A stretch of DNA of 64,000 nt from Chloroflexota bacterium (GCA_013204555.1 JABMNO010000047.1:1-64000), one strand, 5' to 3'; numbered from the stretch's first letter, positions 1-64,000 are shown. A program made the numbers and translations. Notes: generated by a model from the letters alone, not told the origin.

Positions 1-3000
1 TCGTCGGTAACCGTGACGCTCACGGCGTAGATGTCTGAAGCCGTCCCTGTTGGGTCATCATCAAGGTACTGGTGCGTGTAGGTATTGACACCGTGTGAGG
101 CAGTAATGCCCTCCGGTGATCCTTCGCCCCAGTCGATAACTCCAGTAAACGTATCCAGGCTACCGGGGTCGGTGACGCCAATGGTCACGGTGGCTATGCC
201 GTTCTCGTCGATCACTCCGCCACTTGCAGTAATGACAGGCGCAACATTTGTCACCTGAATCGCAGTCGATTCCGAATCACTACCACCATCGTCGTCACTT
301 ACCGTGATTGAGATGGTGTAGTTGTCGGCCGGTGTGCCAGTTGGGTTGTCGTCAAGGTACTGATGCGTCGCTGTAAAGCTACGGTCGCCCACAGGGAGCG
401 TTAGTACGTCCGCTGAGGTGCCATCACCCCAGTTGATTGTCACTGTGTGTTGGTCAAGTGTCCCGAGGTCGAAGAATGAAGCCTCCAGAGTCGCGGTGCC
501 ATTTTCGAGGATCGAATTGGCAGAGACGGATCCGATGGCGGCAACACCCAGCATCCCCTGACCCTGCTCTGTGAACAGGATCTGTGCGTTAGCAGTGGAA
601 GGACTGGTCACATTGACCGAGTTTCCGTTGCCAAAGAACATGGTGCTCACACCGGCCAACAGCGGGTGGCTGGAGGAAGGCGATGGGCTGCCATTAATGC
701 CGTTGTATACCGAAGCCAGGTTCAGGCCAAACTCATTGAGGAACGTATTCCAGGAAGCAGCCTCAGTAGCGGCGCCGCCCCATCCAGTTCCGGCTCCGAT
801 GTACACGTTCCCGCCAGCGTTCACGTAGTCGATCAACACTTGCTGATCAACATAGTTTCCGGCAAGGAAAACTGCGTCGTACGTCAAAAGGCTCGAAACC
901 GTGAACGGTACAACTGTGCTCACCGTCCATGTGTGGCCGGCGTTAGCCATAGCTGTCGATAGGCTGGACTCCGTCAAACCGAAGTTCGACGAGTAGGCAA
1001 GGAAGCTGCCTGGTGTACCGCCCGTGAAGTAATCAGCAACGTTCACAACGAATTGAGTCGCACTCACCGAGTTCGCTGCGAATCCGGCATTGCTGAACGT
1101 CCACTCATCGTTGTTTACAACAATCTTGCCGGTGCCAAGCACAGGCGCGACGTTGTTTACGGTGACGGAAGTGTTGGCTGTACTAGCCCCTCCATCGTCG
1201 TCTGTGACCGTCACTGAAACCGGGTATACGTCACTCAACGTACCCGTTGGGTTGTCGTCAAGGTACTGGTGCGTTGCGATGAAGCTGGTGGAACCGGCTG
1301 GAAGAGCGACAGTTGTCGAGCCTTCAGAGCCGCCCCAGTTCACCACTACGGTGAATGAGTCCAAAGTCCCAGGATCCGAAATGGTCCCGGTTACCGTGGC
1401 TGTGCCATCTTCATCGATCACATCACCTATCGCTATTGCCAGTGGGGCAACGTTGTTCACCGTGAGGTCGAACGTCGTACTGGAAGGCGCACCGTCACTA
1501 TCCGTGGCGGTGATGGTCACCGTCTGGCTCTCATCAGGTCCATCGCTGGAGTCGAAGCTCCATGACCAGGTGCCTGCTGCTTGTGTGATGTCGCCAATAG
1601 ACGAAGTTATCGTCACGTCATCAACGCCAACGTCACCGAAGGTCCCGGTGTTGGCTGCGGTATCGGCCTCGTTGATCGTCACCGAAGCATTGTCCGCCGT
1701 TACCGTTGGCGCAACATTGTTGACCGTGACCGTGGTGGAATCAATCGTCACTCCACCATCGCCATCGTCCACGCGCAAGCTCACGGTGTGGGTGCTAGGC
1801 CCATCAACAGCTGGGAACGCCACGTTCTGGCCGGGCGTCTCGAAAGAGCCGTTGTTGTCCAGATCCCATGAGTAACTCAGGGGATCTGCAATACCAGCGA
1901 CGTCTGTGCCTGAGCCATTGAGCGAAATGCTCGAACCCTCAGGACCACTGTACGGCCCGCCAGCGTCCGCCGTTGGCGGCACGTTGGCAATTGTGGCAGT
2001 GAGCGTGTCTGAGTCAGTTCCGCCATCATCGTCAGTCGCGGTAACGGTAACCGTGTACTCGCCGTTGTCGGCGTATACGTGGTTTCCGGACACCGTGCCA
2101 GAGCCTGCGCCCTGTGTGACTGTGCCGGGCAGATTGCCCGTACCGTCACCCCAGTTGATCGTCGCTGAATGTGTGTCTGCGGTTCCAACGTCAGTGAAGT
2201 TCTTGCTGAGCGAAACTGACGAGGCCTCAAGTCCACTAATCCCATCGGCCTGAATCGCGCTGTAGCGAACCTGTGACTGTGAGAAGTTGTAGAACGCGAA
2301 GCGACCATCACTAAAGGTTCCGCTGGCCGGGGATACGTCAATTTCCAGAACGCCATTTACGAACACCCTCAACTGGGTGGACGAAAAATCGAACTGGAAT
2401 TGGTTGACCTGATAGTCACCCCAACCGGTGCTGCCAAGTGTCGTTGCCCTCGCGAGCTCAGTCACTGGCCCATTGTGCGCCCAGAAGTTTGTGTTATTGG
2501 CAATTCCAGTGACTCTGGAGACCGCCAAACCCCTGCCAGCGAATCCGCCAAAAGCAGATTGATTGCCCTGCTTCCAGTCCACCAGAAGATAGTCCGCGGC
2601 AGCGTTGCTCGCGTCCCCTGGCTCAAACCCTATTGCGAATCCAATGAAATCATCATCGCCAGTCGTTTGAACTTGGATCGAACCGCTCAAGGGACTGCCG
2701 AGAGCGTTGAAGTCACTGTAGAAAAAGGTTGGGTTGCCGTTGACCGTCTGGAGAACGCTATTCGCGTCGCCAGATACGTTCCAGCTACCAGAGCCGGAAC
2801 TTATGTTCTCAGCGGTCCAGGAGTTAAGGTTCACCACCCCGGATTCAAGATTCGGCGCAACGTTATTGACGGTGACCGTTGCCGAGTATGAACCCGGAGC
2901 GGTGGCATTTAGCGTCACATTATTGAGTACAAAGAACTCAGTATTGGAGTTATTGCCATACGCGAATCCAGATGCGAGGAACCGGATGCGATGCGTCCCC

Positions 3001-4481
3001 GTTCCAACGACCGTGCCGTTTAGCGAGATCGTGTCTGGACCACTGTCACCCGGCAGCACCGCAAATGGTGAGCCGATGTTTGAATAGCCAGAGCCAGAGT
3101 CGATCTGAAGCTGAACCTGGTAGCCGCCCGCAGTCGGGAAGCCAGGGTTGTGGTTGTGGACGTGTGAGAAGGTGAGACCATCTAGAGAGGTCGGCCCGCT
3201 GACAGTTACATCAAAATACGGATAGTTTGAAGGCCCAATGAATCGGGTCAGGTGAACGATGTCACCGCCCCAGTTCTCGGCAGGGCCGCCACCGGTCTGC
3301 GATGCAACGCCGCTGACTCCTGGCGTAATTGGGGAGCCAACCGAAGTCGATATCCCACCGACTGAAGTCGCGTTCTGGAAATCCCAGAAGACTCCTGAGG
3401 GTTGGGTTGCCACCCCACCATCGTCGTCGCTAAGACTCACGGCGACCGTGTAGTCGTCGCTCGGCGTGGCAGTCGGATCGTCATCAATGTACTGATGGCC
3501 AATGCTGAATGTCCTGTTACCAACGGGCAACACGACCGGGCCAGAGCTACCATCTCCCCAGTCGATGTTCAAAGTGTGAACATCTGGAGTTCCAGGGTCC
3601 GTGAAGGTTCCTGTGAGGGTGGCGGAACTGCCTTCGTCAACAGGCGATGTCACGCTAATTGATGGAAGGTTTGGTGCGACGTTGGTGATGTTGACGGTAG
3701 CCGTGTCTGTTCCAGACGCGCCATCACCATCCGTCACCTTCAAACCAACGATGCTGCTTGAAGGTCCGTCAAGACCCGCTGCTGAGAACGTGGGGTTCTG
3801 ACCCGCTGTCTCAAAACTTCCGTTGTTGTCCAGGTCCCAGGCAAAAGATAGCACCCCAGAATTGTCTGGGTCGTTGCCCGTGCCAGCGAGTCCGACGCTA
3901 TCACCCTCGGCCACGGTGTAGGGTCCACCGGCATCTGCCGTTGGTGGTACCACTGGAGTGATGGCGACAGCGCCTTCAAAACGGAAAACGTTGTCATCGT
4001 AATCTTTGTCGCCACCACCGTACAGGTCTTCAAAACCAACGTTAAATCGGTGTGTGTACGATCCGCTGGGAGCGAGAGTGACTACATTCGCGTGAGATAT
4101 CCCGTCTCCATTTCGCGAACCGGGTCCCATCCTGAAAGTATTACCCGTGTTGGTAACGTAAATACCGAAAATGAGTTCCTGACCAACTGTGTAGCCCTTT
4201 GAGGTCAGAAAGCTCTGAGAGAGAGTAACTACCGTCCCAAACTGGTTGTTCAGGGCGATGTAGTGTGATCCACCAGTTGGCAAATTATAGAGACGAAGTT
4301 GACTTGTATATCCAGCCGATGCAGGTTGAACGGTGATCCTTACGTCGCCGCCCGACCAGAACAGCTGATCGCCAATGGCCGCATGAGCGGTACCACCGGT
4401 CATTGCCAGGTAAGGCACAAGAACCAGCGCCGCCAGCGCCAGAATTTTCGTCCAGAAGGAAATAGAAACCGTGCGCGTCAC
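1..4481 (-). CDS. Giant secreted PKD-repeat, adhesin-like surface protein (3' end outside window)
   Basis: An uninterrupted minus-strand frame of at least 1493 codons starts at a GTG (4481-4479) preceded by GGGGGTGA and leaves the window still open; codons sampled near 3839 and 68 lie in the same frame as the start. Residues 1 to about 35 form a signal peptide ending in AHA. Next comes a DUF4114-like Ca-binding domain with the motif FEDLYGGGDKDYDDN (about residues 140-160). PKD/cadherin-like repeats follow, with recurrent HQYLDDNPTGT and DDDGG signatures. At about residues 555-745 there is a thrombospondin-C/L-type-lectin-like domain (LLVDWKQG, FDFSSTQLRVFVNG). At about 1120-1305 there is a segment resembling a class I amidotransferase/ThuA-like fold without an obvious catalytic site. 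Likely exported for adhesion or polymer binding; the exact role is unknown. The plus-strand ORFs beneath it are shadows. Confidence 0.85.
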   Translation of the reverse strand, partial: MTRTVSISFWTKILALAALVLVPYLAMTGGTAHAAIGDQLFWSGGDVRITVQPASAGYTSQLRLYNLPTGGSHYIALNNQFGTVVTLSQSFLTSKGYTVGQELIFGIYVTNTGNTFRMGPGSRNGDGISHANVVTLAPSGSYTHRFNVGFEDLYGGGDKDYDDNVFRFEGAVAITPVVPPTADAGGPYTVAEGDSVGLAGTGNDPDNSGVLSFAWDLDNNGSFETAGQNPTFSAAGLDGPSSSIVGLKVTDGDGASGTDTATVNITNVAPNLPSISVTSPVDEGSSATLTGTFTDPGTPDVHTLNIDWGDGSSGPVVLPVGNRTFSIGHQYIDDDPTATPSDDYTVAVSLSDDDGGVATQPSGVFWDFQNATSVGGISTSVGSPITPGVSGVASQTGGGPAENWGGDIVHLTRFIGPSNYPYFDVTVSGPTSLDGLTFSHVHNHNPGFPTAGGYQVQLQIDSGSGYSNIGSPFAVLPGDSGPDTISLNGTVVGTGTHRIRFLASGFAYGNNSNTEFFVLNNVTLNATAPGSYSATVTVNNVAPNLESGVVNLNSWTAENISSGSGSWNVSGDANSVLQTVNGNPTFFYSDFNALGSPLSGSIQVQTTGDDDFIGFAIGFEPGDASNAAADYLLVDWKQGNQSAFGGFAGRGLAVSRVTGIANNTNFWAHNGPVTELARATTLGSTGWGDYQVNQFQFDFSSTQLRVFVNGVLEIDVSPASGTFSDGRFAFYNFSQSQVRYSAIQADGISGLEASSVSLSKNFTDVGTADTHSATINWGDGTGNLPGTVTQGAGSGTVSGNHVYADNGEYTVTVTATDDDGGTDSDTLTATIANVPPTADAGGPYSGPEGSSISLNGSGTDVAGIADPLSYSWDLDNNGSFETPGQNVAFPAVDGPSTHTVSLRVDDGDGGVTIDSTTVTVNNVAPTVTADNASVTINEADTAANTGTFGDVGVDDVTITSSIGDITQAAGTWSWSFDSSDGPDESQTVTITATDSDGAPSSTTFDLTVNNVAPLAIAIGDVIDEDGTATVTGTISDPGTLDSFTVVVNWGGSEGSTTVALPAGSTSFIATHQYLDDNPTGTLSDVYPVSVTVTDDDGGASTANTSVTVNNVAPVLGTGKIVVNNDEWTFSNAGFAANSVSATQFVVNVADYFTGGTPGSFLAYSSNFGLTESSLSTAMANAGHTWTVSTVVPFTVSSLLTYDAVFLAGNYVDQQVLIDYVNAGGNVYIGAGTGWGGAATEAASWNTFLNEFGLNLASVYNGINGSPSPSSSHPLLAGVSTMFFGNGNSVNVTSPSTANAQILFTEQGQGMLGVAAIGSVSANSILENGTATLEASFFDLGTLDQHTVTINWGDGTSADVLTLPVGDRSFTATHQYLDDNPTGTPADNYTISITVSDDDGGSDSESTAIQVTNVAPVITASGGVIDENGIATVTIGVTDPGSLDTFTGVIDWGEGSPEGITASHGVNTYTHQYLDDDPTGTASDIYAVSVTVTD

Positions 4482-4582
4482 AAGTCACCCCCAATATTTT
4501 ACTGAAGTCGAACTGGCAATCCACTCTAACGTCGGATCGGCAAGACGCGCCGTTGACTTCAATACGTGTCAAAACTGAACTC

Positions 4583-4610
4583 AATTTACCGTTAATTATG
4601 GGTGAGTCAA
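4583..4610 (-). promoter_or_regulatory. Candidate promoter of the giant PKD protein
   Basis: Read on the minus strand, TTGACT (4610-4605) is followed after 16 bases by TAAATT (4588-4583), about 100 bases upstream of the GTG start. The fit to a sigma-70-type promoter is moderate and rests on motif alone. The rest of 4482-4755 shows nothing else recognisable. Confidence 0.35.
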
Positions 4611-4755
4611 CCCATTAGAGGCTCATCTTCTAGCAAAACTTAGTTTCCCGAAAACCGGATGCGATCAAATGTCTAATCAACGCATCTGCCGAATGGCCGA
4701 CATGGTGCTCCGATTCGACTTGGTGATGATGCGATAAAACGATTAATAGAGTCGA

Positions 4756-5709
4756 TTAGACCAGGGGGCGAACCTCTGATGCGAAACGCTCCATTCGCTC
4801 GATTGATTCGTCTGTTGACGCTCCCTGGAGGCCGACGATCAGGTGCCGGACGCCAAGGTCCCGGAATTGACGGATATCTCCGGCTACCTGTTCAGGGTTA
4901 CCGGTGAATATTCGGCGGTTCCCATCGGAGTCAATCTGAACATCAGTATCGTTGTACCAACCCGCGCTAAATGCGAAGTCCATATCGGCCGGGTCACGCC
5001 CCGCACTCTCGGCCTGGTCTCGAACCGCAGCCATTGCGGCTGCTAGCCGGTCCGCCGAATCCATTGGAAACCGCGGGTTGTTACCAATTGGGTACCAGGC
5101 GTCCCCGTGTTGACCGGCCCGCCGGATGGCAGGTGGACTTTCACCGCCCACCCATATCGGCGGATGGGGCTTCTGGACTGGTTTCGGAAGGAACGTGATG
5201 TCCGATACCTTCGCGTACTTCCCATCGTAATTTGGCGCATCACTGGTCCACATCTCTTTGAAGGATTCTAGATATTCGCCGGAGACAGTGCCCCGATGCT
5301 CAAATGGAGGCGCGCCAAGCGCTTCAAACTCTTCTTTCATCCAGCCCGCTCCAACCCCCACAATGAGGCGACCGCCAGAGAGCACGTCAATGGTGGCCAA
5401 CGTTTTCGCTGCTAGCACGGGAGGCCGATGTGGGAGCACCATGATGGACGTGAGCAAACGTATCTTTGATGTATTTGCCGCCAGGAAAGTAGTGACCGTT
5501 AATTGCTCAAGAGTCTCACCAGCCGCTGCCCCAGCAAACGCACCATCCTCACTGTAGGGATACCTTGACGCTATATCGCTCGGAATCACGACATGGTCTG
5601 GGATCGTGACAATATCGAAGCCGAGTTGTTCGCCCCGCTGAGCCAGTCGAATGAGTGCCTCAGGCGATGCGCTGGGGCCCCTCGTCGCTACTCCGAATCC
5701 GAATTCCAT
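4756..5709 (-). CDS. LLM-class (luciferase-like) F420/FMN-dependent oxidoreductase, TIGR03619-like
   Basis: A 317-residue TIM-barrel oxidoreductase of the bacterial luciferase superfamily. Family hallmarks seen are FGFGVATRG at the N terminus, a DHVVIP segment, GGRLIVGVGAGWMKEEFEALG, and the PVQKPHPPIWVGG substrate/flavin loop. The ATG at 5709 is chosen because GGGAGA lies eight bases upstream; an upstream in-frame ATG (5724) and TTG (5727) lack a well-spaced ribosome site. It is transcribed away from the divergent flavin oxidoreductase at 5971. F420 or FMN use and the substrate cannot be decided from sequence. Paralogues are at 5971 and 12402. Confidence 0.9.
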   Translation of the reverse strand: MEFGFGVATRGPSASPEALIRLAQRGEQLGFDIVTIPDHVVIPSDIASRYPYSEDGAFAGAAAGETLEQLTVTTFLAANTSKIRLLTSIMVLPHRPPVLAAKTLATIDVLSGGRLIVGVGAGWMKEEFEALGAPPFEHRGTVSGEYLESFKEMWTSDAPNYDGKYAKVSDITFLPKPVQKPHPPIWVGGESPPAIRRAGQHGDAWYPIGNNPRFPMDSADRLAAAMAAVRDQAESAGRDPADMDFAFSAGWYNDTDVQIDSDGNRRIFTGNPEQVAGDIRQFRDLGVRHLIVGLQGASTDESIERMERFASEVRPLV

Positions 5710-5970
5710 ACTGTGCTCTCCCATCAATTACCAGCGGCCCTCCGATGACGATCGCCACCAGCGTTACCGAACATTATCTTGGAACTGCGACTGCCGGGAG
5801 TTCGAGCAAGGCCGATTCATGTGCTGGAGAACGGTTGCCAGTTTGTGGTCTCACCGCTGCTCCGGCGAGAATTCCGCACACCCTTGTCGGATCAGTCTGC
5901 TCACGTTAGTCTGCGCCAATCTAACCTGATCGCGACGCTATAGCACGATATTTCGACTACGAGGTTCCCT

Positions 5971-7047
5971 ATGAAACTTGGCTTTTTCACGATGCCGCTA
6001 CATCCGCCTGGAGCGAATTTCACCGAGACGCTCAAATCGGACCTCCATCAGATCATCAAGCTGGATGAGCTTGGCTACTCAGAGGCCTGGATTGGAGAGC
6101 ATTTCACCGCGCAGTGGGAGAACATTCCCTCGCCGGAACTCTTCATCGCACAGGCTCTGGCGCTGACCAAGAACATTCGGCTTGGCACTGGCGTCACATG
6201 CATGCCAAATCACAACCCATATGTTCTTGCACACCGAATCGCTCAGTTGGACCACATGGCTGAAGGCCGGTTCAACTGGGGAATTGGCACCGGCAGCTTT
6301 CCCGGCGATACCGAAGTGTTTGGCTACAACGAAGGTGGGTGGATGGATAACCGCGCCTTCACACAGGAAGCGCTCAACACCATCCTGGGTATATGGGCCG
6401 ACCCAAAGCCGGGTCTGTACGAGACAGAGTGGTGGAAGTTTGTGATCCCGGAGCCACAGGATGACATCGGACTACGTCACCACATCGTGCCCTATCAGAA
6501 GCCCCATCCGCCAATTGGCGTAGCAGGTGTGTCGCCTAACTCTCCCACGCTAAAGCTCGCCGGAAAACTCGGCTGGATCCCCATGAGCATCAACCTCACT
6601 CCACCAGTGCTATTGAAGTCACACTGGGCGGCTGTCGAAGAAGGTGCTCAAGAGGCCGGAAAAACCGCAGACCGCTCAATCTGGCGTGTGGCTCGCGAAG
6701 TATTCATCGCAGATACCACGGCAGAGGCACGAAAAATGGTCCGCGAGGGTGTGATGGCTCGTGACTTCAATGACTACTTCATCCGGAGCCTTAAAAAGAG
6801 CGGCATGCTCAAGATCATGAAGGTCGACCCTGACATGCCTGACTCAGACGTCACGGTCGACTATCTCATCGACAACGTGTTCGTAGTTGGCAGCGTGGAA
6901 GAGGTGACCCAGAAACTCAACGACATCAATGGCGAACTCGGTGGCTTCGGCACGTTGCTTGCCATGGGCCACGAGTGGGATCCCTATGACGCATGGCTCA
7001 ACTCAATGACGGCGCTGAAGAATGAGGTAATTCCAAACGTGAAGTAA
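5971..7047 (+). CDS. Luciferase-like flavin-dependent monooxygenase (limonene/alkanal monooxygenase type)
   Basis: A 358-residue LLM-family enzyme. The N terminus MKLGFFTMPLHPPG, the EAWIGEHFTAQWENIPSPELF segment, RFNWGIGTGSFPGD and QKPHPPIGVAG are typical of the reduced-flavin monooxygenase branch (luciferase alpha, limonene 1,2-monooxygenase-like) rather than the TIGR03619 branch next door. It probably inserts oxygen into an organic substrate with FMNH2 supplied by a separate reductase; no reductase gene lies nearby. It is divergent from the gene at 4756-5709 across 261 bases. SAR202-type genomes are known for large sets of such enzymes, proposed to attack recalcitrant organic matter. The substrate is unknown. 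Confidence 0.9.
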   Translation: MKLGFFTMPLHPPGANFTETLKSDLHQIIKLDELGYSEAWIGEHFTAQWENIPSPELFIAQALALTKNIRLGTGVTCMPNHNPYVLAHRIAQLDHMAEGRFNWGIGTGSFPGDTEVFGYNEGGWMDNRAFTQEALNTILGIWADPKPGLYETEWWKFVIPEPQDDIGLRHHIVPYQKPHPPIGVAGVSPNSPTLKLAGKLGWIPMSINLTPPVLLKSHWAAVEEGAQEAGKTADRSIWRVAREVFIADTTAEARKMVREGVMARDFNDYFIRSLKKSGMLKIMKVDPDMPDSDVTVDYLIDNVFVVGSVEEVTQKLNDINGELGGFGTLLAMGHEWDPYDAWLNSMTALKNEVIPNVK

Positions 7048-7493
7048 GTTGGGCTCTATTCGCGAGGTATCGGTCGGAAGCGTCGGACATTTCCGGTGCG
7101 ATGAGTCGGTGTAGCTCTCACAGACGTTATCCACGGCCATGTGTGGATCGTCATCGCGAACGAAAGTGGAGTGGTCAGTATCCATATGCGGACCGTATTC
7201 GGTGCCCATGCCATGCCATCTGTCGCCCTGCCCGAACACGGCCGCCTCACACGCACGTCATTCTGGAGGCCGCTGAAGAATCTCAGTTGCGCATAATGGT
7301 TAGTGCAACATCGAACCGCAACCGGGGCATTACACTGAGATTCTTCGGGGGACCTCAGAGTGGCAAGGTGCACTGTTGGCGTCTGCATGGGCATAGCGCG
7401 GCGTGGAGAGGTAACCGAGGTCATCCGAGAGCCGCTTTTGAGTGAACTCGGGACGGACCCATCGACTGATTTTGAACGCGGAGAACGATTCTG
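7048..7493. other. Intergenic stretch with an imperfect inverted repeat
   Basis: 446 bases without a convincing gene; overlapping short frames on both strands lack ribosome sites and known motifs. It holds an inverted pair, GAAGAATCTCAGT near 7274 and ACTGAGATTCTTC near 7334, about 50 bases apart. Flanking sequence (CATTCTGGAGGCCGC and GGGGGACCTCAGAGTG) looks like a degenerate REP/MITE-type element. Confidence 0.45.
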
Positions 7494-8375
7494 TTGACGA
7501 CCCTTTATACGGATGGATCATGCCTTGAGAACCCTAACGGACCGGGAGGCTGGGGCGTTGTGGTTATAGAGAACGGCGTGATCGTCAGCGAACTTTCTGG
7601 CCACGATCCATCGACTACGAACAACCGCATGGAGATGACTGCGGCTATACGTGGTCTGGAGCAGACGCAGCCATCGGACGCCGTTGAGATCAACTCAGAT
7701 AGTCAGTACGTCATCAAGACGATGACACTGGGATGGAAGCGCAAGGCGAATCAGGATCTGTGGGCCGAACTTGACCGGCTTGTAGCCGCACGTCGGGTCA
7801 CCTGGAAGTGGGTCAAGGCGCACGTGGGGCACGAACTCAATGAGAAGGCCGACAAACTAGCTAATGACGCCGCCCACGGCGTGGTGGTTGATGGCTCCGA
7901 ACCTCGGCAGTTGACGCACATCTCGCCGACCGGTGAAGCGTCGATGGTGGACGTGGGGGAGAAGGCGGAGACGGAGCGCGTGGCTGTGGCTCGCGGGACG
8001 GTCGTCATGGAGCCGGAGACGTTACGGCTGATTCGTGAGAATGCTCTTGAAAAGGGCGATATTCTCTCCACTGCGCGGCTGGCGGGAATCATGGCGGCGA
8101 AGAAGACGGACCAGTTGATACCGCTGTGCCATCAGATTCCGCTCAACCAGGTGACCGTTGAATTCGACACGTCGGCGGACGACCGCATTGAGATTGAGTC
8201 ATCGGCGAAGACGACGTACAAGACCGGCGTTGAGATGGAAGCGTTGACCGCCGTCTCGATAGCTGCGTTGACGATCTACGATATGGCGAAAGCGATTGAC
8301 CGGGGAATGCGGATAGAGTCGGTTCGCATGGTCCGGAAATCTGGCGGCAAGAGCGGAGATTGGGAGTTCGAGTAG
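7494..8375 (+). CDS. rnhA-moaC: Ribonuclease HI fused to MoaC (cyclic pyranopterin monophosphate synthase)
   Basis: A 293-residue two-domain protein from a TTG start, with GGAG ten bases upstream. Residues 1-127 are RNase HI: catalytic acids D7 (YTDGS), E47 (NRMEM), D69 (NSDSQ) and D120 (NEKAD), plus H110, all present. Residues about 138-290 are a complete MoaC: LTHISPTGEASMVDV, LCHQIPL with H213, GVEMEALTA, and IYDMAKA with D263 and K266. MoaC helps convert a GTP-derived intermediate to cyclic pyranopterin monophosphate in molybdenum cofactor synthesis; RNase HI cuts RNA in RNA-DNA hybrids. A linker of only about 10 residues joins them and no stop or frameshift separates them. No other moa gene is in the window. 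The functions are unrelated, so the fusion itself is the oddity. Confidence 0.93.
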   Translation: MTTLYTDGSCLENPNGPGGWGVVVIENGVIVSELSGHDPSTTNNRMEMTAAIRGLEQTQPSDAVEINSDSQYVIKTMTLGWKRKANQDLWAELDRLVAARRVTWKWVKAHVGHELNEKADKLANDAAHGVVVDGSEPRQLTHISPTGEASMVDVGEKAETERVAVARGTVVMEPETLRLIRENALEKGDILSTARLAGIMAAKKTDQLIPLCHQIPLNQVTVEFDTSADDRIEIESSAKTTYKTGVEMEALTAVSIAALTIYDMAKAIDRGMRIESVRMVRKSGGKSGDWEFE

Positions 8376-8480
8376 CGGCGAGACGATTGCTTCCGCGAAT
8401 TCGTTGACACCCATTTGAACCCGAACGTAACATTTTCGATGCGACAACCCGCGCAACGCTGCGAGGTGTTGTGCAGTAGC

Positions 8481-8556
8481 GGCAACGTAGCTCAGGGGTT
8501 AGAGCGGGCGCTTCATAAGCGCTAGGCCGTAGGTTCAAATCCTACCGTTGCCACCA
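8481..8556 (+). tRNA. tRNA-Met (anticodon CAU), CCA encoded
   Basis: Cloverleaf folded by eye: acceptor GGCAACG/CGTTGCC (8481-8487 with 8546-8552), D arm GCTC/GAGC, anticodon stem 8507-8511 with 8519-8523, anticodon CAT at 8514-8516, and T arm GTAGG-TTCAAAT-CCTAC. Discriminator A is followed by CCA at 8554-8556. The paired G1-C72 end argues against initiator tRNA. An elongator tRNA-Met is likely; a lysidine-modified tRNA-Ile(CAU) cannot be excluded without identity-element comparison. Confidence 0.95.
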
Positions 8557-8609
8557 TCTTCATCCAAATTGACGGAGTCACCCCACGTAACCCCTGGTCG
8601 AGACCTGTC

Positions 8610-9623
8610 CTACTCCTGATGAAGCGTTGGGTTTCGCATGGGTGGTGCGAACTGCTGCGGGGTGAGGTGAATTACTTCCTTCTGGTAGACCTGCACCCTG
8701 TATGAGCCGGTGTCTGTGATGAAGAGTCTGCCCTCAGCGTCAATTGTCAGGCCTTTCGGTTGCCGCAGCAGCTTCTGTGGCTCCAGCACCGCCATGTCAC
8801 GGAGTCGGTTCGGGCTGGCGTTTGTCATCATGTAGTCACGACCCACTGCGGACAGCGTTGCATCGCCCAGAAATTTCTGAACGTACCGTGGTTCCGGGTT
8901 GAACATTTGCACCCGATTGTTGCCACGATCGGTGACGTAGATGTCGCCATCAAGATCGACCGCGACGTCAGTGGGTCGATTGAACTCGCCGTCTTCAGAG
9001 CCAGAGCGTCCAAATTCGAAGATGAACTCACCGACCGCGTCGAACTTCTGGACGCGGTCGTTGCGCCAGTCAGCAACATAGATATCGCCAAGCTCATCGA
9101 CCGTGATGCCCCACGGCATATCGAACTCGCCGGGGCCATTTCCGTGGGTTCCAAACGCACTGATGAACTCTCCATCGCGAGTGAACTTCTGGACACGGTG
9201 GTTCAGAGAGTCAACGACCAGCATATTTCCATCGAGATCAAAGGAGATCCCTGCTGGGCCGTTCAACTGACCCTCGTCAGTCCCCTGTTCGCCCCAGCAT
9301 GAGATGAACTCGCCGTCGGCATCGAACGAACTGATGCGGTTGAGGCGTTCATCTGAGATGAAGATAATCTCATCGGCATCGGCAATGATTGCTACCGGCC
9401 ACTGAAGTTGGCCTTCGTCTTCTCCCACTGCACCCCAGTTACCCAGGTCTTCGTCGTCAGCGGTGTACTTCCGCACCAGGGCGGCTCCATCTTGACGGCA
9501 AAGGATGTACATCCTTCCCTCGGGGCCAAGCGCGATATCGATTGGAAAGTTGGTCAGTCGCCGCATTCCCAGGGTCTTTGCGAACGGGAATCCTGCCCTG
9601 AGTAGGCCGTATGGTCTTGCCAT
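8610..9623 (-). CDS. NHL-repeat beta-propeller protein
   Basis: A 337-residue protein made of NHL-type repeats of the form GEFxxPxGIxVDxxGxIYVxDxxNxRVQKF, about six blades, with no signal peptide visible. The ATG follows GGAG by nine bases. It is the last gene of a minus-strand run, 13 bases after the DUF1501 gene, and so is probably cotranscribed with DUF1800 and DUF1501. Such propellers bind ligands or proteins or show lyase/lactonase activity in some families; no catalytic signature is recognised. A second NHL protein, at 57696, has a lipoprotein signal instead. Confidence 0.88.
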   Translation of the reverse strand: MARPYGLLRAGFPFAKTLGMRRLTNFPIDIALGPEGRMYILCRQDGAALVRKYTADDEDLGNWGAVGEDEGQLQWPVAIIADADEIIFISDERLNRISSFDADGEFISCWGEQGTDEGQLNGPAGISFDLDGNMLVVDSLNHRVQKFTRDGEFISAFGTHGNGPGEFDMPWGITVDELGDIYVADWRNDRVQKFDAVGEFIFEFGRSGSEDGEFNRPTDVAVDLDGDIYVTDRGNNRVQMFNPEPRYVQKFLGDATLSAVGRDYMMTNASPNRLRDMAVLEPQKLLRQPKGLTIDAEGRLFITDTGSYRVQVYQKEVIHLTPQQFAPPMRNPTLHQE

Positions 9624-9636
9624 TGCTGTTACTCCG

Positions 9637-10779
9637 TTAGGCCGCCCGGAACGGCGAAATCTGCTCGTAGACGCCGCGGACTATGTCTTTGGACTCAACG
9701 CCAATCCACTGTTCAAGAAGCGTTGCGTAGATGCTTCGGAAGTCGATTGTGTGCGCCAGGTCCTCGCCGTTTGCAAAGGTAGTTGGATCGAGCGAAGGGT
9801 ACTCGGCGTACAAACCGCCTTCGACGCGCTCACCAATAATGAACGCGCCTCCACCAGAGCCATGGTCCGTGCCGCTGCCGTTGTCCTGAACCCGACGCCC
9901 GAACTCGGTGAAGACGTATATCACTACCTCTTCTGCAGCATCGTGTTCACGCAGGTCTGCCATGAAATCACTGAGCGCTCCAGTTAGCTCAGTAAGCAGG
10001 CGCTCGTGGTTCACGGTTTCGACAGCGTGGTGATCATAGCCTCCGTGCTGCGTGTAGAAAATTCTTGTGCCAAGACCGGAGATGTGCGTTCGTGCGACGT
10101 CTCGAAGACTCTTTGCGATGGGGTTGTCGGCGTACTCAACCGTTGAGGTGTAATTGCCCGGCACGGTTTGTAGCTGGTCTATGCCAGCGAGTACGTCGTC
10201 GCCTGTCTGATGCAGGTAGCTCAGCGATGGCGTGGTGTCCATCATGGGTGAGTACATACGGCGGAACACGTCGAGCTCCTCTGCTCGCTGCGTTTGCGCC
10301 TCTACCGACGTCATAAGCCCGTAGCCATCCAGGTCACCGACAGACGTGACCCTCACGCCGGCTGCGACCATTGCTCGGGGAAGTCCGCGGCCAAAACTGA
10401 CGCCAGTGAGGACGTTCTTCCCTGCTGGGTCAAGTTGCTGAATGGCGAGGGCCAGCCAGCCTTCAGTGGCAATCGTTAGCGGCTCCGCAGTGTGCATGAT
10501 GTCCATCGCTCGGAAGTGCGAACGGTTTGAGTTCTCGTAGCCAATGCCCTGAATAATCGCCACGTCACCGGCGTCGAACATCTCTTTGAGGGGAGCGGCG
10601 CAGGGGTGGAATCCCAGTTCGCCGTTCATCTTGAGGACCCTGTCCTCACTGACGCCCACAGTAGGGCGTGAGTCGTGGTAGATCCCTGCTGTGTACGGGA
10701 TCAGGGTGTTCATGAAGTCGTTGCCGCCAGTTAGTTGGACAACTACGAGGACTGGATCTTTCTTTTCTGCTGTAACCAT
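9637..10779 (-). CDS. DUF1501 family protein
   Basis: A 380-residue protein with the DUF1501 opening VVVQLTGGNDFMNTLIPY, followed by GFHPCAAPLKEMFDAGDVAIIQGIGY and the C-terminal VIYVFTEFGRRVQDNGSGTDHG segment, which resembles sulfatase/alkaline-phosphatase-fold metal sites. Many DUF1501 proteins carry a Tat signal; here none is visible before the domain. It starts at an ATG after GGGAGACGCC, 57 bases downstream of the DUF1800 gene. The two families are nearly always paired. The pair is of unknown function, suggested by others to act on secreted material. Confidence 0.9.
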   Translation of the reverse strand: MVTAEKKDPVLVVVQLTGGNDFMNTLIPYTAGIYHDSRPTVGVSEDRVLKMNGELGFHPCAAPLKEMFDAGDVAIIQGIGYENSNRSHFRAMDIMHTAEPLTIATEGWLALAIQQLDPAGKNVLTGVSFGRGLPRAMVAAGVRVTSVGDLDGYGLMTSVEAQTQRAEELDVFRRMYSPMMDTTPSLSYLHQTGDDVLAGIDQLQTVPGNYTSTVEYADNPIAKSLRDVARTHISGLGTRIFYTQHGGYDHHAVETVNHERLLTELTGALSDFMADLREHDAAEEVVIYVFTEFGRRVQDNGSGTDHGSGGGAFIIGERVEGGLYAEYPSLDPTTFANGEDLAHTIDFRSIYATLLEQWIGVESKDIVRGVYEQISPFRAA

Positions 10780-10836
10780 CTTGGCGTCTCCCTGTGGGTT
10801 GGGGTGTTGGGTTCAGTGGAGTTTTACTCGTTAGGA

Positions 10837-12219
10837 TCAGGCGAACTGGAATTCCGGGGCGGCTGCGATGAGCCGAAGCATGCGAACAGCGCGTGAATGA
10901 TCAGCGTCACCTTTTGAATCGCCAGCAAATTTGACGAGGGCGTCACGAGTGGAGTCATCGACTTCTAGCTGCCCCATGAGATCGAGTCCGCTATTGACCA
11001 CGTCCTCTGGACTGGACATGCCGCCTCTTTCAATCATGCGGGTAACCATCTGCAGAATTCCCGGACTCGTTCCATTGCCGATCTCTTCGACCGCGAAGTT
11101 CACTCGTTCAGTCAGGTTTCCGCCGTCAATCCACTCTTTGCCGGTGTGCCAGCCTTCAACCGTTGGCGGGTCAAGTAGCTTCTGGCCCATGACCACGGTC
11201 GCAGTTGAATACTTCATGAGGCCCGGCCGCGGCTCTGTGTACTCGCCCGCCATCTTGAGCACTCCGACGACGAACTCGATGGGGCTCTTCACCTTCTTGA
11301 ACCGAGCGGCCTTGAATGAGGCGGAGTTGAACATCACCCTGAGAGCCGATTTGATCTCGCCTCCTGAATCCAGCAACACAGATGACATCTCATCGATCAG
11401 CTGAGGGTCGAGCGGTTCGAGGTCGTTCCACGTCGGGACCTGCGGTTCGTCAGCGACGAAAAAGTTGTACATGTGACGTGAGATGAACCGGGCAGAAGCA
11501 GGCTGTTTGACGATGATGTCGAGAATATCGCCACCATCGAGGTTGCCAGTGTGACCAAGGAAGGTCTTCTCACCACCATCGTGGTCGTTTGAGTCAAACA
11601 CAAACGACGCTGGATAGTAGCCATGTGGATAGAGGGGCGGCGGCTGACCAAACGTCCAGCCGGTGAACGCGCGAGATGCGTCCTTGATGTCCATTTCGGA
11701 GTAGTTGCCTACGCCCATAGAGAACAACTCAAGCAGTTCACGACCGTAGTTCTCGTTAGGCTCACCGTTGTGGTTCTCGTTGTTATCCAACCAGTAGAGC
11801 ATCGCCGGGTCGCGTGAGAGATCCAACAGGATGTCCCGAAGGTTGGTCATCCCGTTCCGCCGAAACATATCTATCTGGTTGGTCGACGAAAGAATGTGCT
11901 CGTTCTTCACGAGTCCGGTTGCGAAGACGTGATGCCAGAAGAGCGCCATCTTCTCCTGAAGCTGACACCGGCTGTTGAGCATCCGGTAGATCCAGATGGA
12001 GACGTAAGAGTCCGGCGATTCACCGCCGAAGTAGCGCGAAAGAACGTCTGGCTGGAGGTCAACTTCCAGCGAAGGATTCAGGAGAAATTCGACCGTATCC
12101 TCATAACTCTGTCGAGACAGTTGCTCCAACTGCTCGCGAGTGGCGCCGAATCCGGCGCGCCGATACAGGTGTGACAGCAAGCGGATATCAGTGCTTGCTC
12201 CGGCGTCTGTTGTGGTCAT
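10837..12219 (-). CDS. DUF1800 family protein
   Basis: A 460-residue DUF1800 protein. Seen are the opening LLSHLYRRAGFGAT, the LFWHHVFATG segment, NYGRELLELFSMG, AFTGWTF and the RHMYNFFVAD helix, all in the expected order and near the usual length. It is first in a minus-strand operon with DUF1501 and an NHL protein. The upstream 182 bases are shared with the divergent oxidoreductase at 12402. The biochemical role of the family is unknown; conserved pairing with DUF1501 implies a joint function. Confidence 0.9.
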   Translation of the reverse strand: MTTTDAGASTDIRLLSHLYRRAGFGATREQLEQLSRQSYEDTVEFLLNPSLEVDLQPDVLSRYFGGESPDSYVSIWIYRMLNSRCQLQEKMALFWHHVFATGLVKNEHILSSTNQIDMFRRNGMTNLRDILLDLSRDPAMLYWLDNNENHNGEPNENYGRELLELFSMGVGNYSEMDIKDASRAFTGWTFGQPPPLYPHGYYPASFVFDSNDHDGGEKTFLGHTGNLDGGDILDIIVKQPASARFISRHMYNFFVADEPQVPTWNDLEPLDPQLIDEMSSVLLDSGGEIKSALRVMFNSASFKAARFKKVKSPIEFVVGVLKMAGEYTEPRPGLMKYSTATVVMGQKLLDPPTVEGWHTGKEWIDGGNLTERVNFAVEEIGNGTSPGILQMVTRMIERGGMSSPEDVVNSGLDLMGQLEVDDSTRDALVKFAGDSKGDADHSRAVRMLRLIAAAPEFQFA

Positions 12220-12401
12220 GGACCGCCCCTTCTGGTGTTGCGGGCATCTTAATCACCATTCGCCGCGCAATCAATGGGGGGGAGGTGATCTCACGATCAA
12301 CCACGGCCAACCGTTACTGCTCAAATTGCTCAGCGACAAAACGTCTGCGATCCCTGTTCCAGTGGCAGGAGTACGATATCGATCTTCACATTGGAGAGAA
12401 A

Positions 12402-13247
12402 ATGCAATTTGGAATCCATTCCGCCTTTCATGCAGGGTCTGTAGATCTTGCGGAGTTCGCCAATCGCTGCGAACAACTGGGATTTGAGTCGCTGTGGTTA
12501 CCGGAACACGTAGTCATTCCAGTGAACCCAACGGTGGGCCCCGGAGGCGTAGCTGGCGCGCCAATCCCTGACTCTTATGTGTTCATGACTGATCCGCTGA
12601 TTGGCCTGACTATTGCCGCGGCGGCGACCAAGACACTGCGTCTTGGCACAGGGGTGCTGCTGATTCCGGAGCACCATCCCGTAGATCTTGCCAAACACAT
12701 CTCGTCGCTTGATCTCTACTCCAATGGCAGATTCATTCTCGGAGTAGGAGCTGGCTGGCAGCCGGAAGAGTCGGCTGCTCTTGGAGGCGACTTCCCGCGC
12801 AGATGGGCTCAGACAACTGAATCAATCGCAATAATGAAAAAGCTCTGGACTGAGCACGAGCCGGAGCATGATGGGCATTACTACAGCTTCCCACCGCTCA
12901 GATTCCACCCGCAGCCAGTCCAGAAGCCAACCCCGCCAATCCTTCTCGGCGGCGGCTCAAAACGGCTATTCGACCGGATTGCGTCCTGGGCGGATGGCTG
13001 GGCCCCATGGGGTCCCAGTCCAGATGACGTCTCGACCGGGCGTAGCGCTCTTGATGCAGCCTGTGAGCGGGCTGGCAGGGACCCGAAAACAGCGTCTGTT
13101 ACGGCGTTCACTGGAACTCGGGATGTGGACGCCTTCAAAGCCTATTCAGCTGCCGGCGCAGATCGGCTGGTAATCACCATGGACTCAACCCCAGGGCGGA
13201 ACGCGTTTGGGCGACTGGAACAGATTGCGAAGTTAGCCGGGCTCTGA
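12402..13247 (+). CDS. LLM-class F420-dependent oxidoreductase, TIGR03619-like
   Basis: A 281-residue luciferase-like enzyme that starts MQFGIHSAF. The ATG at 12402 is preceded by GGAGAG at 12393-12398; the open frame extends 77 codons further upstream, but that stretch overlaps the divergent DUF1800 start region and has no family match. Diagnostic segments are LWLPEHVVIPV, LRLGTGVLLIPEHHP, GRFILGVGAGWQPEE and QPVQKPTPPILLGGG. It is close in type to the gene at 4756-5709, so the two are likely paralogues. Cofactor and substrate are undetermined. Confidence 0.9.
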   Translation: MQFGIHSAFHAGSVDLAEFANRCEQLGFESLWLPEHVVIPVNPTVGPGGVAGAPIPDSYVFMTDPLIGLTIAAAATKTLRLGTGVLLIPEHHPVDLAKHISSLDLYSNGRFILGVGAGWQPEESAALGGDFPRRWAQTTESIAIMKKLWTEHEPEHDGHYYSFPPLRFHPQPVQKPTPPILLGGGSKRLFDRIASWADGWAPWGPSPDDVSTGRSALDAACERAGRDPKTASVTAFTGTRDVDAFKAYSAAGADRLVITMDSTPGRNAFGRLEQIAKLAGL

Positions 13248-13278
13248 GTTGAGTGTCCCCGCAATGATCTGAGATCCG

Positions 13279-13316
13279 TGGAACACGGGTCCGCATAGTG
13301 ACGGACCCGCGTTCCA
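13279..13316. terminator. Hairpin between convergent genes (possible bidirectional terminator)
   Basis: A 15-base inverted repeat with one mismatch, TGGAACACGGGTCCG / CGGACCCGCGTTCCA, with an 8-base loop. It sits between the 3' ends of the oxidoreductase (plus) and the YcnI-like gene (minus). Neither strand shows a strong T-tract, so terminator activity is inferred from position. Confidence 0.5.
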
Positions 13317-13336
13317 AATCGATCTCAAGTTTGGTC

Positions 13337-14233
13337 CTACCTTCGTGTTAGGCGCGTCGCTCGTACGGCGTATGCGCTGCTGGCAACAGCCACCACACCG
13401 AAGGCGGCCGCTAGCCACGCAAGGGCGGAGGACGAATTCGAATCCGTGTCCTCCAACAACGCGTTTTGGGCCATTGCCCGCTCAACTGCCACGTTTACGG
13501 CAGCGTCGATGCTCGTCATCTCAGATCGCACAGCGTCTTCAACGACAGAATCGAAACTGGTGAACTCAGTCTGCACGGCGTTCTCGATTGCAGAATCGAA
13601 GCTCGTCATCTCAGTCTGCACCGCGTCTTTAATCGCTGACTCGAGTCCTGTCGACCCCTTTGGGACGACCATTATCGAAGGAGCAGGCGACGCAGGTCTG
13701 TCCTCACCCGGCACAGGGATTTCATCCCATGCCTGGGAATCTGTGTCGCCATCGATGCACTCCTGGTATGCCTTGATGTAGAGCACACCCAGCGGCTGCC
13801 GCTCTTCATCTCCCAGCTTTACGTGGATACCAAAGTCCTTATAGTCGGAATCGAGCAGTTCGTTGCCAGGTTCAGCGGCCCAGATCACCCACTTTGGGCC
13901 TTCAGTCGACATGGTTCCGTGGTCGTCCCACGGAGCCACGGCGCCTGTTACTACTTCGCTGTTCCAACCGGCTATTGATTCGGGTTTTACGATCAGGATG
14001 CCCTCTGGAATCTCAACCTTGAAGACTGAGGTTGCTCCAATGACTCCTTCATGACCGCAACCGTGCGGGACCCGGAATTTCAGGCTTCCGTAGTAGTTCG
14101 ACTGGATCGTTTTAGTTTCAAACAACGCGACGTGTGCGCTCGCAGTTGATGCGAGCAATGTGCTCACGAGGATGGCCGACAACAATGCCAACAGGACCAC
14201 CCTCCGCGAACTTACGAATTTACGAGAGAGCAT
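13337..14233 (-). CDS. YcnI-like (DUF1775) secreted, membrane-anchored protein with coiled-coil repeat stalk
   Basis: A 298-residue protein. Residues 1-33 are a signal peptide ending ASA, so the mature protein starts HVALFETK. The N-terminal His and the FRVPHGCGHEG and KVEIPEGI segments match DUF1775/YcnI, a periplasmic or extracellular domain that binds copper through its mature N-terminal His in studied members. After a Pro-rich spacer come four tandem 15-residue units (xAIxxAVQTEMTSFD type, about residues 195-255) that look like a short helical stalk. A C-terminal transmembrane helix ends in RATRLTRR. The gene follows a small His/Cys-containing membrane protein (14320-14715), suggesting a two-gene unit. 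The copper link is by family, not shown. Confidence 0.85.
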   Translation of the reverse strand: MLSRKFVSSRRVVLLALLSAILVSTLLASTASAHVALFETKTIQSNYYGSLKFRVPHGCGHEGVIGATSVFKVEIPEGILIVKPESIAGWNSEVVTGAVAPWDDHGTMSTEGPKWVIWAAEPGNELLDSDYKDFGIHVKLGDEERQPLGVLYIKAYQECIDGDTDSQAWDEIPVPGEDRPASPAPSIMVVPKGSTGLESAIKDAVQTEMTSFDSAIENAVQTEFTSFDSVVEDAVRSEMTSIDAAVNVAVERAMAQNALLEDTDSNSSSALAWLAAAFGVVAVASSAYAVRATRLTRR

Positions 14234-14319
14234 TAGTGCTCCTCCTTTGTGTATGTGTCAGGGCTTTCAGGCGCGTTTGTATATGTCGCGCCAGAATCAG
14301 CCCCGATAGCGGATGTCGT

Positions 14320-14715
14320 TTAGATAGACATCCTGGGAGGAGGAGTTGGGAGCCCCGGAATCCATTCGTTGGGGCGTTCCTGAACGTGCGACCGACTGCT
14401 CAGCCACAGGATCTGCAGAGAAGCGATGCTTACGCTTTCAGGTGTAGCAATGGAGTAGGTAGTGCCGCCGCTCGCGTCCTCAGATCCGACACACGTGATC
14501 TCGGCGTCGTTGTCCGCACACGGGTGGTGGTCGGCGTTCACCTGTGAACTGGCAGTGAACACGTGGCTATGCGCGGGAGTCAGGTCGGCGTACGAAGTTA
14601 CAAACGCTGGTCCAATCACAGGAACTAGCGCGGCGATGAACATCAGGGCAGAAATTAGAGCGCCAGCAGGGATTCTGCCGACACTTCTTGAGTTGCCTGT
14701 CGAAATCGCGGTCAA
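14320..14715 (-). CDS. Small membrane/secreted protein with His/Cys-rich segment
   Basis: 131 residues, not assigned to a named family. A hydrophobic stretch (about residues 18-42) may be a signal anchor. It is followed by an extracytoplasmic-looking part with HSH, NADHHPC and ITC, and a C terminus rich in Pro (GLPTPPPRMS). It lies 86 bases upstream of the YcnI-like gene on the same strand, so a metal-related partnership is plausible but unproven. The opposite-strand frames in this interval have worse composition and no ribosome sites. Confidence 0.55.
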   Translation of the reverse strand: MTAISTGNSRSVGRIPAGALISALMFIAALVPVIGPAFVTSYADLTPAHSHVFTASSQVNADHHPCADNDAEITCVGSEDASGGTTYSIATPESVSIASLQILWLSSRSHVQERPNEWIPGLPTPPPRMSI

Positions 14716-14959
14716 GTTTGTTGAATTATCTCGTTCAGGTAGGCCGCTTCCCGCTATTGGGACAGCGATGTATTTGCAACTACTTAGTTTATGTTCGTGG
14801 TTCGCGGAGGCATATGAATATCAGGTGATGATCAGGTCTAGCAGCCCGAGATAGGCGTGAGGGAAGATGTTTGCGCTCTTCCGATCTACAATGGATGGGA
14901 ATACGCCTGACGCCGTACCGACGACGGAAAATCGGGTATCACACCGCTAGATAGAGTCG

Positions 14960-17857
14960 ATGACATCACGATCTGATATCGAAGATCGGATATTCGGCCG
15001 GGACCGTGAGCTGGCTGAACTAAACGCCGCGCTTGACCGGGCGATTGATTCCAACACGCAGCTGATTCTGCTTGTCGGCGAACCGGGAATCGGTAAAACG
15101 CGACTCGCAGAAGAGACCGCATCTCTCGCCCAGAAACGTGGCGCACGGGTCGCCTGGGGACATTGTCTGGACGGCGGTGGCGCTCCCCCATACTGGCCAT
15201 GGACCCAGGTTTTGGAGTCCTTGTCGCGTCAGGTTGGGCCGACCGAGTTACAGGTCGCTGCCGGGAACTCACGGTCAGTGCTCGCTCTCCTGCTCCCGGA
15301 ATTCGGCGTTGCTGGTGAATCTTCAACGCAGGACGGATTTACCCTGCATCGGGCGATCATGGACACCATCGTGGAACTCTCAAACTCGTCACCGATCGTC
15401 CTGATTATCGAGGACATGCAATGGGCCGATGATGCTTCGCTTCAGGCCCTCAAGTTGATGGCCACCACCGCGAGGGACGCCCGGGTGATGCTGGTTGGAA
15501 CGTTCAGGAATACGGACGTCTCTCGCACGCATCCCCTTTCAGCAATCCTCCCGGCGCTAAACCGGATTCCCGGGGCTTCCCGCGTGCGACTCTCAGGTCT
15601 GGATGAAACCTCAGTGGCGATGATGCTGGGCCAGCACGCCGAGCGCGGAGATCCTGGATCAGGTGTTTCTACGAGGGAAGTGGCGTCAAGAACTGATGGC
15701 AACCCCTTTTTCGTGCGAGAAGTAGCTCTCTCTCTTCGATCCGAGTCACTCCATGGGAGCAGGTCTCCGATACCGGAAGGGATTATTGAAGCAGTAGGCC
15801 GAAGGCTGTCAGATCTCGATCAGGGATCTCTGGATGTCTTGAGAATCGGATCGCTAATTGGAAGAGAGTTTGACGCAGAACTGGTTTCCGACGTCTCATC
15901 AGAACTATCGATTGAAGAGTGCCTGGAGAGCTGCGAAACAATAGTCGCTCGTGGATTTGTGCGAGAGAGTGAATCTTGGCCGCTCGCTTACACGTTTGTG
16001 CACTCATTGCTTCAGGAAACGATTGCGGCAGAGCTATCAGCATCTCGACGCATACGTTTGCATGGGAGGATTGGCGAAGCCCTAGAGCGGCGCTACGGTT
16101 CTGATGATGATCGGCACACGGGCGAGCTGGCGAGGCATTTCGTTGAGGCTGAAGTAATCCTGGGACCTGACAAGGGCATTGAGTACAGCATCAAGGCCGC
16201 CCGAAACGCTCTCCAAATGGATGCCAACGATGATGCCGATCGGTACACGAGCCGAGGCCTTGAAATCGCGGGAGGCGAGCATTCTGGATTCGGCGAACTG
16301 CTGTCTCTCAGGGCGGAGGCCCTCGGGTCGACACTCTCGCGGAGCTACTCAAATCAGGATCGCTGGGATGCAGTAGTTGCAGCATTTCAGCATTACGAGT
16401 CTTCAGGAGATACAGAGCGGGCATCAGAAGTGGTCATGTTGGGGTCGTTCCTTGCGAATGTCGAAGGAGCAGCCTCCTTGTTGAAACGAGCCCTGGGTAT
16501 GGTTCCAGACTCTTCTCCGAAATGGCCGTGGCTTGCGCTCCGTTACGGAGTCGCACTCGATGGTGATCTTGGGAATACAGATGCCGCCGCTGCACTTTTC
16601 CGGACGGTAGCCGACCAGGCTGAGCACGCAGGCGATCACCAGCTACTCGGTCGCGCTCTGGCGCACCTGTGTCAGGCATGTTTGGGTGTAGGAGATCATG
16701 AATCCGCGGTTAAACATGGAGTGCGGGCCGTTCAACTAGGCATAGCGACCGGTGATATCGGTACGCCGGGCAGACTGTCTAATTTCCTGAGCGACGCCTA
16801 TTTGGCTCTTGGCCTCGTCGCCCAATCGGAGGCTGCGTTGGCCACGATTGAGACGTTGGACCTGTATCCCTACGCTCGAGCCACGATTTACACATCCAGA
16901 ACGCTACTTACGCTAGCGTCAGGAAACTGGCGGTTAGCGGACGAGAGTCATTCCGCCGCCACCGAACTAATGGGGGCGGCAAGCCAACTGGGCACTGAGG
17001 TTTCTGGTTCCAGGCTATTTCGCGGGGCGACCGACGGGTCTGTTGACTGGTTCCTCGATGAACTGCACCGCGTCACCGGGGACGACAAGGTGGGGAGAAT
17101 CTGGGGGACGTTCTACGCAGGCTGCGCTGCACTTGCCGCGGACGTCAATGACGATGAGCGACTGCTGAGTTACGCGGAAAACGGATTACGGGGCACCCGG
17201 CAGCAGCATCCAATGACGCACAGGTTCATCACAATTTGCGGCGCGCCTCTGGATTGCCTTATCACCAAAGTCACCGGTGACAAACAGCGAGCCGAATCTT
17301 GCTTGAGCGCTCTCTCAAGTTTCAAACATCGGTTTGACCCCGGCGCATTGGTGTCAATAGATCGACTTCGAGGCTTTCTCACGGCGATGCTGGACCGGCG
17401 TGATGAGGCACGTGGTCATTACGAAGCTGCTCTGGAGTTCTGCGAGTCCGCCGGCTACTGGCCGGAGTATGTGCGTACGTGCGTCGACTACGCCGAGTTG
17501 CTCAAAGAAACCGGTGGAGGTACGAGGGGTGGAGAGGTTATCGCCTCCGGGCTGGCGCACTCAAAGCGGCTCGGGATGGACCGATACACGGACAAGTTGA
17601 ACGTCCTCTCGATTGGGTTCGAGTCTCCAACCGATGACCGGAATCCTGATGGCCTGACTAATCGTGAAGTTGAGGTAATCAGATTGATCGCGGCTGGTCA
17701 TTCAAATCAGCAGATCGCCGATCAGTTGTTCCTGAGCAGGTACACGGTGGTGCGGCACGTGTCGAATATCTTCGGCAAAATCAGTGCTGCTAACCGGGCT
17801 GAGGCGGCAACCTACGCTAACCGGCATGGACTGGTTGGAGAGTCACAAGAAACCTGA
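14960..17857 (+). CDS. Large ATPase LuxR-type transcriptional regulator (LAL-like)
   Basis: A 965-residue regulator. The N-terminal AAA/STAND ATPase has Walker A GEPGIGKT at residues 40-47 and Walker B LIIEDMQWAD ending near 156. A long helical, TPR-like middle (about 400-880) follows. The C-terminal LuxR HTH (GLTNREVEVIRLIAAGHSNQ, then TVVRHVSNIFGKI) is at about 895-955. Architecture and length match MalT/LAL-type regulators, in which ligand and ATP binding control multimerisation and DNA binding. It is divergent from the small membrane protein and YcnI-like pair. A strong terminator follows at 17881. The effector is unknown. It is a paralogue of the regulator at 18934. Confidence 0.92.
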   Translation: MTSRSDIEDRIFGRDRELAELNAALDRAIDSNTQLILLVGEPGIGKTRLAEETASLAQKRGARVAWGHCLDGGGAPPYWPWTQVLESLSRQVGPTELQVAAGNSRSVLALLLPEFGVAGESSTQDGFTLHRAIMDTIVELSNSSPIVLIIEDMQWADDASLQALKLMATTARDARVMLVGTFRNTDVSRTHPLSAILPALNRIPGASRVRLSGLDETSVAMMLGQHAERGDPGSGVSTREVASRTDGNPFFVREVALSLRSESLHGSRSPIPEGIIEAVGRRLSDLDQGSLDVLRIGSLIGREFDAELVSDVSSELSIEECLESCETIVARGFVRESESWPLAYTFVHSLLQETIAAELSASRRIRLHGRIGEALERRYGSDDDRHTGELARHFVEAEVILGPDKGIEYSIKAARNALQMDANDDADRYTSRGLEIAGGEHSGFGELLSLRAEALGSTLSRSYSNQDRWDAVVAAFQHYESSGDTERASEVVMLGSFLANVEGAASLLKRALGMVPDSSPKWPWLALRYGVALDGDLGNTDAAAALFRTVADQAEHAGDHQLLGRALAHLCQACLGVGDHESAVKHGVRAVQLGIATGDIGTPGRLSNFLSDAYLALGLVAQSEAALATIETLDLYPYARATIYTSRTLLTLASGNWRLADESHSAATELMGAASQLGTEVSGSRLFRGATDGSVDWFLDELHRVTGDDKVGRIWGTFYAGCAALAADVNDDERLLSYAENGLRGTRQQHPMTHRFITICGAPLDCLITKVTGDKQRAESCLSALSSFKHRFDPGALVSIDRLRGFLTAMLDRRDEARGHYEAALEFCESAGYWPEYVRTCVDYAELLKETGGGTRGGEVIASGLAHSKRLGMDRYTDKLNVLSIGFESPTDDRNPDGLTNREVEVIRLIAAGHSNQQIADQLFLSRYTVVRHVSNIFGKISAANRAEAATYANRHGLVGESQET

Positions 17858-17880
17858 TCTGAATTTGATCTGATTCCTGA

Positions 17881-17915
17881 GACCCGGATGCGAGTCGCAT
17901 CCGGGTCTTTCTTTT
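17881..17915 (+). terminator. Rho-independent terminator after the LuxR-type regulator
   Basis: A perfect 12-base stem GACCCGGATGCG / CGCATCCGGGTC with a 3-base loop (AGT), followed by TTTCTTTT. It lies 24 bases after the stop codon of the upstream regulator gene. Confidence 0.93.
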
Positions 17916-18102
17916 GGCACAACCCCCGTTCACGCGCGTTCTAAATACGGAATAGCGACCCCCATGGTGATTTGTTACCACGCGATTGCCAGGGCCCGGT
18001 TTTCAGAAATGGAAATCCCTATCGATGGCGGCCCGCCCGATGCGAGGCAAAGTGGTTATCACAACGGCAGCGGAAGCCACAGAGCACACAAGGAGAAAAC
18101 CA

Positions 18103-18657
18103 ATGCTCAAACAGACAGTCACTGCAACCAACGACGAAAAGGCCATTCAGCACAGCATCGGAGTCACCGTAATGCTCACCAACTCGATCCACAAGCACAA
18201 CCGAATAAAGAACCTGGTGGCAGGTCTCGCCATCGCAGCAGCTGCCGGTGCGGTAATCCTTTCGGGATCAGGCGGAACAGTAAACGCAGATGTCGCAGCG
18301 GACGAAACCGGGGCGATCAGCCCTCCGGTGACCGAGAAATTGCAGGTCAAGAAGAAGGTTGGAGCGACGGACCTCGCAGCTGGACTCACGGAGATCTCCG
18401 ACATCTACAACCCCGCGGAGTACTACGCCCCCGAAACGATCCACGTCAGCAATGCGGGCGCCACGGATCTGGATGGACTCTTGGGGCCATCTGTACCGAC
18501 CGCCAGGGCAGTCAATCCGATCGACTCGCTTCTTGTCGCAGATTCGATCCCGTGTGCCCAGACCACGGATGAATGCGCCGGACTTTCCGTTCAGGAAGCC
18601 GAGTACCACGGTGAGGCGCCGATACAGCCGATTGGCGCCAACGACACTGACATGTAG
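18103..18657 (+). CDS. Small exported or membrane-anchored protein of unknown function
   Basis: 184 residues from an ATG preceded by AGGAGA six bases upstream; the open frame continues upstream, but the ribosome site fixes this start. A single hydrophobic segment (about residues 38-56, AGLAIAAAAGAVILSGSGG) after a basic stretch looks like a signal anchor or late signal peptide. The exported part is acidic, with one CAQTTDEC pair of cysteines. No family recognised. It sits alone between two giant LuxR-type regulators, so it may be a target or sensory partner of one of them; this is inference only. Confidence 0.7.
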   Translation: MLKQTVTATNDEKAIQHSIGVTVMLTNSIHKHNRIKNLVAGLAIAAAAGAVILSGSGGTVNADVAADETGAISPPVTEKLQVKKKVGATDLAAGLTEISDIYNPAEYYAPETIHVSNAGATDLDGLLGPSVPTARAVNPIDSLLVADSIPCAQTTDECAGLSVQEAEYHGEAPIQPIGANDTDM

Positions 18658-18881
18658 TTCGATAGCAATGGCCGCAAGGCGGTTCCGTCTCAGCCGCCGA
18701 TCACGCCTCCACCTGGCCGCTCTCATACCTCGAGGGCGGTCAGGTCTAGTTAAAGCCGCTAGGAGTTGATTCATCAGACTCGGCTCGTTCGCTTCGATCG
18801 GTAACGTCACCTCAAATACCTGTTGAAACGATATTCCAATCACACTGGCAAATAGCCTTCGTGTAGTCTGAGCGACAAACT

Positions 18882-18907
18882 ATGTCAGGTTATGTAATAC
18901 CTGACAT
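18882..18907. promoter_or_regulatory. Palindromic operator candidate upstream of the HTH-ATPase-LuxR regulator
   Basis: A perfect inverted repeat, ATGTCAGGT-N8-ACCTGACAT, ends 26 bases before the start of the regulator gene at 18934. Symmetry, spacing (half-site centres about 17 bases apart) and position suit a dimeric HTH protein, possibly autoregulation by the downstream gene product. A short RNA hairpin is the alternative. Confidence 0.6.
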
Positions 18908-18933
18908 GTATTCTTCGACAGGCGATAGCCAGC

Positions 18934-21900
18934 ATGGACAGCAGGAGCCGCAGACAGCGGCTGCATGAACTTCTGGGCGATACCCAGACCGGGATATCTG
19001 CGATTGATCTCGCCACTCAGCTTGGAGTGACAGAGCGCACCGTCTACCGGGATGTGGACGCGCTTCGTGAACAGGGTGTTCCGGTTGTTGCCGAGAGAGG
19101 TCGGAACGGCGGGATCCGCCTGGCGAGTCAACCCGGTGCTCGTGTGGAGCAATCCGCGGAGTCGCCGCAAATTCAATCCATCTTGAGCCATGGCCCTGAG
19201 TATGTTGGGCGGGAGACAGAACTGGATCGGGTCTCAGATTTACTTGAGAGCGCGATGGGGGCTGGAGGCGGAGTCGCCATGCTCACGGGCGAGCCTGGCA
19301 TTGGCAAGACTCGCACCGCTCAGGAGGTCAGCGAAAGGGCTCGTCAACTCGGATTCAGGGCCGTGTGGGGTAGGTGCCTTGAGAGTGAAGGCGTTCCGGC
19401 CTTCTGGCCGTGGTCTCAGGTAATTCGAGATTTGACAGATGACCTTGGACGCGAACGAGCGCTTGAGTATATGGGTGACGGCGCCGCTGATATTGCTACG
19501 TTCTCCAATGAAATACGCGAGGCATTACCTCAGTTCACGCCGCGAGCGCCTCTTGAGTATCCCGCCCCAGCTCGTTTCAGGATCTATGAATCAATAAATC
19601 GTTTTTTGCGAACCACCGCTCAGGAAGCCCCGTTATTGATCGTTCTGGATGACTTGCAGTGGGCGGATGGCCCATCGCTGGCTGTGCTCGAGTTCATGGC
19701 ATCTGAGTTAGCGGACTCACAAATTCTTGTGATTGGCACTTACAGAGATGATGAGGTGACACGTCGTCACCCACTCTCCAGCACTCTTGGGGAGTTGACC
19801 CGGCTGGTGCAGCCGACGAGGTTGCACCTGAAGGGATTCACCAGGGCTGAAGTGAGTCGCTACCTTGAAGGCACGTCATCATTCGTGCCTCGCCGGAATC
19901 TTGCTTCAACCTTGCACGAGCAGACGAACGGGAACCCCCTCTTCCTGGGCGAGATTATTCGGCTTCTGGACGACAGCCGCGAAGTGGATCAGGCCACCAC
20001 AGGTGTTGAGCACCTGCTGGCGCGTGTTCCTGAGGGCGTTAGGGACGTGATCGGTAGGAGGCTGGATCGACTATCGGAAACCTGTAATGACGTTCTCGCG
20101 TTGGCGGCGGTCATATCTCGACAATTTCAGGTATCGGTGCTGACGCGGGCGAGTCTCGTGCCCGAAAGAGAGCTGTACGACGCGTTGGGTGAGGCGGAGG
20201 CCGCCCGGCTTATTGAGCCGGTTTCCGGACGAGTGGATGAGTACCAGTTCACACATCCGCTCATGCGAGAAACCCTGTACGACGAAATCTCCACCTTGTC
20301 CCGGTCCAACATGCACCGGGACATAGCGGAGGCTATTGAGGAGATTGAGGCGACGAGAATCGAGTTGTATATGCCTCAACTCGCTCACCACTATTTCGAG
20401 GCGTCACGCAGCGGCCGGGCGTCAAAAGCGGTGGAGTATTGCCGAAGGGCGGCGCGACAGGCGATGCAGCAGCTGGCGCCTGATGAGTCAGCAAGTTTCT
20501 GTGGGATGGCCCTCCAGACTCTTCATATGATTGATGATCGGGATGAAGTCACGGAATGTGAACTGCTTCTCGAACTTGGTGATGCTGAGCGTGACTCGGG
20601 AGAGCTGCTTGCAGCGACAGCGACCTTCCGGCGCGCTTCTGAATTGGCGATCAAATTGGGATCACCTTTTCTACAGGCCCGGGCAGCTCTTGGGTTTGAA
20701 GAGACCGGCTGGCGGCCCGGGTGGCCCGGTGATGATTCAGTGGAGCTTCTCGATCACGCGCTGGCCGTTCTTCCAAAAGAGGATAGTGAACTGCGTTCAA
20801 AGTGTCTTGCAAGCAGGTACCGGGCATTGGTTTTCTCTGGCCGCCGAAATGAGGCGATTTCAAGCTGGGAGGAGTCTGTAGCGATCGCCCGGCGGCTTGA
20901 GGATCCACAGACTCTGACATTCGCCCTGCACTCGCTTCTCTACGACCGGTGGTGGACGGATGTCGAGCGCCGAATCGCGGTCGCTAACGAAGTCATTGAA
21001 ATCGCAGTCGGCGTTGGTGACTGGGATCGCGCTGTGCAGGCAGGCTCATATCGGCTGGGCTACTACGTGGATATCGGCGACTATCGAACTTTCAACCGGA
21101 CATTGCAGACACAGTATCAGGAGCATACCCGGCTCGCCCGGCACCCGTTCAACGAGTATGTTCTCGCCGGATGGCAAGCGGTATCAGCGCTGGCCGAGGG
21201 ACGCCTGAGCGATGCCGAGGCTTTATGCCGATCTGCGCTCCCCATGGGTCGCCGGTTAAAGGGACACGACTCAATTGGCGTTTTTGGGGTTCAGATGTTC
21301 AACATACGTCGGACTCAGGGCCGTCTGGGTGAACTCGCTCCGATTGTTCAGCAGTTCGTCGAGCAAAGTAATTCGGGTGCCTGGCGGCCAGGTCTTGCTC
21401 TTATGTACACCGAACTCGGGTTACGAGATGAGGCGAGGGAGCAGTTCGAATTGCTCGCCAAAGACGATTTTGCTGGAGTCCCCGCCGACGTGCTGTGGCT
21501 TGGCACGATGTCTTACCTCGCAGAAATATGCTCATTTCTTGGAGACACGGATAGGGCCAGGATTCTCTATGACTTACTGCTCCCGTTCGGCGAATTGAAC
21601 TCAACAATTGGGATGCCGCCGATGCCGCTTGGTTCGGTGCAGATGTATCTCGGCCTGTTGGCGTATACGTTCGGAGAACTGGATCTCGCGTTGGACCATC
21701 ACAACGCCGCAGTTCTCAAGAGTCGAGACATGGGCAGCCCGCCTCTAGTTGCGAGGGCTGAGTTAGAACATGGAATCCTGCTGTTGCTATCAAGCGATTC
21801 AGGTGATCGAGAACGAGGGCGACTGTTGCTGGAGAGCGCCAGAGGGATCGCTGAACAAATTGGAATGGCTGGCCTGTTGGCGCGGATCACGTCGATCGCC

Positions 21901-22143
21901 GAACTGGCGGTGTCAAAGCCGCAGCCGTACCCTGCAGGTCTGACGCAGCGAGAGGTGGAGGTGCTCCGGTTGATCGCAGATGGAGTATCGAACCGATTGA
22001 TCTCAGAGCAACTATTCATTACTCAGAACACCGTAGCCAACCACGTGAAAAGCATCCTTGATAAGACAGAGTCAGTAAACCGGACAGAAGCGGCTGCGTT
22101 CGCGATCAGGACGGGTCTTCTCACCGATACATATCCCATCTAG
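18934..22143 (+). CDS. Giant regulator: N-terminal HTH_11, STAND ATPase, TPR-like region, C-terminal LuxR HTH
   Basis: 1069 residues. Residues 5-65 are an HTH_11/DeoR-like winged helix (TQLGVTERTVYRDVDALREQ, then RGRNGGIRL), as found at the start of WYL regulators. An ATPase domain follows, with GEPGIGKT at 119-126 and LLIVLDDLQWAD near 235. A helical repeat region runs to about 980. A LuxR HTH (GLTQREVEVLRLIADGVSNR, then NTVANHVKSILDKT) ends the protein. Two different DNA-binding domains at opposite ends are unusual: the similar protein at 14960 has only the C-terminal one. A perfect palindrome lies just upstream. The effector and targets are unknown. Confidence 0.92.
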   Translation: MDSRSRRQRLHELLGDTQTGISAIDLATQLGVTERTVYRDVDALREQGVPVVAERGRNGGIRLASQPGARVEQSAESPQIQSILSHGPEYVGRETELDRVSDLLESAMGAGGGVAMLTGEPGIGKTRTAQEVSERARQLGFRAVWGRCLESEGVPAFWPWSQVIRDLTDDLGRERALEYMGDGAADIATFSNEIREALPQFTPRAPLEYPAPARFRIYESINRFLRTTAQEAPLLIVLDDLQWADGPSLAVLEFMASELADSQILVIGTYRDDEVTRRHPLSSTLGELTRLVQPTRLHLKGFTRAEVSRYLEGTSSFVPRRNLASTLHEQTNGNPLFLGEIIRLLDDSREVDQATTGVEHLLARVPEGVRDVIGRRLDRLSETCNDVLALAAVISRQFQVSVLTRASLVPERELYDALGEAEAARLIEPVSGRVDEYQFTHPLMRETLYDEISTLSRSNMHRDIAEAIEEIEATRIELYMPQLAHHYFEASRSGRASKAVEYCRRAARQAMQQLAPDESASFCGMALQTLHMIDDRDEVTECELLLELGDAERDSGELLAATATFRRASELAIKLGSPFLQARAALGFEETGWRPGWPGDDSVELLDHALAVLPKEDSELRSKCLASRYRALVFSGRRNEAISSWEESVAIARRLEDPQTLTFALHSLLYDRWWTDVERRIAVANEVIEIAVGVGDWDRAVQAGSYRLGYYVDIGDYRTFNRTLQTQYQEHTRLARHPFNEYVLAGWQAVSALAEGRLSDAEALCRSALPMGRRLKGHDSIGVFGVQMFNIRRTQGRLGELAPIVQQFVEQSNSGAWRPGLALMYTELGLRDEAREQFELLAKDDFAGVPADVLWLGTMSYLAEICSFLGDTDRARILYDLLLPFGELNSTIGMPPMPLGSVQMYLGLLAYTFGELDLALDHHNAAVLKSRDMGSPPLVARAELEHGILLLLSSDSGDRERGRLLLESARGIAEQIGMAGLLARITSIAELAVSKPQPYPAGLTQREVEVLRLIADGVSNRLISEQLFITQNTVANHVKSILDKTESVNRTEAAAFAIRTGLLTDTYPI

Positions 22144-22219
22144 TCGCGGTTGGGGCCGCGGCGGGCTGTTCCACGGAATGACCATATTTCAGTGCTTGCG
22201 AATTTAGCCGTATCTGGTC

Positions 22220-23413
22220 ATGACAGACGTGGCGATAGCTGCAGCACCCAACAGCGTTCTGACGGAGGACATGCTGGGTCGATTCCTGACTCGTTCGAGT
22301 GAATACGATCGGGAGAACAAGTTCTTTTTTGAGGACCTGGAAGAGTTCAAGGAAGCTGGCTATCTGAAGCTGGCCGTACCCAAGGAACTGGGCGGTGGTG
22401 GTCTGAATCTGGCGGAGATGAGTAAAGAGACCGGCCGACTTGGCAAATACGCACCGGCGACGGCATTAGCGCTGAACATGCACGTCTACTGGACTGGTAT
22501 CGCTGCGGACCTGTGGCGCTCCGGGGATAAGTCTTTGGAATGGCTGCTTCACAAGGCGATCGACGGCGAGATTTTTGCCGCCGGGCACGCTGAGAGTGGC
22601 AACGATATGCCGCTCCTGCTCTCGACAACAAACGCAGAGCCGGTTGAGGGTGGTTACAAGTTCACTGGTAAGAAATCATTTGGCAGTCTTTCACCCGTGT
22701 GGACCTGGATGGGACTTCACGGTATGGACACCAGTGATCCAGAGAATCCCAAGATCGTTCATGCGTTCCTTCCCCGCGACTCCAAGGGTTTGAAGGTGGT
22801 CGAGAACTGGGATGTTCTTGGCATGCGGGCGACACAGAGTCACGGAACTGAACTGGACGGTGTGTTTGTGCCGACCGAAACTATCGCCCGAGTTGTGCCT
22901 ATTGGGGCAACCGGGATTGATCATTTCGTAATCGCCACGTTCGCGTGGGCTCTGTTCGGCTTCGCCAACATTTACTATGGCATGGCAGAGCGCGCCATCG
23001 AGATGACGGTTGAATCACTCCAGAAGCGGAAGTCCCTCGCCCTGACGCGTTCATACGCCTACCACCCGGATTATCAGCACGAGTTGGCTGAGATGGTCAT
23101 TGAGTTTGAAGGTATTGGACCGCACATTGAGAAGATCGCTGAGGACTGGTCAAACGGCGTTGATTACGGCGCCGAATGGGGTCTCAAGATCGTGGCGGCC
23201 AAGTATCGAGCCGTGGAAGGCGCATGGAAGATCATCGACACGGCTCTTGAGCTAGCCGGCGGTTTTGGAATTTTCAAGGCATCGGGTCTTGAACAGCTCT
23301 GGCGTGATGGCAGGCTTGGCCGTATTCACCCGGCCAGCGGCGCGGTCACCCGTGAGTTCGTCGCCAAGACAGCTCTGGGGATCAACCCTGACGAACAACC
23401 TCGCTGGGGCTAG
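22220..23413 (+). CDS. Acyl-CoA dehydrogenase-family flavoprotein
   Basis: 397 residues with the acyl-CoA dehydrogenase layout: helical N-terminal part (LKLAVPKELGGGGLNLAEM), beta middle (ESGNDMPLLLSTTNAE, YKFTGKKSFGS, WDVLGMRATQSHGTELDGVFVP) and helical C-terminal part ending LAGGFGIFKASGLEQLWRDG. The FTGKK and MRATQS motifs are diagnostic. The family includes true acyl-CoA dehydrogenases and flavin-dependent monooxygenases (DszC/HpaB-like); the catalytic Glu position was not assigned, so either role is possible. It stands alone, 77 bases after the giant regulator. Confidence 0.88.
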   Translation: MTDVAIAAAPNSVLTEDMLGRFLTRSSEYDRENKFFFEDLEEFKEAGYLKLAVPKELGGGGLNLAEMSKETGRLGKYAPATALALNMHVYWTGIAADLWRSGDKSLEWLLHKAIDGEIFAAGHAESGNDMPLLLSTTNAEPVEGGYKFTGKKSFGSLSPVWTWMGLHGMDTSDPENPKIVHAFLPRDSKGLKVVENWDVLGMRATQSHGTELDGVFVPTETIARVVPIGATGIDHFVIATFAWALFGFANIYYGMAERAIEMTVESLQKRKSLALTRSYAYHPDYQHELAEMVIEFEGIGPHIEKIAEDWSNGVDYGAEWGLKIVAAKYRAVEGAWKIIDTALELAGGFGIFKASGLEQLWRDGRLGRIHPASGAVTREFVAKTALGINPDEQPRWG

Positions 23414-23506
23414 CCACGCATTCATGAGACAACGCCTGGCCTCGGGGATTACCTCGGGGCCAGAGCGACCGGCAGAATCTGAGTTGCCACGATGAGGCGA
23501 CCACCA

Positions 23507-23788
23507 CTAGCCGGTGAGTCGTTCCATTCCAACCGGAAACTGGTCAGGCCGGAGATCAGACACCGCTACGATCACGTCAGCTGGCAGACCAGCGAGGCGG
23601 GCTGCTTCGATGATTGCTTCCGGGTTGGCCGCTTCGTACAGGCAGTAGGTCTTCTTGCGATCTGCGCTCAGGAACGAGAACAGCCAGTCGACATCTGCGG
23701 AATCGTTGGCTTCAAGGACATGACCAATAACTTCATTATTTGTAATGAGTTCATCAGCGAAATTACGTTCGATTAGATAGAGAGGCAT
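23507..23788 (-). CDS. DUF4242 family small protein (copy 1)
   Basis: 93 residues: MPLYLIERNFAD, then SFLSADRKKTYCLYEAANPEAI and AARLAGLPADVIVAVSDLRP. This is the DUF4242 pattern, a ferredoxin-like fold; one characterised streptomycete member binds nickel. The start has GGGAG eight bases upstream. A close paralogue is encoded divergently at 24059-24310, 270 bases away. The conserved Cys in KKTYCLY is a plausible metal ligand. Function unknown. Confidence 0.85.
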   Translation of the reverse strand: MPLYLIERNFADELITNNEVIGHVLEANDSADVDWLFSFLSADRKKTYCLYEAANPEAIIEAARLAGLPADVIVAVSDLRPDQFPVGMERLTG

Positions 23789-24058
23789 CTCACGTCTCCC
23801 AATGTAGAGATCTACCCTGCCAGTGGCAGTTCGATTCTACCGGCTATTCGGAATCGCTGAATTGGAACCGTCGTTTCGACCTGGGAATGGACGTGCTAAT
23901 CAAAGCCGTCAGTGAGTTGGCCAGGGCGTCAGATTGGCTATCCCTGCAATCGACGCGACTCCTCTATTAATAGCCACTTTTGGGGATGGTCTCGCCACTG
24001 AATTATCAGCAAACTGACTCCTGACACCACTATCAGGACGCCAGAAAAGGAATGGGCC

Positions 24059-24310
24059 ATGCCTTTGTTCTTAATAGAGCGTAATTTTGCCGAGCAACTG
24101 GAAGTCACCCCGGAGATAGCCGGGGCAGTAATCCAGGCTAATGAGGGAGTAGGCGCAGAGTGGAGCCACTCTTATCTCACCAGCGATAAGAAGAAGACGT
24201 ACTGTCTCTACAACGCCGCAGACGATGAGACCGTAAGAGAGGCGGCGCGGTGTGCCGGGCTACCCGCCGACGTCGTCGTCGAGGTATCAGAACTGCGCCC
24301 ACCAGCCTGA
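24059..24310 (+). CDS. DUF4242 family small protein (copy 2)
   Basis: 83 residues, clearly paralogous to the product of 23507-23788: MPLFLIERNFAE, SYLTSDKKKTYCLYNAADDE and AARCAGLPADVVVEVSELRP align without gaps over most of the length. AAGGAATGGGCC precedes the ATG. It is transcribed away from its paralogue and ends with a strong terminator at 24355. It has an extra Cys in ARCAG. Presumed small metal- or ligand-binding protein. Confidence 0.85.
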   Translation: MPLFLIERNFAEQLEVTPEIAGAVIQANEGVGAEWSHSYLTSDKKKTYCLYNAADDETVREAARCAGLPADVVVEVSELRPPA

Positions 24311-24354
24311 ACAGCTTCCGGTCTGGATAGGCAGTTATCTCACATCGGTGAGCC

Positions 24355-24386
24355 AGAAGACGGGTCCGACGGACCCGTCTTCTTTG
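24355..24386 (+). terminator. Rho-independent terminator after DUF4242 copy 2
   Basis: A perfect 13-base stem AGAAGACGGGTCC / GGACCCGTCTTCT around a GAC loop. The stem's own 3' arm ends in TCTTCT and is followed by TTG. Confidence 0.88.
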
Positions 24387-24696
24387 ATGATATTCCGCTC
24401 GATTCTCGAGTCAGCACAACTTCTTTTCACCTGATCCTCGTATAGATGTCATTCGGCTTTTTTCGATGTCTATCCGGAGGCATCGTTTGAGGACGGATGA
24501 CGCCTCATTCGCGCACTGGCGCTCACGTTCCCGATGTCGTTCTGGGTTTAGTGACCAGAATGACATCCGCATGGTCCGCGTCGGATATGCGCTCAACGCT
24601 ATCCTGGGCATGTCGAAGGGCCAGCAAACAGTTTGCGGCCTCCACGAGGTAAACTCGCGGCCCTGATCGCAGCAGCTACTTACTGGGCGGTGAATA
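24387..24696. repeat. Intergenic stretch with a REP-like inverted repeat
   Basis: About 310 bases without a convincing gene. ATGTCGTTCTGG (from 24534) and CCAGAATGACAT (ending 24566) form a 12-base inverted pair with one mismatch and a 9-base loop. The ATGTCATTCTGG type of arm resembles common dispersed palindromic repeats. Nothing else is seen. Confidence 0.45.
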
Positions 24697-24993
24697 ATGA
24701 TTCTTGTTCGGCGAACCTACGTCCCTCGGGCGGGCACGGGTGGCACCCTCATGCGCCACGTTCGCTCGGCGGGTGATGCAATGGAAGCGGCAGGGTTCCC
24801 AAAGCCTCGCATTTTTCGCACTTACTCGGGCTACCACGGCACCCTGATCATCGATCAGGAATGGGATTCCATTGAGACGTACGAGGCATCTCGCGACGCC
24901 GTCAGGAATACCGAGGCGATAACGTCGATTTTTGGCGAGATCTATCCGCTGCTTGAGACCACACATCACACGGAAATCCTGATCGGGGCGTAA
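24697..24993 (+). CDS. Small dimeric alpha/beta-barrel (NIPSNAP/antibiotic-monooxygenase-like) protein
   Basis: 98 residues with the layout of a ferredoxin-like dimeric barrel protein: beta strand MILVRRTYVPRAG, helix LMRHVRSAGDAMEAAG, then RIFRTYSGYHGTLIIDQEWDSIETYEASRDA and a closing HHTEILIG strand. It ends 12 bases before the PTER-like hydrolase gene, so the two are probably cotranscribed, and it may act on or bind the same compound. No catalytic residue is recognisable and the exact family is uncertain. Confidence 0.7.
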   Translation: MILVRRTYVPRAGTGGTLMRHVRSAGDAMEAAGFPKPRIFRTYSGYHGTLIIDQEWDSIETYEASRDAVRNTEAITSIFGEIYPLLETTHHTEILIGA

Positions 24994-25005
24994 CCGAAAC
25001 CACCC

Positions 25006-26061
25006 ATGTCTACTCCTGACGCAACGGGCAAAGCGCTCACGGTTCTTGGCCCGGTTGACCCCAACGATCTGGGAATCACGATCACACACGAGCACCTGGT
25101 CATAGATCTCAGCGTGGTCTTCGTCGACCCCGGAGATGCAGCCGGCCGGAAGCTTGCCGAAGAGCCGGTGAGTCTCGATAACCTCGGCTGGGTTCGTGTC
25201 AACTGGTCGTCCAACAGGGACAATCTCGTCCAGACGGACATCGAAGTGGCGAAACGCGAATCCATCCGCTTCAAGAATGCAGGCGGCGGCACGCTTGTGG
25301 ACGTCACACCCATTGGCATCGACCGCAACCCGGCAGCGCTGGAGGAGATAAGTCGAGCGACTGGAGTACACGTCGTAATGGGCGCCGGATACTACGTCTG
25401 GCCCGCCCATCCAGAAGACTTCACTTCTCGGTCCGTAGACAACATCGCAGAAGAAATAATTCGCGATGTTCAGGTTGGTGTTGGCGACACTGGAATCCGC
25501 AGTGGAATCATCGGCGAGATTGGGTGCACATGGCCGTGGACCGATAACGAGAAAAAGTCTGTGGCCGCGGCAGTCGCAGCCCAGCGCGAGACCGGCGCTC
25601 CCCTGCTCATACATCCCGGCCGAGTGCAGAAAGCCCCCATCGAAATCGTGAACTTCATCGATCGTGAAGGTGGCGATCTCAGTCGGACGGTGATGTCTCA
25701 CGTAGATATCCGAATCTACGATCGCGAAATACTGCGAGAGCTGGCAGCAACAGGCATCTATATCGAGTACGACACCTTCGGGCTGGAGTCGCCATTTCCT
25801 CCACACGCCCCCGACACGTTAATGCCGTCCGACTACCAGCGGATTGAGCAGTTAGCGGGGTTGATCGATGACGGATATCTTGAGCGGATTGTGTTGGCGC
25901 ACGATAACTGCACAAAACATCGGCTCCGCGAATTCGGCGGCCACGGATTTGACCATATTCCAACGACCGTAACCGGCTGGATGAGACGCCAGGGCATCAC
26001 CCAAACCCAGATCAACACGATGTTGATCGAGAATCCGCGGCGAATGCTTACGTTTGTGTGA
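25006..26061 (+). CDS. Phosphotriesterase-related (PTER-like) amidohydrolase-superfamily hydrolase
   Basis: 351 residues, TIM-barrel metal hydrolase. The HxH motif is in THEHLVIDL. The bridging ligand position reads GIIGEIGCTWPWT, i.e. Glu as in the animal PTER subfamily rather than the carboxylated Lys of true phosphotriesterase. Further ligands lie in LLIHPGR, VMSHVD and LAHDN. PTER-group enzymes hydrolyse amide or ester bonds; mammalian PTER acts on N-acetyltaurine. The substrate here is unknown and a lactonase role is possible. It is probably cotranscribed with the preceding barrel protein. A 376-residue antisense frame across it is a codon-usage shadow. Confidence 0.88.
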   Translation: MSTPDATGKALTVLGPVDPNDLGITITHEHLVIDLSVVFVDPGDAAGRKLAEEPVSLDNLGWVRVNWSSNRDNLVQTDIEVAKRESIRFKNAGGGTLVDVTPIGIDRNPAALEEISRATGVHVVMGAGYYVWPAHPEDFTSRSVDNIAEEIIRDVQVGVGDTGIRSGIIGEIGCTWPWTDNEKKSVAAAVAAQRETGAPLLIHPGRVQKAPIEIVNFIDREGGDLSRTVMSHVDIRIYDREILRELAATGIYIEYDTFGLESPFPPHAPDTLMPSDYQRIEQLAGLIDDGYLERIVLAHDNCTKHRLREFGGHGFDHIPTTVTGWMRRQGITQTQINTMLIENPRRMLTFV

Positions 26062-26066
26062 CCCTC

Positions 26067-26098
26067 CGGTAGGGTCACGTTGTAACGTGCCCCTACCG
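26067..26098. terminator. Nested hairpin between convergent genes
   Basis: CGGTAGGG with CCCTACCG encloses a second perfect stem CACGTT-GT-AACGTG. It lies between the 3' ends of the PTER-like gene (plus) and the aldolase gene (minus). No T-tract follows on either strand, so bidirectional termination is inferred from position and stability. Confidence 0.6.
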
Positions 26099-26117
26099 TG
26101 CGGCGATGCGACTGCAT

Positions 26118-26909
26118 CTACCGATACGCCGCCAATGCCCTTTCCGCGCCTTCCCTGAGCAACTGATATTCGGTCTGGCGTGTCGGGCCGAAAATCTGGA
26201 TGCCTCGTTCTCTGTGGCGGCGATACTCAGCGCTGTCTGAAGGAAATTCTGCTGGCTCAACCGCTATCCCGCGAACAAGCGCCATCTCAATCACGCTCTC
26301 CATCGCGGCCAGAACCTTAGGATGCTGCCATCCACCGTGATGGCCCATGCTCGCAGCGAGATCGCCGGGACCGAAAACAATGCCATCCACCCACTCATTA
26401 GCCATCATCTGCTCAGCGTTCTCGACACCCAACCCGGACTCAATCTTCAGCGTCAGCATCGTCGCCTCGTTGGCCTCCCGGCAGTACTGCTCAGCGTCCG
26501 CATTCTGGTAATCCACGTTCGCCCCCATGAATAGCGCCCGCTCGCCGAAGGGCGGGTACTTCATCCAGCGCACCATATCGTCGACCTGTTCGGTCGTCTC
26601 TGCGTGGCACAGGTTTATTCCAAGCGCGCCAGCGTCCAGGAGCCTCGAAACCAATATCCGGTCGGTGGTCGGAACCGTGATAATCGGGCTCAGGCCGTTG
26701 TCGCGGGCGCTGATGATGAAGTTCGTCAGCGCGTACTCATCATGCAGAATATGCTCGGTTTCGATCATGAGCATGTCGTAGCCGGTCTGCTTCACGATCT
26801 TGATGATCGATGGCCTGAGCGACTCAAAGACGTTGAAGACCAGAACAGGTTCTCCCACTTTTAGTTGGCTCTTGGCCGGATTGTTGATGATCGTTGCTGA
26901 GTCACTCAT
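26118..26909 (-). CDS. HpcH/HpaI-type class II aldolase/citrate lyase family protein
   Basis: 263 residues. Seen are YDMLMIETEHILHDE (usually D/E-x-E-H), LDAGALGINLCHAET, the metal-site segment TLKIESGLGVENAEQM and VDGIVFGPGDLAASMGHHG, which define the HpcH/HpaI barrel. Members cleave or form 2-keto-3-deoxy acids with Mg or Mn. GGAG lies eight bases before the ATG. With the enolase-superfamily dehydratases at 32-37 kb it could complete a sugar-acid route (dehydration, then retro-aldol), but it is 5 kb away and the link is inference. Confidence 0.88.
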   Translation of the reverse strand: MSDSATIINNPAKSQLKVGEPVLVFNVFESLRPSIIKIVKQTGYDMLMIETEHILHDEYALTNFIISARDNGLSPIITVPTTDRILVSRLLDAGALGINLCHAETTEQVDDMVRWMKYPPFGERALFMGANVDYQNADAEQYCREANEATMLTLKIESGLGVENAEQMMANEWVDGIVFGPGDLAASMGHHGGWQHPKVLAAMESVIEMALVRGIAVEPAEFPSDSAEYRRHRERGIQIFGPTRQTEYQLLREGAERALAAYR

Positions 26910-27042
26910 TTACCAACTCCGTTGTTGGGCACTTACGGCCACACAGCCGTTTATCTCTCACGCGTGGCGGCAGCGTATCATCGGTCGCCATGCTGCCTGA
27001 TCCCCGGTTGATCGTCCATGTTCACTATCCAGGAGTTTTTGA

Positions 27043-27924
27043 GTGTCCGAGTCCAACCACCCCGTGTCCAATGATCCCGAGATCCCGCCGACCACCGACA
27101 CAGCAACGGCTTACGCCGCCAATCAGGCGTGGTGGAACGAGATCACGGAGCCGCACCGCACGTCTGATATGTACGACCTTGCGGGCTTCAAAGCGGGCAG
27201 GAACCGCTTCATGCACCGGTACATTCTTGATGAGGTGGGCGACGTCGATGGCAAATCACTGCTCCATCTCCAGTGTCACTTCGGCCAGGACACCATCTCA
27301 TGGGCAAGACTGGGTGCGACGGTAACCGGAGTCGACTTCGCAGGCGAAGCAGTTGACCTTGCCCGAGCGCTTGCGGTTGAAGAAGGCATCGACGCCACGT
27401 TCGTCCATTCAAATATCTACGACATTGGAGATCGCTTCGATGAGCAGTTTGATGTCGTGTTCACTTCATACGGAATACTGGGGTGGCTACACGACCTACC
27501 GGAATGGGGCCGGCTAGCTGCACGCGCCTTGAAACCGGGCGGAATCTTTTATATCGCAGAATTCCATCCTGGCGGAGAGATGATCCAGTACGACCGGCCG
27601 ATCATGTCGAAGGAAGACCTCTTTTTTGGCGAGCCGTATTTCGATCCAGGTGGCGCGCTTTTCCTCAGTGGCGAGGAAGGCACCGACTACGCCTCAGACC
27701 ACTCCACGGGCCAAGACACATGGGAGTGGTTCCACTCCATGGAAGACATCATCATGGCGCTCATCGACGCCGGTCTTGTCGTTGAGCTATTCCGAGAACG
27801 TGACTGGTGCGCCTACCGCAGCCACGAAGGCATGATCGTAGATGATCAGGGCCGCTGGCACCTGCCGCCCGACTGCCCCAAAGTGCCGTTCATGTTCTCC
27901 ATCAGGGCGCGGAAGCCGGTTTAG
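27043..27924 (+). CDS. SAM-dependent class I methyltransferase
   Basis: 293 residues from a GTG with AGGAG eight bases upstream. Motif I is LLHLQCHFGQDTISWARLGA (a Cys/His-containing variant of the usual ExGCGxG loop). The acidic residue after strand 2 is in VTGVDFAGEAV. Motif IV reads FDVVFTSYGILGWL, followed by RALKPGGIFYIAEFHPGG. Methyl acceptor unknown. It stands alone, divergent from the aldolase gene. Confidence 0.87.
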   Translation: MSESNHPVSNDPEIPPTTDTATAYAANQAWWNEITEPHRTSDMYDLAGFKAGRNRFMHRYILDEVGDVDGKSLLHLQCHFGQDTISWARLGATVTGVDFAGEAVDLARALAVEEGIDATFVHSNIYDIGDRFDEQFDVVFTSYGILGWLHDLPEWGRLAARALKPGGIFYIAEFHPGGEMIQYDRPIMSKEDLFFGEPYFDPGGALFLSGEEGTDYASDHSTGQDTWEWFHSMEDIIMALIDAGLVVELFRERDWCAYRSHEGMIVDDQGRWHLPPDCPKVPFMFSIRARKPV

Positions 27925-27939
27925 TAGCCCAGCGATTCA

Positions 27940-28027
27940 CACTTCGCCTGCCATGATCCGCCGCCGCACGCACGATGCGAATCGCAATCTCCCCGCGATT
28001 TGCAGCCAGCAGTTTCGACAGGGCCAT
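27940..28027 (-). pseudogene. 5' remnant of a biotin carboxylase (acetyl/propionyl-CoA carboxylase) gene
   Basis: On the minus strand, GAGGAGAACGCAG precedes an ATG (28027) that encodes LSKLLAANRGEIAIRIVRAA, the invariant N terminus of biotin carboxylase (normally LIANRGEIAxRIxRA). Similarity stops after about 28 codons and the frame then runs into unrelated sequence and a stop. Even the ribosome-binding site survives. It looks like the severed head of a gene whose body was deleted or moved. Confidence 0.7.
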
Positions 28028-28170
28028 CTGCGTTCTCCTCGAGCGGCGCATGAATTCGGGCGGGGCTAAAACCGGGATGATAGTAGTGGGATGGCGATAA
28101 CCGTCGATCCATTGATCGAGCGAGTCAGGCAGCGTTGCTGACGCTCCAACCGAGGCAGCAAAGCCCCATC

Positions 28171-28202
28171 GTCGTTCCGGCGTAGGCCGGAACCCAGGCA
28201 CG
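28171..28202. repeat. Dispersed palindromic repeat, family A
   Basis: Consensus core CGTCTTTCCGGCG-AGGCCGGAA, then CCAGGCACG, where TTCCGGC/GCCGGAA form a hairpin. Other copies: 28344-28376 (inverted), 54661-54693, 54843-54875 (inverted), 55202-55234, 55286-55318, 58910-58942 and 59068-59100. Copies occur only between genes. Confidence 0.85.
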
Positions 28203-28343
28203 CGAATATCTGAAATCTGGATACGCCTGTACTCGTGCACTCACGCTATTGCCGGAATCGCGTAGCGCGACCAAACCGTCGATGACACGATACGACCTTG
28301 ACTCAGGCGAGCAATCAGCTTCGTCCGCCACCGTGATTCCTCA

Positions 28344-28376
28344 GCGCCTGGGTTCCGGCCTGCGCCGGAAAGACGG
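28344..28376. repeat. Dispersed palindromic repeat, family A (inverted copy)
   Basis: Reverse-orientation copy of the family A palindrome: GCCTGGGTTCCGGCC then TGCGCCGGAAAGACGG. It faces the copy at 28171-28202. Confidence 0.8.
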
Positions 28377-28524
28377 ATCGATGTGGCGACGCGGTGTAGC
28401 GGATTACGTGACTTCGCTCCCTGAGTTCACAAACGAAGTGCAACACCCCAACCGAGGGTTGCAATAGCGTCAGGAACTGGCCTCAACATGTCAAAAGGGG
28501 TGCGTCGTCAGTAGCCGCTTATCC

Positions 28525-29562
28525 CTACCCCTCGTATGCAGCAAGCTCCTCTGCGAACGTGAAGATCGCCGGCAGACCGCCTGAGTGCATAAAGACCACC
28601 GTCTCGTCGTCCGGGACGTTGCCCTGACGTATCTGGTCGATCAGGCCGGACATGGCGGTGCCCGTGTAGTTGGGGTCAATCATCAGGCCTTCCAGCCTAC
28701 CCAGCATGTGGACCGCTTCGATCACCGCCTCCGTTGGGATGCCGTAGCCCTCGCCAATGTACTGATTCATCACGGTCATATCTTCCGGATCGAACGGCGT
28801 GGTGAGTCCAAGCACTTCCTGCGCGCCGCCAATGACGTCGTACAGGTACTCCTGCATCTCCGTCTCGTAGTTGACCGCAATACCGGTGGCCTTCCAGTCG
28901 AGTCCAAGGTTCTTTGCAGTCAGGATCAAACCCGCGGTCGAACGCCCGGCCACGCCAAAGAAGCGCACCTTCTTGGTGATACCAAGCGCTTCAAGTTGCT
29001 CTGCTATCTCAAGCGCGCAATCGACGTAGGCCAGCGAACCAACGTACTTCGGGAAGGCGTACTGCTGTCGGACGTAAGGCTTGTAGCCCTCTTCCTCCAG
29101 CCGCTTGCCAAGCTCGTCAGCCAACTCTTCCGCCCGCTCCGACTCCTCCTCGGAAAGCAGGTGAAGCTCCGCTCCCAGAATCTTGTCTACCAGCAAGTTG
29201 CCCTGGATGACGCGATCCTTTGCGTTCTTGAGGATGAGAACGTACTTGAAGCCCATCTTGTTGGCAGCAGCGCCGGTCACCCGGGCGTTGTTCGAGTGGT
29301 AGTCCATTATGTTGACGATAGCGTTGAAGCCCTGCTCCTTGAGGTGCGCCATCTCAAACTCATAGTGGCGAGCCTTGTTGCCACCAAACGCCAGTCCTGT
29401 TGCGTCCTCTCGCTTCACAAGAATGCGCGGGCCACCAAGCTCCTCCGTGAGCCTCGGCAGATCCTCCAGCGGTGTTGGCAGATGTGCGAAGTGCACTCTA
29501 GGTAGCGCGTCCACTCGCGCCCGTAGCTCTTCTCGGGTGACTGTCTGTTGTGTTGTGGTCAT
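28525..29562 (-). CDS. PLP-dependent D-cysteine desulfhydrase / ACC deaminase family enzyme
   Basis: 345 residues of the tryptophan-synthase-beta fold family. FAHLPTPLEDLPRL, ILVKREDATGLAFGGNKARH (Schiff-base Lys in GGNKAR), the N/S-rich HSNNARVTGAAANKMG loop and FMHSGGLPAIF at the end follow the ACC deaminase/D-cysteine desulfhydrase pattern. Members remove amino groups or sulfide from small amino acids. The substrate is not determined. The start ATG is 94 bases from the preceding amidohydrolase on the same strand, with a large hairpin between them. Confidence 0.88.
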   Translation of the reverse strand: MTTTQQTVTREELRARVDALPRVHFAHLPTPLEDLPRLTEELGGPRILVKREDATGLAFGGNKARHYEFEMAHLKEQGFNAIVNIMDYHSNNARVTGAAANKMGFKYVLILKNAKDRVIQGNLLVDKILGAELHLLSEEESERAEELADELGKRLEEEGYKPYVRQQYAFPKYVGSLAYVDCALEIAEQLEALGITKKVRFFGVAGRSTAGLILTAKNLGLDWKATGIAVNYETEMQEYLYDVIGGAQEVLGLTTPFDPEDMTVMNQYIGEGYGIPTEAVIEAVHMLGRLEGLMIDPNYTGTAMSGLIDQIRQGNVPDDETVVFMHSGGLPAIFTFAEELAAYEG

Positions 29563-29582
29563 CTATCTCCTCCGTGTGAGGT

Positions 29583-29635
29583 GTGTTGAAAGAAAAGTAT
29601 CCTGAGGCCCTCGAATGGCACTTTTCCTTCAACAC
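29583..29635 (-). repeat. Inverted repeat between amidohydrolase and PLP enzyme genes
   Basis: GTGTTGAAAGAAAAGT and ACTTTTCCTTCAACAC form a 16-base stem with one mismatch around 21 bases containing ATCCTGAGGCC-CTCGAA. The same core with shorter arms recurs at about 63228-63268 (AAGGAAAGGT-ATCCTGAGGCC...ACCTTCC). It may act as a terminator for the amidohydrolase gene, but the second copy marks it as a dispersed element. Confidence 0.65.
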
Positions 29636-29656
29636 GCCAACCGATTGAACATACCG

Positions 29657-30862
29657 TTATGCAGATTCAGGCGCCCATCCCCATGGATGTGGTCCAGGAT
29701 CGAGTGGCTGAACTTCACCGGCGCGCACCGTGAACACCGGCACGATCGCTCTGTCGCCGGTGTTGCTGCCCCCGGCAGCATCGTGGTGGATGAAGCTGCC
29801 CTGAACCGTGTCCAGCACTGAAATATCAGCCTCACGCCCAACTGCAAGCGCTCCAAGGTTGCCTGACTCACCCAGCGAGGTTGCGGAGTTGGTAGTGGTC
29901 ATTCTGGTCACGTCTTCAACGCTGAACCCCAGCGTAAGGAATTTGTTCATCGACTCGATCAGCCCAAAGGCCAGCGAATACCGACCAGCAGCAGTCACGT
30001 CTGAACTGATCGTGTGCGGCGTAATCCCCTGATCCATGATAGCTTTCGCACTGTCGAACGAGAAGTTTGCACGCCCCACGCCGACGTCGAAGATAACACC
30101 GCGCTCCTTCGCCTCCAGTGCCTCAGGCCGCAGCTTTCCGTTGTCCAGCAGCGCACCAACATGGTGGCTACACGTGTGGGTGACAATATCGCCTTCGGTC
30201 AGGATCTCAGATAGCAGGACTTTCGCTGCCTCTCCTGCCTTCGGGTGGTCATCTGGGATGTCGCCAATGTGAACCATCACGGGGACTCCAGCACCGGACG
30301 CAATCTGCTTCGCCTTCCTGGCGAGCTCCGCGCCCATCGACTGCACCGATGGACTCACCATCCTGACCTTCACGCCCCTGATATGTTCACTGGCCTGAAT
30401 GGTCGCAATTGCATGGTCGATATCGATATCTGAAGCATCTCGGATTTCAGGAATTCGGTGGATACCAAGAATCCCAGCGTTGATAAACACGAAAATACGA
30501 GTTTTGGACCGTGGAATCACATGATTAATCATGCCGCCTACGTTGTAAGAGCCTGTGGAGCCAGCATCGACCACGGTTGTCACGCCGCCATGCACGCCAA
30601 CCTGGTCCGCATTGGCAAACGAGGTCTCGTCAATCACCTTGCCTATGCCGCCTGCAACGTGCGTATGCAGATCGATAAGTCCGGGGGCCACGATCTTCCC
30701 GCTCACATCAACGACCTGCCCTGCCGACGCCGCATCGAGACTGCCGCCAATCTCGACGATCTTGCCGCCGGAAATACCGATGTCGCCCACCTGGTCGAGG
30801 CCAGAGCCGGGGTCGAGAACTCGTCCACCGGCCAGGATTAGATCGTAGTTGCCATTGCTCAT
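29657..30862 (-). CDS. Amidohydrolase/deacetylase-family metallohydrolase (copy 1)
   Basis: 401 residues, dihydroorotase-like amidohydrolase. LIDLHTHVAGGIG gives the HxH metal pair; further ligands are expected in PVMVHIGDIPDDHP (His) and VTHTCSHH, with a catalytic Asp in ISSDVTAAGR. Composite N- and C-terminal beta-sandwich parts (ILAGGRVLDPGSGLD; GREADISVLD) complete the fold. This is the EF_0837/AHA_3915-type group, some of which open cyclic amides or deacetylate. A tandem paralogue follows upstream (30903-32120), and both end in GPHPWGWAPES. Substrate unknown; the context suggests sugar-acid or hydantoin-like catabolism. Confidence 0.88.
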   Translation of the reverse strand: MSNGNYDLILAGGRVLDPGSGLDQVGDIGISGGKIVEIGGSLDAASAGQVVDVSGKIVAPGLIDLHTHVAGGIGKVIDETSFANADQVGVHGGVTTVVDAGSTGSYNVGGMINHVIPRSKTRIFVFINAGILGIHRIPEIRDASDIDIDHAIATIQASEHIRGVKVRMVSPSVQSMGAELARKAKQIASGAGVPVMVHIGDIPDDHPKAGEAAKVLLSEILTEGDIVTHTCSHHVGALLDNGKLRPEALEAKERGVIFDVGVGRANFSFDSAKAIMDQGITPHTISSDVTAAGRYSLAFGLIESMNKFLTLGFSVEDVTRMTTTNSATSLGESGNLGALAVGREADISVLDTVQGSFIHHDAAGGSNTGDRAIVPVFTVRAGEVQPLDPGPHPWGWAPESA

Positions 30863-30902
30863 CTACTCTTCAGCCGCCTTTGCAAAATAGTGTGGTGCAA
30901 AT

Positions 30903-32120
30903 TTATCTGGACTCCGGCGCCCAGCCCCATGGACGAGGTCCGCGGGAGAGGGGAATCAGGCTTCCCGCTCTGACCGTGTGCGTCGGCACGATGGCGATGC
31001 TGGATGAAGCCGTAGCTCCCGTGATGTCGCGAAACAGCCAGTCGCCCTCAATCACCTCAAGTACGGAAACATCGGCCTCCGATCCCTCCCGAAGTCCGCC
31101 AATCTTATCGCTCTCACCAAGGATTCGGGCCGGACCGCTGGTCACCAGCCCCACGACCTGTTCGACCGACAGCCCCACAGCAAGGAACTTGCCCATACAT
31201 TCAGTAAGCGAATGCACCAGCCCGCTTCTGCCCGCAGCCGTCGCGTCAGAGCTAATCGAATCGGGCATGAAACCTGATTCAATCACGTCTCGGGCGCTCA
31301 GGAACGAGAAGTTTGAACGCCCAACGCCACCATCGAACCAGACCCCTCGCTCACGGGCTTGTTGCGCCTCGTAAAGCAAGCTCGGATCGGATAACAGCGC
31401 TCCCACCCGATGGCTCGTCGCATGCGTAATGATGTCGCCTCGCGTCAGGATTTCGGAGAGCAGCAATCTGGTTACTTCGATTGCCGCGGGATGATCCTCA
31501 TGGATATCTCCAATGTGAACCATTAGTGGCACTCCGGCTGTTGCCGCAATTTCCTTGGCTTTGCGAGGAAGATCAACGCCCATCTCCCTGACGGCCGGAC
31601 TGACGAGTCGCACTTTAACGCCGCGAATATGGGGCGAACTCTCGATAGCTCTGATAGACGCGGGGATGTCGATGTCCGAGATGTTAGTAATCTCCGGCTT
31701 CTGACCACCTCCCATGCTGCCGGACGCGCCCAAAACGCCAGCGTTCAGGAATATGTACACCCGTGTCGCGGCTTCAGGTAGAACAAAGTTCACCAGCCCG
31801 CCGATGTTGTAGGCCCCGCACGAACCCGCATCCACAATTGTCGTAACCCCCGCATGTACGCCCGCCAGATCAGCCGGGACGGCGGTTTCTTCATCGACGA
31901 TCTTCCGGAGCCCGCCCGCCACATGCGTATGAAGGTCGATCATCCCGGGTGTGATGATGTTTCCGGACACGTCAAGAACTTGCCTTGCGCCGCTTGGATC
32001 GATTTCGGGGCCGATCTGGGCGATGCGACTGCCCGTAATCGCAACGTCTAGTAGTGCGTCAACAGAGGTGCCGGGATCGAGGACTCGGCCGCCTTTAAGC
32101 AATAGATCAATCATCGGCAT
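30903..32120 (-). CDS. Amidohydrolase/deacetylase-family metallohydrolase (copy 2)
   Basis: 405 residues and a tandem paralogue of the 29657 product, with the same landmarks: MIDLHTHVAGGL, PLMVHIGDIHEDHPA, ITHATSHRVGAL, DSISSDATAAGRS and the C terminus GPRPWGWAPES. The start ATG overlaps the stop of the upstream enolase-superfamily gene (TGATG), so translation is probably coupled and the two products likely act in one pathway. Divergence between the copies suggests different substrates. Confidence 0.88.
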   Translation of the reverse strand: MPMIDLLLKGGRVLDPGTSVDALLDVAITGSRIAQIGPEIDPSGARQVLDVSGNIITPGMIDLHTHVAGGLRKIVDEETAVPADLAGVHAGVTTIVDAGSCGAYNIGGLVNFVLPEAATRVYIFLNAGVLGASGSMGGGQKPEITNISDIDIPASIRAIESSPHIRGVKVRLVSPAVREMGVDLPRKAKEIAATAGVPLMVHIGDIHEDHPAAIEVTRLLLSEILTRGDIITHATSHRVGALLSDPSLLYEAQQARERGVWFDGGVGRSNFSFLSARDVIESGFMPDSISSDATAAGRSGLVHSLTECMGKFLAVGLSVEQVVGLVTSGPARILGESDKIGGLREGSEADVSVLEVIEGDWLFRDITGATASSSIAIVPTHTVRAGSLIPLSRGPRPWGWAPESR

Positions 32121-33265
32121 CAGTAGTCCCGCAGCGCACCATCGCTGGTAATCACCGGCTTCCTGTCGAACGGTACTTGAGGGTAGTGCTTGAACGCTTC
32201 TTCGTTCAGTTCGATGCCGATGCCCGGCCTATCAGGCAGCAACAGGTGGCCATCGACGAGCTTCAGTGGCTCATTCACCAGATCAAGTTTTGGCAACTCA
32301 AACTCGGTGCCGGTGTACTCCTGAATCGCGACGTTATGGAGAGTGGCATCAAGCTGCACACAGGACGCTGTCATCACCGGTGAACACGGGTTATGCGGCA
32401 CCATACCCACATAGTTGGCTTCCGCAATTGCCGCGATCTTCCTGAGATTGGTGATTCCGCCAGCAACGCTGATATCTGGCCGAATGTACGCCGAACCGTT
32501 TTTCTTCATCAACTCCTGGAACTGATAGATGGTGTACAAACGCTCCCCGGAAGCGATTGGTATGGGAATTTCCGCGGCCACGTGGGCCATGGCGTCTATG
32601 CTGTCCGGCTCAATTGGGTCTTCGAAAAAGTAGAGCCCATACTGCTCTAGCGCTCGTCCTGCAGCGATCGCCTCTGGCGGAGTCAGCCTGTTCACCACGT
32701 CGATCATCAGATCCATCTCAGGCCCAACAGCATCTCGCACAGCTGCGGTGAACGATTCCATCAGGCGAACAACACCCTGAAACGAGTCAGGCAAACCATC
32801 AGCGAATGGACCCAGTGGGTAGAATCGTAGGGCTGTATAGCCTTCATCCACGCGACGCATGGCATCGTCGACCATCTCCTCCGGCGTATCGCCGTTGAGG
32901 TGCACGTACACCCGCACTCGATCACGAGTCGGGCCGCCAAGTAGGCGATAAACCGGAAGCCCGGCCGCTTTGCCCGCAATGTCCCAGAGAGCAACATCTA
33001 TGGCACCCAGCGCCGCCATGGCATCGCTACCGCCACGAAACAGGCATCTTCGGAACATGTGCTGCCAGTGGCGCTCAATCTCCAGCGGATTCTTTCCGAT
33101 CAGGTATTCGGCGTGATACTGGACCGCGGCGACTACCGTGAAAGGGGTTCCTGAACCACCACTGCCCCCATGCAGATCACCAATTCCGACAATGCCCTCA
33201 TCGGTCTCGATCTTGACCCACTGGTGAACTGACGCAGCCAGAGTTTCGACTTTCGTTATACGCAT
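32120..33265 (-). CDS. Mandelate racemase/enolase-superfamily dehydratase (copy 1)
   Basis: 381 residues. The N-terminal capping domain (MRITKVETLAASV, VGIGDLHGGSG) is followed by the barrel. Metal ligands fit LMIDVVNRLTPPEA (Asp), YFFEDPIEP (Glu) and IPIASGERLYT (Glu); a general acid/base His is in GMVPHNPCSPV. The pattern is closest to the galactonate/mannonate-type acid sugar dehydratases. Its stop overlaps the start of amidohydrolase copy 2, and it lies 3 bases after a close paralogue. Such paralogue expansion is a SAR202 hallmark. The exact sugar acid is unknown. Confidence 0.9.
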   Translation of the reverse strand: MRITKVETLAASVHQWVKIETDEGIVGIGDLHGGSGGSGTPFTVVAAVQYHAEYLIGKNPLEIERHWQHMFRRCLFRGGSDAMAALGAIDVALWDIAGKAAGLPVYRLLGGPTRDRVRVYVHLNGDTPEEMVDDAMRRVDEGYTALRFYPLGPFADGLPDSFQGVVRLMESFTAAVRDAVGPEMDLMIDVVNRLTPPEAIAAGRALEQYGLYFFEDPIEPDSIDAMAHVAAEIPIPIASGERLYTIYQFQELMKKNGSAYIRPDISVAGGITNLRKIAAIAEANYVGMVPHNPCSPVMTASCVQLDATLHNVAIQEYTGTEFELPKLDLVNEPLKLVDGHLLLPDRPGIGIELNEEAFKHYPQVPFDRKPVITSDGALRDY

Positions 33266-33268
33266 CGA

Positions 33269-34414
33269 TTAATACTCCCTTAGCGCACCATCGCTATTCA
33301 TGAGTACTGGCCGAGGCCAGCGTTCCGGCGGATGATGCTTGAATGCCTCCAAGTTCAGATCAATGCCAAGTCCTGGTCGGTTTGGAATCTGAAGATGGCC
33401 GTCTTTGATCTCCACCGGCTGGTCGACGAGTTCTCGCTTAATTTCAGTTGACTCCGTTGGCCGGTACTCCTGAATCGCTATGTTGTGCGTCGCAGCATCG
33501 AACTGCACGTTGGCTGCGGTCATGACCGGACTCAGCGGGTTGTGCGGAGCAACGCCCACGTACGCAGCCTCACAGATTGCTGCGATCTTCCGCATGTTGG
33601 TGATCCCGCCAACGAGACTCATGTCCGGGCGCGCATACGCCGATGCCTTTTTATTTACCAGCTCCTGGAACTGGTAAATCGTGTACAACCGCTCCCCGGA
33701 AGCGACCGGCATCGGCACTTGTGACGCCACATGCGCCATGGCATCAATGTTGTCCGGTTCAATTGGGTCTTCAAAGAAGTACAGGCCGTAGGGCTCCAGT
33801 GCCCTCCCAATTGCGATCGCTTCGGGGGGCGTCAGCCTGTTAACAACATCGATCATCAGGTCCAGATCAGGTCCAACCGCCTCGCGCACAGCTTTGGTAT
33901 AAGAGACGGCGATGCGAACCATTTCCTGGTAGCCGGGCATGATTGAGTCATTGAACTGACCAATGGGGTAGTACCGAAGCGCCGTGTAACCCTCTTCTTT
34001 GAGTTGGATAGCGTTTTCAGCCATGATCTCCGGCGTCTCGCCGCCTAGATGCGCGTACACCCGAACCTGATCACGCGTCGGGCCGCCCAACAACTTGTGT
34101 ACTGGAAGATTTGCTGCTTTACCCGCGATGTCCCAGACCGCCATATCAATCCCGCCCAACGCTGCCATCGCATCAGAGCCGCCGCGGAAGAGACAACGCC
34201 GGAACATGTGCTGCCAGTTGCGTTCAATCTGCAGCGGGTCCTTACCGGCAAGGTACTCAGCGTGGTACTCGATGGCTCCTCTAGCGGCATACGGCGTCCC
34301 ACTGGTGCCACTCGCCGGATGAACCTCGCCTACCCCGTAGATGCCTTCATCCGTCATCACCCGGACGAAGGTCCAACCAGCTGCCAGATGCGTCTGTACT
34401 TCTGTGACTTTCAT
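33269..34414 (-). CDS. Mandelate racemase/enolase-superfamily dehydratase (copy 2)
   Basis: 381 residues, exactly the length of its tandem paralogue once started at the ATG 34414 (MKVTEVQTHL), which has GGGAG six bases upstream; the frame is open 24 codons further but without support. DLMIDVVNRLTPPEA, YFFEDPIEP, PVASGERLYT and GVAPHNPLSPV give the same metal and acid/base residues. It is probably the first gene of a minus-strand operon running through 33265, 32120 and 30862. The upstream divergent region carries a terminator-like hairpin on the other strand. Confidence 0.9.
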   Translation of the reverse strand: MKVTEVQTHLAAGWTFVRVMTDEGIYGVGEVHPASGTSGTPYAARGAIEYHAEYLAGKDPLQIERNWQHMFRRCLFRGGSDAMAALGGIDMAVWDIAGKAANLPVHKLLGGPTRDQVRVYAHLGGETPEIMAENAIQLKEEGYTALRYYPIGQFNDSIMPGYQEMVRIAVSYTKAVREAVGPDLDLMIDVVNRLTPPEAIAIGRALEPYGLYFFEDPIEPDNIDAMAHVASQVPMPVASGERLYTIYQFQELVNKKASAYARPDMSLVGGITNMRKIAAICEAAYVGVAPHNPLSPVMTAANVQFDAATHNIAIQEYRPTESTEIKRELVDQPVEIKDGHLQIPNRPGLGIDLNLEAFKHHPPERWPRPVLMNSDGALREY

Positions 34415-34530
34415 TGAAGACTCCCATATCGCAACATCTCGGGGATTGATGGACGCCATATAACGCTGATTTTGGAGATGCGTCAATCATCATTATTTGG
34501 CCCACACCGCGTGGTAGACTCGGCGACCGG

Positions 34531-34569
34531 GCCCTGCACCGCGAAATCGGTATGGCAGGGCTGTTTTTT
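34531..34569 (+). promoter_or_regulatory. Terminator-like nested hairpin in the leader of the Gfo/Idh gene (possible attenuator)
   Basis: GCCCTGC (34531-34537) pairs with GCAGGGC (34555-34561), enclosing a second stem ACCG-CGAAAT-CGGT. TGTTTTTT follows at 34562-34569. It reads as an intrinsic terminator on the plus strand, yet no gene ends here: both flanking genes diverge, and the oxidoreductase starts 52 bases downstream. A regulated leader or a small transcript is implied; no known riboswitch class was recognised. Confidence 0.6.
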
Positions 34570-34621
34570 GTCACGATGACACCAACGATTATTTTTCAGT
34601 AAAACCGGAGTGTGGGACCAG

Positions 34622-35800
34622 ATGGCGGGAGCGCTAAGAGTCGCGGTAGTCGGTGTTGGACAACGTGGACTTCAGCACGTTGAATCGATAGCAAAACTCC
34701 AGGCGGACGAAGAGGTCCAACTGGTCGCACTTGCCGACCCGTTTGAGGAGAACCTGGCCGAGGCGAAAGTGCAATCGATTGCCACAAGCTACAAACAGGG
34801 CAGTACCCAACTCTTCACGAACGTTGACGAAATGATCGATACAGCCAAACCCGATGCCGTCTGGTTCGTAATGCCGCCAAACCAGCACCGGGGCGAGATC
34901 GAACGAACCGTCGCAAAAGGCGTCGCCATATTCGCTGAGAAGCCACAGAGCCTCTTTTACGATGAGATCAAAAGTCAGGCTGACGCGATCGATAAGGCCG
35001 GTGTGCCGAGCATCGTGGGATTCCAGAAGCGTTACGACCCCTGGTACACCGCTATTCACGACTACATGGCAGACAAGCAGTTGGCCTCAGCGATGGCAGT
35101 TTCACTTAGCTCCGTTGAGGGCCACAGCGCCAAGCACACGCCCACGGAACGGCAGGGCGGCCCCGCAAACCGCGTGTGGACGGCCAATCGCGCGTGGTCA
35201 GGCACCAGCATGGTTGAAGCGGGGATTCACCAAACGGATCAGATCCGATACTGGGTCTCCGATGATGTTAAGTGGGTTCAGGCAGCTTATGTGGAACGCC
35301 CGGAAGATCTTCAGGAATCACAGGGTGACAACCCGACCGCGTACACAGTCGTCTACGGCTTCAAACGCGGCGGAATCGCCAACGTCATATTCACCAAGCC
35401 AGCCCGCTCCTACTTCAACGATAAATACGAGTATGTGCACACGCCTGATGCTCACATCGCGTTCGAGGACGATCTCGTCGTCTACAGCTACCAGGGAGCC
35501 GACTATCCACCCGCTTCCCGGCCAACGCGAGAGCAGTTGCGTACTGTGCTCGCTGCAGGTCCAGAATCGAACCCGATGGGTAGCGAGAGCACGTTGGACA
35601 TCAGTCGGCAGTTTGCAAGGTCGATAACCGAGTCCGATCCCTCCCTCCGGCGCAACTCGTTCCGGTCGAGCATGAACTCGCTTGCCGCTGTACTTGCGGC
35701 GAATGTTTCAGACTCACTGGGCGGAATCCGCATTGATATTGACGAGTTTGAGAACTCCGACAAGTTTGCCGAGTACCGGCAGCGCCCAGAAGGTCTCTAG
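34622..35800 (+). CDS. Gfo/Idh/MocA-family NAD(P)-dependent oxidoreductase
   Basis: 392 residues. The Rossmann start LRVAVVGVGQRGLQHVESIA and strand-2 acidic LVALADP indicate nucleotide binding. AIFAEKPQSLF carries the family EKP lysine. GFQKRYDPWY and the VEAGIHQTDQIRYW His follow in the usual order. GTG 34610 and ATG 34622 are both possible; the ATG is chosen as closer to the domain. It is divergent from the dehydratase operon and followed after 35 bases by a third enolase-superfamily gene. It probably oxidises or reduces a sugar, inositol or sugar acid in the same pathway. Confidence 0.88.
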   Translation: MAGALRVAVVGVGQRGLQHVESIAKLQADEEVQLVALADPFEENLAEAKVQSIATSYKQGSTQLFTNVDEMIDTAKPDAVWFVMPPNQHRGEIERTVAKGVAIFAEKPQSLFYDEIKSQADAIDKAGVPSIVGFQKRYDPWYTAIHDYMADKQLASAMAVSLSSVEGHSAKHTPTERQGGPANRVWTANRAWSGTSMVEAGIHQTDQIRYWVSDDVKWVQAAYVERPEDLQESQGDNPTAYTVVYGFKRGGIANVIFTKPARSYFNDKYEYVHTPDAHIAFEDDLVVYSYQGADYPPASRPTREQLRTVLAAGPESNPMGSESTLDISRQFARSITESDPSLRRNSFRSSMNSLAAVLAANVSDSLGGIRIDIDEFENSDKFAEYRQRPEGL

Positions 35801-35835
35801 GCGTCAGCTTCAGACAACCGCAGCCCAGGGACCAA

Positions 35836-37005
35836 ATGACTCCAGAACCGTTCAGGATCACGCAGGCCGTCTTCACTGAACTACCGGTTCGGGGCGGCTC
35901 CAACTGGTATTTCTTGGAACTCAGCAACTCAGATGGTGTGACCGGGCTTGCTGAGTTCTCGTATGGAGAAAGTTCCATCACCGTATCGCGGGCGATTGCC
36001 CAGATGGCAGAAGAGCTCCAGGAAGAAGAGATCGTCTCCGAATCAGATATTCCTGCCATGGTTGGACTCACCCCCGGCTTCCTTCAGAGCGACAGGATTC
36101 TCGCTACGGCGATCACGGCGATCAGAAACGCGGTGCTTGATGCTCAGGCTCAGATCGCAGAAGTACCCCTCTATCGACTGCTCGGCGGTGGTATGACCGC
36201 GTCGGTGGAGCTCTACGGCAATATAAATCGCTCGATGCTCAGGGACGATTCCGGTGATTCGGACCGCTCCTCCGCTTCATTTGCCGCGGTGGCGGAACGG
36301 GCCGTTGAAGAAGGATTTCAAAATATCAAATGCGCACCGTTTGATGAGTGCAGAGCGCCATTTGGCGGTTCCGGCCTCCCCGACGAGACGAAAGCGGGAC
36401 TCGACCGAATTGCCGCGGTCAAGTTAGCCATTGGAGACGGGGTAAACCTCTTCGTGGACTGCCACAGCCGGTTCGATCTCGAATCGGCCCTCGCCCTTGA
36501 GCCCGAATTGGCGGCGAGGGGTGTCGCCTGGTACGAGGAGCCGGTGAGCTATCGCACACACAGGAATGATCTGGCTACCATCCGAAATGCCGCAACAATG
36601 GACGTGGCCGGAGCCGAGGATGCCTACGGGCTAGATATATTCCAATCTCTGATCAAAGAAGGCGTCACGGACGTCGTAATGCCCGACGTGAAGTACTGTG
36701 GTGGCGCTGGCGAATCGGTCATGATTGGCAACGCCCTAGAAGCGATATCACCCGGCTCCGTCTCCATGCACAGCCCGTCCGGCCCGGTCTCAATGCTGGC
36801 CAGCGCCCATGCGACTGCTGCGTTCAAGGGCACCCGCCCTCTTGAACACGCCGTGTGGGAAGTTGATTGGCGAGCAACGGTCCTTCAGCCAGCCGAGCAT
36901 ATCCAGGATGGACGCCTTCTAATTCCAGATCGACCAGGCATTGGCGCCACGCTGAATCAAGATCTAATTTCCGACAATGGCCGCCGATGGTCAGCGACGC
37001 AGTAA
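35836..37005 (+). CDS. Enolase-superfamily (MLE/MR-like) enzyme, divergent third member
   Basis: 389 residues, much less similar to the 32-34 kb pair. The barrel has IKCAPFDE (Lys of the KxK region), LFVDCHSRFDLESA (Asp), WYEEPVSY (Glu), VAGAEDAYG (third ligand Glu) and a final MHSPSGPVS His. The N-terminal capping domain is short (GLAEFSYGESS). AGGGA precedes the ATG. It is likely cotranscribed with the Gfo/Idh gene. Dehydratase versus epimerase activity cannot be settled from the motifs seen. Confidence 0.85.
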   Translation: MTPEPFRITQAVFTELPVRGGSNWYFLELSNSDGVTGLAEFSYGESSITVSRAIAQMAEELQEEEIVSESDIPAMVGLTPGFLQSDRILATAITAIRNAVLDAQAQIAEVPLYRLLGGGMTASVELYGNINRSMLRDDSGDSDRSSASFAAVAERAVEEGFQNIKCAPFDECRAPFGGSGLPDETKAGLDRIAAVKLAIGDGVNLFVDCHSRFDLESALALEPELAARGVAWYEEPVSYRTHRNDLATIRNAATMDVAGAEDAYGLDIFQSLIKEGVTDVVMPDVKYCGGAGESVMIGNALEAISPGSVSMHSPSGPVSMLASAHATAAFKGTRPLEHAVWEVDWRATVLQPAEHIQDGRLLIPDRPGIGATLNQDLISDNGRRWSATQ

Positions 37006-37031
37006 CCAACCTCAGCGCCCGATGAACCACT

Positions 37032-37754
37032 ATGACTACCCAGAGTTTGCTCCCCGATCCTGGACGCAGCCGCGGACTTAGTTCATCCCAACTCATCAGA
37101 CTGGTGAACGAGATTGAGGCAACCGAGCAACCTGTCACGCTCCGATTTTTTGGGAATGATCGGCAGGACGATCGACCTGAAGATGAGGTGTGGCCGCCAG
37201 ATATGGTCAGGAACGGGTCCGCCGGTTACATCTGGGTCCGGGCAGGAGAAACAGAGCTGGCGATTTCCGGTTCGTTCCCAACCCCCGTGGCGCTCGACGA
37301 CTTCGATTCCCTGGAGCGTTTGATTGAGTTCATCACAATCCCCCGGCTAGTTGCGATCGTGCTGTTGAGGCTTGGCGCTTACTCAGTAGGGCTGGCCAAG
37401 GATGGGGATCTTCTGGTGACGAAGTCCGACACTCGCTACGTCAAAGGCCAGCATAAGAAAGGCGGACAATCGCAGCGCCGGTTCGAGCGCAATCGCGAGA
37501 AGTGGGTACGCGAACTCTTCGACAAAGCCTGCAGAGACTTCAAGGAACGTGTCGGCGAACGATCTCGTGAAGTCAATCACCTCGCGCTTGGTGGTGATCG
37601 CCAGGTTCTCAACTCGTTCGTAAAACGATGCCCTGAGGTGGCGAAGCTGGCTGACCGAAAGCTGCCAGTCCTGCTACGAGTTGACCGCCCCAACACAACG
37701 GCACTGAAGGAGTGCGTGCGAGGACTCTGGATCTGGAGAGTTCACAGACGCTGA
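37032..37754 (+). CDS. VLRF1/Vms1-like peptidyl-tRNA hydrolase (acVLRF1 family)
   Basis: 240 residues. The core LVTKSDTRYVKGQHKKGGQS-QRRF matches the eRF1-like VLRF1 domain, in which a loop Gln (here in GGQS) promotes release of the peptide from tRNA. The family comprises eukaryotic Vms1/ANKZF1 and bacterial (actinobacterial acVLRF1) proteins that act on stalled large-subunit nascent chain complexes. The N-terminal 100 residues (SSQLIRLVNEIEA, GYIWVRAGETELAISG) and the basic C-terminal part (LLRVDRPNTTALKECVRG) are consistent. It sits 26 bases after the enolase-superfamily gene but is unrelated to catabolism. Ribosome-rescue function by homology. Confidence 0.78.
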   Translation: MTTQSLLPDPGRSRGLSSSQLIRLVNEIEATEQPVTLRFFGNDRQDDRPEDEVWPPDMVRNGSAGYIWVRAGETELAISGSFPTPVALDDFDSLERLIEFITIPRLVAIVLLRLGAYSVGLAKDGDLLVTKSDTRYVKGQHKKGGQSQRRFERNREKWVRELFDKACRDFKERVGERSREVNHLALGGDRQVLNSFVKRCPEVAKLADRKLPVLLRVDRPNTTALKECVRGLWIWRVHRR

Positions 37755-37801
37755 GATTCGATTAATTTGGTTGATGCGGAACTCGGCGATTTCCGTCAGA
37801 A

Positions 37802-37830
37802 TTGGCGAGACGGCTGGTTGCACCTATACT
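37802..37830 (+). promoter_or_regulatory. Candidate promoter of the sensor kinase / exosortase block
   Basis: TTGGCG, 17 bases, TATACT. It lies about 40 bases before the ATG chosen for the sensor kinase and 48 bases after the stop of the VLRF1-like gene. Good hexamer spacing; motif evidence only. Confidence 0.5.
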
Positions 37831-37872
37831 CATCATCACATCATCCCCGTATATCCGACGAGCGAGCCTCAG

Positions 37873-38811
37873 ATGGTCAACATGGAACGTGCCCTCGAAT
37901 CCGGGGAGGTTGGTCCCGCACCAACCCCTCCGATAGACGCGCGCCTGATTGGCCAGATCGCTCATGAGCTACGCACTCCGCTGGCATCGCTGCGAGTAGC
38001 GTATGAACTGTTCACTGATAAGTCCGCTATTGACGCGCTGGCTGCCAACCCAAAACAGAAAGACCGTCTCATGAACAACATGGGGCGGAGTATTGATCGG
38101 CTGGAACAGCAGGTCTCAGACCTATTGGATATTGGATATCTTCAATCCAACAGTCTCACGCTCAAGCTGACATCAGTTTCGGCGGTCGCACTGATCGCGT
38201 CCGCCTGCGAACGAACCTCCGGACTGTCCGAGCGGAGAAGTCAATTTGTTGACATCAAGTTGGGCGACGATGTGCCTGATATTCTGGCAGACCACGACCG
38301 GATGGAGCAGGTGATGGTCTATCTCCTGTCTTACCTGATGAGGGTGACCCCCGTTGGTGAAACCCTATCGGCGGTCGCAGTAGCCGAGTCGGGCATGTTA
38401 AACCTGGCTCTCAAGGGAGGCGGGAGGCAGATTTCGTTCGACGAACGGGAACGCCTTTTTGAGCCGTTTTTCCGCCTTCGAGGCGAAGGGGGACAGGTTC
38501 AAGATAGCGGCCTGGGCCTCGCGATCTCCAGGTCGCTGGTAGAGTTGCATGGCGGAAGAGTGTGGTTGGAGAGTCCGGTAAACGGCGGCAACACATTCCA
38601 ACTGTCATTGCCAATCGGGGAGGACAATAGCCAGCCGCCGTATTTGCTCCATCAAGCGTTCGGCAACCGTCCGGTGAAGGCGATTGGGCGGACCTTGTTG
38701 GCGACTCAATTTCAATCCTGCAACAGGCTGCCTCTGAAGACATCCCCATGGAGACCCGGTCCGCAACTCTCGAAGAGGCGCTGGGGGAGGCCGCCGAGAT
38801 CTTCAGGCTAG
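37873..38811 (+). CDS. Sensor histidine kinase-like protein with degenerate ATP-binding boxes, probably frameshifted into the next gene
   Basis: 312 residues from ATG 37873 (open upstream to 37771, but the candidate promoter overlaps that part). The H-box is IAHELRTPLASLR. F-box LFEPFFRL and G2-box DSGLGLAISR are good. The N-box lacks its Asn (QVMVYLLSYLM) and the DxGxG box is replaced by KGGGRQ, so kinase activity is doubtful. The domain ends at about FQLSLPIG; the last 55 residues (SPWRPGPQLSKRRWG) read like out-of-frame sequence. In the next gene's frame the same bases read smoothly (GEGDWADLVGDSISILQQAA). A one-base indel or frameshift joining kinase and PTPS-like domains is likely. No sensor domain is visible. 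Confidence 0.75.
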   Translation: MVNMERALESGEVGPAPTPPIDARLIGQIAHELRTPLASLRVAYELFTDKSAIDALAANPKQKDRLMNNMGRSIDRLEQQVSDLLDIGYLQSNSLTLKLTSVSAVALIASACERTSGLSERRSQFVDIKLGDDVPDILADHDRMEQVMVYLLSYLMRVTPVGETLSAVAVAESGMLNLALKGGGRQISFDERERLFEPFFRLRGEGGQVQDSGLGLAISRSLVELHGGRVWLESPVNGGNTFQLSLPIGEDNSQPPYLLHQAFGNRPVKAIGRTLLATQFQSCNRLPLKTSPWRPGPQLSKRRWGRPPRSSG

Positions 38812-39623
38812 CTGCACAACGCCTTCACACGCCGGGTGCAGAAGGCCAGGACCTTCGATCAATGATGTCTGAGCGGACCGGGCGTGAAACTCGTGTCGCG
38901 GCCGCGGGAGTCGCCAATCCCTCCGCGTATCTTGGTGCGCTTCAGGGACTTGGACCCGTACAGAGCGCTGAGATTGAATCAATAGAAGAAGACCTCGTCG
39001 TATACCTGCTTGAAGTGGAATCTCAGCGCGAATTGATCACGGCACTAATCGGCATGCCGCCACCACTGCGGCCCCAGGGACTTCGAGTGGCAGCAAATCG
39101 TATTGACATTGGACTTGGAACTGCACTGACGCCAACTCAGGCTGTGGCAGTCGGAGCCGCCCCACAGGTCGCAGGCCAACCCTCTCCTCGCGCCGTTCCC
39201 TTGCAACCAGCAGTTGTGGAGGCGCCGTCGGCCCCCCGGATTCCTGGAATCGCCATATTTGAGTTGGGAGCCGACGCGTTCTTTGGCGCAAGGCACTTCC
39301 TCACGTTCGCTGGTCGGCAGGGTGAGACTCACTACCACTCCTGGCGGGTAGAAGTGATCCTGGAATCAGACGCCAATGATGAAGAGGGCACCGTTATCGG
39401 CTTCGCAGAGGCCCGTGGCGCTCTCGAAGCGAAGGTTGCTGAGTACAACGAAACTCTTCTGAACAACATTGAGCCCTACGAGCGAATCCAACCCACCGCT
39501 GAAAACATCGCCCGAGTGATCTTCGAGGATATTGGCCCAGCGTTGACGAGGGGCTCCACCCGCCTCCGCACAGTGAGAGTCTGGGAAAGTCCAACTAACC
39601 ACGCAGCCTACTCCGTAAGTTGA
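38748..39623 (+). CDS. 6-pyruvoyl-tetrahydropterin synthase (QueD)-like protein, exosortase G-associated type
   Basis: 291 residues. Residues 1-160 are helical and Ala/Pro-rich with no family assigned. Residues 170-291 are a PTPS/QueD-like fold: ARHFL (H183), ETHYHSW (H195, H197) as zinc ligands, PTAENIA (249-255) and RVWESP (E280). The catalytic Cys found a few residues before the HGH motif in standard enzymes is absent; Glu193 stands there instead, so pterin chemistry is uncertain. In Firmicutes a PTPS-like family (TIGR03112, from memory) accompanies XrtG and a glycosyltransferase, as here. The coding-like frame extends upstream of the ATG for about 40 codons without a start, overlapping the kinase gene. 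Confidence 0.78.
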   Translation: METRSATLEEALGEAAEIFRLAAQRLHTPGAEGQDLRSMMSERTGRETRVAAAGVANPSAYLGALQGLGPVQSAEIESIEEDLVVYLLEVESQRELITALIGMPPPLRPQGLRVAANRIDIGLGTALTPTQAVAVGAAPQVAGQPSPRAVPLQPAVVEAPSAPRIPGIAIFELGADAFFGARHFLTFAGRQGETHYHSWRVEVILESDANDEEGTVIGFAEARGALEAKVAEYNETLLNNIEPYERIQPTAENIARVIFEDIGPALTRGSTRLRTVRVWESPTNHAAYSVS

Positions 39624-39627
39624 CCTG

Positions 39628-42165
39628 ATGAGCAGCAAGCTTCAATTGGTCTTCGCCGGGGGCGTGATATTCGTCGCCGCGGTAATCATCTATCAGGGCA
39701 TTCTGTTTCCACGCAGCGAAGAGGAAAGATACCCGTGGTCCTCCGACAACTGGGGCCACCTCATCAAAGCGGAATACCTGCGGGAGCAGTTAGACGATGG
39801 AATCGTCTATCCAGACCTGTTCCCAAACTGGTATGCCGGCCAGCAGATGCTCCGATATTTCGCTCCACTGCCTTACTACAACCTGGTGTGGTTGGAAGAG
39901 GTCACCGGCGATATCTACGCCGCCGCAAACCTGTTCATTTTCCTGACGGCTCTGGGCGGGGCGCTCTCCTGGCTACTGTTCAAGAAGCATCTTGGTCTGT
40001 TCATGGCGACCCTGGGCGCAGTGTTGTTCCTGTTTGTGCCAGACAATATCCGGGTCGCGTTCGCAGAAGGCAACCTGCCGCGAATTCTCGCCGCATCTTT
40101 GCTCCCGTTGGCGTTCTATTTCACCATCAACATGATGACTGAGGGCGCCCGAAAGCGTGATTTCGCAGGACTTGCAATCGTCTTGAGCATCATCGTTCTG
40201 TCGCATGCCATGATGGTGGCCATATTCACGCTTGGGCTTGGTCTTTTCACCATCACCCATTTCATGATCAACAGGACGTCGATCCCCATCACGGGGAGGA
40301 CCTTCCTTGCCCTGATCACAGGTCTGCTGATCGCTGGATGGTGGCTGGGACCATCCGCTACCGGCGGAATATCTGAAATCGACCAGGAGGCGGCATCTGA
40401 AGCCATCGCCTTCTTCCGGTTCGATGTCGCGTTCAATCCAACGCTCAGAGATACCAACCGGGAGATCTTCTATGTGGGGCTGACCCTCTACCTCATCCCG
40501 CTAATGATTATTCCGTTGTGGAAGCAGACGCCACCGGTGCTCAGGTCTGTTGTGATCTCAGGGCTGCTTATCGGGCTAATCTCATCTACCCAGGTAAACG
40601 AGATCTACAAGGCAGTCCCTCTTCATCAGCTTTTCTGGCCTCTCCGATTCATGAGTTACGCCAGCCTGGCCCTAATGTTTGCAAGCATCGGAATGATTGG
40701 GGTTCTACATCGATCAATTGGTTCGCAGAAGACGAGTCTTGGCCGCGCAGCAAGGTTGGGTACGATAGCGCTCGTAATTCTCATGATCCTCGACTTCTGG
40801 CCGTCGTTGCAGCTGATTCACGGACGTGAACGGCCTCCCGAGGTGGTAGAGGTTGCTGAGAACCTCCGCGACCTTGAAGGGTGGCGCGTTGGAACGGCAG
40901 ATTTGAGTCGATTGGGTTCGGCTCCATCACAGCTCTTTACAACAGTGGGAGGCAGAGAGCAGGTATTTGGATGGGCATTCCAGGGCAGCATCGTCTCATC
41001 GCTAATCGCACGAATTAACCAGGCGATGGTCCAGGAACACGCCACGTATGCCGTCAACCGCTACGAGCGCCTTGGAACCGACGATATTATCGTGGTCAAC
41101 ATCCCCGAAATTGGCCCGGACTTCCGCACGGGACTCACTGACGCCGGTTATGAGATCGCTCACACAACACCCAATATCCAGATGTTCCATAAGGACGGCG
41201 GCCCAAGAGGCAACATCATTGAAATGTCCATCCTTGGCATTGGTGACGGGGTTAACAACCTTGCGATTCTCTTTCCAGAGATAATCGTCGGATTTTCACC
41301 CAATGTTGACGATTACACCCCGGAATTCCTGAATGAATTCGATACGCTTGTATTGTCGCGGTTCAGTTTCAACAGCCGCGCAGAGGCGGAGAAGATGGTC
41401 ACGGATTTCGCTGCGAGCGGAAAGAAAGTCATTATTGACATCACCGGAGCACCACTGGACCCGCTCTCTCGGGAACCAAAGTTCCTGGGTGTTTACGGGG
41501 AGCCAATAATCGGAATATCAAGGGCAAACTTGATCCTGAACGGCGCTGCAACGCCTCTTCAAACCTTCACGGAGGAGTTTGGACCGTGGCGGAGTACAAC
41601 TCCTCAAGGCGTGGAGCAGGTGCTCATTCCATTTGAGTTCCCGGCCGCGGAAGGCGTTCTGATTGGACGGAATACCTATGGCGATGGCGAAGTTGACTTC
41701 ATAGGGTTGAACTTGATGTTTCACGCTGTGATCACATCTGATCCGCTGGCGATTCGCATACTTGAAGCAGAGCTAGATCGTACGGCGAAACAGCGCCCCG
41801 CGGATATAGCGGTACCGCTGAAGAACTATCAGGCTACCGAAGCCGGCTGGAGTTTCGACACCGAACTGGACGCGGAACACTGGGTCTTATTCCCAATGGC
41901 CAATCACGTTGGAACACGGGTACTAGTGGATGGGGTATCTGTTGAAGAGCTGAGTATTGAAACCCTTACGTTCGCCAAAATACCTGCGGGACTGCACAGT
42001 GTCCAAATCATCTCAGAGAAAACTACCATCTACACAATAGGTCGCGCCATGTCCGTGGTCGGCGGACTAATCCTCGTGGCATACGTCACGGGTCTATTGA
42101 GGAGACCCGGCAGCAGACGACGGCGAAAAGACGCTGCCCCAATCCAGGAGCCTTCGGGTGCCTGA
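39628..42165 (+). CDS. PTPS-related multi-pass membrane protein (glycosyltransferase-C-like)
   Basis: 845 residues. About ten hydrophobic helices between residues 5 and 400 include loop residues SSDNWGHLIKAEYL and FPNWYAGQQMLRYF, resembling lipid-linked-sugar GT-C enzymes and the Pfam '6-pyruvoyl-tetrahydropterin synthase related' membrane family. A large extracytoplasmic part (about 410-810) contains GKKVIIDITGAPLD, like an amidotransferase-type fold. One final helix and a basic tail close the protein. It begins 4 bases after the PTPS-like gene and overlaps the next gene by 8 bases, so it is part of a tight operon. Transfer of a sugar from a lipid carrier to a secreted protein or glycan is a reasonable guess. 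Confidence 0.75.
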   Translation: MSSKLQLVFAGGVIFVAAVIIYQGILFPRSEEERYPWSSDNWGHLIKAEYLREQLDDGIVYPDLFPNWYAGQQMLRYFAPLPYYNLVWLEEVTGDIYAAANLFIFLTALGGALSWLLFKKHLGLFMATLGAVLFLFVPDNIRVAFAEGNLPRILAASLLPLAFYFTINMMTEGARKRDFAGLAIVLSIIVLSHAMMVAIFTLGLGLFTITHFMINRTSIPITGRTFLALITGLLIAGWWLGPSATGGISEIDQEAASEAIAFFRFDVAFNPTLRDTNREIFYVGLTLYLIPLMIIPLWKQTPPVLRSVVISGLLIGLISSTQVNEIYKAVPLHQLFWPLRFMSYASLALMFASIGMIGVLHRSIGSQKTSLGRAARLGTIALVILMILDFWPSLQLIHGRERPPEVVEVAENLRDLEGWRVGTADLSRLGSAPSQLFTTVGGREQVFGWAFQGSIVSSLIARINQAMVQEHATYAVNRYERLGTDDIIVVNIPEIGPDFRTGLTDAGYEIAHTTPNIQMFHKDGGPRGNIIEMSILGIGDGVNNLAILFPEIIVGFSPNVDDYTPEFLNEFDTLVLSRFSFNSRAEAEKMVTDFAASGKKVIIDITGAPLDPLSREPKFLGVYGEPIIGISRANLILNGAATPLQTFTEEFGPWRSTTPQGVEQVLIPFEFPAAEGVLIGRNTYGDGEVDFIGLNLMFHAVITSDPLAIRILEAELDRTAKQRPADIAVPLKNYQATEAGWSFDTELDAEHWVLFPMANHVGTRVLVDGVSVEELSIETLTFAKIPAGLHSVQIISEKTTIYTIGRAMSVVGGLILVAYVTGLLRRPGSRRRRKDAAPIQEPSGA

Positions 42166-43543
42166 TAACTGGCTAAAGGTTCGAAGATCCGCAATCGTGG
42201 TGGCGTTCATCGCGATCGTCACTCTATTCATCGCGCTTCCAGCGTTCTCGCCCTCGCCCTCGTACGCTGATACCACCCTTGCCACGGATGGCTTCGAGTC
42301 CGGGACCGACGGCGGGACTGGCCTGTGGGACGCCTCCTGGGCGATTAGTGGTGATGCGTCTATTGAAGATCGTGGCGGGCCGCATAGTGGCTCCAAGCAC
42401 CTACGACTCAGGAGAGACACAGGTAGAGCTGAGCGAGAACTGGACCTCAGCGGCCAGTCCAACGTTCACCTCCAGTTCTGGGCGAAGGCTGAACACTTCG
42501 GTTCCGATGAGACCGCATCAGTGGAAGTAAGCCCGGATGGCGTCACCTGGACTGTCCTCAAAACCTGGGTAGACGGTGATGATGACAAAATCTATTACTT
42601 CCACGACCTTTCCATCCCTGACGCACTCCTCAGCGCAGATTTTTTCGTAGCGTTCGACGCAGAAATGGGCGGGACCAGAGATAAGTTTTACGTCGACGAT
42701 ATCGCGCTAGAATCTGTAGACGCTCCAAATCCGACGCCCACAGCGACACCCGTCCCCACAGCAACGCCATCGCCCACACCGACGCCAACGGCTGGGCCAA
42801 CCCCCACGCCGGAACCAAATCCCACCGCAACGCCGGAACCCACCGCCACAGCCACTCCGGTGCCGACGCCAGCCCCCACGGCCACCGTTGGTACACCCGT
42901 CGCAACCGCACCTGTGGCGAACATCACGTTGGATGGCCAATTCACTGACTGGGCCGGAGTTCCGAACCTTGTTGATCCGCCTGATGACTCTGATGGGAAA
43001 GAAGGCGATATCTACCAGCTGTTCTGGTCGAACAACACCGACGGGGACTATGTCTACTTCATGATCAGTCGCTACGATGAAGAAGGTCAGATCTTCGACG
43101 GTGACGATGGCCAGGACGAGAAGGTGACCTACTCGATCTTTGTTGATACCAATAACAACGGCGACTTCGATGGCTCTGGAGATCGTGAGGTTCGTCTCAA
43201 ATATGATCCTAGGTCAACGAATAGCAAAGTAACCGTTGACGTGCGCCCGGCCAGCGGTGATAGCTGGAGCAATATTTTCACCGATCAGGATTATGGCAAC
43301 TCCGACGGTGAGGGCGGAATCAACGTCGAGATTGGCGTTCCATGGTCCGAACTGGGTCTCGTGTTTGGCCAGCCCATACGCATGTTTGCTGAAAGCGACG
43401 AGGACGACCGCATTCCAGACTCCGGAGATGTGCAGTGGTCGCCAGCGTCCATACTCGGCCCAACCGTGCTGATCTCGTTGTTCATTGGCGCCGCGATCCT
43501 GTTGTGGTGGTTCAGAGGGAGGCACATGTGGAAGCGTGGCTAG
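42158..43543 (+). CDS. Secreted surface protein with Thr/Pro linker and exosortase-type C-terminal tail
   Basis: 461 residues from GTG. A signal peptide ends SYA (about residue 37). A beta-sandwich (38-190; FESGTDGGTGLWDASW) is followed by a Pro/Thr-rich linker (about 190-250), rich in PTPTAT repeats and a likely O-glycosylation zone. Then comes a CBM9/DOMON-like domain (ITLDGQFTDWAG, VYFMISRYDEEG, 255-420) with Asp-rich Ca-like loops. The C terminus is one hydrophobic helix followed by RGRHMWKRG, the layout of exosortase/archaeosortase substrates. The 3' end overlaps the exosortase-like gene by 16 bases. Likely substrate of this local system. Confidence 0.8.
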   Translation: MPDNWLKVRRSAIVVAFIAIVTLFIALPAFSPSPSYADTTLATDGFESGTDGGTGLWDASWAISGDASIEDRGGPHSGSKHLRLRRDTGRAERELDLSGQSNVHLQFWAKAEHFGSDETASVEVSPDGVTWTVLKTWVDGDDDKIYYFHDLSIPDALLSADFFVAFDAEMGGTRDKFYVDDIALESVDAPNPTPTATPVPTATPSPTPTPTAGPTPTPEPNPTATPEPTATATPVPTPAPTATVGTPVATAPVANITLDGQFTDWAGVPNLVDPPDDSDGKEGDIYQLFWSNNTDGDYVYFMISRYDEEGQIFDGDDGQDEKVTYSIFVDTNNNGDFDGSGDREVRLKYDPRSTNSKVTVDVRPASGDSWSNIFTDQDYGNSDGEGGINVEIGVPWSELGLVFGQPIRMFAESDEDDRIPDSGDVQWSPASILGPTVLISLFIGAAILLWWFRGRHMWKRG

Positions 43544-44139
43544 CCGGCATCATCATCGCAGGGTGGATTCTGGTGGTGCTCTTCTTCAGGGCTAACCGGA
43601 TCTGGCTGCCGTACTACATCATTGGGAGCGTTGGACTGGCCCTCGCGGTCATTTTCATTGGGCGGGCCACTTTCATCGAAGGGGCACTACAACAGGTAGT
43701 GGCAGCGGGAGTACACGCCATCTCCAGCCTCACCCCAGTGCCAACCCAGATCTTCCAGGCCGCGCCGGGTGCCATCATGGTTCTCGTCATTGACCAGAGC
43801 GTCGGCTGGACCATGTTGCAGGTCACCGTAGAGTCGTCCGGATTGCTGGAGACCGGCGTCATTGCCGGGATGCTCATGTTCTATCCGGGATGGAGTCTTC
43901 GGAAGAGGGCCACATTTGCGGTAAGCGCGATCATGTTCACCTACATCGCAAACATTATTCGCCTCATGGTGATCGTGGTCACCATCCATTACGGAGGCAA
44001 AGACGCGCTTCTTATATCCCATACAATCCTTGGAAGAGCGGTCTTCTTTATTGGCGTGATAATTATCTACTGGTATTTCATGAGCCGCCCAACCCTGAGA
44101 ACGGTCAAAAGCAAACTGGACCAAGAGATGTTGGAGTAG
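43528..44139 (+). CDS. xrtG: Exosortase/archaeosortase-family protein, XrtG-like, with Ser at the expected Cys
   Basis: 203 residues from GTG 43528, preceded by GGGAGG; the frame is open upstream but inside the previous gene. About six membrane helices. Family signatures: ESSG (102-105) where exosortases have a Cys, NIIR (142-145), and SHTILGR with H165 and R170. The Cys-to-Ser change is coded by TCG and is not a simple misread of the motif. The neighbourhood (PTPS-like protein, PTPS-related membrane protein, family 2 glycosyltransferase) matches the exosortase G cassette (TIGR03110-03112, from memory). It would cleave or transfer C-terminally tagged exported proteins, or do something else if the Ser variant is inactive as a transpeptidase. 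Confidence 0.75.
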   Translation: MEAWLAGIIIAGWILVVLFFRANRIWLPYYIIGSVGLALAVIFIGRATFIEGALQQVVAAGVHAISSLTPVPTQIFQAAPGAIMVLVIDQSVGWTMLQVTVESSGLLETGVIAGMLMFYPGWSLRKRATFAVSAIMFTYIANIIRLMVIVVTIHYGGKDALLISHTILGRAVFFIGVIIIYWYFMSRPTLRTVKSKLDQEMLE

Positions 44140-44148
44140 GGCTACCCG

Positions 44149-45537
44149 GTGCTTACCACTGACGCATTGATCGGATTCATCCTGTTCTGGGGTGTATGGC
44201 TCTTTGTGCCGCTCCTTATTGATGGAACCACGGCGGTTGCCTACTTCATAGGCGCGCTCAAAGCAAAAAAGCGTTACTCAGCGCGAGCGGAAGAAAAAGA
44301 ACTCTCCTTCTACCCAACGGTCTCCATCATCATCCCCGTGTACAACGGAGAAGACATCATTGCAGCCGCCATTGGCGCGCTGAGACAACAGACCTACCCG
44401 CACAACCGAATGGAAATACTGGTCGTGGACAACGTCTCCAGCGACCGTACGCTGGAAGTAATTCGCGATGAGCAGACAATTCCATTCGCTGGAACTATTC
44501 AGTACATATCGCTGCCGTACAAAGGCAAAGTTGGCGCGCTGAACGCCGGCATACACCGCATCCAGGGCGAAATCATCTGCAACCTTGATGCGGACACCAT
44601 GCTTCATCCGGCTGCAATACTTGAAGTCGCCAGTGAGTTCCAGAGGGACCCCAAGCTCGCCGCAGCGACTGGCGCAATCGAAATCGCGTCGTCGGAGGGG
44701 AAGAACCTCCATCCGGTCAAGTACGCAATGGCTGAGTCCGAGTACATGGAGTACTACACCGGATTCAACATTGGGCGGCAGTACCAGAGCGAGACCAACA
44801 GCCTTTTCACCCTTGCGGGGGCGTTCTCAGCTTTCCGCAAAGACATTCTTCTCAGGACGTTCCTGTACGACGAACGGACGGTGTCCGAGGACACATCGCT
44901 AACACTCCATATCACACAGCGATTCCCTGATATGAACGTCCGATGTGTCGCCACTGCTGTTGCCTACGTGGACCCGGTACCCTCGGTCAGCGCCCTTTAT
45001 GCTCAACGGGTACGGTGGCAGCGCGGTCAGATTGAGGTCGCATCACTCTACCCTGGGCTGGAACGCCACCCATTCCGCCTCAAGGGCGTCTCTCTGCCTA
45101 AGTCTCTAATCATTGACCACACACTCGCATTTCCGCGCGTGGTCTGGACGTTCCTGTTGCCCGCCATGTACTTCATTGGCTACCCGCTGACCCTGGTGGT
45201 GAGCGGAATGATCACGATGTACTTCATTTACATGGCTGTCGACGGTCTTTATATGGTCGTGGCGTACATGGTGGCCGATGACGTAAACAGACGCCGCATC
45301 AAGAAACACTGGTGGATATTAACCGTGCTCCCGGCGTTCCGTTGGACAGTATTCTGGTTCAGATTTGGCGGATTTCTTGAGGTTATGACTGAAAGCAAGT
45401 CATGGCGAGTTCGAGACCCATGGACTGAGTCAGCACTTGGACTCCAGCGTATTGGCACCACGACGCTGACCTTCCTGACCCAGTCATTCCCCGCAAAAAT
45501 GGCAGCGGTACTGAGCGGAATCGTCCGAACACGCTAA
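44149..45537 (+). CDS. Family 2 glycosyltransferase, exosortase G-associated type
   Basis: 462 residues from GTG. An N-terminal membrane helix (8-35) precedes the GT-A domain: SIIIPVYNGEDII, VVDNVSSDRT, GALNAGI, the DxD motif in NLDADT, a catalytic Asp in VSEDTSL and QRVRWQRG, as in processive synthases. Three to four C-terminal helices follow, with a YMVADD loop. It begins 9 bases after the exosortase-like gene. By analogy with TIGR03111 it is the partner glycosyltransferase of XrtG. It probably builds a glycan on, or exports one with, the secreted partner protein. Confidence 0.85.
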   Translation: MLTTDALIGFILFWGVWLFVPLLIDGTTAVAYFIGALKAKKRYSARAEEKELSFYPTVSIIIPVYNGEDIIAAAIGALRQQTYPHNRMEILVVDNVSSDRTLEVIRDEQTIPFAGTIQYISLPYKGKVGALNAGIHRIQGEIICNLDADTMLHPAAILEVASEFQRDPKLAAATGAIEIASSEGKNLHPVKYAMAESEYMEYYTGFNIGRQYQSETNSLFTLAGAFSAFRKDILLRTFLYDERTVSEDTSLTLHITQRFPDMNVRCVATAVAYVDPVPSVSALYAQRVRWQRGQIEVASLYPGLERHPFRLKGVSLPKSLIIDHTLAFPRVVWTFLLPAMYFIGYPLTLVVSGMITMYFIYMAVDGLYMVVAYMVADDVNRRRIKKHWWILTVLPAFRWTVFWFRFGGFLEVMTESKSWRVRDPWTESALGLQRIGTTTLTFLTQSFPAKMAAVLSGIVRTR

Positions 45538-45637
45538 CCTGTCGTCTAGCGCCGTCTGGTAAGTAAATTAGAGACTGAACCTCGTGTCGGCGTGCGACCA
45601 GCGACCCCCGGCGTGGAAGTGAGACTCATTCCAGCTA

Positions 45638-47809
45638 ATGGCTGATCAGGTTGTTGATGGGGATAGCGGGCAATCTCGGCTCGCTAACGGCATGAATCAA
45701 ATCCGTCATGCCCTGCCATCGCGCGAAACGCTATCTCGTTACGCAATACCTTTTGGCGTCATCGCAATCGTCCAGATCGTTAGCGCCGCGATATTCCTGC
45801 TGAACACGACCTCCGGGGCCAGTGCTGGATTCGACCGACTCCCTATCGACGATGCATGGGTTCGAATGGTCTTCATTCGCAATTTCGCAGAATCGCTTGA
45901 AATCGCGTTCCATCCGGGCGACCTGTCCTCGGGGGCTACAAGCATCCTGTGGGTGCTGGTCCCGGGACTCTTCTCACTGGTGCTGAATCCACTCGGGATA
46001 TCAGTGATGGCCGTAGCGAAAATTCTCGGCATACTATTCGCTCTCGGCGGCGCGTGGCTCGTCTACCTCATCTTGCTCAAGTTGACCGATTCCAAACGTG
46101 TCTCCCTTGTCGGTGGAATTGTCGTAGCGCTCGACCCCACGCGAACTTTTAGCGCCGTCTCAGGCATGGAAATGACTCTCACCTCCACGATTGCGCTTGC
46201 CGCTACGTGGTCCTATTTCCTTGGCAAACACAGGCTAACGGGCGCGTTACTCGCGCTCATGGTGCTTGCCCGGCCAGAGTCCTGGGTACTGGTGATCTTC
46301 GTCGGCGTTCTCGCCATGGCTCGAAGACTGTGGGACCGCACTGAGGTGCAACTAATCACGCTGGATGACGCCAGAGCCCTTAATCGGCTCGTAACCCCGG
46401 CCGCTGTTGTCACGCTTCTTTGGGTCGTCTGGAACATCATCACTGGTGGCTCGCCGCTGCCAAGCGCCTATTACGTAACCCGAGATGAACTGGGGTTTAT
46501 GCCAATTGGCAATTTCAAGGACATACTGCAGGGGTACTACGCCCACCTGAGTCTCTTCAACTCCATCTTCTACCCCGTCGGTGGTGGCCTCGTAATCTGG
46601 GGGGCCGTCAAACTGCTGAAGACTTACAACCTCGCCATAACCCCGCTGGCGCTTTTTGCGGTGATCTATACGTATGCAGTGGCGATGAATATCACGTTGA
46701 ACGCAGAAGAGTTTAACTTCACTCAGCGGCGCTATCTGGACCCGGTAATCCCATTCTTAATCATCCTGTTCTTCGTAGGCCTGCTCCAGGCATGGGACCT
46801 GATCAGACACTGGCGGGCTACGCGATCACCAGCCGACCCAACGGAAGCACGAATATTCAACTTCTCTTTGAACGCCCTCTTTTTGTTCGTCACCATTACC
46901 CCGTTCGTGGGATTTGGTGGCGCGATATTTGATCTGCCAGAGGAGTACTCCTACAACACAAAAAACGTTCACGAAGGACTGGTCGGCGGCGCGTTATGGC
47001 TCAAAGAAAACACTCCCCCGGACGCCCGAATCGGTACGGAGGTGATCGGCGCTGTCGCGTTCTACGCCGACCGTGATATCACGGACTTTTCTGGCCGTCA
47101 GCTTGGAGGAGGTGAGATTAGAGAAACCTTTGCTCTCGCCAAGGCCGAAGATCTCGACTACGCGTTCGGTTACTCCAGTGTCTACATCGATTCCTGGCCC
47201 CCGGCGATACCGGTCTACACTGAAATCGTCGAAGATAACAAGATTCTCGCTACCTCAGAAATAAACGCATGGAAACTGGACTTCGACGTTGAAGTTGAGG
47301 TCGCCGCCGCCGAGGTGCCCTATCTGCTCAACTTCGAGCAGCGCAATCTCGTGGTGATTGACACCCTTGATGTCGGTAATCCCAACGCCCCTCCAGAAGC
47401 ATCAGAAGCGGTGCATGAGTATGAAGATGAAGGGCTATCGGCACCCGTCAACCGCCAATTCCGTGTTGATGACAATATTGTGTTGAATGAGAACGCAAGA
47501 ACGTTCACTGTTGCCGAGGAGTTCAAAGTCGCATCACGGGATGGGGAGCGGCTCCTCATCGCTAAACGCTACGATGCGGCAGTCGGGCAAAGGCTGAGGG
47601 TGGTGGTTGATGGCGAGACAGCTATCAGCGGTGAGGATGCCGGGATATGGGATCTCCCGAAAAGAGACTTCTTCTTTGGAGAAGAGCTATTTGTCATTCC
47701 CGGCGATTTGATCACATCCAGCCGGACCGAATTACGATTCGAGTTCATCCCAACTGATAGAAGTGATGCTGGCAACAGTTTCTTTTTCTGGATTCTCGTA
47801 GATAGGTAA
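45638..47809 (+). CDS. Large membrane glycosyltransferase (GT39/GT-C-like)
   Basis: 723 residues. Ten or so hydrophobic helices span about 35-430, with the catalytic-type acidic pair in the first external loop (LPIDDAWVRM), as in GT-C/PMT enzymes that use polyprenyl-phosphate sugars. An extracytoplasmic part (about 440-723) has WLKENTPPDARIGTE, common in this group, and ends in a beta domain. It starts 100 bases after the family 2 transferase and ends 2 bases before the zinc-finger gene. It plausibly adds sugars to proteins exported by the exosortase-like block. No signal for cleavage is seen. Confidence 0.8.
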   Translation: MADQVVDGDSGQSRLANGMNQIRHALPSRETLSRYAIPFGVIAIVQIVSAAIFLLNTTSGASAGFDRLPIDDAWVRMVFIRNFAESLEIAFHPGDLSSGATSILWVLVPGLFSLVLNPLGISVMAVAKILGILFALGGAWLVYLILLKLTDSKRVSLVGGIVVALDPTRTFSAVSGMEMTLTSTIALAATWSYFLGKHRLTGALLALMVLARPESWVLVIFVGVLAMARRLWDRTEVQLITLDDARALNRLVTPAAVVTLLWVVWNIITGGSPLPSAYYVTRDELGFMPIGNFKDILQGYYAHLSLFNSIFYPVGGGLVIWGAVKLLKTYNLAITPLALFAVIYTYAVAMNITLNAEEFNFTQRRYLDPVIPFLIILFFVGLLQAWDLIRHWRATRSPADPTEARIFNFSLNALFLFVTITPFVGFGGAIFDLPEEYSYNTKNVHEGLVGGALWLKENTPPDARIGTEVIGAVAFYADRDITDFSGRQLGGGEIRETFALAKAEDLDYAFGYSSVYIDSWPPAIPVYTEIVEDNKILATSEINAWKLDFDVEVEVAAAEVPYLLNFEQRNLVVIDTLDVGNPNAPPEASEAVHEYEDEGLSAPVNRQFRVDDNIVLNENARTFTVAEEFKVASRDGERLLIAKRYDAAVGQRLRVVVDGETAISGEDAGIWDLPKRDFFFGEELFVIPGDLITSSRTELRFEFIPTDRSDAGNSFFFWILVDR

Positions 47810-47811
47810 TT

Positions 47812-48273
47812 ATGGTCACAACCGCGGTTAGCTGCCCGCAATGCGGGGATCAGTTCAAGACGCCACAGGGTCTCGCGGGACATCGCCGGTTCCGACATGG
47901 CGATCCCCGCCGAGACGCGGAAGCCACCCGCGCTCAAAACGCGCGTCTCGAACTCCTCGAGGGGTACGAAGAGAATCCCAACGTCCCCCCAAACACCGCC
48001 GTTCTCATAGCCCGCCTCAAGCGCCGCTATGGCGACCGACGCGGCATCCGCAGCGACACGGACTGCGTCATCTGCGGCTCAGTCTGCAAGACGTCTCAGG
48101 GTCTCGCCGGCCACATGCGACATCGACACGGAGCGGGCACAACAACGGCGCCCGGCAACGATGCCCGGCTCGCCAGCGAGTTGGTCAGGTACATCGGAGC
48201 CATCGAACTTCCAGAGCCTGTTGAAGAGGCCGTCTGGGAGAAGGTGTTGAGGCTCTCCGGCTTCCGCTGGTAG
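47812..48273 (+). CDS. Small protein with two C2H2-type zinc fingers
   Basis: 153 residues. Two finger units: CPQCGDQFKTPQGLAGHRRFRH (spacing C-x2-C-x12-H-x4-H) at about 8-29, and CVICGSVCKTSQGLAGHMRHRH at about 84-105. The repeated QGLAGH core shows internal duplication. The region between and the C-terminal 45 residues are helical. Classical C2H2 fingers are uncommon in bacteria (Ros/MucR differ in spacing); DNA or RNA binding is likely. It starts 2 bases after the membrane glycosyltransferase and may be cotranscribed and regulatory. Target unknown. Confidence 0.8.
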   Translation: MVTTAVSCPQCGDQFKTPQGLAGHRRFRHGDPRRDAEATRAQNARLELLEGYEENPNVPPNTAVLIARLKRRYGDRRGIRSDTDCVICGSVCKTSQGLAGHMRHRHGAGTTTAPGNDARLASELVRYIGAIELPEPVEEAVWEKVLRLSGFRW

Positions 48274-48384
48274 CCTCCCGGCAGGTTTTGGAACGTTCGA
48301 CGGCTTGCCCCGACTCCCCAGCGGGTCTACCATCTGCCCATCACTCCAGTTCGCTAATAGCGATTCATTAAAGAAAGCCCGAGC

Positions 48385-49314
48385 ATGACTGACAACCCAA
48401 CTGGCCGAGTTTGCTACTTCAACGGCGAAATCATCCCGGAATCTGAAGCAAAGGTCTCGTTCCGAGATAGAGGATTCAAATACGGTGACGCCGTATTCGA
48501 CACAACTCGCACATTTGGACACCGCATCTTCCGCCTGGACGAGCACGTGGACAGGCTGTTCAAATCGCTCCGATACCTCCAAATCGACCCCGCCCTGAGC
48601 AAGGACGAGTACAAAAAGATCACGATGGAAGTTCTTGAGCAAAACCTGCCGCTGATCGAGAGCGACGACGACTACTGGGTGTCGCAGCGTGTCTCCCGCG
48701 GCATCGATTCACCCGATATCGACGCAAAGACCGAGAGTGGTTCCACAATCATCATCGAGACCCTCCCATTGCCGCTGAAAGAGCGGGCGTCCCTGTACCG
48801 CGATGGCATTGAGGTCGTAATTCCGTCGATCCGCAGGACATCCCCGGAAGCGTTGAGCCCACGGGTGAAGACCAACAACTACCTCAACCTGATCATGGGG
48901 GATCTTGAGGCCAAATCGCACAATCCAAAGGCGTGGGCTGTTCTGCTGGATGCCAACGGCAACATGTGCGAGGGAATTGGCTCAAACTTCTTCACCGTTA
49001 CAGACGGTGTGATCAAGACGCCAAAGGACAAGTACGTTCTTGGCGGGATTAGCCGCGAAACGGTGACTGAACTGGCCGCCAGCCTGGACATCGAAATCGT
49101 GCAGGAAGACATCGATATCTACGACGCTGTCAACGCCGATGAAGTGTTCCTGACCAGCACAAGCCTCTGCGTCTGCCCCGTGTCTACAATCAACGGCACC
49201 ACGGTTGGCAACGGCGATCAGCCCGGCCCGATCACCAAGGCGCTGACCGACGCATACATAGATCTGGTTGACTACGACTTCGTAGCTCAGTATCTGAAGA
49301 AGTTAGAGGTCTAG
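48385..49314 (+). CDS. PLP-dependent aminotransferase class IV (branched-chain / D-amino acid type)
   Basis: 309 residues. SFRDRGFKYGDAVFDTTRT at the N terminus, the Schiff-base Lys in SPRVKTNNYLN, the Glu in NMCEGIGSNFF and GGISRETVTELA are the fold-type IV landmarks. Typical members transfer amino groups to or from branched-chain or D-amino acids, or cleave aminodeoxychorismate; the sequence does not settle which. It lies 14 bases before the CoA-transferase genes, suggesting an amino-acid degradation unit (transamination, then CoA transfer). Confidence 0.88.
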   Translation: MTDNPTGRVCYFNGEIIPESEAKVSFRDRGFKYGDAVFDTTRTFGHRIFRLDEHVDRLFKSLRYLQIDPALSKDEYKKITMEVLEQNLPLIESDDDYWVSQRVSRGIDSPDIDAKTESGSTIIIETLPLPLKERASLYRDGIEVVIPSIRRTSPEALSPRVKTNNYLNLIMGDLEAKSHNPKAWAVLLDANGNMCEGIGSNFFTVTDGVIKTPKDKYVLGGISRETVTELAASLDIEIVQEDIDIYDAVNADEVFLTSTSLCVCPVSTINGTTVGNGDQPGPITKALTDAYIDLVDYDFVAQYLKKLEV

Positions 49315-49328
49315 CGCGCGTTGCGTCC

Positions 49329-50318
49329 ATGAGACCTGATCCGGCCAGTCGGCCGTCGAAGCTCATGAGCGAAGCAGAGGCAGTTCGCCGGTTCGTGAGC
49401 GACGGCGATACGGTCTATGCCGGGTTTACGCACGTCTCGTTCGCCCTCACGTTTGAGATCATCCGGCAGGGCATCAATAACCTGAAGGTTGTTGGCGCGT
49501 CAAACACACTCTCTGGCAACTTCCTGGCGCTGGCCGGCAACTGCAACCGCATTGAGACTGGCTACATGGGCGGTGCGCTCTACGACGGCCCTATTGGCGA
49601 GATGATGAGGGACGGTCGCATCAGGTATGAGGACTACTCCAACCTGACCATCACCCTCCGCTTCATGGCCGGAGCGCTTGGAATGCCGTTCATCCCCTCG
49701 AACTCGTTCCTGGGCACCGACTACCTCACCACCGGCCTCTCGCATGAGTTCGATCTCAGAGACGACCGCATCGACAAGGACGGCAACACGCACCCCCGGT
49801 TGCACGTGATCGACTCCCCGTTCGACGGGAAGCCCATCGCGCTGCTCTCTGCCATCCAGCCCGATGTCGCACTCATCCACGTCCAGCGCGCCGATGAGCA
49901 AGGCAACATCCAGGCCTGGGGACCGCTGGCCGACACCAAGTGGGCCATCGCCGCCTCAAAAAACATCATCGCCACGGCCGAGGAGATCGTGCCTACCTCC
50001 GTCATCAAAACGCAGCCAGAACTGACCATAGCACCCGCATTCCGGGTCAACGCCGTAGTCCACGCACCCTGGGCAGGACACCCCGGCTCGCTACCTGGCC
50101 GACACACGCGCGACCGGACATTCTTCGAGCTGGTCGGCAACCCCTTCGCAAGTTGGGAGAATGCTGAGTCGTTCATAGCAGACTGGATAATGGGCCCTAA
50201 ATCCCGCGCGGAATACGTAAACCAGTACATCGACCGATTTGGCGAGGACATGCTGGAGGCGCAGCGTGTCACCCACCCGATATACCCGGAGCAACCAGCG
50301 GCGCAGGGCTGGCGATGA
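49329..50318 (+). CDS. CoA-transferase, subunit A (glutaconate/oxoacid type)
   Basis: 329 residues of the family I CoA-transferase alpha subunit: SKLMSEAEAVRRFVSDGDTV near the start, NTLSGNFLALAG, MGGALYDGPIGEMM and DVALIHVQRADEQGNIQAWG. The ATG at 49329 keeps the usual KLMS lead-in; an internal ATG (49365) is also possible. Its stop overlaps the subunit B start (ATGA), as normal for heteromeric pairs. It moves CoA between carboxylic acids. The acid is not identified. A 336-residue antisense frame at 49721-50731 is a shadow. Confidence 0.88.
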   Translation: MRPDPASRPSKLMSEAEAVRRFVSDGDTVYAGFTHVSFALTFEIIRQGINNLKVVGASNTLSGNFLALAGNCNRIETGYMGGALYDGPIGEMMRDGRIRYEDYSNLTITLRFMAGALGMPFIPSNSFLGTDYLTTGLSHEFDLRDDRIDKDGNTHPRLHVIDSPFDGKPIALLSAIQPDVALIHVQRADEQGNIQAWGPLADTKWAIAASKNIIATAEEIVPTSVIKTQPELTIAPAFRVNAVVHAPWAGHPGSLPGRHTRDRTFFELVGNPFASWENAESFIADWIMGPKSRAEYVNQYIDRFGEDMLEAQRVTHPIYPEQPAAQGWR

Positions 50319-51133
50319 GCACTCAGACGCCACTCGACTACGACCCGGTCGACATGATGTGCATCGCCGCGGCAAGAGAGTTGCGGAACGACGATGCAGT
50401 GCTGGTTGGCATGGGCCCGCCGTTGCTGGCATGCGCCGTGAGCAAGCATATACATGCCCCCGGTATGACCTACGTCACGGAGTCCGGCCCCATCGACTGG
50501 GTGCTTGAACCCGAACACCAGGCCCCCATCCAGATCGCAGAAGCAAAGCTCGCAGAGGGCGCATCCATGCTGGGCGACATGATCGACGCGCTGGGAGTGA
50601 TCGTCATGGGCGGCCGCGCCACCGCGGCCGTGCTGCAGAGCGCGCAAATTGACCGCTTCGGAAATATGAACACAATGGTCATTGGCGACTACACCCGACC
50701 CCAGCGTCGCCTGCCTGGAACCGGCGGCCATGCCGATTCCGGAGCATCCGCCGCACGCGTCATCTCCACCGTGCCAATGGAGCGTCGCAGGTTCAAGGAG
50801 CGAGTCGACTTCCGAACCACCGCGGGCTATATCGAAGGCCCGGGCGGCAGGACGAATGCGGGCCTGCAGCCGCAGGGCCCGAACGTCTGCATAACTACCG
50901 CCTGCATCATGACGTTCGATACAACTGATGGCGGTGAGTCCGGGACGTGCGAGATGATGCTGGTCGGCCTGTTTCCGGGCGTTTCGATCATTGACGTCAC
51001 ATCACAGGTGCAATGGGACCTGCGTGTTTCCGATAACGTACATGAAATTGCCCCTCCAACCGCTGAAGAACTTGAGATGCTCCGCTTGCTGGACCAGAAT
51101 TTCGTACACAGAACGCCTGGCAGGTACAGATGA
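50315..51133 (+). CDS. CoA-transferase, subunit B
   Basis: 272 residues of the beta subunit, which carries the catalytic Glu that forms the glutamyl-CoA intermediate: TYVTESGPIDWV fits that E-S/N-G position. GMGPPLLACAVSKH and DFRTTAGYIEGPGG follow the family order. Start overlaps the end of subunit A by four bases. Together with the class IV aminotransferase upstream it suggests keto-acid activation. Confidence 0.88.
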   Translation: MSTQTPLDYDPVDMMCIAAARELRNDDAVLVGMGPPLLACAVSKHIHAPGMTYVTESGPIDWVLEPEHQAPIQIAEAKLAEGASMLGDMIDALGVIVMGGRATAAVLQSAQIDRFGNMNTMVIGDYTRPQRRLPGTGGHADSGASAARVISTVPMERRRFKERVDFRTTAGYIEGPGGRTNAGLQPQGPNVCITTACIMTFDTTDGGESGTCEMMLVGLFPGVSIIDVTSQVQWDLRVSDNVHEIAPPTAEELEMLRLLDQNFVHRTPGRYR

Positions 51134-51159
51134 TCGCAGCATGACGCCGGTAGCTGCGC

Positions 51160-52086
51160 TTGCCTGAACCGGACCCATCAAAACCCGCCCCAAAGAACCC
51201 ACCGCGACATAAGCCGCTCACACCTGCTGCCGCGCTATTTTCGCTATTCCTCTCCACCATATGGAGCGGTAACTCCATCGCGATCAAGGCAGGCCTGGAT
51301 GACGCTCCAGCGCTCCGCATTGGTTGGATGCGATTTGTGACCGGCGGTCTGGTCGTACTGATCTGGGCAATCTGGACGCGCGCTGATCTGCGCGTGAAAA
51401 AGGGTGAATGGACCCCGCTTCTCATACTCGGCGTGATCTTCACTATCCAGATCGCCTTCATGAACATCGGCCTTTCCCATACCACCGCTGGTCACGGTTC
51501 TGTATTGAACGGGACCTTCCCAATATGGGTAGCCGTGCTGGCCCATTTTTTTGTCGCAGGGGACCGGCTCAATCCACTCAAGGCCATTGGTGTGCTGGTG
51601 GCATACGCCGGGATATTGGTCCTCTTTCTTGACAGCCTCGGGATCGACAGTGATCTGCTTCTGGGCGACGTGTTTTCGTTAACCTCCGGCTTCCTGCTGG
51701 GCGCCAGGCAGGTTTACAACTCCCGAATAGTGCAGGGAATTCACCCTGCAAAGTTGTTACTTGCGCAAGCCATATTCGGCGTCGTCACCTTCGTGGTCGC
51801 CAGTTACATTTTTGAAAGTCAGGAATATGTCTGGAGCGGACGACTGCTGCTTGCGGTCTTCTATCAGGGCATCATAATCGCCGGATTTGGATTCATTGGA
51901 AACTTGTGGCTTCTCCAGAGGTACCTCCCATCGCAGGTAAGCCTGATCTCGTTATCACAGCCAATCTTCGCAATTACTCTGGCGTGGCTGGTGCTGGGTG
52001 AAGATCTGAACTCTGCGCTCTGGCTGAGCGTAATTCTGGTTATAGCGGGAGCTGGATTCGTTCAGCGCGGCAGTTCAGGCAAGTAA
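51160..52086 (+). CDS. EamA/DMT-family transporter
   Basis: 308 residues from a TTG start (LPEPDPSKPAPKNPP as a soluble lead). Ten hydrophobic helices are arranged as two EamA halves: FSLFLSTIWSGNSIAIKAG with LRIGWMRFVTGGLVV opens the first, and LLLGDVFSLTSGFLLGARQVYN the second. Proline/Gly-rich loops and ISLSQPIFAITLAWLVLGED match the family. It exports or imports small metabolites such as amino acids; substrate unknown. It is 26 bases after CoA-transferase subunit B. Confidence 0.85.
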   Translation: MPEPDPSKPAPKNPPRHKPLTPAAALFSLFLSTIWSGNSIAIKAGLDDAPALRIGWMRFVTGGLVVLIWAIWTRADLRVKKGEWTPLLILGVIFTIQIAFMNIGLSHTTAGHGSVLNGTFPIWVAVLAHFFVAGDRLNPLKAIGVLVAYAGILVLFLDSLGIDSDLLLGDVFSLTSGFLLGARQVYNSRIVQGIHPAKLLLAQAIFGVVTFVVASYIFESQEYVWSGRLLLAVFYQGIIIAGFGFIGNLWLLQRYLPSQVSLISLSQPIFAITLAWLVLGEDLNSALWLSVILVIAGAGFVQRGSSGK

Positions 52087-52163
52087 CTTGATTCAATTCC
52101 CGCTAATCTGTTAAATAATCCTCATCCGCAATTTCCCGTAGTGGGCTCCGTCACACAGAACAT

Positions 52164-52544
52164 ATGCAATCCGACTCAAATCACATCTCAATCAAAATCG
52201 CGCTTCTAGCCATCGCTGTTCTCGCCATTGTGGCGATAGCCTGTGGAAGTGGCGATTCCAACCCACCAACGCCTGCGCCAACCGCCGTGCCAACGGGGCC
52301 GCAGTCGATGGACGCAGCCATCGAGTACGTCAGGGCGTACCTTGGCGATAAGGATTTTGAAGGCGTCAACTGCCTCGCTACGCTGGAGGACGCACCGTCG
52401 GTAGTCTGGACCGCAGCGGAGGCCACCGACGCCATTTGGACCGTCACTCTGCGTGTCGATCCCCTCAAACTGCTGTACAACGTTCATACGTGGGGCGTGG
52501 GCAAGTGGGATGGTCGCGTGGAGTCGTTCCGCCAAACCTGTTAG
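52164..52544 (+). CDS. Small lipoprotein
   Basis: 126 residues. A hydrophobic segment (about 11-27) ends in VAIAC, a lipobox, with Cys27 as the lipidated residue, followed by a Pro/Thr-rich spacer. The mature domain (SMDAAIEYVRAYLGDKDFEG, then RVDPLKLLYNVHTWGVGKWDG) ends in Cys and looks like a small alpha/beta domain; a second Cys (CLATLED) could pair with it. No family recognised. Membrane-anchored, probably extracytoplasmic. Confidence 0.75.
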   Translation: MQSDSNHISIKIALLAIAVLAIVAIACGSGDSNPPTPAPTAVPTGPQSMDAAIEYVRAYLGDKDFEGVNCLATLEDAPSVVWTAAEATDAIWTVTLRVDPLKLLYNVHTWGVGKWDGRVESFRQTC

Positions 52545-52560
52545 TGATGGGAGCGTTCGA

Positions 52561-53592
52561 GTGGCGAGTAAGGCGATGATCTCATTCCCAGCCTCAGACT
52601 GGGAATTCGCCACGCCAGAGGAATCGGGATTCTCTTCCGATGGCCTGAACGCAGCAGTCGCCTGGCAGGGCGACCGGCTACCCAACGAGCCATACCGGAT
52701 ACTCGTATCTCGACACGGCAAGATCGTCGGAGAGTGGGAGCGGGGCCTCGACCGCGACTTCCAGCACCAACAGGCCTCCGCCAGCAAGTCGACCTACGGA
52801 GCGGTTCTCGCCATTGCCGTTCGCGAAGGCAAGATCGGCTCGATCGACGATCGCGTCGCCGACTACTACCCTGAAATGCTCGATGTGCCACCCGGAACCG
52901 GCCCCAAAGAAGGCCGCCACTACTACCCCGCCAACGACGGCATAACCTTCAAGCATCTCATCGGCAACGTCTCCGGCTACATGAAACCCGGTGAAGCGCC
53001 CGGCAAAGTATTCAACTACCAGACGTTTGGCATGAACATCCTCTGCCACGCCATCGCCGTCCAGTACTCGCTCTACCGCACATCAGATCCAGAGCAGGGC
53101 GGCGGTATCGGCAAGCTCACGGAGTGGAAGATCAGAGACAAAATCGGCGGATCATGGGGCTGGGCCTGGGGCAACTTTGATCTACCGCCAGAGGCCCGGC
53201 TGGGCATCTACGGCTACAACACCAACTACACAATAACCGCCCAAGATATGGCTCGCTGCGGCCTGCTCTGGATGCAGTACGGGAACTGGAATGGCGAGCA
53301 AGTCATACCGGAAGAGTGGTTGAGAGAAGCCACCCGCACCAACTCATTCATCCTTGAGAATGAGCCAGAAGAGAACTGGCTATACGGCCTGGGCTTCTGG
53401 GTCAACGACAAAGGCATCTGCTGGCCCAACCTCCCCGCCAACTCGTTCGCAGCCTCAGGAGCCGGTGGCCAGCACATCTGGGTCTGGCCGGATAAAGAAC
53501 TCATCATCGTCCAGAGCCCCGGAACCTATGCCAGAATGGACCGTCCCGGAGCCGCCGCAACCGTCGAAAAGATACTGGAGGCCCTCACATGA
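52561..53592 (+). CDS. Serine hydrolase (beta-lactamase/class C-like)
   Basis: 343 residues from GTG 52561, with GGGAG seven bases upstream; the frame opens earlier but inside the lipoprotein gene. The SxxK nucleophile motif is ASASKSTYGAVLA. KIGSIDDRVADYYPE and a final GAGGQHIWVWPDKELIIVQ are typical of the S12/DUF-type beta-lactamase-like family. The Tyr-x-Asn triad member was not clearly assigned. No signal peptide is visible, so it may be cytoplasmic esterase-like. The stop overlaps the start of the dehydrogenase gene (ATGA). Confidence 0.83.
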   Translation: MASKAMISFPASDWEFATPEESGFSSDGLNAAVAWQGDRLPNEPYRILVSRHGKIVGEWERGLDRDFQHQQASASKSTYGAVLAIAVREGKIGSIDDRVADYYPEMLDVPPGTGPKEGRHYYPANDGITFKHLIGNVSGYMKPGEAPGKVFNYQTFGMNILCHAIAVQYSLYRTSDPEQGGGIGKLTEWKIRDKIGGSWGWAWGNFDLPPEARLGIYGYNTNYTITAQDMARCGLLWMQYGNWNGEQVIPEEWLREATRTNSFILENEPEENWLYGLGFWVNDKGICWPNLPANSFAASGAGGQHIWVWPDKELIIVQSPGTYARMDRPGAAATVEKILEALT

Positions 53593-54608
53593 CACTGCTC
53601 GCCCGAGACTACGACATCCGTTACGGCCACGGACTGGCACTTGTTGAGTCAGCAAAGTGGCCCCGCTACGTCGCCGTGAGCACGCCAACCGCCTGGAAGA
53701 CCGCTCAGCCGTTCCTCGCACAGCAACCCGCAGGCGTGATCTTCAACGAGTGGCTCGACAGCACCCACATTGAAGAAACCACCGCCAGCCTGCCAGATGA
53801 CGCCGAACTCGCCGTCGGCATTGGCTCTGGCCGCGCGCTGGACCATGCCAAAGTCGTCGCCGCCCGCAAGAACATCCCGCTCATCCAGCTCCCCACGGTG
53901 ATCTCCACCGGCGCCATCATCCACACCTTCTGCGGCAACTGGACCGGCCGTATCATGAACGGCTTCCTCGCCGAAGTCGCCGCCGAACACGTACTCATCG
54001 ACTACGATCTCATCCTCTCTGGCCCCGAACGCCTCAACACCGCGGGTATTGGCGACATCCTCTGCGGCTACGCTGGCATCTCAGAGTGGCGACACAGCGC
54101 CTCCCTTGGCCTCACCGACCCGTTCGACGATGAACTTGCGGATCCCGTAATCTCGTTCCACCGCCAGATCGTCCAGGACTTCCCTGCAACTCTCGGCCCC
54201 AATCAGGAACTCACCCCGGCCAGCGTCAAATTCATCATGAAGGCCGTCCAGGGCCGCGACGACCACATGCTCAAGCACCCCGCCGCACCCGGTGCCGACC
54301 ACAGCTTCTGCTTCTCCGTAGAGTGGGCCAACGACAAGTTCTGGATCCACGGTGAAACCTGCGCCCTGGCCGCAGTCATAGTCGCCTGGCACACAGCACA
54401 AGACCCAGATGAGATCATCCGACGACTCGACACCTGCAAAGTCCGGTTCCGCCCCGCCGACATCGAGATGACCAAAGAGGAGCTACGCGTCGGCCTGGAA
54501 GCGCTCCCGGAGTGGATGTCCCGCGGCAACGCAGACTCCGTCATGCAGCGCGACCCCGTCATCGGCGACAAGTTCGAAGAATGCTGGAACTGGCTCCAAA
54601 CAATCTAG
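53589..54608 (+). CDS. Iron-containing alcohol dehydrogenase / glycerol-1-phosphate dehydrogenase-like protein
   Basis: 339 residues. LAVGIGSGRALDHAKVVA, LPTVISTGAIIHTFCG and DYDLILSGPERLNTAGIGDILC match the Fe-ADH_2 group, which includes sn-glycerol-1-phosphate dehydrogenase; metal-binding Asp is in GIGDI and His in the C-terminal half (HGETCALAAVIVAWH). Expected to reduce a small ketone-phosphate or sugar-like substrate with NAD(P)H. Translation is coupled to the upstream serine hydrolase. True G1P dehydrogenase in a bacterium would bear on lipid stereochemistry, but the match is to the family only. Confidence 0.78.
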   Translation: MTLLARDYDIRYGHGLALVESAKWPRYVAVSTPTAWKTAQPFLAQQPAGVIFNEWLDSTHIEETTASLPDDAELAVGIGSGRALDHAKVVAARKNIPLIQLPTVISTGAIIHTFCGNWTGRIMNGFLAEVAAEHVLIDYDLILSGPERLNTAGIGDILCGYAGISEWRHSASLGLTDPFDDELADPVISFHRQIVQDFPATLGPNQELTPASVKFIMKAVQGRDDHMLKHPAAPGADHSFCFSVEWANDKFWIHGETCALAAVIVAWHTAQDPDEIIRRLDTCKVRFRPADIEMTKEELRVGLEALPEWMSRGNADSVMQRDPVIGDKFEECWNWLQTI

Positions 54609-54660
54609 GCGGCCTACACCACAACCCCCTCCAACCCCCGAACCCAGGCCCATCCCCAAC

Positions 54661-54693
54661 CGTCTTTCCGGCAATGGCCGGAATCTAGGCACG
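54661..54693. repeat. Dispersed palindromic repeat, family A
   Basis: CGTCTTTCCGGCAATGGCC then GGAATCTAGGCACG. With the inverted copy at 54843-54875 it flanks the 5' side of the GIY-YIG gene; two direct copies follow that gene. Confidence 0.85.
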
Positions 54694-54842
54694 TCCATAG
54701 TAGCCCACGACAACTCACGATCTCACACACCAGTTCGACTGGCGATTGCACTATTCAATCGTGCCACCTGCATGTTGGCGATCGAGCGTCGGTACGATAA
54801 AAGTCTCCGCATATACAACCCGATATCAACTACGGAATTGCG

Positions 54843-54875
54843 CGTGCCTGGATTCCGGCCTTCGCCGGAAAGACG
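54843..54875. repeat. Dispersed palindromic repeat, family A (inverted), abutting the GIY-YIG ribosome site
   Basis: CGTGCCTGGATTCCGGCC then TTCGCCGGAAAGACG. It ends one base before the GAGGAG that serves the GIY-YIG start, so the hairpin could influence translation of that gene. Confidence 0.85.
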
Positions 54876-54890
54876 ATGAGGAGTGGGCCT

Positions 54891-55190
54891 GTGAAACAAC
54901 CGTGTGTGTACTTGATGGCAAGCAGACGGAATGGAACTCTTTATCTTGGCGTGACCTCAGACCTGACGACCCGCATCTGGCAACACAAAGAAGCGTTCGT
55001 AGAGAGCTTCACCAAAAGGCATGGAGTCAAAAACCTGGCCTGGTACGAACCACATGAGACCATGGAGTCCGCTATCACTCGTGAAAAAGCCATCAAAAGC
55101 TGGAAGCGTGCGTGGAAGTTGCACCTAATTGAGCGAACCAACCCGCACTGGGCAGACCTCTACGAAGAACTAATCAGTACCCCAGTCTGA
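54891..55190 (+). CDS. GIY-YIG nuclease-family protein (YhbQ-like)
   Basis: 99 residues from GTG 54891, with GAGGAG eight bases upstream; the ATG at 54876 lies within the ribosome site and is not favoured. CVYLMASRRNGTLYLGVTSD holds the GIY-(x10-11)-YLG pair; TTRIWQHKE supplies the Arg/His and MESAITREKAIKSWKR the catalytic Glu region. Small stand-alone GIY-YIG proteins of this size are common in bacteria and poorly characterised. It is flanked on both sides by copies of one palindromic repeat, an arrangement reminiscent of a nuclease associated with repeats. Confidence 0.88.
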   Translation: MKQPCVYLMASRRNGTLYLGVTSDLTTRIWQHKEAFVESFTKRHGVKNLAWYEPHETMESAITREKAIKSWKRAWKLHLIERTNPHWADLYEELISTPV

Positions 55191-55201
55191 CCTCACAACG
55201 C

Positions 55202-55318
55202 CGTCTTTCCGGCGTAGGCCGGAATCCAGGCACGCAAACATCTCACCCCATCGCGCCTCCCATCTCCCCACGCCCCATCCCCAACCGTCTTTCCGGCGAA
55301 GGCCGGAACCCAGGCACG
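55202..55318. repeat. Two direct copies of palindromic repeat family A
   Basis: Copies at 55202-55234 and 55286-55318 have the same orientation, each followed by CAAAC-CTCACCCC. The 52-base spacer is not repeated elsewhere. Two units with a hairpin core argue for REP-type repeats, not a CRISPR. Confidence 0.85.
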
Positions 55319-55462
55319 CAAACACCTCACCCCAGCGCATCCCTCGATCCCACGTCCAATCTCCCCCACATCCGCGCTCACAACCTCAGCAAAACAATCT
55401 CCCGCTGGTAAACTGCGCCACTACGTGAGACCACTCGCGATTTGCACGTTCAGGAGCTTCAT

Positions 55463-56143
55463 TTGTACGCGATGACCATCGTTGGGGGCCGCGGAGAGCG
55501 GCTGAGGCCTTACACGGACACCGTGCCGAAGCCCATGGTGCCGGTCAACGACCGCCCGCTCATCAGCTACCAGATCGACTGGATGCGGAACAACGGCGTC
55601 ACAGATGTCGTCTTCCTCACCGGATACATGGAAGAGAAGTTCCGAGAGTACATCGGCGACGGATCAGCCTTGGGCATCAACGCCCACTACTCCAATGAGG
55701 ACACCCCACTCGGCCGCGGCGGAGCGGTGAAACAGGGCCTTCAACACATCCCGGACTCGGAAGAGATGATCCTGGTCTGCAACGGCGACGTCATCACGGA
55801 CCAGTCCCTCGAACCACTGAAAGACCTCCAGAAAACCAACAACGCCATCGCCACCATCACCCTCGTGCCATACCCAAACCAGTACGGAGTGGTGAGGGCG
55901 GACGACGACGCCTACGTCACCTCATTCGCTGAAAAGGCAGAACTCAACCTCTGGATCAACGGCGGAATATACCTGTTCACCCGGGAGATCGACGACCTTC
56001 TGCCTGATATCGGAGATCACGAAACTGAAACCTTCCCGCAGCTCGCACAAGCCAAGCGCATGGCCGCCTACAAATCGTCGGCGTACTGGACCAGCGTTGA
56101 GTCGCAGAAAGAGTTGAGGGAAGCCGGAGAGTACTTCAAATGA
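55463..56143 (+). CDS. Sugar-phosphate nucleotidyltransferase
   Basis: 226 residues from TTG 55463, with AGGAG seven bases upstream. TIVGGRGERLRPYTDTVPKP is the nucleotide-binding signature of the glucose-1-phosphate uridylyl/thymidylyl and mannose-1-phosphate guanylyl family, here with Val-Gly in place of the usual Ala-Gly. LVCNGDVITDQ carries the metal Asp, and FAEKAELNLWINGGIYLF continues the pattern. It activates a sugar phosphate to an NDP-sugar. The stop overlaps the sulfatase start by four bases, an unexpected pairing suggesting a role in glycan turnover. Confidence 0.87.
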   Translation: MYAMTIVGGRGERLRPYTDTVPKPMVPVNDRPLISYQIDWMRNNGVTDVVFLTGYMEEKFREYIGDGSALGINAHYSNEDTPLGRGGAVKQGLQHIPDSEEMILVCNGDVITDQSLEPLKDLQKTNNAIATITLVPYPNQYGVVRADDDAYVTSFAEKAELNLWINGGIYLFTREIDDLLPDIGDHETETFPQLAQAKRMAAYKSSAYWTSVESQKELREAGEYFK

Positions 56144-57597
56144 GCGACCAGCCAAACATCGTCTTCATCCTCCCAGACCAGTTGAGGCCAGACTTCCTCA
56201 GCACCTACGGCGCATCGTTCATCGACACTCCCAATATCGACAAAATCGCCAACGAGGGCATCCGCTACACCCGTGCCTACTCAGCATCCCCAATCTGTGT
56301 ACCGGCCCGCTCTGCGCTCCTCACGGGCATGAACGCCATCCGGAACGGCGTATCCGACAACCTCCACCGCGTCCGGTCCGACTACGAAGCCGCCGGAATC
56401 GCAACGTGGCCCCAGCTCCTCGACGACGCTGGCTACTACACCGCCGCCATCGGCAAGATGCACTTCTACCCGTGGGACGCCCGCCACGGCTTCCAGCGTC
56501 GGGTGATCTGCGAGGACAAACGCTGGCTGGAGGTTCGGGACGACTACTACCACTACCTCCGCGACCGCGGCCTCCGAAAGCTCCACGGCAACGAGCACGA
56601 GGGATATTTCGAGAATCGTGGCGCCATAACGCATCAGCTCCCGTGGGAGCACTCATGGGACAGATTCGTAGGCCGTGAAGCCGTCCACTTCATCGACAAC
56701 TACGGCGATGAAGAGCCCTTCGCCATGATGGTCGGCTTCCCCGGCCCGCACTGCCCCTACGACCCGCCAGAAGACTTCCCCGAAGTCTTCGACCCGGAGC
56801 AGATGCCCGCATCAATCCCTGAAGCCGAAGGCGACACCCCATCGCTGCGGCAGCAAAACGTCGACGGTAACAAGCGTCCCTGGAACGGCGTCGACTACAC
56901 GGAGTTCACAGAGGAGCACAAGAAGAAGATCCGCGCCCACTACGCCGGACTGGTGAAGGGCATCGACTATGAAGTTGGCCTCATCCTGGAGTCGCTGCGC
57001 GCAAAAGGCGTGCTCGATAACACCATCATCATCTTCGCCACCGATCACGCCGACTACCTCGGCGACCACAACCTCATCGGCAAGGCATCCTCCTACGAAA
57101 CCTGCATGAACATCCCTCTCATCGTGCGCGTCCCCGGCATGGAGCCCACCGTCTCAGATGAGCTGGTGGAACTCCGTGACGTCACCGCCACAATGCTCGC
57201 CTTCGCAGGCGTCGACCGCCCCGCCAACATGGACTCGCAAACGCTCCCAGGCCTGCCCATCTCCACCGACGAACCCCGCGACCGAATTTACGGTCTGCTA
57301 TCCGACGGCTGGATGATCAACGACGGCACCTGGAAACTCGCAAAGTACGCCACCGGCGAAAACGTCCTCTTCAACCTGAAAGACGACCCCACAGAGCAGC
57401 ACAACCTCATAGAAGACCCGCACCACGCGGCAACGCTAGCCCGGCTCGATACCGACCTCACAACCTACGTGATGGAAGAAATGCGCCAGTCCATGTTCGA
57501 CCGCCTCGCCCACGCCGGCGACATGTCCCAGGACCCCGCCTTCGGCCGAGAAGGCTGGCAACAGCCGTTCCCGGCGCCGATGGAGTTTGTGAACTAA
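56140..57597 (+). CDS. Type I sulfatase (formylglycine-dependent)
   Basis: 485 residues. NIVFILPDQLRPDFLSTYG gives the N-terminal metal Asp. SPICVPARSALLTG holds the C-x-P-x-R signature with Cys53, converted to formylglycine by a sulfatase-modifying enzyme not seen in this window. Further metal ligands are in FATDHADYLGDHN. No signal peptide, so it may act on imported sulfated compounds. It is translationally coupled to the nucleotidyltransferase. Its last 35 codons are duplicated as a remnant at 59161-59281. Confidence 0.92.
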   Translation: MSDQPNIVFILPDQLRPDFLSTYGASFIDTPNIDKIANEGIRYTRAYSASPICVPARSALLTGMNAIRNGVSDNLHRVRSDYEAAGIATWPQLLDDAGYYTAAIGKMHFYPWDARHGFQRRVICEDKRWLEVRDDYYHYLRDRGLRKLHGNEHEGYFENRGAITHQLPWEHSWDRFVGREAVHFIDNYGDEEPFAMMVGFPGPHCPYDPPEDFPEVFDPEQMPASIPEAEGDTPSLRQQNVDGNKRPWNGVDYTEFTEEHKKKIRAHYAGLVKGIDYEVGLILESLRAKGVLDNTIIIFATDHADYLGDHNLIGKASSYETCMNIPLIVRVPGMEPTVSDELVELRDVTATMLAFAGVDRPANMDSQTLPGLPISTDEPRDRIYGLLSDGWMINDGTWKLAKYATGENVLFNLKDDPTEQHNLIEDPHHAATLARLDTDLTTYVMEEMRQSMFDRLAHAGDMSQDPAFGREGWQQPFPAPMEFVN

Positions 57598-57695
57598 CCT
57601 CCAACCATCCTGATAGCGGTGCCGAATTACGCCGTTCAGGTTTACGGTATAGTTATCACGATCCTCAGCCCTTAAGGCGCCCATCGGTAGACAGC

Positions 57696-58757
57696 ATGGA
57701 AGCCCTATTTAAGAGGCCATTACGCGACCCGAACATCTTTCGGCGGTCCACACGGAAAGCACTTTTACCAGCCCTGTTCGGGTTCGTAGCAATTGCCGTC
57801 GCCTGTAGCGGCGGTGGCGACCAAAACGCGACGCCTGAGCCTGCAGCCGCGCCTGAAATCGAAGGTGCGCCCTCAATCTCCAGTTGGGGCACGGAGGGGA
57901 CCGGCGATGGACAATTCGCGTTTCCTTTCGGGATCGTCGTAGACGCTTCCGGCGACGTTTATGTGGCCGACGCGGGCAATGATCGGGTGCAGGTATTTAG
58001 TCCCGAGGGTCGTTTCCTGCGGAACTGGGGCTCTGAAGGCAGTGGAGATGGACAGTTCCGATCACCTACTCACGTGGCGGTAGATGCTTCGGCTAATGTC
58101 TACGTAGCCGACTCTGGCAATGATCGGGTGCAGGTATTTAGTTCCGAGGGCCGTTTCCTGCGGAAGTGGGGCTCAGAAGGCAGCGGCGACGGACAGTTCA
58201 ATGGCCTCGAAGGCGTCTGTCTAGACGCTTCAGGCAACGTCTATGTGGCCGACTATCGCAATCACCGGGTGCAGGTATTTAGTTCCGAGGGCCATTTCCT
58301 GAGGAAGTGGGGCTCTGAGGGCAGCGACGACGGAGAGTTTCGAGCACCTGCCAGCATCGCGGTGGACATTTCGGGCAACGTCTTTGTGACCGACCTACTC
58401 AACTACAGCGTGCAGGTTTTCAGCTCGGAAGGCCAGTTCCTGTGGAAATGGGGCTCTGAAGGCAGCGGCGACGGACAGTTCGATGGCCCGGAAGGTGTCG
58501 GTGTCGACACTTCAGGCAACGTCTATGTGGTCGATAATTTCAATCACCGGGTGCAGGTATTCAGTCCTGAGGGCCGGTTCCTGCGGAATTGGGGCTCGGA
58601 AGGTACAGGTGATGGAGAGTTCGTCGCTCCCATCGGCATCGCGTTGGACGCTTCGGGCAACGTCTACGTGGCCGATCTACTCAACCACCGCGTGCAGGTG
58701 TTCAGCTCCAAAGGCCACCTCCTGATGAAGTGGGACTCGAAGGGCAGCGGGGCCTGA
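57696..58757 (+). CDS. NHL-repeat lipoprotein, apparently cut short at its C terminus
   Basis: 353 residues. A hydrophobic segment ends FVAIAVAC (lipobox, Cys near residue 37), followed by an Ala/Pro-rich spacer. Six NHL units of about 47 residues follow, each with FLRxWGSEGSGDGQF, then VDASGNVYVADxxNHRVQVF. The repeats are also very similar at DNA level, implying recent internal expansion. The last unit stops at a TGA where GDGQF is expected (GSGA-stop), and decayed seventh-unit sequence continues downstream. Likely a surface-exposed six-bladed propeller; ligand unknown. Confidence 0.87.
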   Translation: MEALFKRPLRDPNIFRRSTRKALLPALFGFVAIAVACSGGGDQNATPEPAAAPEIEGAPSISSWGTEGTGDGQFAFPFGIVVDASGDVYVADAGNDRVQVFSPEGRFLRNWGSEGSGDGQFRSPTHVAVDASANVYVADSGNDRVQVFSSEGRFLRKWGSEGSGDGQFNGLEGVCLDASGNVYVADYRNHRVQVFSSEGHFLRKWGSEGSDDGEFRAPASIAVDISGNVFVTDLLNYSVQVFSSEGQFLWKWGSEGSGDGQFDGPEGVGVDTSGNVYVVDNFNHRVQVFSPEGRFLRNWGSEGTGDGEFVAPIGIALDASGNVYVADLLNHRVQVFSSKGHLLMKWDSKGSGA

Positions 58758-58815
58758 CAGCTCGATGATCCCATAGGCATCTGGTGGGCGACTCGGGCAA
58801 AGTCTGCGGGTTCTG
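58758..58815 (+). pseudogene. Decayed extra NHL unit after the lipoprotein stop
   Basis: After the TGA the same frame gives QLDDPIGI, then a stop. A shifted frame reads VGDSGKVC, a rough match to PxGIxxDxSGNVY. The NHL gene probably once carried another blade. Confidence 0.5.
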
Positions 58816-59160
58816 TCAGAACTCAGTTTCCGATGGACGTCGTCTTGCCAGCCGGACTCTGGCGACTCCGCGCCCGACGTGAGAGCCCCATCAACCGCAC
58901 CCACCACACCGTCCTTCCAGCGAAGGCTGGAACCCAGGCACGGCCACACTCATCACAGCGAACACAACTTTCACGCGCCCTCCCCCATCCATCGTCCTGA
59001 GGAGGGCAGCTCCGCGTCCGACGTGAGGACCTCATCCCCCACGCTCCATCAACCGCGCCCACCACACCGTCCTTCCAGCGAAGGCTGGAACCCAGGCACG
59101 GCCACACTATTCATCGGGAATGTTTGCATCGCGTGCGCAATTCCCATCCGATGCATTGTA
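58816..59160. repeat. Non-coding stretch with long direct repeat and palindromic families A and B
   Basis: A direct repeat of about 60 bases (58891-58952 and 59049-59110: TCAACCGC-CCCACCACACC, then family A palindrome, then GCCACACT) is present twice. Family B elements (CGTCCTGAGGAGGGCAGCTC then CGCGTCCGACGTGAGGACCTCATC) lie at 58993-59036, with a decayed copy near 58848-58892. No gene is supported. Confidence 0.8.
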
Positions 59161-59281
59161 AGAATTCCGCCGCCCCATGTTCGACGGCTTCGCCCACTCC
59201 GGAGACATGTCCCAGGACCCCGCCTTCGGCCGAGAAGGCTGGCAACAACCCTTCCCGGCGCCAGTGGGGTTTGTGAATTAG
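59161..59281 (+). pseudogene. 3' remnant of a sulfatase gene
   Basis: 59177-59281 matches the end of the sulfatase gene (57493-57597) almost base for base. The frame ATGTTCGACGGC...TTTGTGAATTAG encodes GDMSQDPAFGREGWQQPFPA and the same VN terminus. Similarity fades 5' of 59161. It is a truncated second copy, 1.6 kb downstream of the intact gene. Confidence 0.88.
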
Positions 59282-59408
59282 GGATTTACCAACCGGCGGT
59301 CATACCGCCACCAAATTTATCCCGCGTGAAGTCACAGTGGCGCCAAAGAATCGGATTTGAGACCGCAGGAGTGAGTCAGTCAGCGATACCAACGCACAAT
59401 CACGCTAG

Positions 59409-59444
59409 ATGTTTCTGGCATCATCTGGCGGATGCCAGAAACAT
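59409..59444. repeat. Perfect 14-base inverted repeat downstream of the ImmA-like gene
   Basis: ATGTTTCTGGCATC and GATGCCAGAAACAT are separated by 8 bases. It lies 50 bases beyond the stop of the minus-strand metallopeptidase gene. No T-tract follows on the minus strand, so it may be a terminator, an operator or an element boundary. Confidence 0.6.
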
Positions 59445-59493
59445 AAAAACTGTGTGGCGTCTTACGCGGTCTGGGTTGGCCAATTATCAAAAA

Positions 59494-60069
59494 TTAACGG
59501 GTTCGATTCGTTTGACGCGTTTGGTACTTCACACCGGTGACATTCAATCTGTACTCTAGCAATCGGATGCTGACTCCATAACGCTCAGCCATGATCGCTT
59601 TCGATGTTTTAGTTCTGTTGATTTCAAGGGCGGCGGGCCTAGGAACCAAAAGCGTACCCGTCAACCAAGCGGCCTCATCCTCCTGTTGCTTGTCGTGAGG
59701 CCGAAGTATCTTTTCCTGATCGTCAACCAGAAGTACAGGCGAAGCATCGTGTTCAAGCAAATTGTGTGCTAATTCGTGTGTAATGTTGCTCGTTTGTCGC
59801 GCCCTAGAGTGGGCTGAATTATGAACGATGAAATGCTCATTAGCATCGATCAGGCTCACCGCAGACCACTCATCGCCTAGCGTCGAGGTCAACATCCGCA
59901 GTGTGTCATCCGGAAGTCCTGGTATATCTTGTATCGACCACACCGTAACGCCCAGATGATCGGCCAAAGTTCTAGCAGGCAGAACAGCTGACTCTGATAG
60001 GCCCAATTCCCGACGCACCGTTAGCGCCGTCTGTTCACACCATGACTTGAAACCACGTCGGAATGCCAA
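59494..60069 (-). CDS. ImmA/IrrE-family metallopeptidase
   Basis: 191 residues. The zinc site is THELAHNLLEH (H98, E99, H102), with the third ligand in the following QEDEAAWLTGTLLVPR helix. The N-terminal half (PARTLADHLGVTVWSIQDIP) is typical of COG2856 proteins. ImmA-type peptidases cleave a partner XRE repressor to switch on mobile-element or stress genes. Here the partner gene lies 7 bases upstream in the same operon. The C-terminal RLNVTGVKYQTRQ is standard for the family. Confidence 0.9.
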   Translation of the reverse strand: MAFRRGFKSWCEQTALTVRRELGLSESAVLPARTLADHLGVTVWSIQDIPGLPDDTLRMLTSTLGDEWSAVSLIDANEHFIVHNSAHSRARQTSNITHELAHNLLEHDASPVLLVDDQEKILRPHDKQQEDEAAWLTGTLLVPRPAALEINRTKTSKAIMAERYGVSIRLLEYRLNVTGVKYQTRQTNRTR

Positions 60070-60076
60070 TGACTTC

Positions 60077-60442
60077 TCAGGAGCCGAAGGAGCGCTGGCG
60101 TTGGATTTTCCGTTGGGCGCTTCGAATCAGTTCAGCGAGATGAGTACTTAACTCCTCACTCGGATTCTGATCGGCACGAAAGTGAACACTCGCGCCCCAA
60201 CTATATTCAGGATCGTGTTCATCTGCGCCGTCTGCAATTTCAACTCCAAGTATCTCCGACGCACTGATACCCAGCCACTGACATATCAGTCCAAATGTTG
60301 TGAGATCAGGCAAGTGGCCGCGTTCGACACGAGACAAACTGGCAGGGCTTATGCCTATCGAAATTGCGGTTTCCCTCAACCCTTGATCCCCGCGTTCACC
60401 TCTTACCTTGGTCCCGAGATCTTCGAGGCTTAGTTTCGGCAA
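60077..60442 (-). CDS. XRE-family HTH repressor, partner of ImmA-like peptidase; C terminus RSFGS
   Basis: 121 residues from TTG 60442, with GGAG eight bases upstream; an earlier in-frame TTG (60460) has no ribosome site. HTH: GLRETAISIGISPASLSRVERG, then PDLTTFGLICQWLG. The acidic middle is followed by a helical C-terminal part (ELSTHLAELIRSAQRKIQRQ) ending in RSFGS. The same pentapeptide ends the divergently encoded 47-residue peptide, by different codons. It probably represses the divergent operon through the palindrome at 60643-60670 and is relieved by the adjacent peptidase. Confidence 0.87.
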   Translation of the reverse strand: MPKLSLEDLGTKVRGERGDQGLRETAISIGISPASLSRVERGHLPDLTTFGLICQWLGISASEILGVEIADGADEHDPEYSWGASVHFRADQNPSEELSTHLAELIRSAQRKIQRQRSFGS

Positions 60443-60642
60443 TTCATCATCTCCGGCCAAATCGCGACTGAACCATTGACTCCGTCCCTGCTCACTAGTA
60501 AGGTGTTTCCAATTCGTAGTTAGTGTCTCACATTTGTCTCAGATTGATGCTTGGGCGTGACAGCGGCAATTGAAGTGTGTTGCTGGGTTGCCCCTCATTA
60601 CGAAATATATTCTGGATAGTGAGTCTAGCTGTGGTCGATCGA

Positions 60643-60670
60643 ATAGTTGGCTTCACGCGATGCCAACTAT
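60643..60670. promoter_or_regulatory. Palindromic operator candidate between XRE gene and divergent operon
   Basis: Perfect inverted repeat ATAGTTGGC-N10-GCCAACTAT, 20 bases upstream of the ribosome site of the proline-rich peptide gene. Suitable as the XRE dimer site. A hairpin in the operon leader is the alternative. Confidence 0.6.
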
Positions 60671-60702
60671 ACACAAATCAGAAACCGATTAGGAGAAACT
60701 TC

Positions 60703-60846
60703 GTGTCAAAACAACAGAATTCGGGGAAACCGATTGAGGTACCCCCCGTTACCCCGGGCGAACCTCCCATGGGAAAACCAGATCACGTGCCGCCCGTCGA
60801 AACCCCGCGGCGACCCGTAAAGCCGGGACGCTCGTTTGGGTCCTAG
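60703..60846 (+). CDS. 47-residue proline-rich peptide ending in RSFGS
   Basis: GTG start with AGGAG seven bases upstream. The product is short, basic and about one quarter proline (IEVPPVTPGEPPMGKPDHVP is its middle), so it is probably disordered, and it ends PVKPGRSFGS. No signal peptide or hydrophobic stretch. The first gene of a four-gene operon, with only 3 bases before the E2-like gene. The last five residues are identical to those of the divergent XRE protein. It may be a modifier, an antirepressor/signal peptide or a peptidase-recognised tag; there is no homology to guide this. Confidence 0.75.
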   Translation: MSKQQNSGKPIEVPPVTPGEPPMGKPDHVPPVETPRRPVKPGRSFGS

Positions 60847-60849
60847 CGC

Positions 60850-61749
60850 ATGAGTTGGTGGAACAACTCGGCCCGTTGGGGAAGCGAAATCAATCAGTTG
60901 AACGCTTCCTTCAACGGGGTGCAATTCGACCATGAACCCGGGAAAAAGGGCGGGGCGGTTATTGGCGTGGTAGTCCGCCCGTTTCCGCCGCGTTCAACTC
61001 AATGGGGCCTTTTCGACTCTCTTCGGGGCGATCATTTCGTAGCCCCGTCACATCAAGGCAAGATATTTGTCTATGAGCCTCGTGAAGATCTACCGGTACA
61101 TCAGAGTCCACTCGAAAAAAAGTCGTTTGGGAATCGCGCCTATGAGTTGCAAATCAGTTTGATACCCGGTCGTGAACACCCTCTTGTTCACATCCTCTCC
61201 CCGATGTGGAACAAGCTCACGATTCCTAGTCATCGCCATTTCAACGATGACAGCTCAGCTTGTGCGCTATTCGCGTCAGATGAAACTTGGAGATCGAGCC
61301 AAAACACGCTCGCCGATTACGTTGTGCAAGTGTGCATATGGATTATCAAAACTGAATATTGGATTGCCACATCAACGGAAGAGCGCGACGGCGTCTGGCT
61401 CGGCAGCGAGCAATCACACATTCCAAGTGAGCTTGTGAAGGTCAAGCCACTAGCGCCATGCCATTGCGGGTCAGGAATCCGCCTTATCGACTGTCATCGA
61501 ACTTCGGACATCGGCAATGCCAAATTGCTGGAACAAATTAGGCGGGGTGACGCGAGTGGAGATTTTGTTCGAGCAAATTTCGGTTCCAACCCTGCTGCAT
61601 GGATAGCGTCATTTGCGCGTACTGGCGTCATTTCCCCACTTGGTAGTAGTCGGCTGTATACCGCCCACAATTCTCCATTCAGTGGGTGCCCGGTACCGGT
61701 CATCTCAAACTTGATGCGCACCCTTCCACAGGAAACAATCGCGGCATAG
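60850..61749 (+). CDS. E2-like (prokaryotic ubiquitin-conjugating-fold) protein with SEC-C zinc motif
   Basis: 299 residues. Residues 95-190 show the prokaryotic E2-like pattern: strand YELQISLIPGREHP, then SHRHFNDDSSACALF with Cys138 at the expected active-site position after His130. The helix-rich stretch TLADYVVQVCIWIIKTEYWI and the closing GVWLGSEQSH (H190) follow. A SEC-C type zinc motif follows at 204-216 (CHCGSGIRLIDCH). The C-terminal 80 residues and N-terminal 90 residues are unassigned. It is the largest gene of the small operon. No E1 or JAB gene is in the window, so conjugation is not established. The E2 assignment is by eye and needs a profile search. Confidence 0.6.
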   Translation: MSWWNNSARWGSEINQLNASFNGVQFDHEPGKKGGAVIGVVVRPFPPRSTQWGLFDSLRGDHFVAPSHQGKIFVYEPREDLPVHQSPLEKKSFGNRAYELQISLIPGREHPLVHILSPMWNKLTIPSHRHFNDDSSACALFASDETWRSSQNTLADYVVQVCIWIIKTEYWIATSTEERDGVWLGSEQSHIPSELVKVKPLAPCHCGSGIRLIDCHRTSDIGNAKLLEQIRRGDASGDFVRANFGSNPAAWIASFARTGVISPLGSSRLYTAHNSPFSGCPVPVISNLMRTLPQETIAA

Positions 61750-61754
61750 GAAAC

Positions 61755-61985
61755 ATGAAATTGGCAGCTAAAAAGACTCCCAGGAACACCAACAAGTATG
61801 AGGTCAGAAGTGGCCGAATCAAGATAAAGGCAGGCATTACCGATGACCTAGAACGTCGGGAGGCTGAGCTCAAACGTGAACTTGGCGATGACATCAAACT
61901 CACGAAAGTCGGCAATACGACGACGCGCAAGGGCGCGCTGAAATGGGAGGGAGAGCAGCGCTCTGACCTGACCTATCGTGACTAA
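61755..61985 (+). CDS. Small GIY-YIG-like domain protein
   Basis: 76 residues from ATG 61755, with AGG just upstream, 5 bases after the E2-like stop. YEVRSGRIKIKAGITDDLERRE and TTTRKGALKWEGEQ follow the compact GIY-YIG pattern seen in many 75-100-residue bacterial proteins (Gly-Ile-Thr, Arg pair, Trp-Glu). The usual second Tyr of GIY-YIG is reduced to an A-G-I-T form, so cleavage is uncertain. The frame overlaps the next start by 8 bases. Confidence 0.7.
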   Translation: MKLAAKKTPRNTNKYEVRSGRIKIKAGITDDLERREAELKRELGDDIKLTKVGNTTTRKGALKWEGEQRSDLTYRD

Positions 61986-62283
61986 TCATCAGCAAACCGT
62001 ACAACGGGAGACAATCTTGTCGTTGAACCGATCTGGAACACTGTCCCAAAATCTCGCTAACACCCTTGGTGAACAGCATGGTCGTAGTACCTCGCGCGTC
62101 TTGGCGGATGGGCTGAGATCCATCGTAGGCGGGGGCATGAATCCAGATGAATCCGTCGATCTAGTTCATGTTGGCATGGCCGCAACTGTTGTTGGTGCCG
62201 CGGTCAACCCAAAAGCTGCAGCCGTAATCGGTGTCTCTGCATTCCTGTTGGGCTTGACGCTTTGGAATCACGGCCAGACCTAA
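61978..62283 (+). CDS. Small membrane protein, last gene of the E2-like operon
   Basis: 101 residues from GTG 61978, overlapping the GIY-YIG-like gene by 8 bases. The N-terminal 60 residues are hydrophilic (SLNRSGTLSQNLANTLGEQ). Residues 64-97 are hydrophobic, long enough for two short or one long helix (VHVGMAATVVGAAVNP, then AAAVIGVSAFLLGLTLW). It ends WNHGQT. It could be a membrane effector or anchor of the module, as in holin-like toxins. Family unknown. Confidence 0.65.
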   Translation: MTNHQQTVQRETILSLNRSGTLSQNLANTLGEQHGRSTSRVLADGLRSIVGGGMNPDESVDLVHVGMAATVVGAAVNPKAAAVIGVSAFLLGLTLWNHGQT

Positions 62284-62592
62284 GTTGCCTCGACGGGACG
62301 ACAAAGGAGCGTAAAAGCGCGCGGTCTGCCCCCCTCCCCGCCATCACGCCATTGACCAAACCGCCCATTCCATCCGACGCTAAGGGCACGTCCTACCAAA
62401 CGCACACCTCGGCGGCTGACCGGAGTATGCGAATCAGCCGGTAGGACACCACGTGATCACGTGAAGTAGTAGACGTGCAGACACCGGGTCTGCCCGTAGA
62501 AGTGCCTCCATGGCAGATGGGCCAGGCTGTCCCGACGTATCGGGGCTTCCACAACGACTTACGATCCCAAACTTGTCTAATAGCCGTGCGGC
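62284..62592. other. Intergenic stretch with a perfect 14-base palindrome
   Basis: No gene is supported. CACGTGATCACGTG (62450-62463) is a perfect palindrome containing two CACGTG cores. Just before it, GTCCTACC (62393) and GGTAGGAC (62440) form an inverted pair around GGCTGA/TCAGCC. These could be regulatory or element-end structures. Confidence 0.5.
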
Positions 62593-62775
62593 TTGGGGAA
62601 ACCTTCTCGACCAGTCTCTGAGAAATCGGAGATCGATCAAGATAACGGGCCGCCAGATGAGCGTAGGGACATTTCGCACGCAGCGACTTTCAACCGCCCT
62701 CGTGTCGCAGATCCCGATGAATTCGGGAAGCCTATCGACATGGCGGCTGCAATGAGCATCAGGCGAGATGACTAG
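62593..62775 (+). CDS. Possible small hydrophilic protein or gene fragment
   Basis: 60 codons from a TTG, bounded upstream by an in-frame TAG. The product is charged (EKSEIDQDNGPPDERRD, then DEFGKPIDMAAAMSIRRDD) and reads like natural protein. The stop overlaps the next ATG (62768). No ribosome site is evident, so it may be a decayed fragment. Confidence 0.3.
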   Translation: MGKPSRPVSEKSEIDQDNGPPDERRDISHAATFNRPRVADPDEFGKPIDMAAAMSIRRDD

Positions 62776-63142
62776 TCTTTCCGATGGTGTGGGAACCAAT
62801 CGGATCGTATATAGATCGTGCTGCCAGATCTGCCTCAGGCAGGTCGACCGCTCGGTAGGACCTAAATGCACCCACATGGACCACGTCCGCACGCCGCAGC
62901 CGTACTGTGGGCATCTTGCCCGCTCTTCGGTGGCTCGAACCCCGAATGCCACGCAGCGTGATCGGCAAAGATTGACGCCCGCTCTATTCATAGTCGAAAC
63001 ACCGAAGGGCCATCGACTCGAAGACACCGGTGCGGTTCTTAGCAGCCCGTGTGGAAAACAAAAAAAAACAGGCTTACGCGTGCATGTGGAAGCCTCGATA
63101 CGTCTGGACAGTCTGGCTTGCATCTCCCATGCAGGGACATAA
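62768..63142 (+). pseudogene. Possible degraded HNH nuclease fragment
   Basis: The frame encodes SCCQICLRQVDRSVGPKCTHMDHVRTP, resembling the CxxC...DH start of an HNH endonuclease. The expected GG...N...H..CN part is not in this frame, but a shifted frame reads GGSNPECHAA at about 62918-62947. A frameshifted, truncated HNH gene is a plausible reading; the antisense 229-residue frame is Arg/Cys/Ser-rich and judged a shadow. Confidence 0.3.
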
Positions 63143-63227
63143 CAAGAGGGACAGAACCAAACCTCAGTTCAACGCGCCAAATTATTTACCTTGCGTCCGC
63201 CTCTCACCGAACCCTGTGCGCACCGCA

Positions 63228-63268
63228 AGGAAAGGTATCCTGAGGCCACTCGAAGGGCACCTTCCCGG
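63228..63268. repeat. Dispersed inverted repeat related to 29583-29635
   Basis: AAGGAAAGGT-ATCCTGAGGCC-ACTCGAAGGGC-ACCTTCC. Shares the ATCCTGAGGCC and CTCGAA core with the element between the amidohydrolase and PLP enzyme genes. Confidence 0.65.
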
Positions 63269-63298
63269 CATCACATCAACGCGTCCCCGCCCCCCCGC

Positions 63299-63482
63299 AT
63301 GTCATCCAGAGCGAAGTCGAGGCCGCCACTGGCGGGCGGAACGCAGTCGAAGGATCTCAAGACATCCATCCACCAGAAGAAGCAACAACCAAGAGCGCGC
63401 ACCACATCAACCGGCTGCAAACATCGGACCACTCCAGATCCTTCGACTCCGGCCCAGAGCTGCCTCCGCTCTGGATGACATA
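63299..63482. repeat. Long imperfect inverted repeat (REP/MITE-like)
   Basis: Outer arms ATGTCATCCAGAGCG and CGCTCTGGATGACAT are perfect over 15 bases; inner arms CGAAGGATCT and AGATCCTTCG also pair. About 180 bases in all, non-coding. GCCCCCCCGCATGTCATCC before it (63289-63307) recurs at 63541-63559. Such terminally inverted, gene-less units suggest a miniature element. Confidence 0.7.
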
Positions 63483-63711
63483 TGGGTGTGGATCGGGTGA
63501 TTTGTCGTAGCACGGGCATCCGCCACTTCAAAGCGCGCCTGCCCCCCCGCATGTCATCCTGGACAGCCTTGTGGCCGGTATCTCAGCGTCTATGTCGGCC
63601 ACGTGAAGTCAACCAGAGTCACCCGTTGAATGCACTTGACCCGCGGGATGACATGTCTGGCGGGAGTGCTGATTCGAGTTTTCGAGCAAGTGCGGCGAAT
63701 GGTGCGTTGAA

Positions 63712-63841
63712 GATGAGGTCCTCACGTCGGTCGCGGGGCCTTCCTCCTCAGGACGACCACGAATTTGATAGCGGCTCAATGGGGCGACCTGTCACGTTCG
63801 TCGTCCTGAGGGCCGGCTCCGCGGGCCGTGAGGACCTCATC
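63712..63841. repeat. Two inverted family B repeats facing each other
   Basis: 63712-63756 (GATGAGGTCCTCACG...CCTCAGGACGA) and 63802-63841 (CGTCCTGAGGGCC...CGTGAGGACCTCATC) are inverted copies of the element at 58993-59036, separated by 45 bases. The pair could fold into a large hairpin. The rest of 63483-63889 holds no gene. Confidence 0.75.
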
Positions 63842-63889
63842 GCCAGATCCACATACGCAGCACACGCATCATCGAGGCGCGCTACCTCC

Positions 63890-64000
63890 TCAAATCTGCG
63901 TTCGCCCACCGTCAACCACAAACGTTCCGGCGGTGGCGTAGCTGGCGTCCTCCGATGCCAGGAAAGTGATCATTGGGGCTATATCTTCAGGCGTTCCAGC
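63890..64000 (-). CDS. Short-chain dehydrogenase/reductase, C-terminal end (start outside window)
   Basis: The last 36 codons plus stop of a minus-strand gene: GTPEDIAPMITFLASEDASY then ATAGTFVVDGGRTQI. The PEDIA, FLASEDASY and G-x-x-x-x-VDGG motifs are the standard C terminus of NAD(P)-dependent SDR enzymes. Enters from the right edge. Confidence 0.9.
   Translation of the reverse strand, partial: AGTPEDIAPMITFLASEDASYATAGTFVVDGGRTQI

Follow-up and report, generated by a model that had tools for sequence, protein, structure and literature searches.

Do the consecutive genes between positions 38748 and 45537 of a 64,000-nt stretch of DNA from a Chloroflexota bacterium (GCA_013204555.1 JABMNO010000047.1:1-64000; hereafter the window, that is, the whole stretch analyzed, with coordinates counted from its first letter) encode a relative of the XrtG protein-sorting system of Firmicutes, and what could such a system do if its exosortase carries a serine where a catalytic cysteine is expected? 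The initial annotation read the locus as an XrtG-type cassette outside Firmicutes, and this reading is borne out by family relationships, phylogeny and gene neighborhoods, with the qualifications given below.

Gene content and family relationships

The features of the locus are as follows.

37873-38811, + strand: sensor histidine kinase-like protein, in a reading frame open from 37771 (HisKA, PF00512, and HATPase_c, PF02518, both above the cut-off)
38748-39623, + strand: PTPS/QueD-like protein (PF01242, TIGR03112)
39628-42165, + strand: PF10131 multi-pass membrane protein (PF10131, AF2 model, Foldseek)
42158-43543, + strand: secreted substrate candidate, SEC (signal peptide, C-terminal sorting tail)
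43430-43540, + strand: C-terminal sorting signal of SEC, VQWSPASILG followed by a TM and RGRHMWKRG (alignment)
43528-44139, + strand: XrtG-like exosortase, XRT, 203 aa, GTG start (TIGR03110, TIGR04178, tree)
44149-45537, + strand: family 2 glycosyltransferase, GT2 (TIGR03111-like, PF00535)
45638-47809, + strand: additional multi-TM putative glycosyltransferase (NF047440, E 1.1e-10, below the cut-off)

The five genes from 38748 to 45537, described at the outset as overlapping or nearly abutting, are all present on the + strand, with successive spacings of +4, -8, -16 and +9 nt. The GTG start codon of XRT falls within the last codons of the SEC gene, a few bases 3' of the Shine-Dalgarno-like sequence AGGGAGG. 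The histidine kinase-like protein encoded upstream has no predicted TM.

A search started with XRT identifies TIGR03110, the XrtG profile, as the best NCBIfam family, with a score of 92.5 bits (E about 3e-26) that does not reach the cut-off of 102.75; XRT relatives score 76.9-102.7 bits, the top value being that of L057 from genome G660 (102.7 vs the cut-off of 102.75). Both superfamily profiles are matched above the cut-off (TIGR04178, 51 vs 23 bits; PF09721, 25.9 vs 25.7 bits). In a maximum-likelihood tree, the cassette XRT proteins and three XrtG proteins of Firmicutes form one clade (99/99), separate from 13 other Chloroflexota exosortases. Structure prediction, one of the checks proposed initially, yields an AF2 model of XRT with pLDDT 82, but a fold search with this model returns only generic helical bundles (Foldseek best E 0.59; VIA Z up to 6.3) and no informative solved relative, so that no conclusion is drawn on the fold. 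Searches of PDB sequences with the XRT, SEC and PF10131 profiles likewise give no significant match.

The PTPS-like protein matches PF01242 (E 2.7e-23), and its best NCBIfam family is TIGR03112, with 48.3 bits, under the cut-off of 69.35 (64.5 bits for the relative L015). Alignment to QueD/PTPS chains from the PDB and to the family motifs indicates that the three Zn-ligand-type histidines are kept. The catalytic Cys and the Asp-His of QueD/PTPS are absent from the window protein and from the relatives that were read, including that of [Eubacterium] eligens, and this protein should therefore not be named a pterin synthase; on the cytoplasmic side, it probably binds a ligand or acts as a regulatory partner.

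The multi-pass membrane protein matches PF10131 with 364.7 bits (cut-off 26.4; E 1.2e-108), and its AF2 model (pLDDT 84, pTM 0.80), which includes C-terminal beta domains, retrieves in a Foldseek search AftD (3.9e-9), the oligosaccharyltransferase OST, ArnT, AftA and PglB. These matches of a predicted structure indicate a GT-C glycosyltransferase fold. (The alignments behind both structure models consist of window and genome rows only, with the plasmid sequence left out.) GT2 is a processive-type enzyme with the DxD, ED and QxxRW motifs (PF00535, Glycos_transf_2) that matches TIGR03111 with 333.8 bits (E 1.4e-99), under the cut-off of 363.95 but ahead of any other family by more than 200 bits, the second-best being PgaC/IcaA with 108 bits; its relative in L057 reaches 358.5 bits.

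Thus, in the HMM searches, the XrtG set, and not other families, provides the best matches for XRT, GT2 and the PTPS-like protein, and PF10131 is matched above its cut-off. The proposed membership in the TIGR families holds only insofar as these are the best families: given that each window protein scores under its TIGR cut-off, these proteins are XrtG-like rather than annotated XrtG components. Judging from the scores, the curated cut-offs fit Firmicutes, and the Chloroflexota proteins represent the next ring outward.

Distribution and gene order in Chloroflexota and Firmicutes

Strong matches to TIGR03110 (E <1e-20) are present in 8 of 400 evenly drawn Chloroflexota genomes, the window's genome included. 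Searches of individual classes identify 10 such genomes among 294 in the window's class, 9 among 249 in the class of G088, 2 among 150 in the class of G150 and 1 among 29 in the class of G129; G011 is the only one in its class. The cassette is rare and patchy in Chloroflexota. The 26 loci that were read come from several classes, and in most of them, where the contig permits, the gene order is PTPS, PF10131, SEC, XRT, GT2. In family f12, PF10131 is missing, and PTPS is followed by an unrelated substrate, XRT and GT2; in L010, PF10131 and SEC form one open frame. The genes are linked across Chloroflexota, where unlinked neighborhoods in related genomes would have spoken against the initial reading, and the expectation that the system extends beyond Firmicutes is supported by the recurrence of the gene order in several classes. 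Together with the profile E-values, this recurrence places the five-gene arrangement far beyond chance. A search of the literature for exosortases in combination with Chloroflexota retrieved no paper on such a system.

The XrtG loci of Firmicutes that were read on plasmids (TIGR03110, TIGR03111, TIGR03112, TIGR04145) contain the same gene families adjacent to each other and beside a CTERM substrate. The locus on the E. eligens plasmid NC_012780 encodes CTERM, xrtG, GT, a hypothetical protein, PTPS and, as in Chloroflexota, PF10131; that of Lactococcus lactis pBV60 encodes a diguanylate cyclase, EAL, CTERM, xrtG, GT, PTPS and a TIGR03766 GT; and that of Aneurinibacillus encodes PTPS, a small unnamed protein, xrtG and GT, with no PF10131 beside the locus. 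Given the gene content of the Chloroflexota loci, f12 included, and of the Firmicutes loci, the core comprises the PTPS-like protein, the substrate, the exosortase and GT2, whereas the second glycosyltransferase is variable. In Chloroflexota, a PTPS-related protein, a CTERM substrate, an exosortase and a TIGR03111-type GT are accordingly found linked. The Chloroflexota cassettes differ from those of Firmicutes in scoring below all curated cut-offs, in the order PTPS-PF10131-SEC-XRT-GT2, in the tail motif WSP..LG of the substrate and in the serine of many of the exosortases (see below).

The initial annotation also took an accompanying sensor-kinase-like domain and an extra GT-C enzyme as a sign that the system may be more elaborate. 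Both genes are present, but they are lineage-specific neighbors that are confined to the window's family and lie outside the conserved core. Homologs of the histidine kinase are encoded directly upstream of the cassette in L018, L020 and L046, where the gene for an OmpR-type response regulator comes next, and the extra multi-TM putative glycosyltransferase has homologs in L018 and L046 only. When the surroundings of the cassettes were scanned for further conserved neighbors, the OmpR response regulator of the window's family was the sole find; the majority of the other clusters are antisense or overlapping reading frames. In the place of this kinase, with its response regulator in the relatives, Lactococcus has c-di-GMP genes. 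The gts/c-di-GMP operon of Lactobacillus acidophilus (PMC6123363) was considered as functional evidence and dropped, its identity with an XrtG locus not being established.

The secreted protein and the serine at position 103

SEC consists of a signal peptide, an N-terminal domain that looks beta-rich, a Pro/Thr-rich linker, a domain with the signature DG.F.DW ... DTNNNG.Y...DR and the sorting tail; its hydrophobic segments are at aa 5-35 and 429-454. A Pfam search with SEC detects no family, only a sub-threshold match to GEVED. The protein ends with the WSP..LG motif, a TM helix and basic residues. This motif is kept in the lineages that contain PF10131, with the W nearly invariant and the S, the P and the G of LG invariant (n = 16 sequences), and the last domain and the tail are conserved from the window out to distant classes. 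The match to TIGR04145 (Firmicu-CTERM) is weak (16.6 bits vs 50, E 0.0055) and extends over SEC aa 256-454 and positions 1-187 of 191 in the profile; the layout of this family, that is, a C-terminal motif, a TM helix and a basic end in a gene next to an xrtG-like gene, is also that of SEC. The substrate of the Firmicutes system shares with SEC the domain start I[TV][IL]DG.F.DW, and in the Lactococcus substrate the match is confined to the DG.F.DW segment. A genome-wide profile search identifies exactly one copy of SEC in each of the 10 cassette genomes that use this type of SEC.

XRT presents an unusual pattern of residue conservation. In the EpsH exosortases, six residues, within the motifs Cys-x-Gly, Asn-x-x-Arg and His-x-x-x-Gly, are perfectly conserved (PMC1569441). 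Five of these are kept in the window XRT, which contains N142-x-x-R145 (NIIR) and H165-x-x-x-G169 (HTILG), and the sixth, the expected catalytic Cys, is replaced by Ser103 (codon TCG, 43834-43836). This replacement was not part of the initial annotation. Because of the sub-cut-off score and the missing Cys, the window XRT is classified neither as an annotated XrtG nor as a standard exosortase, but as a member of the XrtG clade in which Cys has changed to Ser and whose gene lies in an XrtG-type cassette.

Across the Chloroflexota cassettes (n = 26), position 103 is occupied by Ser in 15 and by Cys in 11, with no other residue; N142, R145, H165 and the Gly residues are invariant throughout the XRT alignment. 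All three Firmicutes XrtG proteins have Cys at the equivalent position, and so do all 24 non-XrtG exosortases of Chloroflexota, for which each match was read in frame. The TIGR03110 profile favors Cys over Ser at the nucleophile by 5.5 bits and gives Ser about the same score as Ala or Thr. In a tree built without the position-103 column, three Cys/Ser changes are needed, at least two of which are forced by well-supported branches: Ser is found in the main XRT clade and, separately, inside the mostly-Cys family f12, and the Cys form of G129 adjoins the Ser family of the window. All four TCN codons encode the serine, and it persists in XRT sequences that are merely 34-45% identical to that of the window. 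Among close Ser-bearing XRT genes, dN/dS, where estimable, is 0.06-0.21, values that are rough given that several dS exceed 1, and by this measure the XRT gene is under purifying selection. The tail motif of SEC remains conserved in the Ser lineages. The comparison of the sequences suggests that the Cys-to-Ser change looks like a functional nucleophile exchange rather than decay.

Other sorting enzymes provide the frame for this observation. The exosortases of the EpsH/PEP-CTERM systems of Gram-negatives (XrtA and others) belong to the same superfamily and share the residue pattern (x-x-G, N-x-x-R, H-x-x-x-G), the tail architecture of the substrates and the link to EPS genes. These systems usually have a Cys nucleophile and many substrates per genome; in contrast, SEC and XRT present a one-enzyme, one-substrate pattern, with a non-PEP motif and, in the window, Ser. 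Archaeosortase ArtA, an enzyme from the same superfamily, likewise spans the membrane several times and acts on a motif-TM-basic tail, and differs in having Cys173, the substrate motif PGF and a lipid acceptor. The C173S mutant of ArtA is reportedly inactive, and against this background the natural occurrence of a Ser form is all the more unexpected. Rhombosortase RssP, which acts on GlyGly-CTERM proteins, processes their C-terminal sorting tags as a membrane serine enzyme, much as a Ser exosortase would; however, it belongs to the rhomboid family, is unrelated in sequence and uses a Ser-His dyad rather than Ser-Arg-His in an exosortase scaffold. In XRT, a Cys otherwise held invariant has given way to Ser on two or more independent occasions inside a single syntenic cassette that keeps the Arg and His partners and a dedicated substrate, and we see an even chance that the product is a natural serine exosortase, that is, an active Ser-Arg-His membrane transpeptidase.

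Proposed function and alternative explanations

These observations are best compatible with the hypothesis, which we consider probable although far from certain, that the XrtG-type cassette of Chloroflexota encodes a C-terminal sorting system in which one enzyme serves a single dedicated substrate and which is linked to the synthesis of a surface glycan; XRT would form an acyl-enzyme on Ser103 and SEC would become joined to the polymer. SEC would be exported by Sec, and its C-terminal helix would keep it in the membrane. GT2 would make or extrude a glycan; drawing on a lipid-linked donor, the PF10131 GT-C enzyme may extend, modify or transfer this glycan at the outer face. XRT would then cut SEC near WSPxxxLG, with an acyl-enzyme on Ser103 (Cys in other lineages) and the assistance of Arg145 and His165, and the acyl group would be handed over to an acceptor located either on the growing glycan or on the lipid of this glycan, leaving the SEC domain attached to the surface polymer. 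We infer those steps that go past gene content, homology and residue conservation, and so we do the glycosylation of a surface protein envisaged initially. A link between exosortases and EPS loci has been described (PMC1569441; PMC12188702), and in other bacteria exosortase substrates influence the attachment of EPS to the cell (PMC12188702). Counting against this scheme are the weak Firmicu-CTERM match of SEC, the existence of f12 with its unrelated substrate and without PF10131, and the absence from the window XRT of the Cys that is conserved in EpsH and whose counterpart in ArtA, Cys173, is reported to be critical (PMC9263693).

In the family profiles the lost Cys counts as a fixed residue, and its loss raises the possibility, unlikely but the strongest of the alternatives, that the Ser forms are pseudo-exosortases that do not cleave SEC but bind and position it, as a chaperone or to retain it, or act in glycan export, the enzymatic activity being kept in the Cys lineages. 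The orthologous Cys is required in ArtA, in which Cys173, Arg214 and Arg253 are reported to be critical (PMC9263693). Several observations speak against this reading: Ser is the sole replacement of Cys, it arose independently in two or more lineages and persists over the large distances noted above, Arg145, His165, Asn142 and the Gly residues are invariant, the SEC tail is conserved in the Ser lineages, and purifying selection is strong.

The similarity of GT2 to the PgaC/IcaA synthases, the GT-C assignment of PF10131 and the location of exosortase-family genes among EPS genes (PMC1569441) could also be explained by a polysaccharide synthesis locus in which XRT does not act on SEC and SEC is a membrane-anchored glycan-binding subunit. 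This explanation appears rather improbable given the exosortase-type motif-TM-basic tail of SEC with its invariant residues, the start codon of XRT inside the SEC gene, the occurrence of SEC once per genome and together with XRT, and the annotation of the Firmicutes partner as Firmicu-CTERM. Finally, f12, with its different substrate and without PF10131, and the Aneurinibacillus locus, without PF10131 beside it, would fit a chance adjacency of a pair of glycosyltransferase genes and a pair of protein-sorting genes that form separate, unrelated modules, but this is hardly credible with PTPS, substrate, XRT and GT2 together in both Chloroflexota and Firmicutes and with PF10131 and SEC in one open frame in L010.

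A little-studied sorting system of Firmicutes is thus extended, with its partners intact, to several classes of Chloroflexota, which fixes its core, and PF10131 is indicated to be a GT-C glycosyltransferase. The repeated Cys/Ser exchange amounts to a natural mutagenesis experiment on the superfamily, in which Cys and Ser forms and their single substrates can be compared with regard to the assumed acyl-enzyme mechanism, and the single substrate per genome would make the reaction tractable.

The junction between the kinase and PTPS genes

Comparison with L018, a locus that also encodes a kinase homologue upstream of the cassette, shows that about 1.85 kb is missing at window 38600-38800, between the sensor histidine kinase-like and PTPS domains. 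The missing segment comprises the gene for an OmpR-type response regulator together with the N-terminal portion of the PTPS gene (604 aa in L018); in L018 and in two other kinase-associated loci, L020 and L046, this portion contains Cys-rich repeats and a sigma-70 region 4-like HTH. The gap is either a true deletion or a join made in assembly.

Genes flanking the cassette

29657-37005, series of paralogues resembling amidohydrolases and enolase-superfamily proteins
37032-37754, acVLRF1-type protein resembling archaeo-eukaryotic release factors, upstream of the kinase gene
47812-48273, small bacterial protein carrying a pair of C2H2-type zinc fingers (PF13894 barely over the cut-off)

Such series of paralogues have been reported from SAR202-type genomes. 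The release-factor-like protein is found in L020 as well. The zinc-finger gene adjoins the cassette, and a similarly sized ORF occupies the matching position in L018 (11930-12403).

Merged and duplicated genes in related cassettes

A single unbroken open frame in L010 (2-3043) spans the PF10131 membrane protein and the secreted substrate, representing either a natural fusion or a sequencing effect. In L059 (8687-9970), one open frame holds the substrate and the exosortase; given that PF10131 is split on the same contig, frame errors are likely. In genome G011 (L014, 426-5325), two tandem PF10131 genes precede the substrate, in the position of the PTPS gene of other loci.

Exosortase types and the substrates of family f12

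A separate Chloroflexota exosortase type, with NC[VI]GW surrounding the Cys (L017, 12885-13565, and L101-L103), lies outside the XrtG clade.

Substrates of Chloroflexota family f12, which has the cassette without PF10131, include the following:

L011, 7706-9337, 543 aa
L016, 10428-12305, 625 aa

Unlike the substrates of other cassettes, both end in Y[TK]CSGA..MGW followed by a TM and basic residues. Y[TK]CSGA..MGW is a second candidate sorting motif for the XrtG-like exosortases.
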